A DNA stretch of 64,000 nt from Tubiluchus corallicola (lineage: Eukaryota > Priapulida > Priapulimorpha > Priapulimorphida > Tubiluchidae). Below, one piece after another: positions 1-64,000 of the stretch. The position numbers and the translations under genes were made by a program. Positions within the stretch are counted from its first letter, which is position 1. Each line of letters opens with the position of its first letter. The notes below the pieces were generated by a model, which saw only the letters and a program-made list of their open reading frames with translations, was not told the DNA's origin and did no database searches. The DNA lies in the NCBI GenBank assembly GCA_030141605.1, contig JAQGDQ010001037.1, positions 1-64,000 of the forward strand, in the 5' to 3' direction.

Positions 1-31
<31 letters not shown>

Positions 32-50
32 TCTCTCTCCCTCCCTCCCT

Positions 51-81
<31 letters not shown>

Positions 82-108
82 CCCCTCTCCTCTCCCTCTC
101 TCTTTTAC
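1..108. repeat. CT-rich microsatellite
   Basis: An almost pure CT/CCCT tract fills the left edge of the window and probably continues outside it. From 109 to 222 nothing is recognised. Confidence 0.95.
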
Positions 109-222
109 TCCTGTTAAACAACCAGACAGGGGCAAGCACAGGCTTTCATTTTCTGCAAAATTTACCAGAATAACGTAGACTATCAGTTGTTTGGTGTGTT
201 TAGACAGTGAACCTCGCAAGAA

Positions 223-595
223 TAAGTCTTTTCACAGTTTTGCTGTGGTAGGTTAAAGGTTAAGTGCATCACAGCAATGCGTTGTAACTGCAACTGTCAC
301 GTGGCGTGTAAAGCAAAACCGTCTGCCACATCAGCTCAGTAACTTCAATTGTTTTACGTGAACCTTACTTGGTTATGCATTAGTCTGTGCATAGAGCGAT
401 TTACTAACAGGATCTTGCTTGGGAACAAGAAAAAATGAACTAGGTAAGGTTCTAGCTAACTGCTAAAACTGTTACTATTACAACAGCATGGGCTGTGAGG
501 CGTTGTCAAGTGTACTCAAATGCGTTGTCTAGTACACTTAACCTTTGACCTTTTCACGATCATCATCAATCGCTGGAAGTGTGAAAAGGCTTATT
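223..595. mobile_element. Short inverted-repeat element, family A copy 1
   Basis: A non-coding element of about 373 bp. Its ends are inverted copies: AATAAGTCTTTTCACA at 223-238 and TGTGAAAAGGCTTATT at 580-595. Just inside these, AGGTTAAAGGTTAAGTG at about 250 is mirrored by CACTTAACCTTTGACCT at about 535. A clear second copy lies at 52365-52754 in the same orientation. No transposase is present. Superfamily and target-site duplication are undetermined. Confidence 0.75.
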
Positions 596-710
596 AGAAA
601 AGAACGGCTACCGATGTTGTAAGTGTATTAGACTTTCCTCTTTAGTTGAAGAGTTCCCTCTCCCTCGTTAGAGTTTCGCTTTTCTGATGCAATAAAATGA
701 TGTTTTTCAG

Positions 711-834
711 GCTGTAGGTATTGTTGCAACTCCCATTTTGACTTCGTACACGGATACCGATCCCCTGAGTTCTTCGAACACAAACAAACAAGACGACGTT
801 TATAACAAAAAACTGAAACCCGTGCCAAAAGAAG
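711..834 (+). CDS. CHAF1A: CHAF1A-like, penultimate coding exon
   Basis: Internal exon of a chromatin assembly factor 1 subunit A (CAF-1 p150) homologue, the histone H3-H4 chaperone that loads nucleosomes behind replication forks. It is bounded by a TTTTTCAG acceptor and a GAAG|GTACGT donor. It reads from phase 0 as AVGIVATPILTSYTDTDP... for 41 codons plus one base. That base joins CT of the next exon to give Ala, producing KPVPKE-AMVDLITLVHGN across the junction, where the family has a similar conserved segment. The 41 codons are rich in Ser, Asn, Thr and Lys, as in a linker. Earlier exons must lie to the left of the window. Confidence 0.75.
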
Positions 835-970
835 GTACGTCCAATTAACCGTCCTTTTTACGTCAGCGTCAGCGGTGTGATTATGGTTATTATTGGAGCT
901 TATTATTCTTGTCCTGGCTAAAAGTCTGGATAACCTGGATAGTGGTCATAGTGTTGGACATGTGTACGTC

Positions 971-1530
971 AAGGAAAACCGGACGATTGTGTAAACATGA
1001 GTTCAATATAAAGAATGCTGTAAAATATTGAAAACCTACAGTAGCTTATTTTAAATCAAAACTTAGATTAAATAATAATTACCTCGGATACTCAAATTTC
1101 GTTAAACTTTTAAAGCTGCGCTCGGCTGAGTGAATCTACCAAGATTGGCTGCGGCGCCTTCTTGTCACATTCGCCTGGCCGACAAATAGAAGGTTGGTAC
1201 AGTGATAACCATGATCATGAACTGTAGTGTTAGTTTCTGCCGTCATATGACGTAGAGTCCATTTTTGCAACATGCGTTTAAACAGCGCGTAACACGTATG
1301 CAAATGTGCTTGACGCGCAAGTGAAGGCGCCTGCCATTGCACAAACTGTGGTTAGTTTCTGACGTAAGCAATAGCTGTGTTTGTATGTGTTAATTAACTT
1401 TCTAAGCTAATTATTCGAATATAAGGAACAATTGCTAACTTTTAGAGGTAATGTATATGTATATTTTGGATAGCAACTTAAAATGAGATTGAGTCTAAAC
1501 AATCGTCCAGTCTTTCTTTAAGATACCTAG
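971..1530. mobile_element. Inverted-repeat element, family B copy 1
   Basis: A non-coding element of about 560 bp inside the last CHAF1A intron. The left end carries AGGAAAACCGGACGATTGT and the right end carries its diverged inverse (AATCGTCCAGTCTTTCTTT). A second copy with the same ends lies at about 27020-27555. From 1640 to 1730 the remaining intron is an AAT-rich low-complexity tract. Confidence 0.7.
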
Positions 1531-1763
1531 TTCAAATACACGTTCAATCACAACTTTTCACAAACTTTATGCAAGCAGAGGGCTTCCTTGTGCAAGCTGA
1601 TTTGAAGAGTAAAAGTTGATACCAGGAACGATCATCTTTTTTGTTTTTATTGTACTAATTGTGATAAATAAATAATAATTTTGTAATAATAATAATAATC
1701 TAAATAATAATTTAATAATAATAATCGTAGAGTCCATTATAACCCGTGTCTTTCTTGTTGCAG

Positions 1764-2656
1764 CTATGGTGGACCTCATTACGCTCGTACACGGCAACAT
1801 TTCAGGTGTGAAGAAACTGATTAGAGAATTTAGAGAATACTGGAGATTAAAAACAAACCCGAGTGTTGACGGCAACGGCAAACAAGGGGAGACAAACGAA
1901 AACGAAGCGGAAACGTCTACTACGCCGAACAGCAATGAAGACGACAAGAAGGAGTATGCCATCTCCAAACGTCAACTTGAAAAGGTCATTTCAAACATTG
2001 CCGTGCGGGAAAAGCGTGCGGGCTACCACCGCATTTGCTGGTATGTGAACGACGGCACGCTTGCGGAGTACGGCCTCGATCAGTTGAAGCCGCCGAATCA
2101 CTGGAAGTACGTGAGCTGTGCAAACGTGAACACCGAGAAAACGCCCAGAACCGTGACGCCGAAACGGAAGTTGTCGATCGAAAAGTTTGCCACTTTAATG
2201 TCACCCGAAGAAATACACACGGCGGCTCAGAAAGAGGTGACCGCCACGCCGAAAGCTCGTAAAGCGAAAAAGAGCAGCATAGAGCGCTTCACACACAAAA
2301 TGTCACCTGCAGAAGTACATAAACCAACGGCAGGTGACGTCCGCGTTTTGCCAAACAGCCACCAGGGGCAGGTGTCGGATGCGAACACCTCGTTGTCGTC
2401 CGTAGGTATCCTACAGTTTGTTACTAAAGCTGCAACGGACCAGCACAAGCAACCGGTCTGTGAGTCAAAGCACACTATGGTTTTGTCAAAAAATGAAACT
2501 GAAATAAATGGATCACAACAACCAATTGATTTATCAAGGCCAACTATAATCGAGGGTGTGTCAGATGCTGCAACAGAGAAGATGCTTGTCTCGAACAAGC
2601 CAATAGAATCTGTTGGCCCTGGCTCTGATGCTGTTGATTGTATTATACTGGATTAG
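1764..2656 (+). CDS. CHAF1A: CHAF1A-like, terminal coding exon
   Basis: Last coding exon, from a TTCTTGTTGCAG acceptor to a TAG stop. It begins CT-ATG, and the first base of the split codon comes from the exon at 711-834, so the ATG at 1766 is internal. The conserved C-terminal part of CAF-1 p150 is clear: MVDLITLVHGN, then an acidic, Asn-rich linker, then ISKRQLEKVISNIAVREKR and ICWYVNDGTLAEYGLD. Downstream are two copies of a motif, KLSIEKFATLMSPEEIH (about residues 136-152 from the ATG) and KSSIERFTHKMSPAEVH (about 169-185), resembling the Ile-x-x-Phe core of PCNA-binding or C-terminal CAF-1 motifs. The last residues, VDCIILD, look like a SUMO-interacting motif; this is inference. The region from about 190 to the end is low complexity and probably disordered. 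I see no AATAAA close behind the stop. Confidence 0.85.
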
Positions 2657-2776
2657 TAGGGTAAATTTTAAGTAATTGTTACATCTTTGTCAAAAATGTG
2701 CATTTAAATTTCACCTCACGTTTTGAATCTTGTAAAATATTTTATCATATTAACTAGTTTTTTTGTTTTGAGTACT

Positions 2777-3257
2777 GTATAGTCAACCTCGGGTATAAGG
2801 TACTCGCTTATAAGGGACCGCCAACATTGGTCCCGATTTTTCGTAACGTTTTTCGTTAAAAAAACTGCATATATAAGGAACTTTCGGTTATAAGGGACGA
2901 TATCTTCAGGTCCCACGTAATAAAAACCCGGGTACATTACCTCGCATATAAGGGACCGTATCATTAAATATTTTTTACATCCTAAAAAGCCTATGCCGAG
3001 ACCCCGCGCGGACCTGACTGTATTCCCTTGGACTGCATTTCAGGTTGTTCGATTATGGCAAAAATAAATTAAATACGAGAAAAATCTTTAGTGTCCTCGA
3101 AGTCAGTAAATCCTTAATATTATTTTCTACAGCCAATTATATAAAATCAATTTTGATACACCCTCGGTTTGACTCAACTTCCGGCTATAAGGGACATCGG
3201 ATATAAGGGACACTTTTTTCCGGTCCATGGGGGCGCTTATATCCGAGGTTGACTGTA
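2777..3257. mobile_element. pogo/Tigger-like MITE
   Basis: The element begins AGTCAACCTCGGGTATAAGG and ends with the inverse, TATCCGAGGTTGACTGTA. The phrase TATAAGGGAC repeats through both halves. TA at the ends fits a Tc1/mariner-type target site. There is no transposase frame. Related copies lie at about 4390-4895 and 13583-14060. Confidence 0.8.
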
Positions 3258-3567
3258 TTAATAATGTAAATATTATTTTTGCAGCTGTTAATATACAAGC
3301 TTTTATATGTAATTAATATTATCTTTAGTTCACAGTTAGATGTTTTTAGGTTTACCTATGTACCTGTGTCATTGTTGAGCATAATATTAACTAAACTAAG
3401 TGTGTTTTCAGGCTTATATGGTGTAAAGAAAATGCACAGAGGTTTTGATTATGACATTATGAGAAGCAAATTATAAGATATCTTTAAAATTGGGACACTC
3501 ATGTTATGGGCGCTTATGTATAATCGTCACAAAAGGTTTACGTCAAATTATAGTTTTCTAAAAATAC

Positions 3568-3685
3568 AGTGTTCCCTCACTTATCGCGGGTGTTCCGTTC
3601 CTGGCCCACCGCGATAAGTAAATTTCCGCAAAGTAGGGACGCTATACTTTAATACTTGCACGTTTGGGTGGCATCGTGGGGCTTG
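3568..3685. mobile_element. pogo-like terminal fragment
   Basis: CAGTGTTCCCTCACTTATCG followed by a GCGATAAG inversion is typical of Tigger/pogo ends. I did not find the partner end, so this is probably a fragment. The stretch 3690-4389 shows no gene or clear repeat. Confidence 0.6.
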
Positions 3686-4389
3686 AATAAATTCAGTCTC
3701 TAACGAAAATTTCACATGTAGCGTACAAGAAAACAAATTGCAGGGTACCTGAGCCAATCAGTGACTGGGATACAGAGCAGCATTCTCTGGTTGGTCGCTT
3801 TCCATCAATCAATCAATCGTGCGTTGTGTACAATCTCACGTTGGCAAGTAGCACCTCAACTGGGCGCAAGTACTACATTTCATTTTTGGTGTGTAAATAT
3901 AACATGTTAGACACAATAGTTTGAAAAAATTGAGGATTTTTTTGTCGTAACCCTTAGTTTTTCTGTTTTCAGTGGTCAACACCCGTATATATGTAATTAT
4001 ATGCTTAGTTAATTATGAAGAGGGAAAATGAACGAAAAATTACATAATTTAAAGCAAAATGTTTGCTTTTCATGTTATTTTAATAAACATTATTAATTTT
4101 TAAACTATTGATTACGGTCTTTTAGTATGCTTACATTCAATATTTTTTACAATCACTTAAAAATGAAAATAAGTTCGAAAATTTAAAACAATGCAAATTC
4201 TGCTAAAAGATTAACGTTCCTGCAAAATGATCAAGAATGACATTAACAACTCACTGACTGTTGTATTCCCAAAGACAAGAACACATATTTAGGTTGCTTG
4301 GAAATATTATTATGAGTAAATGTTATGAGATTACATAAGATACTTGTGCAATGGAAAGCAACGCAAGATGGCACCCACAGTAATCATCT

Positions 4390-5365
4390 CTTAACATAGA
4401 AACCCAGGTCAATTACCTCGCGTATAAGGAGCTGTGTGATCAAAGCGAAATTGATCGATTTTTTACCTCAATTCTTGGCAAACGCGGCCTTCGAACAGCT
4501 TAGTTTCCACGGTCGCATACATCTCGCATCACTGAAGGAGCTTCCTACATACTGTTTGCACTGAATGTGTAGCAATGATCCATAAAAATATGGGTAAAAG
4601 TACAGGTCTAGATACACCCTCGGTTTAACTCAAGTTCGGTTATAACGGACATCGGATGTAATGTGTTACACGCTACAATAATATCAGCAACCAGACAAAT
4701 GCGTGCATAATAGAGTAGTATTTATTAAACTAATTAGGAACTAAAACAAAGAAAATCAGAACAGCAAGACAGTCTAGAATGCAGAACACTGCTAAGCAAT
4801 CACCAAGATCTTTGATCTACACAAACCATATCTATGGTATTGTTACATAAGGGACGATTTTTTCCGGTCCGGCGGTGTCCCGAGGTTGACTGTAAACTGA
4901 ACAAGTCTGTGTAGAAGACCAATGATCAGTTGTGCATGAGAGTTTTTCATAACATATTTATTAGTTCCAAAGCAAGACAATAAATGTTCACAAATGAAGT
5001 TTCACTTTTAAGCATTGTAAACATGCACTATAGACCTAGCCTCCCAGAGAACTAATTGTCTTGAGACAGAAAAAAGCAAAGCTATTTCTGAAGTTATGAA
5101 TTTAAAAATCAGTTCTATCCATGTGAATAGGCATTCTGGATGAAAACTGGATTAGGTTGCCAAGTTTGAACCAGGGTATTAGAGTCAGGAATTTGTTCAC
5201 TTTAACTACGTTAGACAAGTTATTCCTTGTTTGGTTGTGTGGCAGCACAATAGCCTACATCCATAAAATTATTTGTAAAAGTACAGAAAAGGTATATAAG
5301 AGACGGTTTTTTCCGGTTTCGAGGTGTCCCTTATGTCTAAGGTGGACTGTATGTTGGAACTGACC
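4390..5365. repeat. Inverted duplication, left arm
   Basis: Blocks at 4390-4640 and 4850-5255 recur, reversed and complemented, at 13228-14060. Shared text includes GCATTCTGGATGAAAACTGG and ATCCATAAAAATATGGGTAA. The arm contains a pogo-like MITE core (TATAAGGGAC, CCGAGGTTGACTGTA). A block at about 4655-4850 is absent from the right arm and looks like a later insertion. Another CCTTATGTCTAAGGTGGACTG fragment ends at about 5350. Confidence 0.8.
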
Positions 5366-5370
5366 TGTCT

Positions 5371-8300
5371 GTTAATGTTCTTAAAATGAGTTCCAACAAA
5401 AAATGAGAAGTGAAAGAGTCCCACAGAGACGTTGTTCTGGGGAAGAGCCAAAAGTATCATCGACCTATGATTTAACATAATTTGAAAAGGAACAAATAAA
5501 GGTATAGTAGAAGAGTGCACACCATTGGTGCCATCGAATGATACAATGCATTTTACTACATATAAACAGCAACAAGAATGAGCAGTACAGATACTACACA
5601 CCAGATGGAAATGGTGAGCTTGTGTGCGTGAACTACATGACGAGAATCCTGTAACAAATTTACAAGGAAATTAGCTTTTCGTTTTTAACACAGTATTCTA
5701 AATAATTATGCATGATTTGCGTATTGTGACCATATAGGAGCAGCAGCTTATATGTAATGCTTAAAGTTTCTTGTCAATAGATGTTACCAGTTTGTGTGTC
5801 ATGATAAGTGGTATGGTAATTTATGGTAATTAGTGTGGAAGTTGGTATTGTACATTGTAGTTAGGTGCTGCCATCTATGTGCTAATCTTGTTACATTCTA
5901 CCAGCTGACTTACCTTCAGTATAATTGTACGGTCCAGTGACTATGACTACATACACCCTGGTCCTCTCCCTATCTAAAATTAATGGTTGTTGTGAAACCT
6001 GTGCAATTCTGCATAGGTCAAGGTCTATACCTGTATACTGGCTGTGAAACAGGTTTTACTGACTGTTTTTGCTTTCTAGTTTTGCTGAATGTTCAGTGCA
6101 GCAATTTTGTTACTCATGTTTTCTGTAGTTCAATAAACATTTTTCAGTTGTGTGAAATACAAATATTTATTATAGATTTTTGGTTCCTATCCGTACTTGT
6201 CCGTGTCTAAACTCAATCATAACAAAATGACTGAGCAACAACTTCAAAATTGACTTTCATAATTAGGGTTGTGCTGCCTCTTTTGTTTAACCAAACCCTA
6301 GGACAAGATCAGACCATGTTAGCCTGGTCAGTGTAAAGACTTCAAACCGTTTTGGCCACACAGCCTACAATTAATAAGCTCCTTTTTCCATGTAAAAAAT
6401 AGTCAGTTCTCTAAACAACCAAGACCTTGTCAACACTGCAGAAACTCTGCTACTTGTCTTCGCCATGTTTAGCAAAGTGTGTCATTTCATTTGTGAACAC
6501 TTATACAATATCCCGGAATACCTTATCCAAAGAAATAAGGACCTAGATGGTAACTATCTATAAACAGTGCTCTCTCATATGCTTTTTGAAACTGTCAACT
6601 GATGAATCAGTGATGGTTGCTGATAACGGATGATTCCATTGTTGAACTACACGATGCCAAAAGAAGTGTGATCTGATGTTGATTCTACTCAATGCATTGT
6701 TTGGTCCAAAAACAACTTTACAGTAAACATCTAATATAGAAAAAAAAACTCACACAAATATTAATTTTAAACTTTAAAACAAATACTCATGTTTTATTCT
6801 TTTCAAATAAGCTTCTATTTGCACACTGTTTTACTGCAAATATATGTAAGTACAGTACTGTAAATAAGTTTATAAGTTTATTTTTTCCACTCTGCATCTA
6901 ACTGTTATAATAAAAATACAGATAATTTCACCGAAGTAAATATAAATATAAATGCAATATTATTCAGAAATTACAAAAGAGATTCTTATGCAGCATATGC
7001 ATGTGCAAATTACATTACAGAAGAATTTTGATGCATACAGTTTGAGCCTAAAAGCATAGCTTGACAGGCCAAACTGTACGTGGAAATCTTAAAGAAGTGA
7101 TTAATAATTGAAATAATGATAATATATACATAAAAGTGGGGGGGGGGGTAGTGAATGAAAGATGAAATGGAGCTAGAACTAATGTTCAGTAACCTTATAA
7201 ACTTATTGTTGATAAAAGATGACTTATAAAATGCCACCAAATGTATATAGAATGAATTTTACTTTGTCTCCTAAGCTAGATTCAATATACGCTGGTGACT
7301 GTTTGCAAATTTAGTAATTCACGCAAAATTATTCATAAACAGAACACAGTACATGCAGTAAAAAATGTTCGCTCTTTTATTTCGAATTTGTTGAATACAA
7401 AAGTTCTAAACCTGCAAATGAAAATCACGATACATTCAACATCAAAATTCTAGACATCTCATTTCCAAAAATTCAAGTTCTGCAGGTGAAAAAAGATGAC
7501 ACAAAAATCAACAATGCTCACAGTGAAATATTAATAATAACTATTGTAGTAAATAAAAATGACAACTTTGAGAAAAAAATCAGAATACTTGATGTCGAGC
7601 CATTCCTACATCAATTAATTTTTACATCGATTAACTTTAATTGCACCTGTAGTATTAAATTTTATCGAGCTACTGTAAATTGCGCATTCAACACAAATTT
7701 TTTTATCTACCGACAAAAACTGCATGTGTAAAGGCCACAATACATAACAAGATGGATAAAAGATTTTTTCTAACACACAATGAGTCATCTATCCACTCCA
7801 ACTGCAGATTAATTGACTCATATGCAAAAAAAATTTTTCAAAAATTACGATAATAACACAATCACGAAAATTACACTTGTAACACGATTGAAAAACAAGT
7901 AACATATCTAATAATATAATATACAACTAATATACTAAATATATCACAAAATTTAGCTTCTATTTTATATATTTCACAACTTACTGAAGACTATGTTGGA
8001 TGCCTGGACAGGCGTACTACAGGTTTCCATGCTTACTAATCTTAATTCATCATACTCCTTGGCACCTGTACTGTTCCATAATTAGAATCACTAATACAAC
8101 TAATGTATATGCAAAAACACTTTAAAACTTTATAATAAATCTATTTTAGTTACTACACTATTTGTACTTGTATTATAATCTAAATTAGCAAAATATAATG
8201 ACAATATTGACTACGATCATAATTACTACTATAGGTGCCTCAGAATTTATGCAAAAGTTGAGAATTTAGGTTTTTAGCTAACTCATAATTCACCAGCGCC

Positions 8301-8395
8301 AGTTCTTAACACAATATTTAACAAAAAGCAAAACTGTGGCCTGCTTCACGATGGCCAGCTAAATAACGCTTTGTTGTTACAATGCCGAAAAACAT
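5371..8395. other. Intergenic stretch with no recognisable gene
   Basis: AT-rich DNA between the convergent CHAF1A and FAXC genes. Open frames are short and have no conserved motif. A poly-G run lies at 7138-7148. I see no exon that pairs with either gene. Confidence 0.6.
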
Positions 8396-8399
8396 TACT

Positions 8400-9125
8400 A
8401 ACCAGTAGGGGTGAGTATTCTCTACCAGAGTTTGAAAGATTTTCGAACAAGTTTTTGATCACAAGTAAAAAGTGGTCTTACAAAGAATGATGCATATTAT
8501 TTGATTTTGTTTTTCAGCTAAAACACTATTAGTTTGTTAAAAATTTTGCACAGCAGCTAAACTGTAGCTATATTGTGGTAACTGCATGATGTTTCAAACA
8601 TTTTAATGATAAAGAACATATGTGGCTGAAGTGTTGAATTATTCGAATCTATAATTTTAGGTTCGAATCGAATTCGAACCAAAAAAACTCGTTCGTATCG
8701 AAGTTGAACATTCGTTGCTCACCCCTAATGACTATTAGAAGCATTCAACGTTTAAATTTTTTAAATTCGAATTTGATTTGAAACTAAAATCGTGCATTTG
8801 AATAATTCACCACTTCAACTTCATACGTTCTTTATCATTAAAACATTTAAGATGTTAAGCAATTAGGCAGAATTAAGGTGCAAAGTATGTGCTCAGTTTT
8901 TAAAAAAATTATTAGTGTCTTTATTGCAGAACATAATCAAGCAATATGCAAGATCTTTGTGAGACCACTTTTTACTAGTGGCTTGAAAGTTTAGTCAAAA
9001 ATCTTTAAAACTGAAGCAGAAATCGATTCTGATTCGATATCTCAAATTCATTTTGATTCAAGTTCAAAAGACACAAATTTGATTCGACTTGAATTCGCTT
9101 TCTAGAAGAGAATGCTCACTCCTGA
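8400..9125. mobile_element. hAT-like MITE family C, two adjoining copies
   Basis: AGGGGTGAGTATTCTCTACC at about 8406 begins a copy that ends near 8725 with TGCTCACCCCTAAT. A second, partial copy runs to about 9125 (GAGAATGCTCACTCCTG). The interiors are rich in GAATTCGAA and share TTTAATGATAAAGAACATATG. The family recurs at 11205-11635, 22505-22890, 50880-51350, about 55410-56183 and 57640-57850, plus a fragment at about 28390-28480. Confidence 0.75.
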
Positions 9126-9535
9126 TGTCCATGACAGCTTCATTTGTTGGAAACTTTATAGATGCTGATGAAAATACATGACGCGATTCACGTGAACAGA
9201 ACTGATCATGAATCCAATGACAAACTTACACAAATTCTCAGAAACAAGCATGCATATAATGTTTAACATAATCAATTTCACAACTCAGGCTATTTCTTGA
9301 AGAATTCGCCTACTAAACACATGTTAACACAGCTCCACACATGTTTACACGGATGTACATGTATGTGCACAATAGTGCAAAGTGCATTCAATATAAAAAA
9401 ACATAAAAAATATCATTTAAAGTTGTGTGCAAGTTCAGAATATGTGTGAAACCGTGTTAAGACATGTAAATACGTGATTCGGGGATGGTTTGTTTTACTC
9501 TACTTTACTTATCTAGACACAATGAAAAAGATGGC

Positions 9536-9683
9536 AAAAATAAAAATAAAGCCAACACCCGCTTAAGCAAAGACACGACTTTTATTCAGACACAGAATTT
9601 CAGTGTGAAACATTGCAGGTGTTTGTGTCTGAATAAAAGCCGTGTCTTTGCTTAAGCTGGTGTTGACTTTATTTTTATTTTTT
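9536..9683. repeat. 148-bp perfect-style hairpin
   Basis: Left arm 9536-9594 and right arm 9624-9683 are almost exact reverse complements over about 58 bases, with key blocks GCTTAAGCAAAGACACG and CGTGTCTTTGCTTAAGC and a loop of about 29 bases. AATAAA occurs on both strands within the arms. It lies about 200-350 bases downstream of the distal FAXC stop codon. Confidence 0.85.
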
Positions 9684-9886
9684 AAGAACTTGTTTTGCCC
9701 ATCACCAATCAGATAGCAAAAAGTAACAGTAGACTAATTTACATCACCAGTGTTAACGGTATAATCAAGTGACATCTTGTATAGAATCACGTGTTTAACA
9801 CTGACAGACGTTCAGACATTTCCAAAGCAAGGCAAGCAGTGTCGTACGATACCACAAAGTGTCATCACGTGTTGAGGTCCGCTGTT

Positions 9887-9987
9887 TTATTCCTCCTTTT
9901 TTTCAGCTCCGGTCAGCTCATTGTCCCAGTCTGGCCAGTACTTCTCCTTCATGCGGTAACAGTAGTCTTGAAGATTAGGGAATTCAT
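9887..9987 (-). CDS. FAXC: FAXC terminal exon c, distal cassette (c1)
   Basis: Stop-codon exon of the distal FAXC cassette. The acceptor is TTCGTTGTAG; two bases complete a split Asp codon, then DEFPNLQDYCYRMKEKYWPD and a tail WDNELTGAEKKEE before TAA. FAXC proteins end their GST_C-like domain with a similar Cys/Arg-rich, Phe/Tyr-Trp-Pro segment. Unlike the vertebrate protein there is no long C-terminal tail. Length is 101 bp, identical to its copy at 16393-16493, and 27 of 33 residues match that copy. AATAAA overlaps the stop codon on the coding strand. Confidence 0.85.
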
Positions 9988-10137
9988 CTACAACGAAAAA
10001 TTTATTACAAATGACATTAAAATCTTGATAAAACGTATCGGTAAAGCCACACTTTGGTTTAACGATGAATATTTCTTCAGATATGATACTGTTGTCAGCC
10101 CTGGATTAATTGTTAAGCAAAATAATCATGTGATTCT

Positions 10138-10508
10138 GGTTTCCGGAGACAAGGGAGATCTCACTCAGGGTTTCCGGAGACGAGGGAGATCTCACTCAGG
10201 GTTTCCAGAGACAAGGGAGATCTCACTCAGGGTTTCCGGAGAAGAGGGAGATCTCACTCAGGGTTTCCGGAGACGAGGGAGATCTCACTCAGGGTTTCCG
10301 GAGATGAGGGAGATCTCACTCAGGGTTTCCGGAGATGAGGGAGATCTCACTCAGGGTTTCCGGAGATGAGGGAGATCTCACTCAGGGTTTCCGGAGACGA
10401 GGGAGATCTCACTCAGGGTTTCCAGAGACAAGGGAGATCTCACTCAGGGTTTCCAGAGACAAGGGAGATCTCACTCAGGGTTTCCGGAGACAAGGGAGAT
10501 CTCTCAGT
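10138..10508. repeat. 31-bp minisatellite
   Basis: About 12 near-identical copies of a 31-bp unit containing GGGTTTCCGGAGACGAGGGA and GATCTCACTCA. It lies in the intron between FAXC exons b1 and c1. Because 31 is not a multiple of 3 and no frame contains a stop, long spurious open frames cross it. Confidence 0.95.
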
Positions 10509-11027
10509 TTATCAAATCCAATAATTAACCTAAAGTAAAATTGTTGTGTTTTGTTTCTCTCGGAAGGCTCGTAGAGACAACCAGAAAAAAGGTCGTCAAA
10601 TTAAACTAGTTTATTATGCGAGAATTTTACAACACAAAAGTATGAAGGAATGCAAAATGTTTACAGTAAATGTGATAATCTGGAAACGTGAAAGCGTATC
10701 TGAGAATACGAGAGAATAAACTCCAGCGGCCAGCTCCGCCTTGTATATCGGTGCCAAGGAACAATCTAGAAATAGAAAGTTCTCGAAACTTCTGCAAGGT
10801 AAGAAGATTGTTCTACAATACTATAGAATATTCCAGAATAAACTCCGCAACAAGTCTTTGATTTATGTTTTTAACTCATGTCTATACTTTTATATAATAT
10901 ATTGGTCTAGGCATGTAGGCATGTATAAATTTATTCATGTATTAATATATGGAGAGATTTAAAAAATCTCCCGTATTCTAATTTGCTAATCTGGTAACCC
11001 TATTAGCAAAATTCGTAGGCTTCTCAC

Positions 11028-11144
11028 CCTTGATGTATGTTTCCTGAGGGGAGTTCGGAGCACTCCATACGCACTGTGCCAACATTCCAAATATAGCGCA
11101 ATCAACCTCACATGCCGTTTCACCCATAATGTACGGCTTAGAAC
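11028..11144 (-). CDS. FAXC: FAXC exon b, distal cassette (b1)
   Basis: 117-bp internal exon between a GCATAG acceptor and an AAGG|GTGAGA donor. It reads GSKPYIMGETACEVDCAIFG then MLAQCVWSAPNSPQETYIKG. This is the FAXC GST_C-like segment around 'YIMG...D...FGHLAQ...W'. The split Gly codon is completed by exon a and the final G is completed as Asp by exon c. The copy at 18690-18806 has exactly the same length and phases and matches at 30 of 40 residues. Confidence 0.88.
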
Positions 11145-11204
11145 CTATGCAAACGGGAAGGGTATAGCAATTATATTTCAAGAGTATGATCTATAGAGAC
11201 AAGG

Positions 11205-11635
11205 GGTGAACATTCTCTACCAGTAAGCGAATTCGAATCGAATCGAATTTGCGACTTTCGAATTCGAATCGAACCGAATTTCACTATTTCGAATCCAAAT
11301 CGAATTTGAATTAAGTTTGAAAGATTTTCGAACAAGTTTACAAGCCACTAGTAAAAAGTGGTCTTAGAAAGATCGTGCATATTACTTGATTTCGTTCTGC
11401 AGTAAAACCGCCTTTAGTTTGTTAAAAATTTTGCACAAAAACTGCAGGTAAATTGTGCCAATTGCTTGTTTTTCAAACATTTTAATGATAAAGAACTTAT
11501 GCGGCTAAAGTTCAAATTAGTGGCTGAATTATTTGAATCTATAATGTTAGGTTCAAATCAAATCCGAACTTAAAAAACACATTTGAATTGAATTCGAATG
11601 ATCGAAGTCGAACATTCGATGCTTACCCCTAATAA
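11205..11635. mobile_element. hAT-like MITE, family C
   Basis: It runs from AAGGGGTGAACATTCTCTAC to GATGCTTACCCCTAAT, with GAATTCGAATCGAA inside both ends. It lies in the intron between FAXC exons a1 and b1. The stretch 11640-12120 holds no recognisable feature. Confidence 0.8.
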
Positions 11636-12120
11636 AGACAGGATCTATCCACTGGACAAAACAAAAAAAAACACTAAGACAGCCTAGATGGACTGTAATG
11701 AATTTTTTTACAAAATTGTTGTTCGGGTTTCTCAGAGCTCAATGATTTAAAATTTGCCTCACCTACACGATCTAGATCTTGATTATGCTGGGACATAAAT
11801 TTTAAAACGTTCAGTTCCGAGAACTCCAAGCATTTTTAAATCTGAAAAATTATGATACGATTTTTTTATACAGTTTGGCACTTTGCGAACTTGTAGCAAG
11901 ACTGAAACCTAGCACACTTTGAGGGCCAATTTTCCAAGGCAAGACGATCAGCACTCACAGAATTCATTCCATGTAAGAAACAACCAGAATAAGCATTGCG
12001 CATGAAAGTATATGGCGAATACATCTATATAACTCATTTCATTTTGTCATTCCGTTTCACCCAAAACAATTCGGAAATTCAGAACCAAAATGGAACCAAT
12101 TTTTGAAACCGACATCTTAC

Positions 12121-12323
12121 CCAGATAATCAGACAAAGCTCTCAAGTCTCCTCGGCAGATTGTCAAAACCTCTTCTTTACTGTGACGACCCATTCCCTGT
12201 GAACAGCACTGTCCACGGACTCTTCGCCAAATCATGCTCACAAGAAACCATCCGATCTGATTGTTCGAAATCTCGGGTAAGTTGGCACCTTTCTCGTAAA
12301 TCCAGCGCTGCATCACCAGACAC
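12121..12323 (-). CDS. FAXC: FAXC exon a, distal cassette (a1)
   Basis: 203-bp exon, TTCATCTAG acceptor and CTGG|GTAAGA donor. The first G completes a Trp codon begun in the exon at 27794-27990. The reading is CLVMQRWIYEKGANLPEISN, then a variable part, then QGMGRHSKEEVLTICRGDLR and ALSDYLG. The G-M-G-R-H/F-S-x-E-E and D-L-x-x-L-S/A-x-x-L-G signatures are those of FAXC. Phases in and out equal those of copies at 22162-22370 and 26270-26475. No membrane or thioredoxin-like exons are seen between 12324 and 16392, so this cassette has no N-terminus of its own. Confidence 0.85.
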
Positions 12324-12443
12324 CTAGATGAAACAGGTTCATGAAATTATGTGATTCATGGGCATGGGAAACCCTTTTTGGTATCACCTATTATTAATAC
12401 ACAAATTTCTGTTTTCAGATGGGCTTTATACAACTTTGGAGAT

Positions 12444-12586
12444 CTCTCTCACTCTCTCTCTCTCTCTCCCTCCTCCCTCCCTCTCTCTCTCTCTCTTTCA
12501 TCCTTTCTCTGTCACTTTCCTCTCTCTCTCCTATCTCCCTCTCTCTCTCCTCTCTGTCTCTCTCCCCCTCTCTCTCTCTACCTCTT

Positions 12587-12643
<57 letters not shown>

Positions 12644-12656
12644 TCCCTCTCCCTCT

Positions 12657-12695
<39 letters not shown>

Positions 12696-12790
12696 CCTCT
12701 CTCTCTCCTCTCTGTCTCTCTCCCCCTCTCTCTCTCTTTCATCCTTTCTCTGTCACTTCCCCTCCTCTCTCTCTCTCTCTCTCTCTCTCC
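12444..12790. repeat. CT-rich microsatellite
   Basis: A long CTCTCT/CCCT tract with TCATCCTTTCTCTGTCAC repeated twice. Every frame encodes Leu-Ser strings, which are not genes. A shorter CT tract lies at about 13010-13064. Confidence 0.95.
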
Positions 12791-13285
12791 TGCCCATCAC
12801 AAACAGAGATAGCCTGTACAAACAGACGTCATCTGCTCCAGTATTATAAGTGCATTGCATTTTTGGTGGCTTCATAGTACTCATTCTAGTAAAACACAAT
12901 GTAAAACGACAGCATTGCTACGGAAGTATGGACTGTAGGCTATAGTGCTGCCACACAACCAAATAAGGAATAACTTGTCTAACGTAGTTAAAGTGAACAA
13001 ATTCCTGACTCTCTCTCTCTCTCTCTCTTTCCCCTCCTCTCTCTCTCTCTCTCTCTCTCTCTCCTGCCCATCACAAACAGAGATAGCCTGTACAAACAGA
13101 CGTCATCTGCTCCAGTATTATAAGTGCATTGCATTTTTGGTGGCTTCATAGTACTCATTCTAGTAAAACACAATGTAAAACGACAGCATTGCTACGGAAG
13201 TATGGACTGTAGGCTATAGTGCTGCCACACAACCAAATAAGGAATAACTTGTCTAACGTAGTTAAAGTGAACAAATTCCTGACTC
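12791..13285. repeat. 274-bp tandem duplication
   Basis: The block beginning TGCCCATCACAAACAGAGAT at 12791 is repeated from 13065 with near identity over about 220 bases, separated by a CT tract. The offset is 274 bases. High identity indicates a recent event, or an assembly artefact. Confidence 0.9.
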
Positions 13286-13935
13286 TAATACCCTGGTTCA
13301 AACTTGGAAACCTAATCCAGTTTTCATCCAGAATGCCTATTCACATGGATAGAACTGATTTTTAAATTCATAACTTCAGAAATAGCTTTGCTTTTTTCTG
13401 TCTCAAGACAATTAGTTCTCTGGGAGGCTAGGTCTATAGTGCATAGCAAATGTTTACAATGCTTAAAAGTGAAACTTCATTTGTGAACATTTATTGTCTT
13501 GCTTTGGAACTAATAAATATGTTATGAAAAACTCTCATGCACAACTGATCATTGGTCTTCTACACAGACTTACTCAGTTTACAGTCAACCTCGGATATAA
13601 GGGACACCGCCGGACCGGAAAAAATCGTCCCTTATAACTGAAGTTGAGTTAAGCCGTGGGTGTATCTAGACCTGTACTTTTACCCATATTTTTATGGATT
13701 ATTGCTAGACATTCAGTGCAAATGGCATGTAGGAAGCTCCTTCAGTGATACGAGATGTATGTGACCTCGGCAACCGAGCTGTTCGAAGGCCGAGTTTGCG
13801 AAAAACTGACGTTAAAACTTCATCAATTTCGCTTTGATCATAGGGTCCCTTATATGCGAGGTAATTCAACTAGGTTTCTATTACGCGGGACCTGAAGATA
13901 TCGTCCCTTATAACTGAAAGTCCCTAATATCCGAG

Positions 13936-13988
<53 letters not shown>

Positions 13989-14060
13989 GATTTTTACATA
14001 GGAAAAACGTTACGAAAAATCTGGATCCGTGTTGGTGGTCCCTTATAAGAGAGCACCTTC
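13228..14060. repeat. Inverted duplication, right arm, with pogo-like MITE
   Basis: This is the reverse complement of blocks in 4390-5255. It contains ACAGTCAACCTCGGATATAA at 13581 and repeated CTTATA/GGGAC phrases. A long TA dinucleotide run at 13938-13984 interrupts the distal MITE half. Confidence 0.8.
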
Positions 14061-14074
14061 TACACATGACGTGT

Positions 14075-14590
14075 TTATCCAGGGCTGTGGTGGCTCGAAT
14101 TTAAAATTACTGGAGGTGCTCCTTCAGAAAATTTTTAGCCAATGTTTTAATACTGTGTAAAACGAAACAAGCATGTGTAATTTTAATGTTGGAATTTGTA
14201 ATTGTAATTTTAAACAAACAAACTTATGAAAGTTTATACATAGACTTGATAAATCCTAAACAAAAAAGTTTTTGTTTACTAATAGCCTAAATTGTCACAG
14301 TTCAAGCTTGATCCAATCAAAATAAGTACATGACAACTGACAAGAAACTGTGTGAGAGACAGTACTTTCTCTACCTCGGCTCAGACATGTGCACATGTTC
14401 GCATGTGCACAACAGTCAAACACTGCATTGCTGGAGTGCACTGTGCTGGGCTGTGAAGCAAACAGTACAACCCTCACGTGCTCTGGCTCCATACAAGTAT
14501 AAAGAAAGAACTAAAGAAAAAGACTTATTATACTGAATATTATCGATAGTATCGAATGAAAATAGGGGCTGCTGCAGTTCCCAGTAGCTA
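14075..14590. repeat. Dispersed repeat, family D copy 1
   Basis: Blocks such as CAGAAAATTTTTAGCCAA and ACTGTGTGAGAGACAGTAC recur in the same order at about 25540-25850. There are no coding motifs. The stretch 14600-15720 is AT-rich with nothing recognised. Confidence 0.65.
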
Positions 14591-15721
14591 CACACGAGTT
14601 GCCACTGTTCCATGGCTGAATTTCAAGCATTTTGTTGCAAACGTAAAATGAACGCCATGCCTAATAGCCGTGATTCATCAAAGACAATGTTTCAGCATTT
14701 AGTAATTCAAATAAAAACCATTAAGAAGTCCTATGATCAAAAAGTTTTTATTGATACACCTTTGTTCGAATGTGGTCATACATAAAAACCGTGGAATAAT
14801 AGTACGCACATAAGCACTCAGCACTACAGTGACACATTATAATGTTCTACCACCTAAGCCAACATCGGACCCCCGTCCAAAATGCCTTCAAAATTACAAA
14901 AATATCATAATCAAAAATACATTCACATTTATTGCAGTCTAAACGACAAAAATACATTTTTGTCGAGAGAAATATAATGGGAAATATTATGCTATTATTA
15001 TGCTATATCAAAATAATGGGAAATTTAATATGCTATAACAATTCACTAAAGTCTCGAGATTATGCTAAAAGTCTGGACGGGTTTAGGTTATTTAAACTAG
15101 TTACCAAGCCGAAAATAATTAAGAATGGACAATTTGCAGAGCCGTACTGCTCTATATTCATGATTACAATAACATCAAATGGAAAACTTACAGCAAAATG
15201 CTAGATCTATAATAATAAAGTAAACAATTTATATAATATAATAGACTAGTACAGTATCAGAGCTGCAGATAAACTAACTATATGTTATCAGGTACATCTT
15301 ACATTTGTCAAAACAAAACAGAATTTTTCCTTTATTTGTAGACGGAATTACAGCTAGAATTTTCAAATGATTTTTGGCCGAAACTGTTCTACGCTTCACC
15401 TGTGGTGTAATTTATAAACCTTTTAATCCCAGTTACGACAAAATAGTTAGGATTAAATTATAGTTATTAAATTATTATAAAATACTAAACTTTACGGTGC
15501 TGCCCAACTCCATAACCATGAATACAATATCTTATCCGAAACTTGGGGCAAATCCTAGATCTATATAACAACTTACAAAAATTATATAATATAATAGACT
15601 AGTAACGTATAAGAGCTGTGTAAAAAATATATATCATAACATCTTACGCTTGCCACAAATTATGAAATTAGAAATTGGTTTTTCATTTATTTTCAGACAG
15701 TGTTCGGTGTGACTTACTTCT

Positions 15722-16258
15722 AACACGTCTTACAGTATTTTCGTTACTAGTTACGATTCATGTTCATACGGCACATGATACATCACATTACAGTATTTTC
15801 GTTACTAGTTATGATTCATGTTCATACAGAACATGATACATCACGTTACAGTATTTTCGTTACTAGTTACAATTCAGGTTCACACGGTACATGATACATC
15901 ACGTTACAGTATTTTCGTTACTAGTTACAATTCATGTTCATACGGCACATGATACATCTTGTTACAGTATTTTTGCTACTAGTTATGATTCATGTTCACA
16001 TGGCACATTGATACATCACGTTACAGTATTTTCGTTACTAGTTACGATTCATGTTCATACGGCACATGATACATCACGTTACTGTATTTTTGTTACTAGT
16101 TATGATTCATGTTCATACAGCATATTGATACATCACGTTACAGTATTTTTGTTACTAGTTATGATTCATGTTCACACAACACATTGATACATCACGTTAC
16201 AGTATTTTCGTTACTAGTTACGATTCATGTTCACACAACACATTGATACATCACGCCA
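15722..16258. repeat. 58-bp minisatellite
   Basis: About nine copies of a 58-59 bp unit containing CATCACGTTACAGTATTTTC and TTACTAGTTACGATTCATG. It lies 135 bases downstream of the stop of proximal FAXC exon c2. Confidence 0.95.
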
Positions 16259-16392
16259 CACGACTAATATCATAATAATCTAATCATCTACTCACAGTGT
16301 CACTAGTTTACCAGTAACGGTTAGTGAAACTCTGAATTTCGAACGCTTTTCTAACAGGAGGCAGTGTCACCAAAAATCGAGGTCCACTATCT

Positions 16393-16493
16393 TTATTCCT
16401 CCTTTTTCTGGGCTCCGGCCAGCTCATTGTCCCAGTCGGGCCAGTAAATCTCTTTCATACGATAGCAGTAATCTTTCAGGTTAGAGAAATCGT
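16393..16493 (-). CDS. FAXC: FAXC terminal exon c, proximal cassette (c2)
   Basis: 101-bp stop-codon exon. The acceptor is GTTTGCAG; the split Asp codon is completed, then DFSNLKDYCYRMKEIYWPDW and DNELAGAQKKEE before TAA. It is near-identical in size and phase to c1 at 9887-9987. AATAAA overlaps the stop on the coding strand. Joined as 29141-29250, 28632-28770, 27794-27990, 22162-22370, 18690-18806 and this exon, the total is 873 bp, an open frame of 290 residues. Confidence 0.87.
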
Positions 16494-16779
16494 CTGCAAA
16501 CAAAATGAATCGCATGTTACACGTGCGTATCTTTAGGGGTGTATTTACCAAGCAGTTAAGTAAGCCATAAACTAGGGGACAAAATTTTGAGGGGCGTCAG
16601 ATTTTTAGGGTCCAGTGTTAAAAAACTCAGGCAGTTCTCCAAATATGAATCTTTTCCTGTTTCATATGAGGCAGTTTTGCCACACGGTTAGTTTCAAGGA
16701 GTTTTGATAGAGCGTGTATAGACCGTAGGATCTTTTTTTATTTTACTTGGATGTTGCCAAAAATTTCAAATACAAGTAG

Positions 16780-16945
16780 TTATAACACACCACAAGTAGT
16801 TACTTAATCATTATTATATATAAAAGCAGAATACCAGTAATTGTAATACATCACAAGCAGGTACTTAGACATTATTATATATAAAAGTAGAAAACCAGTA
16901 GTTATAACACACCACAAGCAGTTATTCAGTCACTTATATATATAT
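16780..16945. repeat. About 61-bp tandem repeat, three copies
   Basis: Units contain CACCACAAG(T/C)AGTTA and ATTATTATATATAAAAG. It ends in a TA-rich tract to about 16970. From 16970 to 17760 nothing else is recognised. Confidence 0.8.
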
Positions 16946-17766
16946 AAATATATATATATATATACATGTAAGTGTAAGGCCGCAAACAGGTACTGATTTT
17001 GTTTTTACATAAAAGCCAAACAACATACGAGATCAAATTAAATTTTGCAGAATTAATACATAAAAGACATTAAGTCATAAATAATTTTGCAGCCTCTCTA
17101 GATAAAAGCATATGTAAATGCATGTCATTAGCAATAGCCTCATGTGTACAAAAGTAGTAATACTACTAACACACCACAAGCAATTTTTCCAAAAGGTATA
17201 ATATATAAACGACCATAATTTGAAAAGGCTGCACTGAACTATCAGCAAAGGGAGTTGTGATATCTTAATACTCCTCTACATATTTTATTAACAAAATGTA
17301 GTCCGTATTTTTTAAGTAAATGAACTTTCAATACGATCACGACAAAATAGTCCTCTTTACAGGTTACACCTTTCGAAAGCAAGTAAGCAAAAACCAACAC
17401 AAATTGGCCACTCAGTTGAAAGCTAGAACTCCATGTTCATGTAATGCACGAACCGTGATCGCAATGCGTGATGCCTACTGACCGTTTCCATGCGTCCGTG
17501 AACGCTTTGCATACTCACAAAACTCACGGGCCATTTCCGCCGTTTTTGGTTGCTGTTTGTGAAAATTGGAAGTGATAATATTTGGAAGCCGTGAAACTAG
17601 TGATGATGTCTTATTACTAGTGTAACTGTCTAAATTTCAGCGCACAAGTGCACAAGAACTAATCACATCAGTGGCATTAGCTTATCATTGTACTATTGCT
17701 ATTAAATTCAACAAAATGCAAGTTATGCGGGCATAACATTTTGCACGAGAAAGAGCAACACACCTA

Positions 17767-18008
17767 GGGTTGCCAGATTAAAAATACAGGACACTCTTAA
17801 AATCTCTCTATATATTACTCTATATACAAATTTATACATTTGGTAGTAAAATTGCAGTAGTAAAAATTTATGTAAAAATAGCAGTACAAATTTATTTTTA
17901 TTATTAAATTTGAAAACGAACTAAGTACGGGATATTTTGGGTGTCCCTAAAAGGTCAGTACGGGACAGAGGACAAAATTATCATATAAGGGGCGTCTGGC
18001 AACCCTAA
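17767..18008. mobile_element. MITE with AGGGTTGCCAGA ends
   Basis: Left end AGGGTTGCCAGATTAAAAAT and right end GTCTGGCAACCCT are inverted repeats enclosing about 240 bases of AT-rich DNA. Small elements with such ends are common in animals. No coding capacity. Confidence 0.7.
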
Positions 18009-18689
18009 ATACACCATTTAGTGAAGGAATTAAAACTGAAAGTAAATACAGAACAGCACACTTCTTCCAACTCTCAAAAAACTCAAGTGAAAGAAATATT
18101 ACTGTGTATAGATCATGAAGCGACCAAAATTTACCCGCCCGGAAAGCCAATCAGCGAAAATGGTCACGGTAGACTCGAACTAGCTAAATCACCTAGGCAA
18201 CGGTGGTTTCCGGTGGGCAAGTTCACGCGACAGCAATCACGCTCGATTGAATATGGATCATGCATTATGGATTGCACATTATGCGCACGTGGAAACCCTT
18301 CGAGCATTTAAATACGAACTGCTGTACACGCACTGCATACAATGGATCACACATTACTCGTACATGGAGTTCTACGTTAAGGCTACAACAAAAAACTCGA
18401 ATATGTATAGTCGTTTAAAAAACTGAGGTTGCATAATTAATTTTTTCTAACGACAGCCAGTATCTGTTGACGTTCTAGAATCAGGAGAGGCCATAGTTTA
18501 CAGGAAAACAATTTTCTGATACAGAATTCCACAGAAAAGAGGCCCGAAGGAAAAACAGGCTTTACAAGTAGCCGTTCTCCATCTAAGAATGTCAGAACTT
18601 TGATACTTGTCAACGAGTAAGTGTGCGGAATATTTTTACAAGAACCTGCACATCTGCATCTGTGATTAGTAAACAAGAGAGCATCTTAC

Positions 18690-18806
18690 CCTGCATGAAC
18701 GATTCGTGAGGTGAATTAGGCATGCTCCACATACACTGCGCTAACATTCCAAATATGGCACAGTCAACTTCACATGGCGTTTCACCCATAAAATACTGCT
18801 TTGATC
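18690..18806 (-). CDS. FAXC: FAXC exon b, proximal cassette (b2)
   Basis: 117-bp exon between a TTTTTACCTAG acceptor and a CAGG|GTAAGA donor. It reads GSKQYFMGETPCEVDCAIFG then MLAQCMWSMPNSPHESFMQG. Both cysteines and the Phe-Gly-x-Leu-Ala-Gln-x-x-Trp core are shared with b1. Ten residues of 40 differ, mostly conservative (Ile/Phe, Tyr/Phe, Val/Met), suggesting both copies are under protein-level selection; this is inference. Confidence 0.9.
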
Positions 18807-18924
18807 CTAGGTAAAAAAATGTAAATAAATTATTAGTTTAGTATAGTTATTAGACCAAAAATAAACTGATTGAAATTCTGCCTGAAAGTTATTACTGCAA
18901 ACATCAATAGATGTCTATAAACAG

Positions 18925-20047
18925 GGAAACAGGTTCCTATGGGCTAAGTACGCAGGTCTATACACAGTCAAAGAGGTACCTATAGGCTAAGTATGCAGGT
19001 CTATAAACAGGGAAACAGGTACCTATGGGCTAAGTACGCAGGTCTATACACAGGCAAACAGGTACCTATGGGCCCAGTATGCATGTCTATGCGCAGGCAA
19101 ACAGGTACCTATGGGCTAAGTACGCAGGTCTATAAACAGGGAAACAGGTTCCTATGGGCTAAGTACGCAGGCCTATACACAGGTACCTATTGGCAAAGTA
19201 CACAGGTCTATACACAGTCAAAGAGGTACCTATAGGCTAAGTATGCAGGTCTATAAACAGGGAAACAGGTACCTATGGGCTAAGTACGCAGGTCTATACA
19301 CAGGCAAACAGGTACCTATGGGCCAAGTATGCATGTCTATGCGCAGGCAAACAGGTACCTATGGGCTAAGTACGCAGGTCTATAAACAGGGAAACAGGTT
19401 CCTATGGGCTAAGTACGCAGGTCTATACACAGGTACCTATTGGCAAAGTACGCAGGTCTATACACAGGCAAACAGGTACCTATGGGCTAAGTACGCAGGT
19501 CTATACACAGTCAAAGAGGTACCTATAGGCTAAGTATGCAGGTCTATACACAGGCAAACAGGTACCTATGGGCTAAGTATGCAGGTCTATACACAGACAA
19601 ACAAGTACCTATAGGCTAAGTACGCAGGTCTATACACAGGCAAACAGGTACCTATGGGCTAAGTACGCAGGTCTATACACAGGTACCTATTGGCAAAGTA
19701 CGCAGGTCTATACACAGACAAACAGGTACCTATGGGCTAAGTACGCAGGTCTATACACAGGCAAACAGGTACCTATGGGCTAAGTATGCAGGTCTATACA
19801 CGGACAAACAGGTACCTATGGGCTAAGTATGCAGGTCTATACACAGGCAAACAGGTACCTATGGGCTAAGTATGCAGGTCTATACACAGGCAAACAGGTA
19901 CCTATAGGCTAAGTACGCAGGTCTATACACAGGCAAACAGGTACCTATGGGCTAAGTATGCAGGTCTATACACAGGCAAACAGGTACCTATGGGCTAAGT
20001 ATGCAGGTCTATACACAGGCAAACAGGTACCTATGGGCTAAGTATGC
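18925..20047. repeat. 43-bp minisatellite
   Basis: About 26 copies of a 43-bp unit, AGGTACCTATGGGCTAAGTA followed by TGCAGGTCTATACACAGGCA. A block of about 265 bases inside it is itself duplicated (about 18950-19215 and 19215-19480), showing higher-order structure. It lies in the FAXC intron between exons a2 and b2. Confidence 0.97.
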
Positions 20048-21149
20048 ACACTATTGTGCTTCTTAGTTCATAATCTTACAATTACTCATAAAAATTACGA
20101 TAAAATAAACAACAGCAGCAACAGAGAAATAACATCTTAATTACAACAAGTCTATAAACTCGTTAAATATCGTGAACAGTTTGAATCACGTTAATGATGC
20201 CAATAATAGTTAACTATTACCTGACGCACTTTTGTCACGTTACCTTCCAGTGACAATGCAGCTATAATAAACATTTATTCTGTGCACAAGTTACTAAAGA
20301 GCATGCCCAGTCGAAGACTAAATAGCAAAGAACATGCAGATTCTACCGTTTGATCGTGCAATCAATACCATATTACACATGGGATTAATCAGGAAGAAAT
20401 TATGCTTAAGCAAACTATCATTTCCTACTGTATGCAAGCATTCTGTGACACGCACACTAACGCGCAACAGCCTAGGTAGTAACATCACTAAATAGAATGA
20501 CAGCTTGTTTTACTATCACGTAACTGAGTCATTCGTTTCAGTTTATCGGTTATTTTGCATACACAAACAAAAGGCTGCGAATAATTTAGAATTGATAACA
20601 AATATATCTTTCCTTAGTTACTAACGCAATTTTTATTATAAATTTATAATACTTGTATTTATTAAACATGTCTTGCAACAAGCTGCTAACATGTCACTTG
20701 ATTAACTAAATAATGTTAACTGAGAAAAATTGTTAACGTGAGAAAAATTGTTAACTGAGAAAAATTGTTAACGTGAGAAAAATTGTAAACTCTTGCACAT
20801 TGAGAATTCCAAAGCTATGCTACTATGTAAATAACAGTCAAGTAAATTTAAGATTTAAATATAGTTGTACTGTAGATCTAAACGAAAATGTAAAATTAAA
20901 GGTTAAGAACTCATTTAAAGATTATGTTTTAAGATATCTATTATAGCTCCTTACAACACTGTATAATGTAATATAATTACAAGGGAACTACAATGTGTGG
21001 TTATTATAAAGTTGAATATCTGTATATATGTTACCTTACTAATACCGCATTACCTGTTTTACTAACATCTTTATCTTTGTAAACTGTATATTTTATACGA
21101 AATAAACTCATAATAATAATAATAAATAAATGTTAATGTCGTACAAATA

Positions 21150-21285
21150 GGGGTGGCTGCTAGGTGACCTCATGATCTTATGGCACCCCGTCTCAATGTA
21201 GTGTTTATCATCTTAAAGAAACATTGTATATTATTATATGTGTAACTTTACATTAGACAAATAAAATCTAATCTAATTTAACTAT
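21150..21285 (+). mobile_element. 3' tail of a non-LTR retrotransposon
   Basis: GGGGTGG at 21150 pairs with CACCCC at 21184 around a GTGACCTCATGATC loop, then AATAAAATCTAATCTAA. The layout (hairpin, AATAAA, short tandem tail) matches other copies at 37190-37470, 38350-38468 and, reversed, 50030-50270. The preceding stretch 20050-21145 is AT-rich with a short GAGAAAAATTGTTAAC tandem at 20720-20790. Confidence 0.55.
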
Positions 21286-21339
21286 GAATGACCAAATCAC
21301 GACCATAGACATACTTATTACAGTTACTATGGTTACTGG

Positions 21340-21985
21340 TTGTTTCTGCAAGAGTCATACTGCTCTTTGTGCTTGTTGGTTTTGCTGTTGATGTTGCCGT
21401 TATTGTTTCTTTCATGTGCTATTCTTGTTGTTGCTGTCGTCGCTATGGCACTGTTGTTATTGTTGTTACGGCTGTTAACTCTGTTGTTGTCATTACTGTC
21501 ACTGCACCTGTTGTCATCGTTAACGCTGTTGTTGTCATTGTTTTTGTTTGAGCTGCTGCTGCTGTTGATGCTGTCATTGTCACCATTGTCACCTCTGCTG
21601 CTGCTGTTATCGGCAATGTTGCCGTTGTCGTTCTTATTGTTGCTCTTGCTGTTGTTGCTGATTGGTTGTTTCTGTTGATGTTATTACAGTTGCTGATACT
21701 GTTACTGTTGCTGTTATTACTGCTGATGCCTTGTTGTTACACCATCGTTGTTGTTTGTTGTTATTGTTGTTGTTATTGTTGATGTAGCTATTGTTGCTGT
21801 TCATGTTATTGTTGATGCTCCTGATGCCTCGTTGTTACCACCATCATTGTTTGTTGTTGTTGTCGTCATCGTTGTTATTGTTGTCGTCATCGTTGTTATT
21901 GTTGTTGTTATTGCTGATGCTGGTTGTTATTATTGTTGTTCTATGTTTTCTTTCTTTTCTTCACGTTCTTGCTACTATTGTTGTT
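21340..21985. repeat. GTT/CTG-rich trinucleotide tract
   Basis: Irregular TGTTGTTG, GCTGTTG and GTCATCG triplets. All frames give hydrophobic Leu/Val strings without homology. It lies about 180 bases past the donor of FAXC exon a2. Confidence 0.9.
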
Positions 21986-22161
21986 TAACTTATCAATATA
22001 TTATGCTAAAAATTCTTAGTTTCCAGATGTTTTATTTTCGCATGTAATTAAATTTAAAAGATTTATTTAAATAAAGTATTTATTTTGGCGGTTCGGCATC
22101 AAAAGAAAATAACAACTGATACTTAAACAAACAAAACCAATTTTCTAAACTAATAGCTCAC

Positions 22162-22370
22162 CGAGATAATCAGACAATGCTTTCAAATCACCATAACAAA
22201 TTGCCATAACCTCTTTTTTGTTGTGACGTCCCATTCCCTGCGACCACAACTTACGACGAATCGTCCGAGTGACCATAAACGCGACGATCGGCCCAAATTT
22301 ATTGCCCGAAATCTCGGCAAAGTGGGAACCGTGACCTTTCTCGTAAACAAAGCGCTGCACACCTAATCCC
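22162..22370 (-). CDS. FAXC: FAXC exon a, proximal cassette (a2)
   Basis: 209-bp exon with acceptor TTTATACAG and donor CTCG|GTGAGC. The first G completes the Trp codon of the preceding exon: W-GLGVQRFVYEKGHGSHFAEI, then SGNKFGPIVAFMVTRTIRRK and LWSQGMGRHNKKEVMAICYG, DLKALSDYLG. The R-x-x-W-x-Q-G-M-G-R-H and D-L-x-A-L-S-D-Y-L-G elements are the FAXC GST_C-like signature. A closer TTAG acceptor exists but would break phase. With exons b2 and c2 this is the default full-length model. Confidence 0.88.
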
Positions 22371-22504
22371 CTGTATAAAGAAGGTCTTTACACTGCTTAG
22401 CAATACTACAGGGTGGCACAAAACATTTTCCTGGAGGGACAGGATTGAAAACCAAAGAGTGACAGATAGTACAGAACAATTCACCACATCAACGTTCTGT
22501 TGAA

Positions 22505-22890
22505 TGGGGGTGAGCATCGAACGCTCGAATTCGATTCGAACGAGTTTCTTCAGTTCGAACTCGATTCGAATCCAAAACTATAGATTCGAATAATTCAGCA
22601 CTTCAATCACACGTGTTCTTTATCACTAAAACGATTGAAACATCATGCAATTAGCATAATTTAGCTGTGATTTCTGCACCCAATTTTAAAGAAATTACTA
22701 GTCGTTTTATTGCAGAACAAAATCTAGTGATATACATGATCTTTGTAAGACCAATTTTTACTGGTGGTTCGAAAATCTTCCAATGTCAATTCGAATTTGA
22801 AACACCGAAGTTCAGTTCGATTCGAATTCGAAAGTCACAAATTCGGTTCGATTCGAATTCGCTTTCTGGTAGAGAATGCTCACCCCTACT
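22505..22890. mobile_element. hAT-like MITE, family C
   Basis: It runs from GGGGGTGAGCATCGAACGCT to GAGAATGCTCACCCCTAC, about 385 bases, with GAATTCGATTCGAA in both subterminal parts. It is among the better preserved copies. Confidence 0.85.
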
Positions 22891-23049
22891 GTTGAAACAA
22901 TAACGAATCTATCACGCCCTCAAATTTAGTGTGAAAGCTTTGTACAGGAAGACATGTCACGCTAAAGACCCATATCAATGGGCAAAATAGGAATTAATCC
23001 TTACATTGGAATACGCATAAATAATTTTCTAATGACTTGTAATTAATTT

Positions 23050-23905
23050 TTTAGTATTCATAATTATCTTGCCAATGTCAGAGACCCAAATGCTGCTTCT
23101 AGTTGCTCTATGCAAAATGGGACTTTGGGAAGTATAAATTTTGTCATACTTCTGAGACATGGTCAAATTTGACAACAACTGATTGGGAGAAATTAGAAAT
23201 GATTCAAGCAAATGCTTTTAAAACATTATTAAATCTTAGTGAATGAAATACTGGGGATTAGTAACGGAAATAGGCATATGGCCTCTAAAACATAAAGTGA
23301 ATTATAGGAGATTGATGTTCTATCAGAATTTACTGATTAGTAAACCAAAGAGATTAGCATCAGAGGTACTCGAAATGCAAATATACAGTGCACATGAAAG
23401 GTCATGGTATAATGAAGTAGTTGAGGCTGAAAAATGCTAATAAAGAAAGGGTGAAGGTCAGGAAAAAGTCTGAAAGGAAGAAAGAAATAAAGAATAAGAT
23501 TGAATGTTGTATAAAGAATGAATGTGCAGAAAAATGCAGGAGCAGCACTAAATTAAGATTTTTAAGGCATACTGAGTGGAAACGACAAAATTACATAGAC
23601 ACATGCAAGCCAGAAGAGGTTAAAGATATATTGAAAATAAGACTGAATATGATTAAAGTTAAAGGGAACTACAAGAATGAGTTTAAGAATCAGTTATTAT
23701 GCCCAGTGTGTGGGGAAGATGATGATACTACTGAACATATGCTTAGATGTTACAGATATGGAGAATGGAAAAAAAATTGAACTCAGATGTATTAATGAAC
23801 AGTGAAAAGGAAGGATTGCTAGAAATTAGAAATCTAGTGAACGAATGCATGGAATACAGGATAAAGAAAAATAAAGACATTAAACTTGGAAAAGACAAAT
23901 AAAAG
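23050..23905 (+). pseudogene. Non-LTR retrotransposon fragment, C-terminal reverse-transcriptase region
   Basis: Broken coding sequence of a LINE. A first block reads WEKLEMIQANAFKTLLNLSE then a stop. The next reads GIWPLKHKVNYRRLMFYQNL and EVLEMQIYSAHERSWYNEVV. A final block has the C-terminal zinc knuckle CPVCGEDDDTTEHMLRCYRY. Several stops and a probable frameshift at the A run near 23769 break it; after that shift the reading continues LNSDVLMNSEKEGLLEIRNL to a stop near 23900. It lies in an intron of FAXC and runs opposite to the gene. The clade is undetermined. Confidence 0.8.
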
Positions 23906-24562
23906 ATCAGCGTTAAAGAAGAATAGACTTTGCACCCTATAAAGGTGCCCGCCTCGGATAGGTGGAGAGAGTCGAGTATCGCAATCGCAATACTTCACTG
24001 ATTGGGTAACAGTGATCAATCTTGATAAAAATGCACACTTTTCCTGTGGTCATTATCATTAATTGTTACAAATGATAAATATTACAATACAATTAATTCA
24101 TTATACAAAAACGTGACTGGTATACCAAATAAGTGAAAACAATCACATGGGAGGTACCTGCAGTAATAAAGCAAATCTAGCGCTGCAGGTGTGAAGGAGG
24201 GAGCAGGTGCAAAACATTGAATCTTAATTATAAATATTTAACTGACATCAGAAAACAGCTGAGTCCCGACAAATACTTAAACGAACGTTTAGTTTTAGTT
24301 CTCTGCAGCACATTTAACTATAGGATACATTATATACAGTAGCACTAATTAGCACGACTCAGTGGGTGAGCCCATGTAATGTAAATGCTTGTGGCAGGAC
24401 TGGCACCTAGTACTATCAGAGATAATCGCCTAAGGTTCTATGACGAGATAATGAATCTTAGAATTGTGATTTAATGTTAAACTTAAAGCAAAATCAGATC
24501 TAATCCAAAAGTGTAGGTCAAAACAATCTACTCTTTAAAATATGTGCATTGAAATGAAAAAA

Positions 24563-25013
24563 ATGACTTACCGCTAGTTAGACGGTCACTAGTGCCTGCA
24601 CTTCAGAAATGCATTTGATAAAAAACAGGTGCTATACCTCTCAGTTCAGATGTGTTAGTTTGTGATGAACTACACACGTTCGACAGTACACGCGTGAGTT
24701 TCAAACCCGAATTTTTTATCTTAAAACTTGCCAAGTTTTAGTACAACACACTGAATATCTTACAGTAGCTCAGTGCTTCAACTTTCGCTTTTGCAAACAC
24801 GTGCAACACGCTCGTGGAATATTTTTGCTCTTGAAAATTATGTTAGTTTGTGATGTCATCAATAGTTGGGCTCGCCCGCCGTTAATTAAGTTTTTAACCT
24901 ACCATTTAATAATCAGAAACTCTTTTGCAGTGTTAATTGTCTTAAAATGTAAACTTTTTATCGTACTAGAAGATGGGTCAGTATATGAAAAATTACCCAG
25001 TCTTCCTTCAAAT
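24563..25013 (+). mobile_element. Dispersed repeat, family E copy 1
   Basis: Non-coding repeat with four copies here: this one, 31800-32345 (reverse), 44480-44960 (same sense) and 46530-47115 (reverse). Shared blocks include GTTAGTTTGTGATGTCATCA and CTTCAGAAATGCATTT. The stretch 23910-24560 holds nothing recognised. Confidence 0.75.
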
Positions 25014-25539
25014 TAAGAACACAACTCTATAAGCAACAGATAACTCTTGAGAAATGTTGTATCTGGTTCCTGTACTGTACCGGTGTTCCCACTACCATGT
25101 CTAGCTTGTTTATCAGACTTGGACTCCTTAGTAACAAGTCTATCCTAAATCATAAGTTTATACACTGTCTGGACTTTTGGCTAGGGTTCTGTTATTAATA
25201 ACAGACGGCAAGGTCACCTACAGGCCAAACAAACATTTCAAAACAACAAGTTCGCAAGAGCAAATGCTACAACACGCAGACTGCACATCATTAAATCTTA
25301 TAAAAATAATTCTTATGAACGAATTGACTACAGAATTTCCAAGTAGAACCAGGTGTGTTTTTATGGCTATTTCTGAGATCAGAAATTTGGCTGCTAGTTG
25401 GGAAAATGTTGTTTCACTTCATGCTGACTCAGCACTTTTTTCTGTTCAGAATATAAACCAGCATGAAAAATGCCAGCATGCTCGTGTAAAATGTATGAAA
25501 ACCAGCAATGTTATGCTGTCGGGAACAGTGGCGCCACGT

Positions 25540-25850
25540 AGTTAACATTAATGGTGGTACTGTTTCAGAAAATTTTTTAGCCAAAATTTTTAATACTGTG
25601 TAAAACATAACAAACATATCTAACTTTAATGTTGTAATTTGTAATTGTAATTCTAAACAAACAAACATAAGAAAATTTATACTAAAGAATGGCTTAAATT
25701 GCCGGAGCCAGAATATGCCAGTACATGGTTTTTACGCACGCGACAACTGACAACAAACTGTGTGAGCGACAGTACATACTCTGCCTAGCAGCAGACGCTA
25801 GCAATGCAGCATACAGACATCTCAGACATGTGCACATGGACGTATATTGG
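25540..25850. repeat. Dispersed repeat, family D copy 2
   Basis: Matches 14075-14590 in order and sense: CAGAAAATTTTTTAGCCAA, ACTGTGTAAAACATAACA, ACTGTGTGAGCGACAGTAC and CTCAGACATGTGCACATG. Confidence 0.65.
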
Positions 25851-26059
25851 ACGATTCTGGATATATAAGTCAGTCTATGTCCAAATAGTGTCCTAACTCC
25901 TTTCTTAACCCCTCCTAACTTAATTTTAGTGCCACTGAATCACTGATCTAAAATAGTGGTTTCAAGAACTAATAATGACCATCAACTTCCAGCAATAATG
26001 CAACTCATGCAAGAATGCAAAGTAAACCAAACACTTGCATGTTACAAGAAGTATCATGC

Positions 26060-26232
26060 GTGGCAACAGGCTGCACGTGGCATGCGTGGCGACAGGCTGC
26101 ACGTGGCATGCGTGGCGAGAGGCTGTAGGTGGCATGCGTGGCGAGAGGCTGCACGTGGCATGCGTGGCAACAGGCTGCACGTGGCATGCATGGCAATAGG
26201 CTGCAGGTAGGCATGCATGGCGACCTGCTGCA
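26060..26232. repeat. 26-bp minisatellite
   Basis: Six to seven copies of GTGGCATGCGTGGCAACAGG plus CTGCAC. It lies 38 bases downstream of the splice donor of FAXC exon a3, so it sits at the start of that intron. Confidence 0.93.
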
Positions 26233-26269
26233 AGCACCAAAGCGGAAATTTCGTGCCAAAATGGTTCAC

Positions 26270-26475
26270 CGAGAAAAGTGGACAGCGCAGACAGATCGCC
26301 AGCGGTAATTTGCTGCACTTCGTCGCTGGTGTGGCGACCGATGCCCTGGCCCCACAGCTGTTTCCGAATGACGTGACGAAGCATGAGTGGGAGTATCCAC
26401 AGTTTGAAGCCAGTGTAGGGCATGATACTGCGTACGTTTGTCAGATCACCAGCTAGGGAACAGTAACACATGGTC
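26270..26475 (-). CDS. FAXC: FAXC exon a, third version (a3)
   Basis: 206-bp exon with a strong acceptor (TATTTTCTCCCTAG) and donor CTCG|GTGAAC. The first G completes the preceding Trp codon: W-TMCYCSLAGDLTNVRSIMPY, TGFKLWILPLMLRHVIRKQL, WGQGIGRHTSDEVQQITAGD, LSALSTFLG. It is the most diverged copy in its first third (no YEKG) but keeps WGQGIGRH and DLxALSxFLG, and the frame is fully open. I found no b or c exon between here and 22370, so it would have to splice to b2 or b1. It is the first a-type exon met by the spliceosome. It could be a functional alternative exon or an early-decaying copy, although no stop is present. Confidence 0.8.
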
Positions 26476-27019
26476 CTAGGGAGAAAATATATTGTTGGTA
26501 TTCTCTGCAATCTAATTGTCTATACAGACAAAATTATATACCATGTGTGTGCTTGCAAACCAAAACCGCCCACAAGTCGGTATAGTTAAAATTGTGTTAT
26601 GATGCTTCAAAGTAGAATGCACTAAAAATTTGATCAAATATCGATTTTTTGTTTTTTACAAAAACAAGCGCTAAATAAAATATATGTAAGATTAATCTTT
26701 TGTGATGATTTTTAGTGTTTAGGCCATATTTTTTCAATTATGGTAGTGAATTTTTCTATAAACTTCTTCACGGCTTTCTCCACTGTCTCCATTTTCGTAC
26801 TCGCAAATTATTTTTGGACACGTCATTTTTTTCTTATTTGCTCAATGAACATGTCACTTTAAATGCATTAGGTGGTAATGAATTTGGAGTTATAACTAAT
26901 TTTGAGTCAACATAGCGGAACTGCACAATGTCGAGGTTTGGCAACATTCTTACTATAATTAACACTACCATCACCACTGCCACGAACCAAAACCACTACT
27001 ACGTATACTACACTACTTA

Positions 27020-27555
27020 AAGGAAAACCGAACGATTGCGTAAACATTAGTTCAGAATAAAGAATGCTCTAAAATATTGAAAACGGCAATAGCCTTTTTT
27101 AAATCAAGGCTTAGAATAAATAATAGTTACCTTGGATACTCAAATTTTGTTAAACTTTCAAAGTTGCGTGTGGCTCAGTGAATCTACTAAGATTGGCAAC
27201 GGTGCCTTTTTGTCACATGCGCGTGGTCGACAAATAAAAGACGGTACCGTGATAACCACGATCATGAAATGTAGTGTCAGTTTCTGATGTCATATGATGT
27301 AGAGCCCACTTTCGTGACATCACGTATTAAGCAGTAACACTTATGCAAACATGCTTGACATGCAAGGGAAGATGCCTATTATTGCACAAACTGTGGTTAG
27401 TTTCTGACATAAGCAATAGCTGTGTTCGGTTGCCGTTAATTAACTTCCTAAGCTAATTATTCAAATATAAGAAATAATTGCTAACTTTTATAGGCAAGAA
27501 AATGTATATCTTGGACAGTAAATTAAAATGAGATGAAATCGTCCGGTTTTCATTT
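27020..27555. mobile_element. Inverted-repeat element, family B copy 2
   Basis: Second copy of the element at 971-1530. The ends are AGGAAAACCGAACGATTG and AATCGTCCGGTTTTCATTT. It lies in the FAXC intron between exon 3 and exon a3. From 26520 to 27010 nothing is recognised. Confidence 0.75.
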
Positions 27556-27793
27556 AACTACACTAATAATTACTACTACTTAATTACAGTACTACATTTT
27601 TCTCTACGTTGCACATCTACAAACATCAGCCAGACCCTGACCCCCACCCCACTACTCGGCAAAACAAAAGTATGACAGCTAAAGACCCGAAATGTCTCTT
27701 TAAAACATGTCAAAGTGCTAAATTGTAAACCAAGACTTAGATGTAGCGAGATACTGCTTAGATAAATCTAATGAGTTTTCTTCGTTGCCCTAC

Positions 27794-27990
27794 CAGTACA
27801 AATTCTCCTCCGTCATCTTCTGGAACGCTCTAGCGATCGCTCTCTCCTCTTTTGACAAGTGCTTGTTCAAATCCACGTCCAACTTCTCATTGAGGAAGTC
27901 AATGCAGAATTGGGAGTCGGCAATGTCTTCCCCATTGTACGTAATCCAGGGAGTCTTCCCCTTTTTTGAGAACCCATCACTGTGGTCATT
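27794..27990 (-). CDS. FAXC: FAXC exon 3 (thioredoxin-like / start of GST_C)
   Basis: 197-bp exon, acceptor ATTTGTCTAG, donor TACTG|GTAGGG. It begins in phase 0 and reads NDHSDGFSKKGKTPWITYNG, EDIADSQFCIDFLNEKLDVD, LNKHLSKEERAIARAFQKMT, EENLYW, the last Trp being split. This is a clear FAXC match around 'G-K-x-P-W-I-x-Y-N' and 'L-G-V-N-L-N-K-x-L'. It is present only once in the locus, shared by all cassettes. Confidence 0.93.
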
Positions 27991-28607
27991 CTAGACAAAT
28001 GGTTTTTGCAAATTAAAAAGTTTACATTCCATAATACAAAACTACCCAGTTTACAAGTATTATACCAAGGCTTATTAATAGCTGAATCAATTATTTCAGT
28101 GCAACACAAATAGCTCACAGTGGCTTAACTACTGAAGTTAAGATAGTACTGAGTCTGGTCAGTAGATGGATGGTTGAACCACTCTGATTTTCCTTCTGGA
28201 TGGTTCTGTTCACCGTGCTGATCTGGGCTGTTCACTTTGCAGAGGTAGGATGCATACACAACCAAATGTGACAGGCACACCACCATTGGTTCGGTGGCTC
28301 GTCTTAGAGGCATAACCTGGATAATTAGCTAGGTTCTCGTCTCGCCATGACCATATAATTTGAACAGGAGTTCAATCAAACAAAAATTTGCTTAAGAATT
28401 GTGTACAGAAATCACAGCTAAATTGTGCTCGTTGGATGATGTTTCAAATGTTTTAATGACAAAGAACATATGCAATTAAAGAAAAATTGATGAAACTTAT
28501 AATCATCTGAAGCGAAACATAGCCAGCATATGTGACAAGGTGCAACGTTTTGTAAACATTTTCTTTTGTTGTCATCAGTTGTGCAACTAGCCTCACATGA
28601 ACAACTA

Positions 28608-28814
<207 letters not shown>

Positions 28815-29140
28815 TTAATTTTTTTTCTAAGTACGAGTAAATGATTTAGTTCAATACCTATTTTGGGCGATGTTGTTCTTGACAATGAGCCAGGCTTCCA
28901 CAACGCCTACTTGAATGGGCCCTCCCTTTAAGTGCTTTCCACCACACAGGAGTTTGAGAGTTCTATATTTTTCAGTTCAAAATGTGCATCATATTGGAAA
29001 TGGCTGCTTTTAAATAGTTGCCACGTTTTGATTGTCCTTCGCTATTTTTTGCACCATTATACATGCATTTATCTACGTCCATATCAGGTTGAAAACACCG
29101 GTTCTCGTCTGATAGGAAACTGTAGAAAAATTTATCTTAC

Positions 29141-29250
29141 TTAGTAGAAGCCTGCCATTTGTATACCCACCTCATGCGTTTATATTGTTTGAATGCAAAA
29201 AATGAAATCAGAAGTGCAGTCGATACGAATAAAATTTCAAAACCAGCCAT
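29141..29250 (-). CDS. FAXC: FAXC exon 1: start codon and membrane anchor
   Basis: From ATG at 29250: MAGFEILFVSTALLISFFAF then KQYKRMRWVYKWQAST, ending AA|GTAAGA. The last two bases plus the first base of exon 2 give Asn, keeping frame into EKKKRQDY. Residues 4-20 form one hydrophobic span followed by a basic stretch, like the N-terminal membrane segment of vertebrate FAXC. The frame stays open upstream of this ATG, so a further upstream exon or start is possible. Confidence 0.65.
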
Positions 29251-31506
29251 CCCGAAGCCTTTGAAAAATAACAAAAATACAGCACCAAAAAATAAAGCTC
29301 TAACGCAGCTAACGCCCACCAACGTTACGGTTCTGCTAATCCGATGCAGACAACCAAACTACTTGAGCTGTGACTATGATCTGCTAGCTAAAATAAATAA
29401 ACACATGTGTGAACCGCAATGGAAAAAACTTATGCTACAGTAAATATGTGATAACTCGCCACGACTCACTTAAGGTTTGAGTTATATTAGTTCAACAGGT
29501 ACATTCACGATTGCTGATTAGGTGTAATAGTTGGTATGGGTTACTGTCTAATAGTTTTAGGTTAACATCAACACCCACATCGACGTCCAACAGCAATAAG
29601 AATGCCTAGTTTACATAAGACATTGAAACTGGCTATTAATTGTGCGAAGTTGTTAAAAAAATTGATTAATATTACTTACAGTTCTGTTCCGGCCAATGTG
29701 CAAATAATGCAGTTAGATATGTCAGTAAGTGTTTACAAACCAACAACCACAGCAATATAATAATATTAATTAATTAAAGTTTTAAATACCATAAAATAGA
29801 AAAAAGTCGTAGTACATGTTCGTATTCAGTGTATTGCAAATGACAGAACATGGGCGTGTTAATACAATGGTGTTGCGGTCAAGTCTCAACTCGATCACAA
29901 CCCGACACGATTCAGCATGTCCTTTGTTGTGAAATAAACTGCATTGGTTCAAATTTTCAAAATTTTTCAACTTTTTGACAATCGTTATGTCAACCTAATT
30001 ACGATGCACCCAACTTGAAGTGTTTACCCTAATCTTAATTTAACTTTCAAATTTAATTTATATCTTAAAATATGCCTCTGAAGTGGTATTGAGCAAGTCA
30101 ATTACAATAATAATCATTATTTTACTTCAGCTTACAGTGATGTGGCTGGGGGTTCATGCATATAATGGATGTACAATGGTATTGCAGGAAATAATGGCTT
30201 AATTGGATCTTAATACCAAATTTCATTTTTGTCACTTCAGGTTCATTTTAAACTTTTATTACTGATAGCGGATAGAAACAGGGAAACTAAACCTTATTAT
30301 TCTTTGGTTCGGCTGTTATTTAGTGTAATTACAAAGATATCTTACGCAGCAGTAAAAAAAGAAAAACTTAGCAGTGATGAGCATAATTTAAAGAAATAAA
30401 GGCATCACAGCACTTCATACCTTATCTGATCACGAGTAATTTATATGACGATGGCCTATACTACAAAGTGAAAATTGTAGTTGAAGTTTTTCTTACAGCC
30501 AACAAAATGGGGAAAAAATTTAATCAGAAGTTTTCTGTTGGCAATTAACATATTTTTCGGAAGACATGTAGTCTATCATTCATTCTAATTCATTTTCGTT
30601 ATTTGCCATGTAACTTTATTTTTATATCTTACAAGTCCTCAAATCTGAATTAGCCCAGGCTTCCCATGGTCTAAATTCAGCACTGAATTAAAGGAGTTAG
30701 TTCAAGGAAAGCAGCAAAATAAGAAAAAATGTGTATTAAGCCTATTTAAAGCTACGATTACTGGTTCCTTTTATATTATATGTATATTTGGCACCATCTC
30801 TATGATACGTACTGTGCAAAATCGTATTGTGTATTTTTCGCACTGCAAACCTACAATGAGCGTTTTTGTTATTTCTAACATAATGCTTTTGTAATTGTTT
30901 AAAAAAGTCGAGCTTTAGACCATTTTTAGCCTACCGTTACTTGTGGCTGTGGGAGTTAGTCTTGGAAATAACTGCGAATAGCTGTTAGCTCACTTTAAAC
31001 GTTTTCATCTATTGCGCAAACAGTCAACCGATCGCCTTATTTATTGGCAAAAGGGAGAAGCCAAGAATATTTTTCTGTGATTAAAATAGTGAGACACGAG
31101 GTACCTGCTTTCGCTGTAAATATTTTAAATTTTCGTTTGCTTCTACGTATTCCTCGTTAGAATCGCGAATAGAAATTTACTATACTTACGTTCTTTTTGA
31201 CTTTATTATCGCCTCATACCTCTGGCAAATTTCTGTGCGCAGAACCGACGAAATTATTTACGTAATGTACGCATAGTTGGCTTGGCCGCATACTGTACAT
31301 CAAAATTGGGCGTTAAATCACCAGTTTTAAAGTGATGCTTATGCTACAAGTATAATTGAAGTTGGATGTATTATGTGCGCGATTAAAATTAAATGTGTGA
31401 ACTGATTTGTTTCGTACATTCAGCTAGAGGGGTGTGGTAAGACGTACAGTTTTTCAGTGATTTGTGTGACTGGCTTTACCGGATAGATTAGGATAAATTC
31501 TAAAAA
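29251..31506. promoter_or_regulatory. Shared head-to-head intergenic region of FAXC and ABLIM
   Basis: The interval separates the FAXC ATG on - from the proposed ABLIM ATG on +. No coding exon was recognised. It is probably where both promoters and 5' UTRs lie, but I cannot place a transcription start. No strong CpG richness is seen; 30950-31330 is somewhat less AT-rich than its surroundings. Confidence 0.4.
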
Positions 31507-31510
31507 ATGG
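31507..31510 (+). CDS. ABLIM: ABLIM/Unc-115 proposed start exon (ATG-G)
   Basis: AAAAAATGG is followed at once by GTAAGTAGT, a near-consensus donor. Phase 1 fits the LIM exon at 48041, which begins with GA, giving Met-Gly-Lys-Val-Pro-Cys at the very start of the LIM1 domain. The exon would contain only four coding bases after its 5' UTR. Short N-termini ahead of LIM1 are plausible in this family. Other start exons in the 16.5 kb intron cannot be excluded. Confidence 0.5.
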
Positions 31511-31799
31511 GTAAGTAGTGCCTTCTAATAGAATAGGATAGTTAACTTTATGAAAACTGCCTGCTCATAACATCTCTGTTTTGGGTGGTAAATGCACTCA
31601 GGGATTACAAAACCTGTACTGATAATGAAATTTTGCATATTTTTACTGTACTAGTGAAACAGGGGCAAAAGAATTTTTTGCCATAAAGCAAAAGCCTAGT
31701 CTCTCTGGAAGTTGAGCTTATTTTAATATTTGGGGCAAATGTTAGAAGGTTTCAGCAACAAAATTGTGATAAGCATCTCGTGTAATTAGTAAAATCAAT

Positions 31800-32345
31800 T
31801 TGGAAGACAGGATGATTTTTCAAATACTACCCCTTTTCAAGTACAGTAAAAAAGTATACATTTTAGAACAATTGATACTGCGAAAGAGTTCCTGATAATT
31901 AAATAATAGGTTATAAACTTAATTAACGGTGGGCGATCCTCAACTGTTGATGACATCACAAAGTAATATAATTTTCAAGAGCAAAAATATTCCACGAGCA
32001 TATTCAGAAAAATGAAAATTGGTACAAAATATTTAGTACAAACGAATATTTGTACTAAAACTAGGCAAGTTTTAGGATAAAAATTCAGATTTCAAACTTA
32101 CCGCTGTGCTCACGCATTAGTTGTCGAACTTGTGTAGCTTGTCACAAACTAACACATCTGAACTAAGAGGTACAGCACGTGTTTTTTTGTGCAATGCGCT
32201 TCCGACATGCAGGCACTAGTGTTCATCTAACTAATGAATGGCGAAATGCATGTATATGCGAAGAACTAGTGACGCATATGTGAAATTGTGTTTGTGTGGT
32301 AATAATTGTTTCACATAAGTCATTTTTGAAAAAATAGTTTCTTTT
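31800..32345 (-). mobile_element. Dispersed repeat, family E copy 2
   Basis: Reverse-oriented copy of the repeat at 24563-25013 (GTTGATGACATCACAAAGTA, ACTAACACATCTGAACTAAG). From 32346 to 33087 there are only weak open frames. Confidence 0.75.
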
Positions 32346-33087
32346 CAATATTTTAAAGAATAAATTGTATTGACCTACAGCTTCAAATTGCGTCCGGTTT
32401 GGAAGGGGGGTTTGCTGTAAGCAATTGATAGGAATTGGTACACAAATATAAAAAAAAATTATGTACAACCTAAGCTAATTTAAGGCAAGCTTTTTCAATG
32501 AATTTTTTTGCATATCAATTTCATCTGTGTTCACTAGGCTTGCGGTGTGTACATTTTATTACAAACTTTGTTGGGTTTGGTTTGAGTGTCTCCCTGGCTC
32601 CCCTCTGCTCTATTGTCACTGATTCCTAAAATTCGACAGTTTCTTCTGGACCTTCTTGAATATAGATGCAATAATACTTGCCCAGTAAATTCAGTTTTAT
32701 GTCCCTTAGGCTTCTTATCTGTGGTATTCTTTCCCAGAAATTCTTTCCTGGGAAAATAACACAATAAAAAACTCACTCAATTCAGAATGAATGTCATTAG
32801 GAACAACACATACCTTCCGTCACTAGCATTCTTGTTCGTAGGAATTCTTTTTCGCTGTATATGTATTTATTTCGTCTTCTTTGCACTTTTTCTTGTTTAC
32901 CAATTAGTGGCCTATGGCGTTTGTGTGACAATTTTGTTGATTTATATTGAGTTCACTGCTCCATCTGACCCTGACCTCAAAGTTTGCATTTAGCTGACTC
33001 TAACACTTGGTCTGCCTGTATCTAATCTAGATTGATTAGATGTTCGATTGAGAACAGCTGTGCATTGGAATGTTCAACCTAAACGTG

Positions 33088-34406
33088 TGAGAGGAGGTGG
33101 AGAGATGTTACACATTTACGTGTATAGTAGGCTACTGTGCTATCATGAAGCCACTTGTGCACTTTAGCCCTCCAATGTTTGAGGACATGAGTAAGTGTAA
33201 TTCGTGTGAAGCCAGTTCCCTGGGAGTGCTTGATGTTGTTGTCATGGGTCAATATATTATGCTGTTCTTTCAGTTTGACTTCTTTCTATTTTACTTTATT
33301 CAGTGGTGACGATGATAAAGAACAAAAATGGTGCTGCTGTTGCTGCCGCTGATGATGATGGTGAGATTGACGAGAATGATGGTGGTGATTCAGATTCTAT
33401 GACGACGACGATTATGTTGATGATGACATCGATAATGAGGATGTTAACGATGATGGTAATGATGATGATGCGATGATGATGGCAGTGGTGAGGCTCGTGG
33501 TTATGAGGTTGATGAAAATGAAGGTGATGATAAAGGTGCTGCTGACCGAGGATGATGATGATGATGATGATGGGACAATGATGGCAGTGGTGATGCTCAT
33601 GCTGATGAGGTTGATGAAAATGAATGTATTCATAAAGGATCTGATGACTGAGGATGACAATGCTATGGTGGTTATGGCAAAGATGTTATACAGAATATCA
33701 ACTAACATGGTGTGTCCACAGTAAATAACTGGTCCTAATTTACTAATCCATTCATCGTGCCGCACATGGAAAACAGGATGTGCGTGATGTCGTTCCGTCC
33801 AGGAATTTTCCAACTTTATTTCTGTTCTTTGTTTCTACCAAATGGTCAGTTCATTTCTCGTGCTGCAATTTTAAGGCACGGAGAAACGAAATTTCTGTAA
33901 AGAGGGTTAAGAGGGCCTTGTTCATCCAAAATTTCTTTAAAACAGGGCCATGAAAGTTGGATTTGGAGTCATCAGCACCTTTATCATCACCTTCATTTTC
34001 ATCAACCTCATCAGCATGAGCATCACCACTCCCATCATCATCATCATTACTATCACTGTTAACATCCTCATCATCGATGTCATCATAATCATCATCGTCA
34101 TAGAATCTGAATCACCACTATCATTCTCGTCAATCTCACCATCATCAGCAGCAGCAACAGCAGCACCATTTTTGTTCTTTATCATCGTCACCACTGAATA
34201 AAGTAAAATAGAAAGAAGTCAAACTGAAAGAACAGCATAATATATTGACCCATGACAACAACATCAAGCACTCCGAGGAAACTGGCTTCACACGAATTAC
34301 ACTCACTCATGTCCTCAAACATTGGAGGGCTAAAGTGCATGAGTGGCTTCATGATAGCACAGTAGCCTACTATCCACATAAATGTGTAACATCTCTCCAC
34401 CTCCTA
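33088..34406. repeat. 1.3-kb inverted duplication with GAT/ATC triplets
   Basis: Left arm 33088-33450 and right arm about 34068-34406 are near-identical reverse complements (AGGAGGTGGAGAGATGTTAC against GTAACATCTCTCCACCTCCT). The arms flank a GATGAT tract (33310-33680) and an ATCATC tract (33960-34170), with a spacer of about 600 bases. Identical 70-residue open frames in both arms are a by-product. Confidence 0.9.
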
Positions 34407-34869
34407 TCCAGCATTTTGGGGACGTTGACGATTTGGCACGAAACGTAAATAGCATCTTCGTTTCTCGTGCTTACTACGCATACATTCTTCACTGGTTTCA
34501 GTTCCAAGGGAATAAAATTTAGCAGCATTTTTTACAATTCAGCGATGCTTAGTCTTTAGTCTTTAAATTTCCGCAATCAAATCCAGCAGCTGATTCATCC
34601 CCGATGATTCTCCGTTTTCATCATTGGTACGATTGATTCGTGTCTCAGTTAATTAACGAGATTTGAGTTCTGGCGTGATTGTATTGGCGTTAATAATTAC
34701 GTTAGATTATAGCCGTGTTAGGAAGTGGAGAAGTTGCGATTTCGTCAACAGTGCAAATCATCAGCGCTTCACTGTGATTAGGACTTGGGAGCCAGTCTAT
34801 GTACTGCAATCAATAGCTATTGTCTCTGTTTTATTGATCTATACTTGTACGCTAGACTTTTTAAACATT

Positions 34870-35035
34870 TCCAAGCTGTTGTTGCAAGACAATAGGTTCA
34901 TTAAATAAGTCGAATGGACTTATTCCTTATTCCTATTCCTTTGAAAGGATATATAGAAATACCTCTGAAAGTTCCTCCTTTAATGCAGTGCAACCTGATA
35001 TTTAGATATAGGGTATCTGTATTTAGAATTACATA
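34870..35035. repeat. Dispersed repeat shared with 44040-44178
   Basis: AAATAAGTCGAATGG, CCTTTGAAAGGAT, ATACCTCTGAAAG and GTATCTGTATTTAGAATT occur in the same order in both places. The family is unknown. Confidence 0.65.
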
Positions 35036-35050
35036 CACACACACGCACAC

Positions 35051-35097
<47 letters not shown>

Positions 35098-35120
35098 TAT
35101 ATATATATATATATACATAT
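35034..35120. repeat. CA microsatellite followed by TA tract
   Basis: ACACAC with occasional G, followed by ATATAT and CATATG. Confidence 0.95.
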
Positions 35121-35511
35121 GTATGAAATTTCATAATGAGTGTATGTGGCATAAAACTATGTTTTGTGAGCTAGCATACTTTTTGAGACAAGAGGAATAG
35201 CTGAATGGTTTTGGCACATTGCTTAGCAATCAGAAATAGGTGAGACTGTTCGATGAATGGATGAGTGACCAAAGTGTTTTTCTGGCTATTTAACTAATTG
35301 AACGATGGTGTATTGAGATCTCATTGTGATTGAGATACCTTTGCTGGTTCAGTGTCTCATCTTGCATGATAATCCTTGACAGTGAGATAGATTCTGGTCC
35401 TTCCACAAGCATCTATATTAAACAGATATTGCCTTGTGGACTAATGCTTAAAAACACAAAGTTACCAAAGCTGTCATTTGCAGAAAACTACTGTAAGTCC
35501 GAAAGGTGCAA

Positions 35512-35578
35512 ATGCCTCTGTGATGTAATGGTTAGCTGCCTGAAATGCAGAAGGTCTGGGTTCGAATCCCAATGAGCT
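35512..35578 (+). repeat. tRNA-like sequence, probable SINE head or tRNA pseudogene
   Basis: TGATGTAATGGTTAGC resembles a tRNA D arm (box A). CTGC-CTGAAAT-GCAG forms a four-pair anticodon stem with loop triplet GAA, and GGGTTCGAATCCC is a good box B / T arm. The 5' flank CCTCTGTG does not pair well with the 3' flank, so the acceptor stem is broken. A tRNA-derived repeat is more likely than an active tRNA gene. Confidence 0.5.
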
Positions 35579-36029
35579 GAATAATTTCCAGTTTTTTTAA
35601 CTTACTATTGTTTTCGTTGGATTCATAATTACTGTATAATAGAAAGTATTGAAATGCTATAGGATTGTGCTGTAAAGTGAAATAGTTTGACTGAGCTGAA
35701 ACACAAGTCAATCGAAAACTGTATTGTTTCTCTGCAGATCTTGTACAATTAGCGAGTATCGAATAACTTTGTGGTTTTAACTGCATTTCTCACGGTCATG
35801 TTTTGTTGTGGAAGTTTTCTTATGACCTGTTTGTTTAACATCTGTACGTAGCATAACGGAATTCGAACAACTTGGAGGCGTGCTGTTACACGGGGGGAGG
35901 GAGGGTGTTTGTAGCTGTGGTGGTTGGGCGTAGTCAGGCCGCTTTGTTCTTTCACTTGTTTGTCCTCAATATCATATCGAATCCGTGTATCGAATGGATC
36001 CGTATGGCTCTTTCAAAGACAAGAAAAGG

Positions 36030-36750
36030 GGTACCTGAAGTAGGTTTCAGAAAAATCGCCTTAAAAAATTGTATTACTTTATAGCAATTTTATGCGTATA
36101 TCGTACTCGCACTGCAAGGAATTTTAGTTTGTTTTCATTTTAAATCTCCCGCAATACTGTTCCGAAGTCGCCATTACATGTGCCATGTGCCAAACTTAAA
36201 TCAAGGGAAGAGAAGGCAATATTAATTAAATTGTCTCAAAAGACTTCCCGTGCAAATCTATATTACTTAGATTTTCGCTTACCTGCTAGAAAGACTTGTG
36301 TAATTAGAAAAGAATATTATTAATTATTTAAAATGTTTTCACCAATTGGTAAAATGTGGCTGACTCACCCTCGAGGGTGCTCCACTCACTAACCAAAAAA
36401 ACGTATTTTTAATCTTATTTTAAATTTTATTTAGTTAGTGACTTGTGCGCTACGAATGCTCTGATTATTTTTTCAAACTTTACAAAATGTTATCTAAATT
36501 TGTTTCAAACGACTTACCATTAAAATGGCTGCGTATAACGGTCATCGCGGGAGTTTAAATTTACATGTTTTATACAGCGTTACTGCCAAATGAAGTCCTG
36601 CATGCAAAAAGGCAGTACGTAAGTGATATAAAATTTCAAATCGAATTTTTCAAGCTTTATGTTTATGAAGGGTTTTCTAATGCTTTAACCCAATGGTCGC
36701 TAACAAGACCAGCATCCAATCTGGGTAGTTGGCTACAGTACGACATGCGA
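36030..36750 (-). mobile_element. About 700-bp repeat, family F copy 1
   Basis: Reverse-oriented copy of a repeat also at 53495-54165 and 56330-57000. The end GGGTACCTGAAGTAGGTTTC, the interior AATCTCCCGCAATACTGTTC and the part GGTCATCGCGGGAGTTTAAA define it. No coding. Confidence 0.8.
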
Positions 36751-37110
36751 AAGTATTAATACACGTACGTATCCAGAGATATAGAGATCTCAATTAGCAA
36801 TTTTGTAGTGATAGAACTATAGACGCTATCTGTTAACGTTATAGTTATTACTACAAGTATAATGTATAATTTAATCTCTTCCCCCACTTAAATTTGGGTA
36901 CGTATATATGTATGTCATTGTATATACAAGTAAGCAATATGGTGCATTGTAATACAAGTATGTGGTGCATTGACTGATAATCACATAATTCATATTCGTA
37001 ACTATTTAAAAAATAATTTTTCACTCATTAAGGCTCACTCAAAGTCGTAATTACATATTGTGTTTTCCTTTCTCAACTTTCAGGTTTATTGCTCTTATAC
37101 CAGTGCTATT

Positions 37111-37470
37111 ATTACATCATTTACTTCATCCTTATTTACATTAAGTTATCTACAGAAGCACGCATAACTATAATCATTTTTTCATTTAAGTAAGGTGAGT
37201 GTGTTAATGACCGTATGGTCGTACACTCACCTCGCACTACTCAAATTATTACATCATTTAGTTCATCCTTATTTACATTAAGTTATCTACAGAAGCATGC
37301 ATAACTATAATCATTTTTTCATTTAAGTAAGGTGAGTGTGTTAATGACCGTATGGTCGTACACTCACCTCACACTACTCAAATTATTTTATTTAAAGTTT
37401 ATTAATGTGTTTGATATTGTATTTTTTGATGTGTGAAATAAAATTCATAGTTCATAGTTTCCCCGTGAAA
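37111..37470 (+). mobile_element. Duplicated LINE-type 3' tail with hairpin
   Basis: A 137-bp block (37111-37247) is repeated at 37248-37384. Each carries AAGGTGAGTGTG...ACACTCACCT with an internal GACCGTATGGTC palindrome. The second copy continues to GTGAAATAAAATTCATAGTT CATAGTT, a short tandem 3' end. From 36890 to 37110 and 37480 to 38340 nothing else is recognised. Confidence 0.7.
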
Positions 37471-38339
37471 CTGATGAGACTATAGGGAAACATTTACTAG
37501 CAAAAAATTCCACAGATAAGAGGCCAGATGAAAAACTTAATTTATTAGCCTCGTTCTGGACAGCATTTTGAGTTGTTGATGGTAACAGTACGAGCTCTAG
37601 ACAAATCATAGGGCTATTATTGGTATAACCATTAAACCATTAAATTATAACCAGTAAGCCAATGAAAATGTTGTAAAAGAATTGTTGAACCGAGTAACTA
37701 AACTCATTAAAACTTAATTAGATCTCTACAATTAGCTTCCATTAGATTTCGTTAATAATTATCTCATACAATGCACAGTTTTGTGGTGAACAGAAACATG
37801 ATCTCTTACGTGAAAGCTTTGAAGTAAATTCAATAGAATTTGAGATGTTTTTATAAATAGGTTTCGTGTCTTTCTCTTCCTGCAGCTAAAACGTCTGAAT
37901 CTTTTGATGTGTTTTGGAGCAAAAACGAGCAATTTTTTTACTGCTCACGCGTGGCTGAATCCAGTAAGATAGTGATTAACGGCAGGGAGTTTCCACTTTT
38001 TGCTTGGCTTATCATCTCACGAGCCGTTTAAATTGCAAATTTATTAGTCTGCGGGGGAGTTGGGTGCACCGCTAATGCATACCAGTAAAGAGAGCATACG
38101 CTGAGACCTCTTTTCGCTTCTATGATAAGATTATAGATAATTTTAATTTGTAACTTAAAATTATTTTCACATATTACTGACTAATCCGGCTATGCAAGTA
38201 TAACATATGCATGCGCTACTAACTAACAACTGCTGTTATACAAGAATAATGCTTTAGATAAAATATAATAATTTAATTTACATTTACATTATACTTTAAT
38301 TTACATAGCTCGCAGTACTAATCTAAGTAGAGTTTTGTT

Positions 38340-38468
38340 ATTAAATTAGTAGAAGGGTGGTAGACTCGATGACCTTTCGGTTTTTTCGCCACCCTGTCTC
38401 TCTTAGTAGTCACATCATTTGTTAATGCTATGTTGATTGTTATTGAGACAAATAAATTATTCTGTATT
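38340..38468 (+). mobile_element. LINE-type 3' tail with hairpin
   Basis: AGGGTGG pairs with CCACCCT around a GATGACCTTTCGG loop, then GTCTC, then AATAAATTATTCTGTATTC with a tandem TTCTGTA tail. The layout is the same as at 21150 and 37190. Confidence 0.6.
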
Positions 38469-38631
38469 CTGTATTATTAGACAAGGTACTAGAGGATTCA
38501 AGGCGCTGAACATTTTACAGCTGGCTTTTAATTGTCGTGGTAGAATAGGATCCTTTGGGGGGGGGGGTGGCAAAATTCGTACACATTCCGACGTCATTAC
38601 TATTTCGTGGTCACCTTGGAGTCATTTGTTC

Positions 38632-39134
38632 AGTTCAATTCAATTTTATTGCGCAAATACAATAGGCATGGCAAAACATTACAATTATAAAAAAAATCAA
38701 ACTACAAGAACAAATACAATTATGCAACGTTGCAAAAATGAGCTTGTACAAGATATTTACTTAAATAGCCAACTTAAATCTGATAAGAAATTATGTGCTC
38801 TTATGAAATCGTATTTTTGCTACAACTACAAGGAACTAATAAAAACACAAAATCTAACTAATTAAAATAATCACAAACGAGATGAAATTACACAATCACA
38901 GCACAATGTTAATCCAGCACTCATATATTAACACCAACATGTAACTGCCCTTTTTATCACGTTTGTTTAAGTAGTTTCCAAAATGAATAAAGTCGTCTGG
39001 GTGTGTATTTAGAAAAAGCCGCATTACTGAGTATACATTACCTTTTTGCAAAGATAAATTATATATTTTATTCTCATATTTTTGTCTAATATCTTTATAC
39101 AGAGGACAGGTAAAAAGGTAATGTAGTTCGGTTT
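38632..39134 (-). pseudogene. LINE C-terminal fragment and 3' UTR, reverse strand
   Basis: Read on -, 39134 downward gives ELHYLFTCPLYKDIRQKYEN, KIYNLSLQKGNVYSVMRLFL, NTHPDDFIHFGNYLNKRDKK, then a stop near 38905. The E-x-x-x-x-F-x-C-P-x-Y-x-x-x-R motif is the typical C-terminus of non-LTR reverse transcriptases. A 3' UTR follows, ending GCAATAAAATTGAATTGAAC. A 5'-truncated copy. Confidence 0.8.
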
Positions 39135-39235
39135 TTAACTAATTTTGAACGCTTGTTTCTCGTGTAACCATCATCGTCTCAAAGACAAAAGACAAGAGTT
39201 ATTTACCGTCACTCATTCAATAGACAACATTAGCA

Positions 39236-39735
39236 CTCACGTACGGGTACCTAGACTCGAACTCAAGGCTACCTGAAGTCTCTTACCTCGCATACTTCAT
39301 CAGTTGCTCATTCTATGACAGCTAGTTCCTCTCACGCAACTTTGTACCTTGTGTTACTTGCCCCTTTGCCCGTTGAGCTGAAATTCTGCCGGTTTTACCG
39401 TATGTACGGGCACCTAGACTCGAACTCAAGGCTACGTGAAGTCTCTTACCTTGTCTACTTCATCAGTTGCTCATTCTATGACAGCTAGTTCCTTTCACGC
39501 AACTTTCTTCGTTGTATTACTTGCCCCTTTGCCCATTGAGCTTAAATTCTGCTGCTTTTACCGTACGTATTGGTACCTAGACTCGAATCTAAGGCTACAT
39601 GAAGTCTCTTACTTCATCAGTTGCTCATTCTATGACAGCTAGTTCCTCTCACGCAACTTTCTTCGTTGTGTTACTTGCCCCTTTGCCCGTTAAACTTAAA
39701 TTCTGCCGCTTTCACCGTATGTACGGGCAGCTGGT
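39236..39735. repeat. 162-bp tandem repeat with tRNA box-B-like motif
   Basis: Three copies and a partial fourth. Units contain CTAGACTCGAACTCAAGGCT, whose reverse reads GAGTTCGAGTC like a T arm, and CATCAGTTGCTCATTCTATG. It may be a tandemly amplified tRNA-derived SINE; I could not find a convincing full cloverleaf. Confidence 0.8.
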
Positions 39736-40639
39736 GTGAAAATCTCTGTAAATTCCACTACAGCTAAGATAATATTTGTCAAAGCTATACTTGCTTTCGT
39801 TGTATAAACAGATCCCCGGCCATTTGTACAACTGACTTTCTGAGGTACGCAGTAGTAAATTAGCAAGATATTCACCATCGTCTTTCAAAGAATGTGACAT
39901 TGTCTCGCATGTTTGAGAGTGAAAGAAGATGAGTGTTTGGAAACGTGCCATCTACAGGTCTAAATTAGAGTGTGGAACGCCATCTACAGGGTCAAATTAG
40001 AGGTAGATGTAGTTAGGCCTCATGCAAGGGTTGCCTGCTGTGTATAGCAACACAATAGCTTACTGGTATATGTAGTTTTTCTGCGGATGGAAAATTTGTG
40101 ATTCTACAACGATTTAGAGACTAATGTTTTCAATTAACATCACATATTAGTAAGTTTGTTGACGAACAACACAATACAATGTATGCAAGGAATCACGCAT
40201 CATACAAAAGCATCTCAATACTTGGGTATAATCGTCACTTTGAAACAGTAAAAGAAACAGTAGAGGTTAAGCAGTTCATTCTATTTTTTTGCAAAAAAAA
40301 ACATAATTACACTAATGTTCTGTCATTGTATAGGTTTTACACGTCAAATGTAGACCTGCGTTAACTCAAATGTAGATTTAGGTCATTCAAATGTGTCTTG
40401 GTAACTCAAATGTAGACTTAGGTGGTTCCAACGTGTTAACAATGGTTTTCAACAAATCTTAATAAAGCGTAAAGCATCTTCTTGCAGATATTAGAGAAAA
40501 TCTTCTAGTGCAGAATCACGGTCAGAGAATGGCAATATTAGCGCAGTTGGCAGAACAGTCTGTTAATATCATAACGGCTGCAGATGCAGGGCATTTTGTA
40601 ATTTGCACTTAAATGAGTTAATTACCAATTTATTTAAAG

Positions 40640-40805
40640 TACCGCACTACATTTGACTTACCTAAGTCACATTTGAGTTACCAAAACACATTCGAAATTC
40701 CTATGTCTACATTTGAGTTACCTAAGTCACATTTGAGTTACCAAAACACATTCGAAATTCCTATGTCTATATTTGACTTACCTAAGTCACATTTGAACTT
40801 TCCCG
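40640..40805. repeat. About 64-bp tandem repeat
   Basis: ACATTTGAGTTACCTAAGTC and CAAAACACATTCGAAATTCC alternate for about 2.5 units. Diverged fragments of the same text are at 40365-40430 in the opposite sense. From 40810 to 42140 there is a two-copy repeat (CACCCATCAAAAACATCATA at about 41827 and 41918) and nothing else recognised. Confidence 0.8.
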
Positions 40806-42149
40806 TGTCTACATTTGACGTGTAAAACCTATACTTCGAATGAGTCTGAGGAAATACATTGATTTGATTGACCCAATAAAGTAAAAAATTGTTTTGTTTA
40901 CGTCTTGTAATTTGTTTTGTTGTGGTATATAGTTGTGTGCTCTTCTGTCGTGTATATGGTAAACATTTGTCGTCACTTTTAACCTTGGCATTTTCCCATT
41001 GACTAAGTGTAATTTTTAGATGGTCAGTTCAGTGATCAGTGCTACTGTTTCACCAACTAGCGTGGACATCGGATACTAGGTCTGTTCATTTTGCGTCGCT
41101 TTGGACAATTCAGTTGAATAAATCGTGAGCGCAATCTTCTGTCGCTGTCGTCAGTTTACCATCTTACTTGCAGTGAAGCCCTTTCTCTACGCAACGCACC
41201 CCCAATAGCTTGTTCCAATCAGGAAAAAAAGGCATAAGAGTTCGCGAAAACGAAGCGTTCTCGGCGGGTGATGGGTTAAATCCGAGTATCCCATTTCTTT
41301 GACGTCTACGTGGGAGTCTTAACGAGATAGCTAAGACTTTGTCAAGATGTTTTGAAAACAGCTCGTAGATACAGTAACTGTCATTTGACTATATTTTCGT
41401 TTAGTCGTAGCTTTAACTCACGTTGCGCTATTTCTTGTCACGAAATTACCAACGTTGTTTGTTTGCATTACCATTGAGTGATGATCATAACAGTGCAAAG
41501 TGTATGGTAGTTTGTACACAGTTTACATAAACCGAAAAACTTCACCCTTGCTCGTCTGAACAAAGCATTTGATGTGTCTCTAGTGCCTGGAAATACGAAA
41601 TCGTTTCTGCCAATTGAGCTGACCGAGTGGCAGTTTTACTAATGCTTTTCCTACCTGCGTCTCAAAGAACAACAACTGCACAAAACTACTACTAAAATGT
41701 TGAATAACCCCGTGTATCAGTGAACTTTAAATTTATGCCCACTGTACGCAACTAGGCCAGAAGTTATTATGGATTAATGGAAATTTATCTTTTAAATAGG
41801 GAGTCCTAGAAGCGTCCTTTTTGCACGTTATAACACCCATCAAAAACATCATATGTCTACAAAATATTTTAAAAAGCGAGTCTTAGAGGCGTTTTTTCTT
41901 TCTTGCACGCTATGGCACCCATCAAAAACATCATATATCTACAAAATATTTTAAACATAAGCAATAATTGAGGGCCAAACATTGTTATTGGCTTGGGCAA
42001 AAATCAAATCAAGACAAAAAATTCACAGGCAAGAAAGTCGTAGAAAAAAGTCACAGGAAAAAGAAAAGACCCTGACGCTAGCTAAAATTAATTTTTTTCC
42101 AGTGAGTTTGTTTCCAGCCTGAAATTGTGAGTTTTTCCGTACTTTTTCT

Positions 42150-42880
42150 GCTATGAATTACTGTCTAATGGCAAAATCCGTACTTTTTGTGCTGTGAATT
42201 ACTGGCTTTTGGCAAATCCGTACTTTTTCTGCTATGAATTACTGGCTTTTGGCAAATCCGTACTTTTTGTGCTGTGAATTACTGGCTTTTGGCAAATCCG
42301 TACTTTTTGTGCTGTGAATTACTGGCTAATGGCAAAATTTGTACTTTTTCTGCTGTGAATTACTGTCTAATGGCAAAATCCGTACTTTTTGTGCTATGAA
42401 TTACTGGCTTTTGGCAAATCCGTACTTTTTGTGCTGTGAATTACTGGCTAATGGCAAAATCCGTACTTTTTGTTCTGTGAATTACTGGCTAATGGCAAAA
42501 TTTGTACTTTTTATGCTGTGAATTACTGGCTAATGGCAAAATTTATGGCAAAATCCGTACTTTTTGTGCTGTGAATTACTGGCTAATGGCAAAATCCGTA
42601 CTTTTTGTTCTGTGAATTATTAGCTAACGGCAAAATCCGTACTTTTTGTTCTGTGAATTACTGGCTAATGGCAAAATCCGTACTTTCTGTGCTGTGAATT
42701 ACTGGCGAATGGCAAAATGTATACTTTTTGTGCTGTGAATTACTGGCGAATGGCAAAATGTATACTTTTTGTGCTGTGAATTACTGGCGAATGGCAAAAT
42801 GTATACTTTTTGTGCTGTGAATTACGGGCGAATGGCAAAATGTATACTTTTGTGCTATGAATTACTGGCTAATGGCAAAA
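42150..42880. repeat. About 41-bp minisatellite
   Basis: About 18 copies of CCGTACTTTTTGTGCTGTGA plus ATTACTGGCTAATGGCAAAAT, in the first ABLIM intron. From 42890 to 44040 no gene is recognised; 43560-43680 is locally GC-rich. Confidence 0.95.
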
Positions 42881-44479
42881 TCATGCTACATCTGTAAAAA
42901 ATTTTACACGTTGTGCAGGTGTATCTTTGAGCAAGTGTTACAAGACCATAGATTTTGATTAGTCTTTGGGGAAAATGGCGCCACTGCCGGAGAGTGTAGA
43001 GGCGTTTGAGAGTTAAGACTAATTTTTACTCGCATTTCAAAGTTTTGGGTGTGGTTTAGAGGTGTGATAATTTAAGGGTGCGATGAACTAGGGACCCCAG
43101 ATGAATAGTAAAACAGAGTTGCCACGGCAGCTGCAAGACTAGTACTTTTGTCCCCAAACCGGGTGTGCAAATATTAAGAACTGTATACTTTACCCCCTTT
43201 ATGGCCTTAACAGCTAATGGCTTTAGCATGTTAATACGACTCTTCGTCTAGCCGTTAGTATATTATTTCTAGTCTGGTGATGTTTGCTAACCCATTTGAC
43301 CAAGCAATTTTCGGAGAGTTACTACACGGTAGCTAGAACAGATCAAGAGCTAGGGCAGCTGTAGTTTCTACAGTCTGGTAAAATCAATACCGTCGCTTCC
43401 CCTGCTGGCTTCCTCGTCTGCTGAATGTTTGAGGGGCGGATCCAGTATCACTACAACGCCCCGTGTAGTGTTTGTTGACGCCTCTTTACTTTGTCTGGCC
43501 TCGCCACTTCGTTCTAGTACTACCTCTGTTACTGTATCCTATAGTCATTTTGATTTTTGAATTTTTTCATGACAGGTGTCGCTGGTTTCGCACGCCGTCA
43601 CAGCTCACCCCACGTGCGCGTGCGCCCCTTGCTTGGTTGATGAGTCGGTCTGGGCCGCCTGGTACTTGTGAAAGCATCGACTAAATCAGGGTCACTGAGG
43701 AATGGGAAAGTTGTTATCCAAAATTTTTGTATTGAAGGTTTTATACAAGCATATCTCCCTCAGACAACCACACATGATCTCCATTTTGGGTGGTGGGGTG
43801 GAAATTTTTTCGAGGAGACATTTCTGTCTTACTAATGAAATTCTTTTAACACGTGGAGTACTTTATTTGTGTGAAGTTGTCACGTTGGTTTCCAATTTTC
43901 TCATATATTCTGCCATAAATGTTATTAAATCAACCTTTTTATTGGGCTGCTAAAGCTCTTAATATATATTTTTATGAGTTCTGTTTTGTTCCTGTACTTA
44001 TATTAGATTTTTTTAACATTTCTAAGCATGCTCGCAAGAGGGTGGTGTAAGAGAATAGAGGTAAATAAGTCGAATGGGCTTCCTTTGAAAGGATGTAGAA
44101 TACCTCTGAAAGCTATATTGTAGTTTGACAGTTTGATATTTTAAAGTAGTGTATCTGTATTTAGAATTGTATAAACAGGGTTGTCCAGAAAACCAACCTT
44201 TTTATTGGGCTGCTAAAGCTTCTACAGCAACATTTCACGAGTTATGACATTATATCACGATTTATGACATTATAACGTCTGACTCTGTTATTGCGAATTA
44301 AAAATAACCTTCTCTGCGCTTTTGGTAACTGCTGCTCAACGTTTTAAATACATATATTTATAAATTACCTTTGTCCGTGCTTGGTAAAATTCATAATGTT
44401 GTCAACCGTTTGACGGGCCTAGATGGTTTCTAAGTGGGCCACTTTCGGTGGGCCTAAAATAATTTAATGCCAAAATTCT

Positions 44480-44960
44480 GAATTATTCCTCGCCACTAGT
44501 TATTCACTGTTACATGCATTTCGTCGACGAAATGCATTAGACAGGCACTTGCGCTTGCATTTCAGATATGCGTTACACAAAAAACGGGGTGCTGTACCTT
44601 TCAGTTCAGATGTTTTAGTTTGGGACGAACTGCACAAATTCGACAGCTCATGCATGAGCTCAGCGGTAAATTTGAATTTTTATCTTAAAGCTTACCTAGT
44701 TTTAGTACAACACGCTGAATGTCTTACATTGTCATTACACTTCAATTTTTGTTTCCCCAAATACGTGCAAGACGCTCATGCAATATTTTTGCTCGTGGAA
44801 AATTGTTAGTTTGTGATGTTGTCAATAGTTGGGCTCGCAAACTGTTAATCAAGTTTTTAATCTATTATTTAACTATCTATCATTTGTAGTATTAATTGTG
44901 CTAATAGGTATGCTTTTTATCGGACTTCAAATGGGGTAGTATATGAAATCTCATTCGTAG
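44480..44960 (+). mobile_element. Dispersed repeat, family E copy 3
   Basis: Same sense as the copy at 24563 (GGCACTTGCGCTTGCATTTC, GTTAGTTTGTGATGTTGTCA, AATAGTTGGGCTCGCAAAC). Confidence 0.75.
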
Positions 44961-45124
44961 GCCCTGCAGATGGTCCGTCTGGACTTAAGCCTGTTGTAAC
45001 ATATCAATCTTGCCAATATAAATACATTATCTTAAAAGTTATTTGTTTTAAATTTACATGTTAATCTTGTAATGGTCAAATATGTGTACCAATGCAACAT
45101 TAGATTAGAATGTCTGAGAAATTT

Positions 45125-45205
45125 TCACCTCCACTGGGACTCGAACTCAAGACCTACTGCTTGTATAAACTAGTTAAACTGCATGCATGTCTAAGTACTA
45201 GTTCA
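45125..45205 (-). repeat. tRNA-like fragment
   Basis: On -, TAGGTCTTGAGTTCGAGTCC resembles a T arm with box B. Upstream text shows only a weak box A. Probably tRNA-derived SINE debris. Confidence 0.4.
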
Positions 45206-45599
45206 CTTTGCAGTATCCACTTAACAGTTTGAATGGAACGATGCAAATCTTTACGACTGTGCAGGTCTGTGTTGTATTCGCATGCAATCTTCACCAAAAT
45301 ATCTCGTGCGCACGGAATTTTACAATTTACATCACTTGCGTGCAGAAGACTGGCTTAGAAGAAAACGCCTTTGTTTAAATTTATACAGATGACGCGTTCA
45401 AATAGTAATTTTGTTGCCTGCAATTCCCACAGCGCTCAAGAAAACTTTTTTCCTAGGAATTATTTCGTGTTAAAATTTTCTAGCTGTGTTTGGACAGTAA
45501 CTGGGCAACGTTTACGTTTCGTATTAGAAACCCTTTCGATTTCAAGTTTTAATATTTGACGGTATTGAATTCCACTCAATAGTACAGGTTATGCGGACA

Positions 45600-45965
45600 G
45601 TATTATGTTCACTCAGCAGCAGGGGCGGATCTGAGAGAAGGGATGCTGTGTGTAGCAGCAGGAGGCGGATCTGAGAGAAGGGATGCTGTGCGTAGCAGCA
45701 GAAGGCGAACAGTATTATGTTCACTCAGCATCAGGGGCGGATCTGAGAGAAGGGATGCTGTGCGTAGCAGCAGGAGGCGGATCTGAGAGGAGGGGTGCTG
45801 TGCGTAGCAGCAGGAGGCGGATCTGAGAGAAGGGGTGCTGAGCGTAGCAGCAGGAGGCGGATCTGAGAGAAGGGGTGCTGTGCGTTAGCAGCAGGAGGCG
45901 GATCTGAGACAAGGGTTGCTGTTCGTAGCAACAGGAGGCGGATCTGAGACAAGGGGTGCTGTGTG
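45600..45965. repeat. 40-bp minisatellite
   Basis: Eight to nine copies of GGCGGATCTGAGAGAAGGGG plus TGCTGTGCGTAGCAGCAGGA. TGCTGTGCGTAGCA is a short inverted repeat within each unit. Confidence 0.95.
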
Positions 45966-46529
45966 AAGGCTAAATTAAAGTGAATGAATGGGAGTATACA
46001 GAGTGAAGTAAGAATTATAATCTGTGTCCATCTTGCTTAAGTCTACAAAGTGAATTTTTGTGGTTAATTCATAACTTGATGCAGATTTTGGCAAGTTGCC
46101 AACAACCTCGTGTTCCGCCATATTCAGTCTGAGGCTTTTAATAGAAAGAGAAAACTCGGGTTGGACAGTGAGTCACAACTGATTGTGATAAATGGTTAAG
46201 CGAGTATGACTACAGCCAATCTATTTTATATTAGCGACGTGTGTCAGCGTTGACATTTTAAACCTCAGTGCTCTAAGGCTGGCTGGCTATTGACATCAGT
46301 TTAGATTTCACCCTCCATTTCCTTTCGCTTTCAATTGCGGTGGTTAGAATATGTGTCACAAACTCACAAACGATTTATAACTGTAGTTCGTTTATGGTTC
46401 ATGATAAATCGTTATAAATACAGTAGCAATAAACACTCGGTGTTGTAATTATTTCCACCTCCTTAGCCTAGTACATTGTATTTGTATTGATTGTGTTTGG
46501 TTGTTACGCAAAAACAAATATTTAATGGA

Positions 46530-47115
46530 AGACAGGATGATTTTTCATATACTAATCCATTTTCAAGTCCGGTAAAAATATACATTTTAAGGCAATTAAT
46601 ACTTCAAAAGCGTTTCTGATAATTAAATAATAGATTAAAAACTTAATTAACGGCGGGCGAGCCCAACTATTGATGACATCACAAACTAACATGATTTTCG
46701 ATAGCAAAAATATTCTACGAGCGTGTTACACGTGTTTGCGAAAGCGAAAATTGATGTACAGTGCTACGTACTGTGAGATATTCAGTCTGTTATACTAAAA
46801 CTAGGCATGTTTTAAGATAAACATTCAAATTTCAAATTTACCATTGTGCTCACGTATGAGCTGTCGAATGTGCGTATTTTGACAGAAGCTAACACAACTG
46901 AACTGAGATGTACAGCACCTGTTTTTTGCGCAATGCGTTTCCGAAATGCAGGCACTAGTGCCTGTCTAACTGGCGAATGGCGAAATGCATGTAACAGGAA
47001 GAACTAGTGGTGCAAACGTGAAATTGTGTTTGTGTGGTAATAATTCTTTCGCGTAAGTCATTTTTGAAGAAATAGTATTTTTCCTTTCAATATTTTAAAG
47101 AGTAGATTGTTTTTA
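46530..47115 (-). mobile_element. Dispersed repeat, family E copy 4
   Basis: Reverse-oriented copy (GACAGGATGATTTTTCATAT, ATTGATGACATCACAAACTA, TGCAGGCACTAGTGCCTGTC). It is the longest of the four. From 47120 to 48040 nothing is recognised. Confidence 0.75.
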
Positions 47116-48040
47116 CCCGCAATTTAAGATTGGGTCTGGTTTTGCTTTAATTGTGTTGTCATTAGTACATCGTAAAATCTTGGCTGATAATAAAAAAATA
47201 TCTCACTCATCTGCTGTTGACATTATTTACTGTTATATTTATTTTCCATAACAAACATAATACCAAGTTGTAAAATTTATCCAAAACAAAACAGCCGAAA
47301 CAGTCAATTTTTGCACGAGCACAAAATAAATAATACTTTGTTTGGCTGCCAGAGGTCTGGCAAAGGGTTAGTCTCGTTTAGACACGCAAAAGACCAGAAG
47401 GTTTTTTGTCTATCAGTGCTCTGTTTAGTGTTTTTATAAAATATTTTTTTATTTTATCACTACAAACTGATTTTCTGCATACAAAACTGTCTTCTGTAAC
47501 ATGCAAGAGTGTTAGGAGAAAATGGCCAAGTGGTCATGGTGTCTTCTCCGCTAGTCGTACTGGTACATAAAATATCTGCTTCTATAATGACAGTTTTATA
47601 ATAGTATTTGAGACCACGTGTAAGAATCATATGCAAAGGTATTAGGAGAGGTAATAGCTGACAGTTTATGGTATTTTCTTTCCCAGTCAATTATGAAGAT
47701 AAGAAACACTTGGCCTGCTAATAAGTGAATGGGTGACTTCCAGAAAAATTGTTTCTTAATGGCTTCATGTGGCAGCTTCTCACTGTTTCTTTTGCTTGTG
47801 AAAGAAATCCATGCATCCCAATGTGGTTAAGGCCTCTGCTCGTCTTGGAAGATTATTCTTGCTAAGCTAGTGTCAGGTCCTGCCACAAGCGTCCACAGGA
47901 AGAGCAGGATGTCAATTTGGCGGACGTCAATTGCAGGACCTGATCTGGCTTCTTGTTTGATCATTTTGCACCCTGAAAGTAGCATTTCTGCACGTTCTAA
48001 CTTGTGTTTCCCTAGCATTTATTGATATTTTTTATTTCAG

Positions 48041-48136
48041 GAAAAGTACCTTGTGCCAGCTGTAAGAAGAAGTGCAAAGGGGAAGTACTAAAAGTGCAAG
48101 ACAAACATTTTCATCTAGACTGCTTCAAATGTAAAC
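48041..48136 (+). CDS. ABLIM: ABLIM/Unc-115 exon: first half of LIM1
   Basis: Acceptor TTTTTTATTTCAG, donor AAAC|GTATGC. Two bases complete a codon, then KVPCASCKKKCKGEVLKVQD and KHFHLDCFKCK. CxxC, then HxxC and CxxC of LIM1 are present. The one-base exit (C) joins AA of the next exon to give Gln: CFKCKQCKKSLASGGFF, a close match to the actin-binding LIM protein family, which links actin to axon guidance and cell shape. Confidence 0.92.
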
Positions 48137-48224
48137 GTATGCATCATTTAATGACTTGCTTGATTTGTATAACAAGTATTGAAAGAAGTTTACAATTTCC
48201 CACACCATTTAAATACTCTAGCCC

Positions 48225-48670
48225 TAATCCTAACCCTAGTCCTAACTCGCCCTAACCCTAATCCTAATCCTAACACCCAAACTGTAATCTTAACCCTAAC
48301 CCTAACTCACCCTAATCCTAATCTTTATCCTAACTCAATCTAACCCTAATCTTAACCCTAACTCACCATAACCCTAATCCTAACCCTAACTCAACCCAAT
48401 CCTAACCTTTATCCTAACTCAGCCTAACCCTAATCTTTATCCTAACTCATCCTAACCCTAATCCTAGCCCTAATTCACCCTAACCATAATCCTAGCCCTA
48501 ACTCACCCTAACCCTAATCCCAACCCTAACTCACCCTAGCCCTAATCTTAACCCTCACTCAACCTAACCCTAATCTAAACCCTAATCCTAATCTTAACCC
48601 TGATCCTAACCCTAACCTTAACTCTCCGTAACCTTAACTCACCCTAACCCTAATCCTAACTCTAATTTCT
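48225..48670. repeat. Interstitial telomere-like CCCTAA array
   Basis: About 445 bases of degenerate CCTAACCCTAATCCTAACTC units. It starts about 90 bases past an ABLIM splice donor, inside the intron. Units drift among CCCTAA, TCCTAA and TCACCCTAA. Confidence 0.93.
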
Positions 48671-49652
48671 TGTGTGTGAAAATGGTAGGCTTTAGCCCCC
48701 AAGTATTTAATTTCATAATTTTTTTGTACAAAATTTATTTTTGTGATACTAATATTGATTTCTAGATATTGCTAAGATGCAATACATATATGAGTTTTAC
48801 ATCTTCAAAGCCAACCTTGTTTTCTATTTTTTAGCTGGCTCTACTAATGCCAGTGCTGTTTATGTAAGTGGGCTCTAAACTTTAGATAAAACTTTCTCAC
48901 TGATAACGGTTCAAAAGGTTAAAACGTTCAAAATCATAATCCATATTAATTTTAGTAACTAGTATGAATTAATATGGATTAACATATTCTAGCAGTATTC
49001 TAGTAACTTGTGCCTCTGGTCAAAAGTCGTGATTTTAATCATTTTCACTTTGTGGCCAGAGCTGCTAAAAAGTGGGATCTGTTAATAAATAAAATTATTT
49101 TAAAATTTTAAAAACTTTTTAAATTTCATACTGAGATTTTGTAATGAAGCAGGTCAAACATTCCTTGCGTTAAATATATGATTTAAATTTTGTTAACTAC
49201 ATACTGGACAAGAGAAATGGCTCATACATAGAAGAAAGTATTTGAATTTTCATTTTAAAACTTTAAGCAATCCATTGGATTGGCCATGTAAACACATGCT
49301 GACTTAACCTTTGACCTACAGCATTGTCACGTCTCTATGTACTCAAACTTTTCTGTGAACGGTTAAACAAATCCACATTTTCTGCGTTTCTAAAAAATTC
49401 AGTACTTGGCAAGGTAACTTTCATGAATAGAGTTAGCAAATGTAACACATTAATGTTATCTCTGTTTAATGGTGTAATTTCCTTGTTAATAGATGGCACT
49501 GTCATTGCACCTGTGTTATGTCTGATGTGTTATTGCAAGTACTGTTTACAGCATAGGAGACGGCATCTACTAAACTTGTTTCTGAACTAGCAATAGTTAG
49601 TACAGCTAAAGTTAACTGAGTTATTAAATCATTACCATAATGTTTTTATTAG

Positions 49653-49836
49653 AATGTAAGAAATCACTGGCATCTGGCGGATTTTTCTGTAAAGACGATC
49701 AATTTTACTGCAGCGAAGATTATCAGACGCAGTTTGGAACCCGCTGTGCAAAATGCAACGAGTACGTAGAAGGGGAGGTTATCACAGCACTCGGGAGAAC
49801 CTATCACCAGGGGTGCCTACTGTGCACGTTCTGCGT
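49653..49836 (+). CDS. ABLIM: ABLIM/Unc-115 exon: end of LIM1, start of LIM2
   Basis: 184-bp exon, acceptor TTTTTATTAG, donor TGCGT|GTATGT. It reads CKKSLASGGFFCKDDQFYCS, EDYQTQFGTRCAKCNEYVEG, EVITALGRTYHQGCLLCTFC. It closes LIM1 with CxxxY-type ligands (C-S-E-D-Y) and opens LIM2 with RCAKC and YHQGCLLC. The exit GT plus A of the next exon encodes Val. From 48680 to 49650 nothing else is recognised. Confidence 0.93.
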
Positions 49837-50029
49837 GTATGTATTGATTAATGGAAATATTTACAAACTGTGGTAGGAAGACTACATAGTTTATAATAGG
49901 ATAATCAGTAGGTGGAGAGCAGACAGTCCGTGAAGTTACCGAAACAAAGATTTCGCTTTGGTTTGTCGGTAATTGCACTTTTGGTTGCTTAAGTTTTGTA
50001 ACCGAAAATTTTGGTTATTTTCGGTGGCA

Positions 50030-50270
50030 GCTTTCCGAGGTTTTTTTAGTAACTATGAATGTATTTCACACATCAAAATACAATATTGTACACATTAATA
50101 AACAATAAATAAAATGATTTGAGTAGTGCGAGGTGAGTTTACGACCATACGTAATTATTAAAGTAATGCGAGCTTTTGTAGATGACTTAGTGTAATTGAT
50201 GTAATAAAGTAAATGATGTAATAATAGCAAGGAAACAAGGAAAACATAATATGTAATTACGATTTTGATA
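50030..50270 (-). mobile_element. LINE-type 3' tail, reverse strand
   Basis: Read on -, it repeats the 37190 tail: GTATGGTCGTAAACTCACCT, CGCACTACTCAAATCATTTT, then GTGAAATACATTCATAGTT. Only one hairpin arm is well kept. Confidence 0.6.
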
Positions 50271-50879
50271 TAGGCTGCGATGAATGAATAATTTCATTTA
50301 AATTGATTTATACCTTTTACTAATAACGTAACAAAGGTCGTAATGATAATATTTTTTCAGTAGTATTTTTTCAGCTTACATTTTTTCCTTTAGATGTTAA
50401 AAACTGTTGAAATTTTTTTGGCTAAAATAGTTCAAATAAAGTGAAAATATCGTTTATTTAACTTTTTGTACTATTTGTAGCATGCTTTTTACGGCAATGT
50501 GGCATATCTTCAGTGCTGACGACTGTGAAGCTTTAAGGTCTCCAGACACAATCAACCGAAATATCAAAGCATAATTTGAAAAAACAAATAATTATAATTA
50601 AATTATGAAATATAGAGAACAATTTTAAAATTTGTCAATTTTTTGAAGCACATGATCTTTAACCATGAACATTGTTCTATTTTTTTGGTTAACATTTTTT
50701 GACTAGCTACTTCATCAAGCTTCTGTCAGAGCAAATGTGAGCAAACGAGCAAAAGCAAAGAATTTCATTTATTTCAGATATTTTTCAGTTTTGATAGTAG
50801 TTTTTTTTGCGAAAAAAATTTCGGTTCAATTTCGTTTCGGTGTTTCATAAATTTTGGTTTTTGGTTTCTGCTTGTGATT

Positions 50880-51350
50880 TCAGTTTCGGTAACATGATAT
50901 CGAATCTAACTCCTGGCTATCAAATTCGAATTGAATCGAATTTCAGGATTTGGAATTCAAATTCAAATTCAGTATTAAAAACTTTCCTTCTTCTTCTTCA
51001 TTTAAATGCATCAACATCATCAAATTGAACACTCTAACACTTGATTATGCTCTTAGCTTTGTGAATGTCGTACAAACGTCAAACTTGCATCCAGTGCAAA
51101 TAAGAACGATTTTCTAATGAGGGTCTAATAAATGCATGGAATAAATTTCGAAGCAGTAATCATTTGTGGACAGAGATTGAGGTTGAACTGTGCAGATTGC
51201 TTCATAATTCAAACATCTTAAAACTTCCGATGATAAAGAATGGACGTAACTGTAGAGCGAAATTATTCAAATTCATGATTTTGATTTGGATTGGGTTAGT
51301 TCTAATCAAAAGAAAACTCGAGGGAATTGAATGTTCGATGCTCACCCGAA
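50880..51350. mobile_element. hAT-like MITE, family C, diverged
   Basis: GAATCTAACTCCTGGCTATC, then AATTCGAATTGAATCGAATT, ending GAATGTTCGATGCTCACCCG. More decayed than other copies. Confidence 0.55.
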
Positions 51351-51425
51351 TGTAGGTGTATCTTACGTATTCTTACTGTTAAATTACTGCGATACGAAGT
51401 TTGATTGAAAAATGTGGCCAAAAGC

Positions 51426-51536
51426 ATTGTTTATAACAATGATAATCTATTCACTGTTGTCAATGTTTATAACAATGATAATCTATTCACTGTTGTCATT
51501 GTTTATAACAATGATAATCTATTTACTGTTGTCAAG
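51426..51536. repeat. 36-bp tandem repeat, three copies
   Basis: Units of GTTTATAACAATGATAATCT plus ATTCACTGTTGTCAAT. Thirty-six is a multiple of three, so a spurious repetitive frame crosses it. Confidence 0.93.
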
Positions 51537-52084
51537 AGTGTGTCATAGTTTGTTTGCAAATGTTTGTTTGTACCATATGTACTATTCTTCTATATATACA
51601 CGGAATATTTTATATATTTTGTCCATCTAGACTGGTCTGTCTATTAGTCGCTGATTAGACGGGGGATTTTTCTCGAAGTAAATTACGCTAAACCTGACCC
51701 GATCTGAATTGCTTATTGCTACCTGTAAATATGTGCTGTGGAAATAAAATAGTGCACCACAGTGATAGCATGATTTGCTTTAGGGACATTGCAACAAGTG
51801 TTGCTTTACTACATGTGTTGAAATAATCGGGTTATTTGATATAATAGAATCACTATTATATAACTATATTCAGATATTATTGTAATAAACCCGATACTAA
51901 ATTAAATTTCTTTAATGAAATGAAGCTGTGAGAAAGTGGTGACATAGCCTGCAATTTTGCACTCATCTGGAACTGGAAACATTGACCACACGTCAGATAT
52001 CTTGACCACTCGTCCACCCAACTGTTAATGGGAAGCAGGCCTTAATTCAATCCAGATAATTGTTATTTAAGTGCGACTTTGATC

Positions 52085-52168
52085 ACAGGGGGCTGGGCGG
52101 TCTATTAGTAATGCAGTTGAACTTGAAAACCAAGGTCATTGGTTCAAATTCAGGTTACCGATTTCTTA
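52085..52168 (+). repeat. tRNA-derived SINE-like sequence
   Basis: GGGGGCTGGGCGGTCTATTAGTAATGC at 52088 carries a box-A-like part and CATTGGTTCAAATTCAGG a box-B-like part, spaced as in a tRNA. The arms do not pair fully. Confidence 0.45.
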
Positions 52169-52364
52169 TTTTTGACCAAGTTTGAGTTTTTAAATTTAAT
52201 AATTATAATTATTCTATCATTAACAATAATTTTAATTAATAATTCAGACTATATATATATATTAGTAAAATATTTGAACTTTTTGAATAGATTTATTTAT
52301 TTTTCACCGATTGTTGAGAATTTTTGGCCTCTAAAGAGTAAGCTTACCTTTGTTTTGGGTTGGT

Positions 52365-52754
52365 AATAAGCCTTCACACAGTTTCGTTGTGCGCACGCGC
52401 ATTTGCTGTAGATCAAAGGTTAGGTGCACCACAGCAATGCAGCTTAACTACAACCGTCACGAAAAATGGGGGTAAAGCAAAGCTGTCTGCCCCATCAGTT
52501 CAGTAACTTCAGTTGTTTTACGTGGGCTTTACTTAATTATGCATTAGTCTGCGAGTGATTTACTAGCAGGATCTTGCTTGGGAACAAGAAAAAATGAACT
52601 AGGTAAGGTTCCGTCTAGCTGTTAAAACTGTTACTATTACAATAGCATGGGCTGCGAGACGTTGTCAAGTGTACACAAATGTACTGTCTGATACATTTAA
52701 CCTTTGACCTTTTTGTGATCATCGTCAATCGCTGGAACTGTGAGAAGGCTTATT
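52365..52754. mobile_element. Short inverted-repeat element, family A copy 2
   Basis: Ends AATAAGCCTTCACACA and GAGAAGGCTTATT. The interior matches 223-595 (GGATCTTGCTTGGGAACAAG, AAAAAATGAACTAGGTAAGG). It lies 137 bases upstream of an ABLIM exon. Confidence 0.8.
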
Positions 52755-52891
52755 TACCTTGTACACTATGACATGCATAGTATATATACAGTATATAATT
52801 TAGTTTTTTCCTTACGATTAGTAATAAAATTGTGTGCTTACCAAATTCAGAGTCAATTTTAGCAACACCTAAGGATTTTTCTGCATTTCAG

Positions 52892-53013
52892 AAATCCGTT
52901 TCCTCCTGGCGAAAAAGTCACATTTAAAGATGGAAAGAGCATTTGTCAGAACTGTATTAATAAACTGCCCTCACCGCCGGTCTCTCCCGCAAAAGAGGTA
53001 CCTAAGGGAGCAA
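52892..53013 (+). CDS. ABLIM: ABLIM/Unc-115 exon: end of LIM2
   Basis: Acceptor CTGCATTTCAG, donor GCAA|GTAAGT. It reads NPFPPGEKVTFKDGKSICQN, CINKLPSPPVSPAKEVPKGA. PFPPG and the final CxxC of LIM2 match ABLIM. A Ser/Pro linker follows. An internal GAG|GTACCT could act as an alternative donor. The exit base A joins AA of the next exon as Lys. Confidence 0.92.
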
Positions 53014-53494
53014 GTAAGTACAGCTATAAAAGGACTTCTCGTCTTCGTGTAAATATTGTTGATGTATCAGCATTTATTTCACGCATATTAAGTATCGTTA
53101 GTACCAGTCCTCGTAACTCACATTAATTTAGCATTCTGTCATCGTTGCTACTTGTATTTATGCTCTCTAATATATGAATTTTCGTCTGTCTGTCTTTTTG
53201 TCTTTCCGCCGAAAGGTCGCTGTTTGTGCTTTCGATTGCGGTTTTCTGACTCCGGTGCTGCCTCTGACGGCTGTTGCAGACTAGGTAAGATTCGGTTGGC
53301 AAGTTTTGATGATTCACAAGTTTTTAGTTAAACCGGTGCTCTAGGTGTTCGAGAGACCGCGGGCATGTTGCCGAATTTGTGCACACTTGCTTAATCTTAG
53401 CAGCATTTGCAGCTTTTCATTGTTAAAAAGTTGGTCATTTTTGATAACCACACGTAAAATATTCATTAAAAGTCAACTATTTATTTAAACCGCA

Positions 53495-54165
53495 AGGAAA
53501 CCCCCCACTTACGTAAAGCTTAAAAAATTTGTCTCGAAATTTTGTACCGTTTACGTGCTACCTTTTCGTATGCAGGGCTTACATCGACCGTAACGCCGCA
53601 TAAAACATGTAAATTCAAACTCCCGTGATGACTGTTAGGCGCAGCCATTTTGATGATAGGTCATTTGAAGCAAGTTTAGATAACATTATGTAAAGTTTGA
53701 AAAAATAATCAGAGCATTCGTAGCATACATGTTGCTAACTAAGTAAAATTTTAAATTATTGTATCTTGTCAATAGGATTAAAACACCTTTTTGGCTAGTG
53801 AGTGGCGCACCCTGGAGGGTGAGTCAGCGACATTCTACCAACTGGCACAAACATTTTAAATTATTAGTCTAGTTACATAAGTCTTTCCAGCACGTAAGTA
53901 AAATCCTAAATAATGTAGATTTGCACGGAAAGTTTTTTGGGTCATAATTTAACATTGCCTTTTCTTTCCCTGATTTACTTAGAGTAGTGACGTCATCTAA
54001 TGGCGCCGTCCGAACAGTATTGCGGGAGATTTAGAAGAAAACAAACGAAAATTATTTTCAACGTGAATGCGATATGTGCATAAAAATGCTGTAAAGTACT
54101 ATAATTTTTTAAGGCGATTTTTCTGAAACCTACTTCAGGTACCCCTTCTCTTGTCCTTAAGACAG
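53495..54165 (+). mobile_element. About 700-bp repeat, family F copy 2
   Basis: Shares AGCTTAAAAAATTTG, AACATGTAAATTCAAACTCC, GCGCAGCCATTTT, CTGGAGGGTGAGTC and AACAGTATTGCGGGAGATTT with copies at 36030-36750 and 56330-57000. It carries TGACGTCA, a perfect CRE-type palindrome, at about 53987. Confidence 0.85.
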
Positions 54166-54284
54166 ATTACGAAAGAATATTTCTTCAAGGAATCATCTGT
54201 TATTTAAGAAGACAAGAAGATATTTACTTATTCATATCACCAGAGAAAATTCTCAGCATTATTTTTCAATTAGTTTTTTCATAC

Positions 54285-54790
54285 TTACAACACAAAAGTG
54301 CACGTAACTTAAAACACAAACTACACGTAACTTTCAACACAAACTACACATAACTTAAAACAGACAGTACACGTAACTTAAAACACAAACTACACATAAC
54401 TTACAGCACAGACTGCACGTAACTTACAACAGATAGTACACTTAACTTAAAACACAAACTACACGTAACTTGCAGCACAGACTGCACGTAACTTACAACA
54501 GACAGTACACGTAACTTTCAACACAAACTACATGTAACTTACAACACAAACTACACATAACTTACAACAGACAGTACACGTAACTTTCAACACAAACTAC
54601 ACGTAACTTACAACACAAACTACACATAACTTACAACAGACAGTACACGTAACTTTCAACACAAACTACACGTAACTTACAACACAAACTACACAACTTA
54701 CAACAGACAGTACACGTAACTTTCAACACAAACTGCACGTAACTTACAAAACAAACTGCACGTAACTTTCAACACAAATTACACATAGAT
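54285..54790. repeat. 23-bp minisatellite
   Basis: About 22 copies of ACACGTAACTTACAACACAAACT, arranged in a higher-order pattern of about 68 bases with ACAACAGACAGT variants. It follows directly on the family F copy. Confidence 0.93.
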
Positions 54791-55283
54791 AAGGGAAATT
54801 TTCTTTGGCCCGAACGGCACCTGACAAATCTACATTTTGCGGAAACCGCTCAAAATTATTATCATGGTTACGATCAATTTTTTACGCTTGCTTTTGACAA
54901 TATGTTGAAGGAAGTGTAAATTAAAGCATTTTGCCTTCTGTAGAGAAACTCTATGAAGACTCAAAGCCCCTTTGTATTTATGTTGCAAGCTGTTTTACGT
55001 TATATGTTTTTTGTATTTTTGCTTTTAAATGTTTGTTCGTATGTTTGATTGACTGATTGATTTTTCGTTTGTTTTATCATTTTACTCCTGTTCTGCAATA
55101 ATTTTCCTTCATATTTTTACTTTTTCATCTGTTTAGCTTACTGCACTTTATAAAAGATTATGTTTCGTTGTGTGTATTAAGTGCAATGTTATAATTTGTA
55201 GTTAAATTGCTGTATTTACAAGTGCATTTGGAAGCGTATTTTCTTATTTCAATGAGATTTGATGCTCATAAGTGATAATTTGA

Positions 55284-55295
55284 TTGTAAACTAAA

Positions 55296-55326
<31 letters not shown>

Positions 55327-57938
55327 TGTGTGTGTGTGTGTTCTGCAAACAGGTATTTAAATTACATTTAGTTTGCTGGCTAGTTCCATTTATTCAGCAG
55401 GAGCCAATAGGGGTGATCATCGAACGTTCGAATTCGATTCAAATGAGTTTTTCGGATAATTCAGCACTTCAGCCACGTCCGTTCTTTATCGTTAAAACCT
55501 TCGAAACAGCTTGTAATTAGCACAATTTAGCTGCAGTTTCTGCACAAAATTTTTAACAAACTAATAGTGGTTTTACTGCAAAACAAAATCAAGTAATATG
55601 CATAACCTTTGTAAGACCACTTACATATATATATATATATAATAATCTTTATTTTTCGTTAAAATACATTGATAATCACTGATAAAAACTTTACAGAGAT
55701 GATCAATCAGTGTTAGTTAATAAAAACTTACACTGCTAAAGGCAAATGCGTCAGTGGAATCTAAACTACTGTGCAGTAATGGAAAGTAACGACGAATAAA
55801 ATCAAACATATTTACAACTATGCACAAAAAAATGAAAAAAATATGATTTGATTGATATGGCCGTGGACTATTAATATGACTTTTTACTAATGGTTCAAAA
55901 ACTTGTTGGAAAATCTTTCAAACTCAATTCATAAGCGCCAGACTTTACAAGCTTTCGCTCACTAAAATGTAAACCGTGCAGGTATGAACTTTCCAATACA
56001 TGAGATCACTAAACACTGAGGATTACATAGTCATATCTAGACTGCATTACCACTTCATCGACTTGAGCTTTGTAAGACCACTTTTTATTGCTTGTTGGAA
56101 AATCTTTCAAACTCAATTCAAATTCGAAGTCGCAAATTCGATTCAATTCGAATTCGCTTTCTGCTAGAGAATGCTCACCCCCCTAGTTACTAAGTTCCTT
56201 TTTACGTAAGAAATTTTCAAGCTGCACGAGGGAAAGTCGTCGACTTGCGACCTATACAGTTCGTGACTGAAATGATCAAATTCGTGACTGCGATTTCGGC
56301 TTACAAGTTAAGCAAAACGAACAGTATGAGTTAAAGCACAAGAAAACCCTTCATAAACATAAAGCTTGAAAAATTCGTTTTGGAATTTTATATCGCTTAG
56401 ATACTGCCATTTTGCGTGCAGGACTTCAATCGGCAGTCACGCTGTGTAAAACATGTAAATGTAAACTCCCGCGATGACAGATAGGCGCAGCCATTTTCAC
56501 AACAGGTCATTTAAAACAAGTTTAGATAACATTTTGTAAAGTTTGAAAAAACAATCAGAGCATTCTGTGTCGCTAACGAAATAAAATTTAAATTACTGTA
56601 TCTTGTCAATAAGATTAAAAATGCGTTTTTTGTTACTGAGTGGTGCAGCCTGGAGGGTGACTCTGCGACATTTTGCCAATTGGTGAAAACATTTTAAATA
56701 ATTAATAATTTTCTTTTCTAGTTACATAAGCCTTTCTAGTAGGTAAGCGAAAATCTAAGTAATATAGATTTGCAAGGAAAGTCTTTTGAGACATAATTTA
56801 ACATTGCTTTCTCTTCCCTTCATTTACGTTTGGTGCATGACGTCATGTAATGGCGACTTCGGAACAGTATTGCGGGAGATTTAAAATGAAAACAAACTAA
56901 AATTCCTTTCAGTGTGAGTAAGATAAATGCATTAAATTGCTATAAAGTAATATAATTTTTTAAGGCGATTTTTCTGAAACCTACTTCAGGTATCCTTTAA
57001 GGATGACAGTCATGACACATCTTTGCTAGATAGTACATACCATATCTGATGTACGTTTAAATCGCCACATGACTGGTCACTCACGAATGTGGTCGTAAGT
57101 CGATGAAGTGGTAATGCAGTCTAGATATGGCTATGTAATCCTCAGTGTTTAGTGATCTCATGTATTGGAAAGTTCATACCTGCACGGTTTACATTTTAGT
57201 GAGCGAAAGCTTGTAAAGTCTGGCGCTTATCATGAATTGAGTTTGAAAGATTTTCCAACAAGTTTTTGAACCATTAGTAAAAAGTCATATTAATAGTCCA
57301 CGGCCATATTAATCAAATCATAATTTTTTCATTTTTTGTGCATAGTTGTAAATATGTTTGATTTTATTTGTCGTTACTTTCCATTACTGCACAGTAGTTT
57401 AGACTGCACTGACGTATTTGCCTTTAGCAGTGTAAGTTTTTATTAACTAACACTGATTGATCATCTCTGTGTAAAGTTTGTATCAGTGATTATCAATGTT
57501 TTTAATGGCAAATAAAGATAGTTATATAATAATCTTTATTTGCCATTAAAAAACATTGATAATCACTGATAAAAACTTTACAGAGATGATCAATACTGTA
57601 TATAATATAATACTTATGTAATACTTATATATATGTAAGTGGTCTTACAAAGATCATGCATATTACTCGATTTTGTTCTGCAGTAAAACCACTATTAATT
57701 TGTTAAAAATTTTGCGCAGAAACTGCAGCTAAATTGTGCTCATTACAAGCTGTTTCAAAGGTTTTAACGATAAAGAACGGACATGGCTGAAGTGCTGAAT
57801 TATCCGAAAAACTCGTTTGAATCGAATTCGAACGTTCGATGATCACCCCTACTGGCTCCTGCTGAATAAATGGAACTAGCCAGCAAACTAAATGTAATTT
57901 AAATACCTGTTTGCAGAACACACACATTTAGTTTACAT
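55284..57938. repeat. 2.65-kb inverted duplication
   Basis: Left arm 55284 to about 56070 and right arm about 57100-57938 are reverse complements: TATTTAAATTACATTTAGTT against AACTAAATGTAATTTAAATA, and CATACCTGCACGGTTTACAT in the right arm against its inverse at about 55970. Each arm includes a family C MITE end and an AATAATCTTTATTT block. The spacer of about 1 kb contains another MITE end and a family F repeat. It lies within an ABLIM intron. Confidence 0.9.
56330..57000 (+). mobile_element. About 700-bp repeat, family F copy 3
   Basis: Same sense as 53495-54165 and located in the spacer of the inverted duplication. It ends with CTGAAACCTACTTCAGGTAT. It also keeps TGACGTCA at about 56837. 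Confidence 0.85.
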
Positions 57939-58134
57939 AAACATGTGAAGGGAACAGTCGTTTCCAAAATATCGTGCGATTAATAAACCTGTTTGTAATT
58001 AAATTTAATTAATTTATGCGTTGTAATTGTGACACACAACATCGTTTGTCCACAATGTTGTTGGACGAACTGGCAAAGAAGTTCGACAATACAATTTCTT
58101 TATTAACTCACAAAGAACTTTTTCCATTCTTTAG

Positions 58135-58261
58135 AATGTGCTGGCTGTCAGAAGACATTGCAAGATGGCCACGCGGTACTGGCGTTAGACAAACACTGGC
58201 ATGAAAACTGTTTCAAGTGCGAAACCTGTGGCCAGGTGTTACAGGGGGAATATATGGGCAG
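58135..58261 (+). CDS. ABLIM: ABLIM/Unc-115 exon: LIM3
   Basis: Acceptor TTCCATTCTTTAG, donor GGCAG|GTGAGA. It reads CAGCQKTLQDGHAVLALDKH, WHENCFKCETCGQVLQGEYM, G, with CxxC, HxxC and CxxC ligands of LIM3. The two-base exit joins G of the next exon as Arg: YMGREGKPYCEND. Confidence 0.95.
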
Positions 58262-58689
58262 GTGAGACGTTTGACGAACTTGTTCTGTCTAGGGTCTGTT
58301 CAAACAATGCAAAATGAAATGCAAATTGTACAAATAGGCCTACATGTATTCTAATAGCAATACCAAATGGCTATACTGCAAGAAACATTAACACACTGCA
58401 ACTGTCAGTCGCCTGCTTCTTCTTGGCTCTCAGAAACAGTTACGCTTGAACTTGACTGAGCCCGAGGCTGAGACCAAGAATACTTTTCCGAAGACCGAAT
58501 TGCTTTCAGCGAAACTATACAAATTTGAAAAAATTCATATAAAAACAAACAAAATGGCTCCTGAAAGCTGATTTTAAGTCGTTAGTGAGTCGTGTGACTC
58601 ATAGTGATGTGCGCATCGCTTACTTTTGTTCAGTAAATATGTACACAAAGCTTTTACAAGGGTTGCATTTTGAGATGGTAGCAACATCT

Positions 58690-58880
58690 TGTATTGAAAA
58701 TTAACGAGCTTTTCTTTGTCTCGTACTGTCGGGTGCCTGTGCAGTTGGCAACATCCGTACATACTTATGGATTGAGGCAAAATCCGGACAAACTGCCGAT
58801 TTTTTGAAAACCCACCCGGACATGGGCCCAAAAAGAGGAAGTGTCCGGGGAAACCCAGACGTATGGTAACCCTAAGTATA
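58690..58880. mobile_element. Transposon-end fragment, AGGGTTACCATACG type
   Basis: Read on -, it starts AGGGTTACCATACGTCTGGG and continues GGACACTTCCTC and CCGGGTGGGTTTTC. Such ends are common in animal cut-and-paste elements. The 109-codon frame on - across 58574-58903 is probably not a gene. Confidence 0.5.
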
Positions 58881-58999
58881 CAGGTACCATATGTATATGC
58901 CAAGCAAAATAATAAATGTCATTAGCTCTATAGTACTTTGACTAAGCAAATTGTTATGTTTGACATGTTTAATCTAATATAATACTGATATATTTATAG

Positions 59000-59181
59000 G
59001 GAAGGGAAGCCGTATTGCGAGAACGATTATCAGAAACTGTTTGGGGTGCGCTGCGCCGGATGCCTCCAGTTCATCACGGGTCGAGTGCTGCAAGCGGGGG
59101 ATCAGCACTTCCACCCGGAGTGTTCTCGCTGCGCACGCTGCAAGCAGGCGTTCACCGAAGGGCAGGAAATGTTCCTTCAAG
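59000..59181 (+). CDS. ABLIM: ABLIM/Unc-115 exon: end of LIM3, LIM4
   Basis: 182-bp exon, acceptor TATTTATAG, donor CAAG|GTAATT. It reads EGKPYCENDYQKLFGVRCAG, CLQFITGRVLQAGDQHFHPE, CSRCARCKQAFTEGQEMFLQ. It closes LIM3 (YCENDY) and contains most of LIM4 (CAGC, HxxC, CxxC). GRVLQAGDQHFHP and FTEGQEMFLQG match ABLIM LIM4 closely. It is clearly GC-richer than the surrounding introns. Confidence 0.96.
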
Positions 59182-59751
59182 GTAATTGCTTGCCGCTGGT
59201 TGTCTTTTTTGCTTGAAGGTGTCACTGTTCTTGACTTTGTGAGAATCAGCTCTGGATTAACCATTAAGCAAGATAAGCACGTGTTTAGGTCCTTAGGGGA
59301 AGAGGGGCACCACATAGTTTTTTCAAATAGAATAATAATAAATAATAATAATAATCAATAATAATGATAATAAGTATAGCAGAATACAGTGTGGCGTTTT
59401 ATATATATATATATATATATAAACTTTATTTATTTTGCGTGGATTTACAACACAGTAACTATTACTGGTCATAGTATTTCCACTATGTGCAGTGATGAAA
59501 TATACAATTACTTGAACTAGTTCGAGTATGTAATAACTCAAAATAGCTAGTTCAAAAATACGACTAGTTCATTAGCTAATACTTAATTAAAATTTACAAA
59601 AGCCACACAATAGATACGATAACAGAAACGATTCTCGATGCACATAAGCCTATAAGACCATGCATTGTACATTGTAATGTACCATGTTGCTGCTTAATTC
59701 AGAAATCCAATACATGTGAAATTAATACAATTAGTGCAGTATTACTGTTAT

Positions 59752-59870
59752 TACAGCAGTACATATACTTCATTCTAGCATAAGTTGTTTATTAATGAGT
59801 ACTTGATTGAATGTACTCATATTACAGCAGTACATATACTTCATTCTAGCATAAGTTGTTTATTAATGAC
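59752..59870. repeat. 68-bp tandem duplication
   Basis: TTACAGCAGTACATATACTT CATTCTAGCATAAG occurs at about 59752 and again 68 bases later. At 59975-60018 GGGTGAAAATAAATAAACTA with a tandem ACTGAACT end resembles a LINE tail. A TA/ATAAT low-complexity tract lies at 59329-59420. Confidence 0.75.
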
Positions 59871-60073
59871 GAAATAATGGCGGGGATTTTCAATCCTTTC
59901 ACAGCTTTACTGTTTGTAGTTTAAATATATTAATCTTTTGCGTTGTTTTTTCTTCAGCTATGTTGTAAATTTCTAATTATAATTTGTAGTTTGCTGGGTG
60001 AAAATAAATAAACTAAACTGAACTATTGCATGTGAATAAGACCATCTATTTTATCGCAATTAATTTGTTTTAG

Positions 60074-60117
60074 GGTCTGAAATATGGCATCCACAGTGCA
60101 CTGCTGCCAAGAAAGAG
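60074..60117 (+). CDS. ABLIM: ABLIM/Unc-115 exon: end of LIM4
   Basis: 44-bp exon between TTTGTTTTAG and AAAGAG|GTACGT. With the split Gly it reads GSEIWHPQCTAAKKE. WHPxC supplies the last LIM4 ligand, exactly as in ABLIM (IWHPxC). It ends in phase 0. Confidence 0.9.
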
Positions 60118-60402
60118 GTACGTTTACAATGATACTTCACTAGGGAGGAGAGAGAAGAGGGATGAGAGTGAAATGTTTGAGGGTCTATAGGAGCCATTGT
60201 AGTTGTGATTCCGCTTGCTGCAATGTCTGTGTGCCTTGCACTGCATGGTAGTTATAGCTTTAGTTAGTAGTATAATTTTGCAGTGTGATTATTGTTATTT
60301 ATTTTGAGATTGTAGTAGAAATTTGAATTTGTTAGCAGCATAAAAAAAAATTACGATATTTACACATAATAATTTACACAAAAATGAACAACAGACAATA
60401 TA

Positions 60403-60540
60403 CAGTCGTACCTCAGTTTTTGATCATAATTCGTTCCTAAAAAGTGTTTGAAAACCGATTTGGTTGAGAACCGAATCATTTATTCCCATAAGAAATAATG
60501 TAAAAGCAAATAATCCGTTCTCAAGCACCAAATGTACTAC
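60403..60540. mobile_element. pogo-like terminal fragment
   Basis: ACAGTCGTACCTCAGTTTTT, GATCATAATTCGTTCC, AACCGATTTGG and GAACCGAATCATTTATTCCC are the familiar end of pogo/Tigger-type elements. The partner end is not seen. Confidence 0.6.
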
Positions 60541-61140
60541 TGTAAAGTGTTACTAAAACGAAATATAATAATGTAAAAATGTTTATCTAAACATATAAAA
60601 CTGTCTTACATATAAAATTGCACTTTTAGCATTTTACATATCTGGATTGTTGTTATATTTATGTAAATCGGTAGTTGTGAGTTGTGACCCAGAGTACAGT
60701 TTACAGAATTAATTGCATTTGCTTGCCAAAAAAAAGTGGTGGGGAGTACCGGGAATTCTCCCCACTTGAAAACATCATTAATGATCTGTGATGACTTGTC
60801 AATGAAAAAACAAGGGTTGTCTTTCTGTGATCTGTAGTTACTGGAGTAACTACACTGGAGTAATTGCACTTTGCACATTACTATATTAGTTAGCACCATA
60901 ATAAACGTTGATTAAAAATCTTTTTTAATTAAATAGTTGCACAATATGTGGAAGCATGCTTAGTCATAAATTATTGCACATTTAGAGATGTTTTCTACCT
61001 TTCCCCTGTTCCATGAATTTGCACATTTTGGTCTGTCTTTGCACACAATTTAGTATTTTTTCTGGCTTTTCTTATTTCTCGTTCTTGCACTGTTATTTAG
61101 CAGCTTGCATGATTCTGCATGAATGATTTCTGTTTCACAG

Positions 61141-61215
61141 CACACGCCCGGTAGCCGATCATCGCAGCGGTCTTTCTCTCGAGCTTCCGGCTCCTATAGC
61201 AGTATGGGGAGGAAG
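61141..61215 (+). CDS. ABLIM: ABLIM/Unc-115 exon: Ser-rich linker
   Basis: 75-bp, phase 0 in and out. Acceptor TTTCTGTTTCACAG, donor GGAAG|GTTTGT. It reads HTPGSRSSQRSFSRASGSYS, SMGRK. A Ser/Arg-rich linker between the LIM block and the C-terminal part, as expected. It could be skipped without frame change. Confidence 0.75.
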
Positions 61216-61377
61216 GTTTGTTTTAAAAATCGTGTTTAAGTATGAGATAGATTTTTAAATTTGATAAAAGAGTATCTGTATTAGTAAAATGGTGTAGTAG
61301 TAAATAGCCTATTAGAAAAAATAGTTCCACGTTTTTTAAACTAATGTATAAGTTAACAAATTTTTTATTATTAGTTA

Positions 61378-62456
61378 CGGTGCGTTCAGACTTGCAAGTT
61401 TTCTCGCTAAATAACTGACAAGTGTGTTCAGACTAACAGATATTTTTTGTCATGCTAGGAGAAATATTTCTCTAAAGGTGCACTTAGACTAGTGCGTTCA
61501 TGCTGCAAGTTACTCTCCGACAGTAAGCGTGAGTTGACGCTCAGTTCTCTATGCACTTCGAGAAGTGTTGAGAGTAACTCGCTGAGGTGTTTGCAAAAAC
61601 TTACCGACAGTAACTTGCAGTAATGTTGAAAGTTTGCAAAAATTTACCGACATTAACTCGCAGTAATCTTGAGAGTTTGCAAAAACTTTCCGGCAGCAAC
61701 TCACAGTAACTGTCGAGAGTTTGCAGAAACTTACCGACAGTAACTCGCAGTAACTGTCGAGAGTTTGCAGAAACTTACCGACAGTAACTCGCAGTAACAT
61801 CGAGGGTTTGCAAAAACTTACCGACAGTAACTCGCAGTAACGTCGAGGGTTTGCAAAAATTTACCGACAGTAACTCGCAGTAACTGTCGAGAGTTTGCAA
61901 AAGCTTACCGACAGTAACTCGCAGTAACTGTCGAGAGTTTGCAAAAGCTTACCGACAGTAACTCGCAGTAACGTCGAGGGTTTGCAAAAATTTACCGACA
62001 GTAACTCGCAGTAACTGTCGAGAGTTTGCAAAAACTTACCGACAGTAGCTCGCAGCAATGTCGAGAGTTTGCAAAAGCTTACCGACAGTAACTTGCAGTA
62101 ACGTTGAGAGTTTGCAAAAACTTACCGACAGTAACTCGCAGTAATGTTGAGAGTTTCGAAAAGCTTACCAACAGTAACTCACAGTAATGTCGAGGGTTTG
62201 CAGAAACCTACCGACAGTAACTCGCAGTAACGTCGAGAGTTTGCAAAAGCTTACCGACAGTAACTCGCAGTAACTGTCGAGAGTTTGCAGAAACCTACCG
62301 ACAGTAACTCGCAGTAACTGTCGAGAGTTTGCAGAAACCTACCGACAGTAACTCGCAGTAATGTCGAGAGTTTGCAAAAACTTACCGACAGTAACTCGCA
62401 AAGTAGTTCATACTTGCAAGTGTGCTGTAGAGAGAAAACTGAACACACCCTAACAT
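61378..62456. mobile_element. Inverted-repeat element filled with a 43-bp minisatellite
   Basis: Outer ends GTTACGGTGCGTTCAGACTT (about 61375) and CTGAACACACCCTAAC (62441-62456) are inverted repeats. Between about 61565 and 62405 lie about 19 copies of a 43-44 bp unit: GTCGAGAGTTTGCAAAAACT plus TACCGACAGTAACTCGCAGT. The unit shares CTTGCAAG/TTGCAAA text with the ends, suggesting the array grew from the element itself. Confidence 0.85.
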
Positions 62457-62474
62457 CCTGGATCTTTACTCAGC

Positions 62475-62765
62475 AAACAATGTACAAGTAGTATAAACCA
62501 TAAATGTACGCACACATTATACAGTGTACATACATATATAGTATACATATACAACATACACCTACAATATAGAACTATGGGTACACATGTACAATATATG
62601 TGTGGACATACACGTACTATACTTATATACAATATACACGTGCAGCATACGTGTACATCATACATATATAGCATACATATACAGTATAGGGCTGCGTATT
62701 GCTTTTCAGTATACAGTATACACATATCTTATTTGCATACAGTATACATATACAGCATAAATGTG
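62475..62765. repeat. ACATATAC-type low-complexity tract
   Basis: Irregular repeats of ATACATATACA, ACGTACA and CAGTATA. A similar tract is at 63420-63470. From 62770 to 63680 there is otherwise nothing recognised. Confidence 0.8.
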
Positions 62766-63680
62766 TGCTTGTGTAGCAAAATCGTACTTAAGTCGGCAAT
62801 TAATCTTTTCTAGTTATTCACATATCTTGAATCTCCATTTCATGAGGATCATTTTGATACCAAGCTCATCACTCTATGTTATTTCTAAGCTGAGGTAATC
62901 CACGTTGAAGTCGAGGTGCAGGCTATGCAGTCAAAAACATAATCTTGAGAAAATGATTGTTAAAGTTATGCATTGTTTTTTGTCGTATCTGTACAAAACA
63001 CTTAGCAACCGCAGAAATGTTGGTTGCTATGGACTTTACAAGAGCACGTTGAAGTTAGGTTTTAAATCCAGTAGATGGCTCTTCCTGACGACGATCTGAG
63101 CTTGGCAACAGAAAAAATCCGAAGCAAAAGGACTGCTTCCACGAGCTACAATCGGAGTTAGAAAATAGGAGTTTTTTTTGCAATTGCAGTACTAATTCTA
63201 GACAGAAAAGTGGGTACAGGGTTAAAAAACAGATTTTTAGTATTTTTAACATTTTTTGGTGAATTTGTTGCCAGATTATAAAAGTTCAATATATTTAGCA
63301 TTTGTTTTTACAAAAAACAAAAAATTGAAATTAGGCCAAATTTTTGGTGCTTTCTACTTTGAAGCATCAGAACGCAATTTTAACTATGCCGACTTATGAA
63401 CGGTTTTGGTTTGCAAGCACACAGATATATATACATATACAGAGCACACATACGTGGTCTGCACATACAGCATAAACATGTCAATGTGTCAGTATACTGG
63501 CAAGCTTTAGCCTTTGAAACAATTTTTTATTTTAATGCAGTTTTTGTCGATCATTATAAATCATTGAGCATTTTAATACGAGTAAATTATTCATGAAGTA
63601 AAAATGTGGAATTTGTCATCTGTGATCAGCTGATTATGTTTGACATGCTTGTATTAGTTTTTACATTTTCTACTTTCCAG

Positions 63681-63849
63681 CATTCTCTGCCTCACGAGCC
63701 GGGCAAGTACGAGCCAAAGTTTGACGTGGATTTTGGCTCGAAAGTCTACATTGAGAGTTACCTAATGCCGGAACCGTTTGAGCCGTTTCACATGCTGCGC
63801 ACTCCGATATCCCCGAAGCCACCTAAATCTCCTCACTTCTATAGACCAG
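63681..63849 (+). CDS. ABLIM: ABLIM/Unc-115 exon: linker downstream of LIM4
   Basis: 169-bp exon, acceptor TTTTCTACTTTCCAG, donor CCAG|GTGTGT. It reads HSLPHEPGKYEPKFDVDFGS, KVYIESYLMPEPFEPFHMLR, TPISPKPPKSPHFYRP. It ends with one base in phase 1. High GC and a long open frame set it apart. Pro-rich, with a SPKPPKSP stretch that could bind SH3 domains or be phosphorylated (inference). The villin headpiece expected at the C-terminus of this family is not in the window. Confidence 0.85.
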
Positions 63850-64000
63850 GTGTGTGACATGTTGTAATTATGTAAGAAGACTGGAGATCAAAGTATTTCC
63901 TGTTGTTTTTTGATACCTTCAGTGTCAGTAGTGCTATTATTCTATTGTAAAACAATTGCTTGTCCTTATTTGTATGTATTAACGTCAAATTGTCATGTGC

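Follow-up and report, generated by a model that had tools for sequence, protein, structure and literature searches.

A FAXC-family gene with one set of N-terminal exons and, probably, alternative 3' cassettes

Ten exons on the minus strand of a Tubiluchus corallicola contig, judged from their sequence, probably make up one FAXC-family gene whose 5' half is shared and whose 3' cassettes are alternatives. We analysed a window of 64,000 nucleotides (the whole stretch of DNA under study), in which a single N-terminal exon set (29250-27794) is followed by a lone exon, a3, then by a2-b2-c2 and finally by a1-b1-c1. The original prediction of a shared front remains the best-fitting reading of this locus: both full cassettes are intact and constrained, and searches of the contig turned up no further N-terminal exon set. 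The free mixing of a, b and c exons that it also proposed does not stand for cis-splicing, and the splicing itself is predicted.

Exon map and reading frame

The exons, in order of transcription, are as follows.

29141..29250, minus strand: exon e1, 110 nt, shared; carries the start codon and encodes a hydrophobic N-terminal anchor (MAGFEILFVSTALLISFFAF...); donor GTAAGA
28632..28770, minus strand: exon e2, 139 nt, shared; first part of the thioredoxin-like GST_N_4 domain
27794..27990, minus strand: exon e3, 197 nt, shared; remainder of the GST_N_4 domain, with 2 nt of a Trp codon left at its end
26270..26475, minus strand: exon a3, 206 nt, predicted alternative exon; donor GTGAAC, without the usual G at +5
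22162..22370, minus strand: exon a2, 209 nt, cassette 2
18690..18806, minus strand: exon b2, 117 nt, cassette 2; GST_C_6 core
16393..16493, minus strand: exon c2, 101 nt including the stop, cassette 2
12121..12323, minus strand: exon a1, 203 nt, cassette 1
11028..11144, minus strand: exon b1, 117 nt, cassette 1; GST_C_6 core
9887..9987, minus strand: exon c1, 101 nt including the stop, cassette 1

A check of splice dinucleotides, lengths and phases confirmed the layout, sizes and phases that had been claimed for these exons, and the introns of all ten are GT-AG with matching phases. No b or c exon belonging to a3 was found at the locus. AATAAA occurs at the stop of c2 (window 16397) and again 701 nt downstream of that stop; in c1 it occurs at the stop (window 9891) and again 207 nt downstream.

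Mutually exclusive tandem exons are marked by equal phase and by lengths that are not multiples of three. The a exons are homologous tandem exons with equal phases, and at 206, 209 and 203 nt none is divisible by three, each being 2 modulo 3; a single a exon keeps the frame, and an mRNA with zero, two or three of them would therefore be frameshifted. The original prediction held that any a exon could join any b or c. This is borne out for phase, with all 12 joins of an a, a b and a c exon open (288-290 aa), but not for the order of exons in cis: b2 and c2 precede a1, and cis-splicing with one b and one c therefore permits 7 of the 12 combinations.

We assigned the gene to its family from Pfam domains, with sequence comparison covering in-genome paralogues and bacterial relatives. 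The window protein carries GST_N_4 (1.3e-29, 103.2 bits; cut-off 30) followed by GST_C_6, which scored 73.5 bits in a2-b2-c2, 70.4 in a1-b1-c1 and 75.8 in a3-b2-c2 (cut-off 28), with E values of 1e-19 to 2e-21 across the window forms. This pair of domains we take to mark the FAXC (failed axon connections) family.

One set of N-terminal exons on the contig

If a2-b2-c2 and a1-b1-c1 were separate genes, each would have its own first exons and promoter, with N-terminal parts either foreign or too diverged to be recognised. There is space for such exons (3.9 kb before a2 and 4.1 kb before a1), and elsewhere in this genome FAXC copies in tandem do carry N-terminal exons of their own, two at C1209 and two at C685. 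However, an N-terminal HMM run on all 3547 six-frame peptides of the window (12 aa or more) matched e3 at 98.3 bits and e2 at 60.1 bits, with this gene itself among the 14 rows of the model, and the next-best match, at 54944 on the other strand, reached 6.3 bits. Within the gene and on its strand, the best further peptide among those listed scored 2.6 bits, and no N-terminal exon match appeared in the 4.5 kb of contig outside the window.

A genome-wide GST_N_4 search (E<=10) returned 17 matches, to which this contig contributed e3 (72.1 bits, its sole match over the Pfam cut-off) and e2 (22.0 bits) and nothing further, despite the 74-81% identity between b and c copies. N-terminal duplicates as old as the b and c pairs (74% and 81% identical, respectively) should have left detectable copies of e2 and e3. 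Exon e1 scored 9.7 bits with the family HMM; at 36 residues it is too short and variable for the N-terminal HMM, so that a diverged second first exon alone could escape. The family HMM found N-terminal exons for 7 of the 8 other FAXC copies in the genome (e3 only in one of the seven), and a genome search with the window protein placed paralogue e3 exons at 31-41% identity.

The original finding of no N-terminal exons for the downstream copies is thus borne out on the contig by tblastn, family HMM and GST_N_4 search, and the phase at the start of the a exons, which supplies the last base of the Trp codon, is kept in all three. We consider separate genes unlikely.

Divergence and constraint among the copies

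In tblastn of the 64-kb window with a2-b2-c2 as query, the exon copies matched one another far above chance (a1, E 1e-17; b1, 2e-16; c1, 5e-16; a3, 4e-9). Whole-codon identity was 28/38 between b1 and b2 and 26/32 between c1 and c2, near the values first given for these exons (30/40 and 27/33), and 36/67, 20/66 and 23/68 for a1/a2, a1/a3 and a2/a3. Divergence is thus highest in exon a, as had been proposed, but it is mostly confined to the first half of that exon, where identity was 14/34 (a1/a2), 3/33 (a1/a3) and 4/35 (a2/a3), compared with 22/33, 17/33 and 19/33 for the same pairs in the second half. When the cassettes were compared directly on one strand (E<=1e-3), they matched only at their a, b and c exons and over a few adjoining bases; remaining matches among gene regions were repeats with further copies in the rest of the window or at other loci.

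Both full cassettes are old and under purifying selection. The dN/dS calculation proposed with the original prediction gave, over 137 codons, pS 0.63, pN 0.17, dN 0.20 and dS 1.38, with pN>=pS in 0 of 1000 bootstraps and dN/dS of about 0.14, a constraint averaged over both lineages and so compatible with recent loss of one cassette. In each cassette the 137 codons are free of stops and frame shifts, and five splice dinucleotides are intact. In neutral simulations that began with cassette 2, the mean number of stops was 5.6 at a branch of 0.3, 7.3 at 0.5 and 8.1 at 0.69, and stop-free runs numbered 12, 1 and 1 of 4000, respectively. For a3, constraint was seen in the second half only (pN>=pS in 6/1000 against a2 and 1/1000 against a1); its first half showed no significant constraint against a2 (111/1000).

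These results bear on the idea that the cassettes are unused or lately silenced partial tandem duplications of the 3' half. Precedents exist in this genome: copy C at C1209 is a partial duplicate comprising e3-a-b only, with its reading frame shifted between L038 4822 and 4814, and looks like a decaying fragment, so unused partial duplicates apparently occur in the FAXC family here; C685 contains an additional b-like fragment (L040 8403-8507, 46% identity). Against this, open codons and splice sites have been kept in both copies, with dN/dS of about 0.14 at a dS of 1.38, and we regard disuse as less likely still than separate genes.

An assembly error that merged copies of other loci or haplotypes into one contig is very improbable: the exon order is read from a single contig (68,456 bases) in which introns (18913-20048 and 10138-10503) and the stretch before a1 (12443-12789) contain long minisatellites and simple repeats, but the window contains no N, all pieces lie on one strand in coherent order, the copies differ far too much for haplotypes, and the exons that the a2-b2-c2 protein finds on other contigs are at most 41% identical to it.

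Intron elements and the ancestry of a3

A 155-bp match between 25528-25682 (before a2) and 14087-14239 (before a1) was considered as a conserved intron splice selector and rejected; it recurs in L040 and L041 and is therefore a dispersed repeat. We found no RNA pairing that might guide exon choice between the e3-a3 intron and the sequence upstream of the a exons (300 nt for a3 and a2, 120 nt for a1), with 60, 57 and 50 of 60 shuffles as stable or more for a3, a2 and a1, in what is a crude and weak test for long stretches. Rfam gave no match in the window at the gathering threshold.

We also considered a3 as the ancestral exon, which was not upheld, as two HMMs disagreed. A model of four in-genome paralogue stretches ranked a3 first (36.1 bits; a2, 27.2; a1, 23.7), whereas a model of ten bacterial relatives gave similar scores to the exons alone (a1, 36.5; a2, 35.1; a3, 34.7), and for whole proteins gave 196.0 to a1-b1-c1, 192.0 to a2-b2-c2 and 188.3 to a3-b2-c2, the lowest of the window forms.

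Discussion

If the locus is one gene with a shared 5' half, the constant exons e1-e3 would be spliced to exactly one a exon out of three, followed by a terminal b-c cassette. Exons a3 and a2 would be mutually exclusive internal exons competing upstream of b2-c2 and, in principle, also of b1-c1. Exon a1 would be usable only in transcripts that extend beyond the c2 poly(A) site, and would then run into b1-c1. The frame arithmetic of the a exons may act as a proofreader against mRNAs with the wrong number of them. The predicted products would have the N-terminal domain in common and vary in the C-terminal helical domain, chiefly in the part encoded by the first half of exon a. Alignment to GSTs would place this half at the end of helix 4 and beyond, a region that in classical GSTs lines the substrate pocket. 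We infer from the GST fold that exon a could bear on partner or ligand specificity. If this reading is true, forms with one half constant and one wall of the other varied would point to the surface tuned by evolution, and so to the part to test for partners.

A bolder proposal, which we hold to be doubtful, is that the locus works as a switch by which one gene sets the FAXC partner (e.g. a metaxin-2-like protein) or ligand in each cell. Up to seven cis-allowed FAXC proteins would then have a common membrane anchor and thioredoxin-like half, each carrying one of three different helix-4/5 walls, with competition among the a exons making the first choice and early or late polyadenylation the second.

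FAXC is described in an excerpt of PMC10452860 as a little-studied, brain-expressed protein of the GST fold. The window protein resembles human FAXC and the metaxin group in its GST_N_4 and GST_C_6 domains, and the text consulted on that group mentions no such exon arrangement. The original prediction held that no FAXC gene of this layout had been described, which may be true of FAXC, as we found none in the open-licence literature, but the kind is already known from GSTs, whose splicing is in print for Drosophila GSTO2 and Anopheles GST.

In Anopheles class I or delta GSTs (An. dirus isozymes 1-3 and 1-4; An. gambiae GSTD1 splice variants), one N-terminal exon is combined with different C-terminal exons, one alternative exon per isoform. 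The FAXC locus is like these genes in that a GST fold is varied by alternative splicing, here predicted from sequence; unlike the Anopheles delta-class enzyme, it has three-exon cassettes with their own stop and a lone extra exon. According to PMC1950890, which cites Oakley et al. 2001, alternative splicing of an An. dirus GST modifies the active site and changes substrate specificity, and An. gambiae GSTD1 splice variants are listed in the legend to figure 1 of PMC1761136. An excerpt of PMC4654499 treats sigma GST splicing in two mosquitoes and makes no mention there of GSTD1 splicing.

Drosophila GSTO2A and GSTO2B have exon 1 in common and separate 3' exons and 3' UTRs, as given, among other places, in a supporting-figure legend for D. 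yakuba; this arrangement was inferred by curation after D. melanogaster, and among the other 11 species two, D. mojavensis and D. grimshawi, are named as exceptions (PMC4195677). The FAXC locus likewise has a shared 5' part and separate 3' exons, whereas GSTO2 belongs to the omega class and has a single exon in common. Tandem duplicated exons that are mutually exclusive, homologous copies of which one is used, are called ancient and convergently evolved in PMC9741552; compared with these, the FAXC locus also duplicates whole 3' terminal cassettes with a stop and a poly(A) site. If our reading is true, this locus would be a further case of GST-fold diversification by C-terminal swap through splicing, beside the mosquito and fly GSTs.

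Exon structure of the FAXC gene

We re-read the minus strand and then reassembled the FAXC gene by script, with e1-e3 as presumably shared N-terminal exons, a3 as a lone candidate alternative exon, and a2-b2-c2 and a1-b1-c1 as cassettes 2 and 1.

29250-29141, minus strand, coding exon e1
28770-28632, minus strand, coding exon e2
27990-27794, minus strand, coding exon e3
26475-26270, minus strand, coding exon a3
22370-22162, minus strand, coding exon a2
18806-18690, minus strand, coding exon b2
16493-16393, minus strand, coding exon c2
12323-12121, minus strand, coding exon a1
11144-11028, minus strand, coding exon b1
9987-9887, minus strand, coding exon c1

All introns have GT-AG borders. A Trp codon is split at the e3/a junction, with two bases from e3 and the third from each a exon; each a then gives one base to join the two at the start of b, each b likewise gives one to the two at the start of c, and every c ends in TAA. 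Intact splice sites and compatible phases, as originally predicted, were confirmed, with 12/12 a-b-c joins open and a predicted protein of 288, 289 or 290 aa set by the choice of a exon. The further claim that any a can join any b or c holds by phase but not by position: a1 comes after b2 and c2 in the gene, which leaves only 7/12 combinations (for transcripts containing a single b and a single c) open to cis-splicing. Since all a lengths are 2 modulo 3, zero, two or three a exons would break the frame. The protein matches Pfam domains GST_N_4 and GST_C_6 well over cut-off, and its nearest solved structure by sequence is StyI, a GST (9qd3, E 5e-11).

On the minus strand (25962-26519), a3 stays open past its donor into a 26-bp minisatellite, for 185 aa stop to stop. 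This read-through is probably chance, and an a3 ending inside the minisatellite frame could in principle occur.

FAXC-like copies elsewhere in the genome

A search of the genome (343.5 Mb, 2344 contigs) found three other FAXC-like copies on contig C1209, two on C685, one on C1889, one on C2314 and one on C1911, with single-exon identities of 31-41% to the window gene. The C1911 copy (locus L044, 3315-4247) is an intronless full-length frame, open for 310 aa (302 from the first ATG), and shares 69-80% identity with each C685 copy in 4/5 matched stretches (37% and 55% in the fifth); it is probably a still-open retrocopy. In the multi-exon copies, C-terminal introns seem to be placed differently, at a putative V/D position and not after LG, as read from where matches end. 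GST_C_6 also matched on C1809, C1803 and C1280, and we take the C1809 matches to be AIMP2-like. These include two near-identical GST_C open frames 1.2 kb apart on the minus strand (locus L047, 4713-5123 and 5901-6311), which may have arisen by recent tandem duplication at exon scale or through misassembly.

Search for a second front end

The original observation that no N-terminal exons were found for the downstream copies was borne out by tblastn, a family HMM and a GST_N_4 search. With the joined protein as query, tblastn over the window detected no further copy of e1, e2 or e3. An N-terminal HMM of 14 FAXC-like regions, scanned against 3547 six-frame peptides, scored e3 at 98.3 bits and e2 at 60.1 bits (the window gene is itself an HMM row); the next best match in the window reached only 6.3 bits, on the opposite strand at 54944. 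Genome-wide, GST_N_4 gave 17 matches at E<=10, those on this contig being e3 and e2 only, and the contig's 4.5 kb past the window held no further N-terminal matches.

As a control, the HMM recovered both N-terminal parts in six of the eight other copies (two on C1209, two on C685, C1889 and C1911), e3 alone in the third C1209 copy, and no match on C2314, where one was expected upstream and 4.2 of the 7.8 kb to the contig end was read. Three of these six copies were HMM rows, which leaves as independent successes C1889, a single copy each from C1209 and C685, and e3 of the third C1209 copy. Exon e1 is too short for the HMM, the window's own e1 scoring 9.7 bits with the full family HMM.

Divergence and constraint of the cassettes

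The predicted divergence of the a exons is present but uneven, lying mostly in the first half, where identical residues number 14/34 (a1/a2), 3/33 (a1/a3) and 4/35 (a2/a3), versus 22/33, 17/33 and 19/33 in the second. Between cassettes 1 and 2 (137 codons), pS was 0.63, pN 0.17, dS 1.38 and dN 0.20, with pN>=pS in 0/1000 bootstraps (12/1000 when restricted to the first half of a1/a2). Compared with a2, a3 is constrained in its second half (6/1000) and shows no constraint in its first (111/1000).

Directly compared, the cassettes are similar only in exon pairs and a few adjoining bases, and where other parts of the gene match each other, the matches are dispersed repeats. An element of ~440 bp (24572-25013) recurs near 32000, 44700 and 46700 (77-82% identical), and a ~520-bp pair (83% identity) lies at 27014-27534, inside the e3-a3 intron, and 965-1489. 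The window also carries an interstitial array of CTAACC-like repeats (48218-48665) and a 325-aa plus-strand frame (1679-2656), of which the 296-aa part starting at the first ATG matches CAF1-p150_C2 (E 8.7e-14), probably the last exon of an adjoining CHAF1A gene.

In neutral simulations started from cassette 2, a branch of 0.69 (half of dS) produced ~8 stops per copy and 1/4000 stop-free runs, and a branch of 0.3 produced 5.6 stops and 12/4000. Together with the constraint, the scarcity of stop-free runs argues that both cassettes have been retained through most of their history. Less probably, the cassettes are partial duplicates without use: the third C1209 copy (locus L038, 4743-5785) comprises e3-a-b only, in a shifted frame and with no e1-e2 found, and looks like a dead, decaying partial duplicate, so such duplication does happen in this genome. 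Set beside that decay, the intact state of the window cassettes is the more telling.

Proposed mechanism

The anatomy most likely reflects a shared front, competing a exons and early or late poly(A) sites. A single promoter and front end would serve the gene; a3 and a2 would contest the e3 donor, the winner being joined to b2-c2, and skipping of the c2-side poly(A) site would extend the transcript to a1-b1-c1. AATAAA occurs 701 nt past the c2 stop and 207 and 213 nt past the c1 stop, and also spans the stop codon itself in both cassettes. By eye, the a3 donor (GTGAAC) is the weakest among the a donors, and a crude test found no RNA pairing elements to steer exon choice in the introns by the a exons.

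An aligned bacterial stretch, EENLYW/TMVYDRW, marks the e3/a junction, which presumably sits in helix 4 of the GST fold. In classical GSTs, the end of helix 4 and the following part line the substrate pocket. Choice of a exon would thus exchange these parts. Since FAXC has been modelled as pairing with MTX2 in a metaxin-like heterodimer (PMC10452860), the swap might alternatively tune partners rather than the pocket. Our reading of this gene, as a shared front with alternative 3' exons, is drawn from sequence anatomy and constraint on one contig.

Comparison with known systems

Judged on titles and abstract openings, none of the open-licence papers found on FAXC deals with a gene of such a structure. 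Work on GSTs describes a mosquito enzyme whose active site is changed through alternative splicing (PMC1950890), GSTD1 splice variants in An. gambiae (PMC1761136, figure legend), and Drosophila GSTO2A/B, in which exon 1 is common to both and the 3' exons are separate (PMC4195677).
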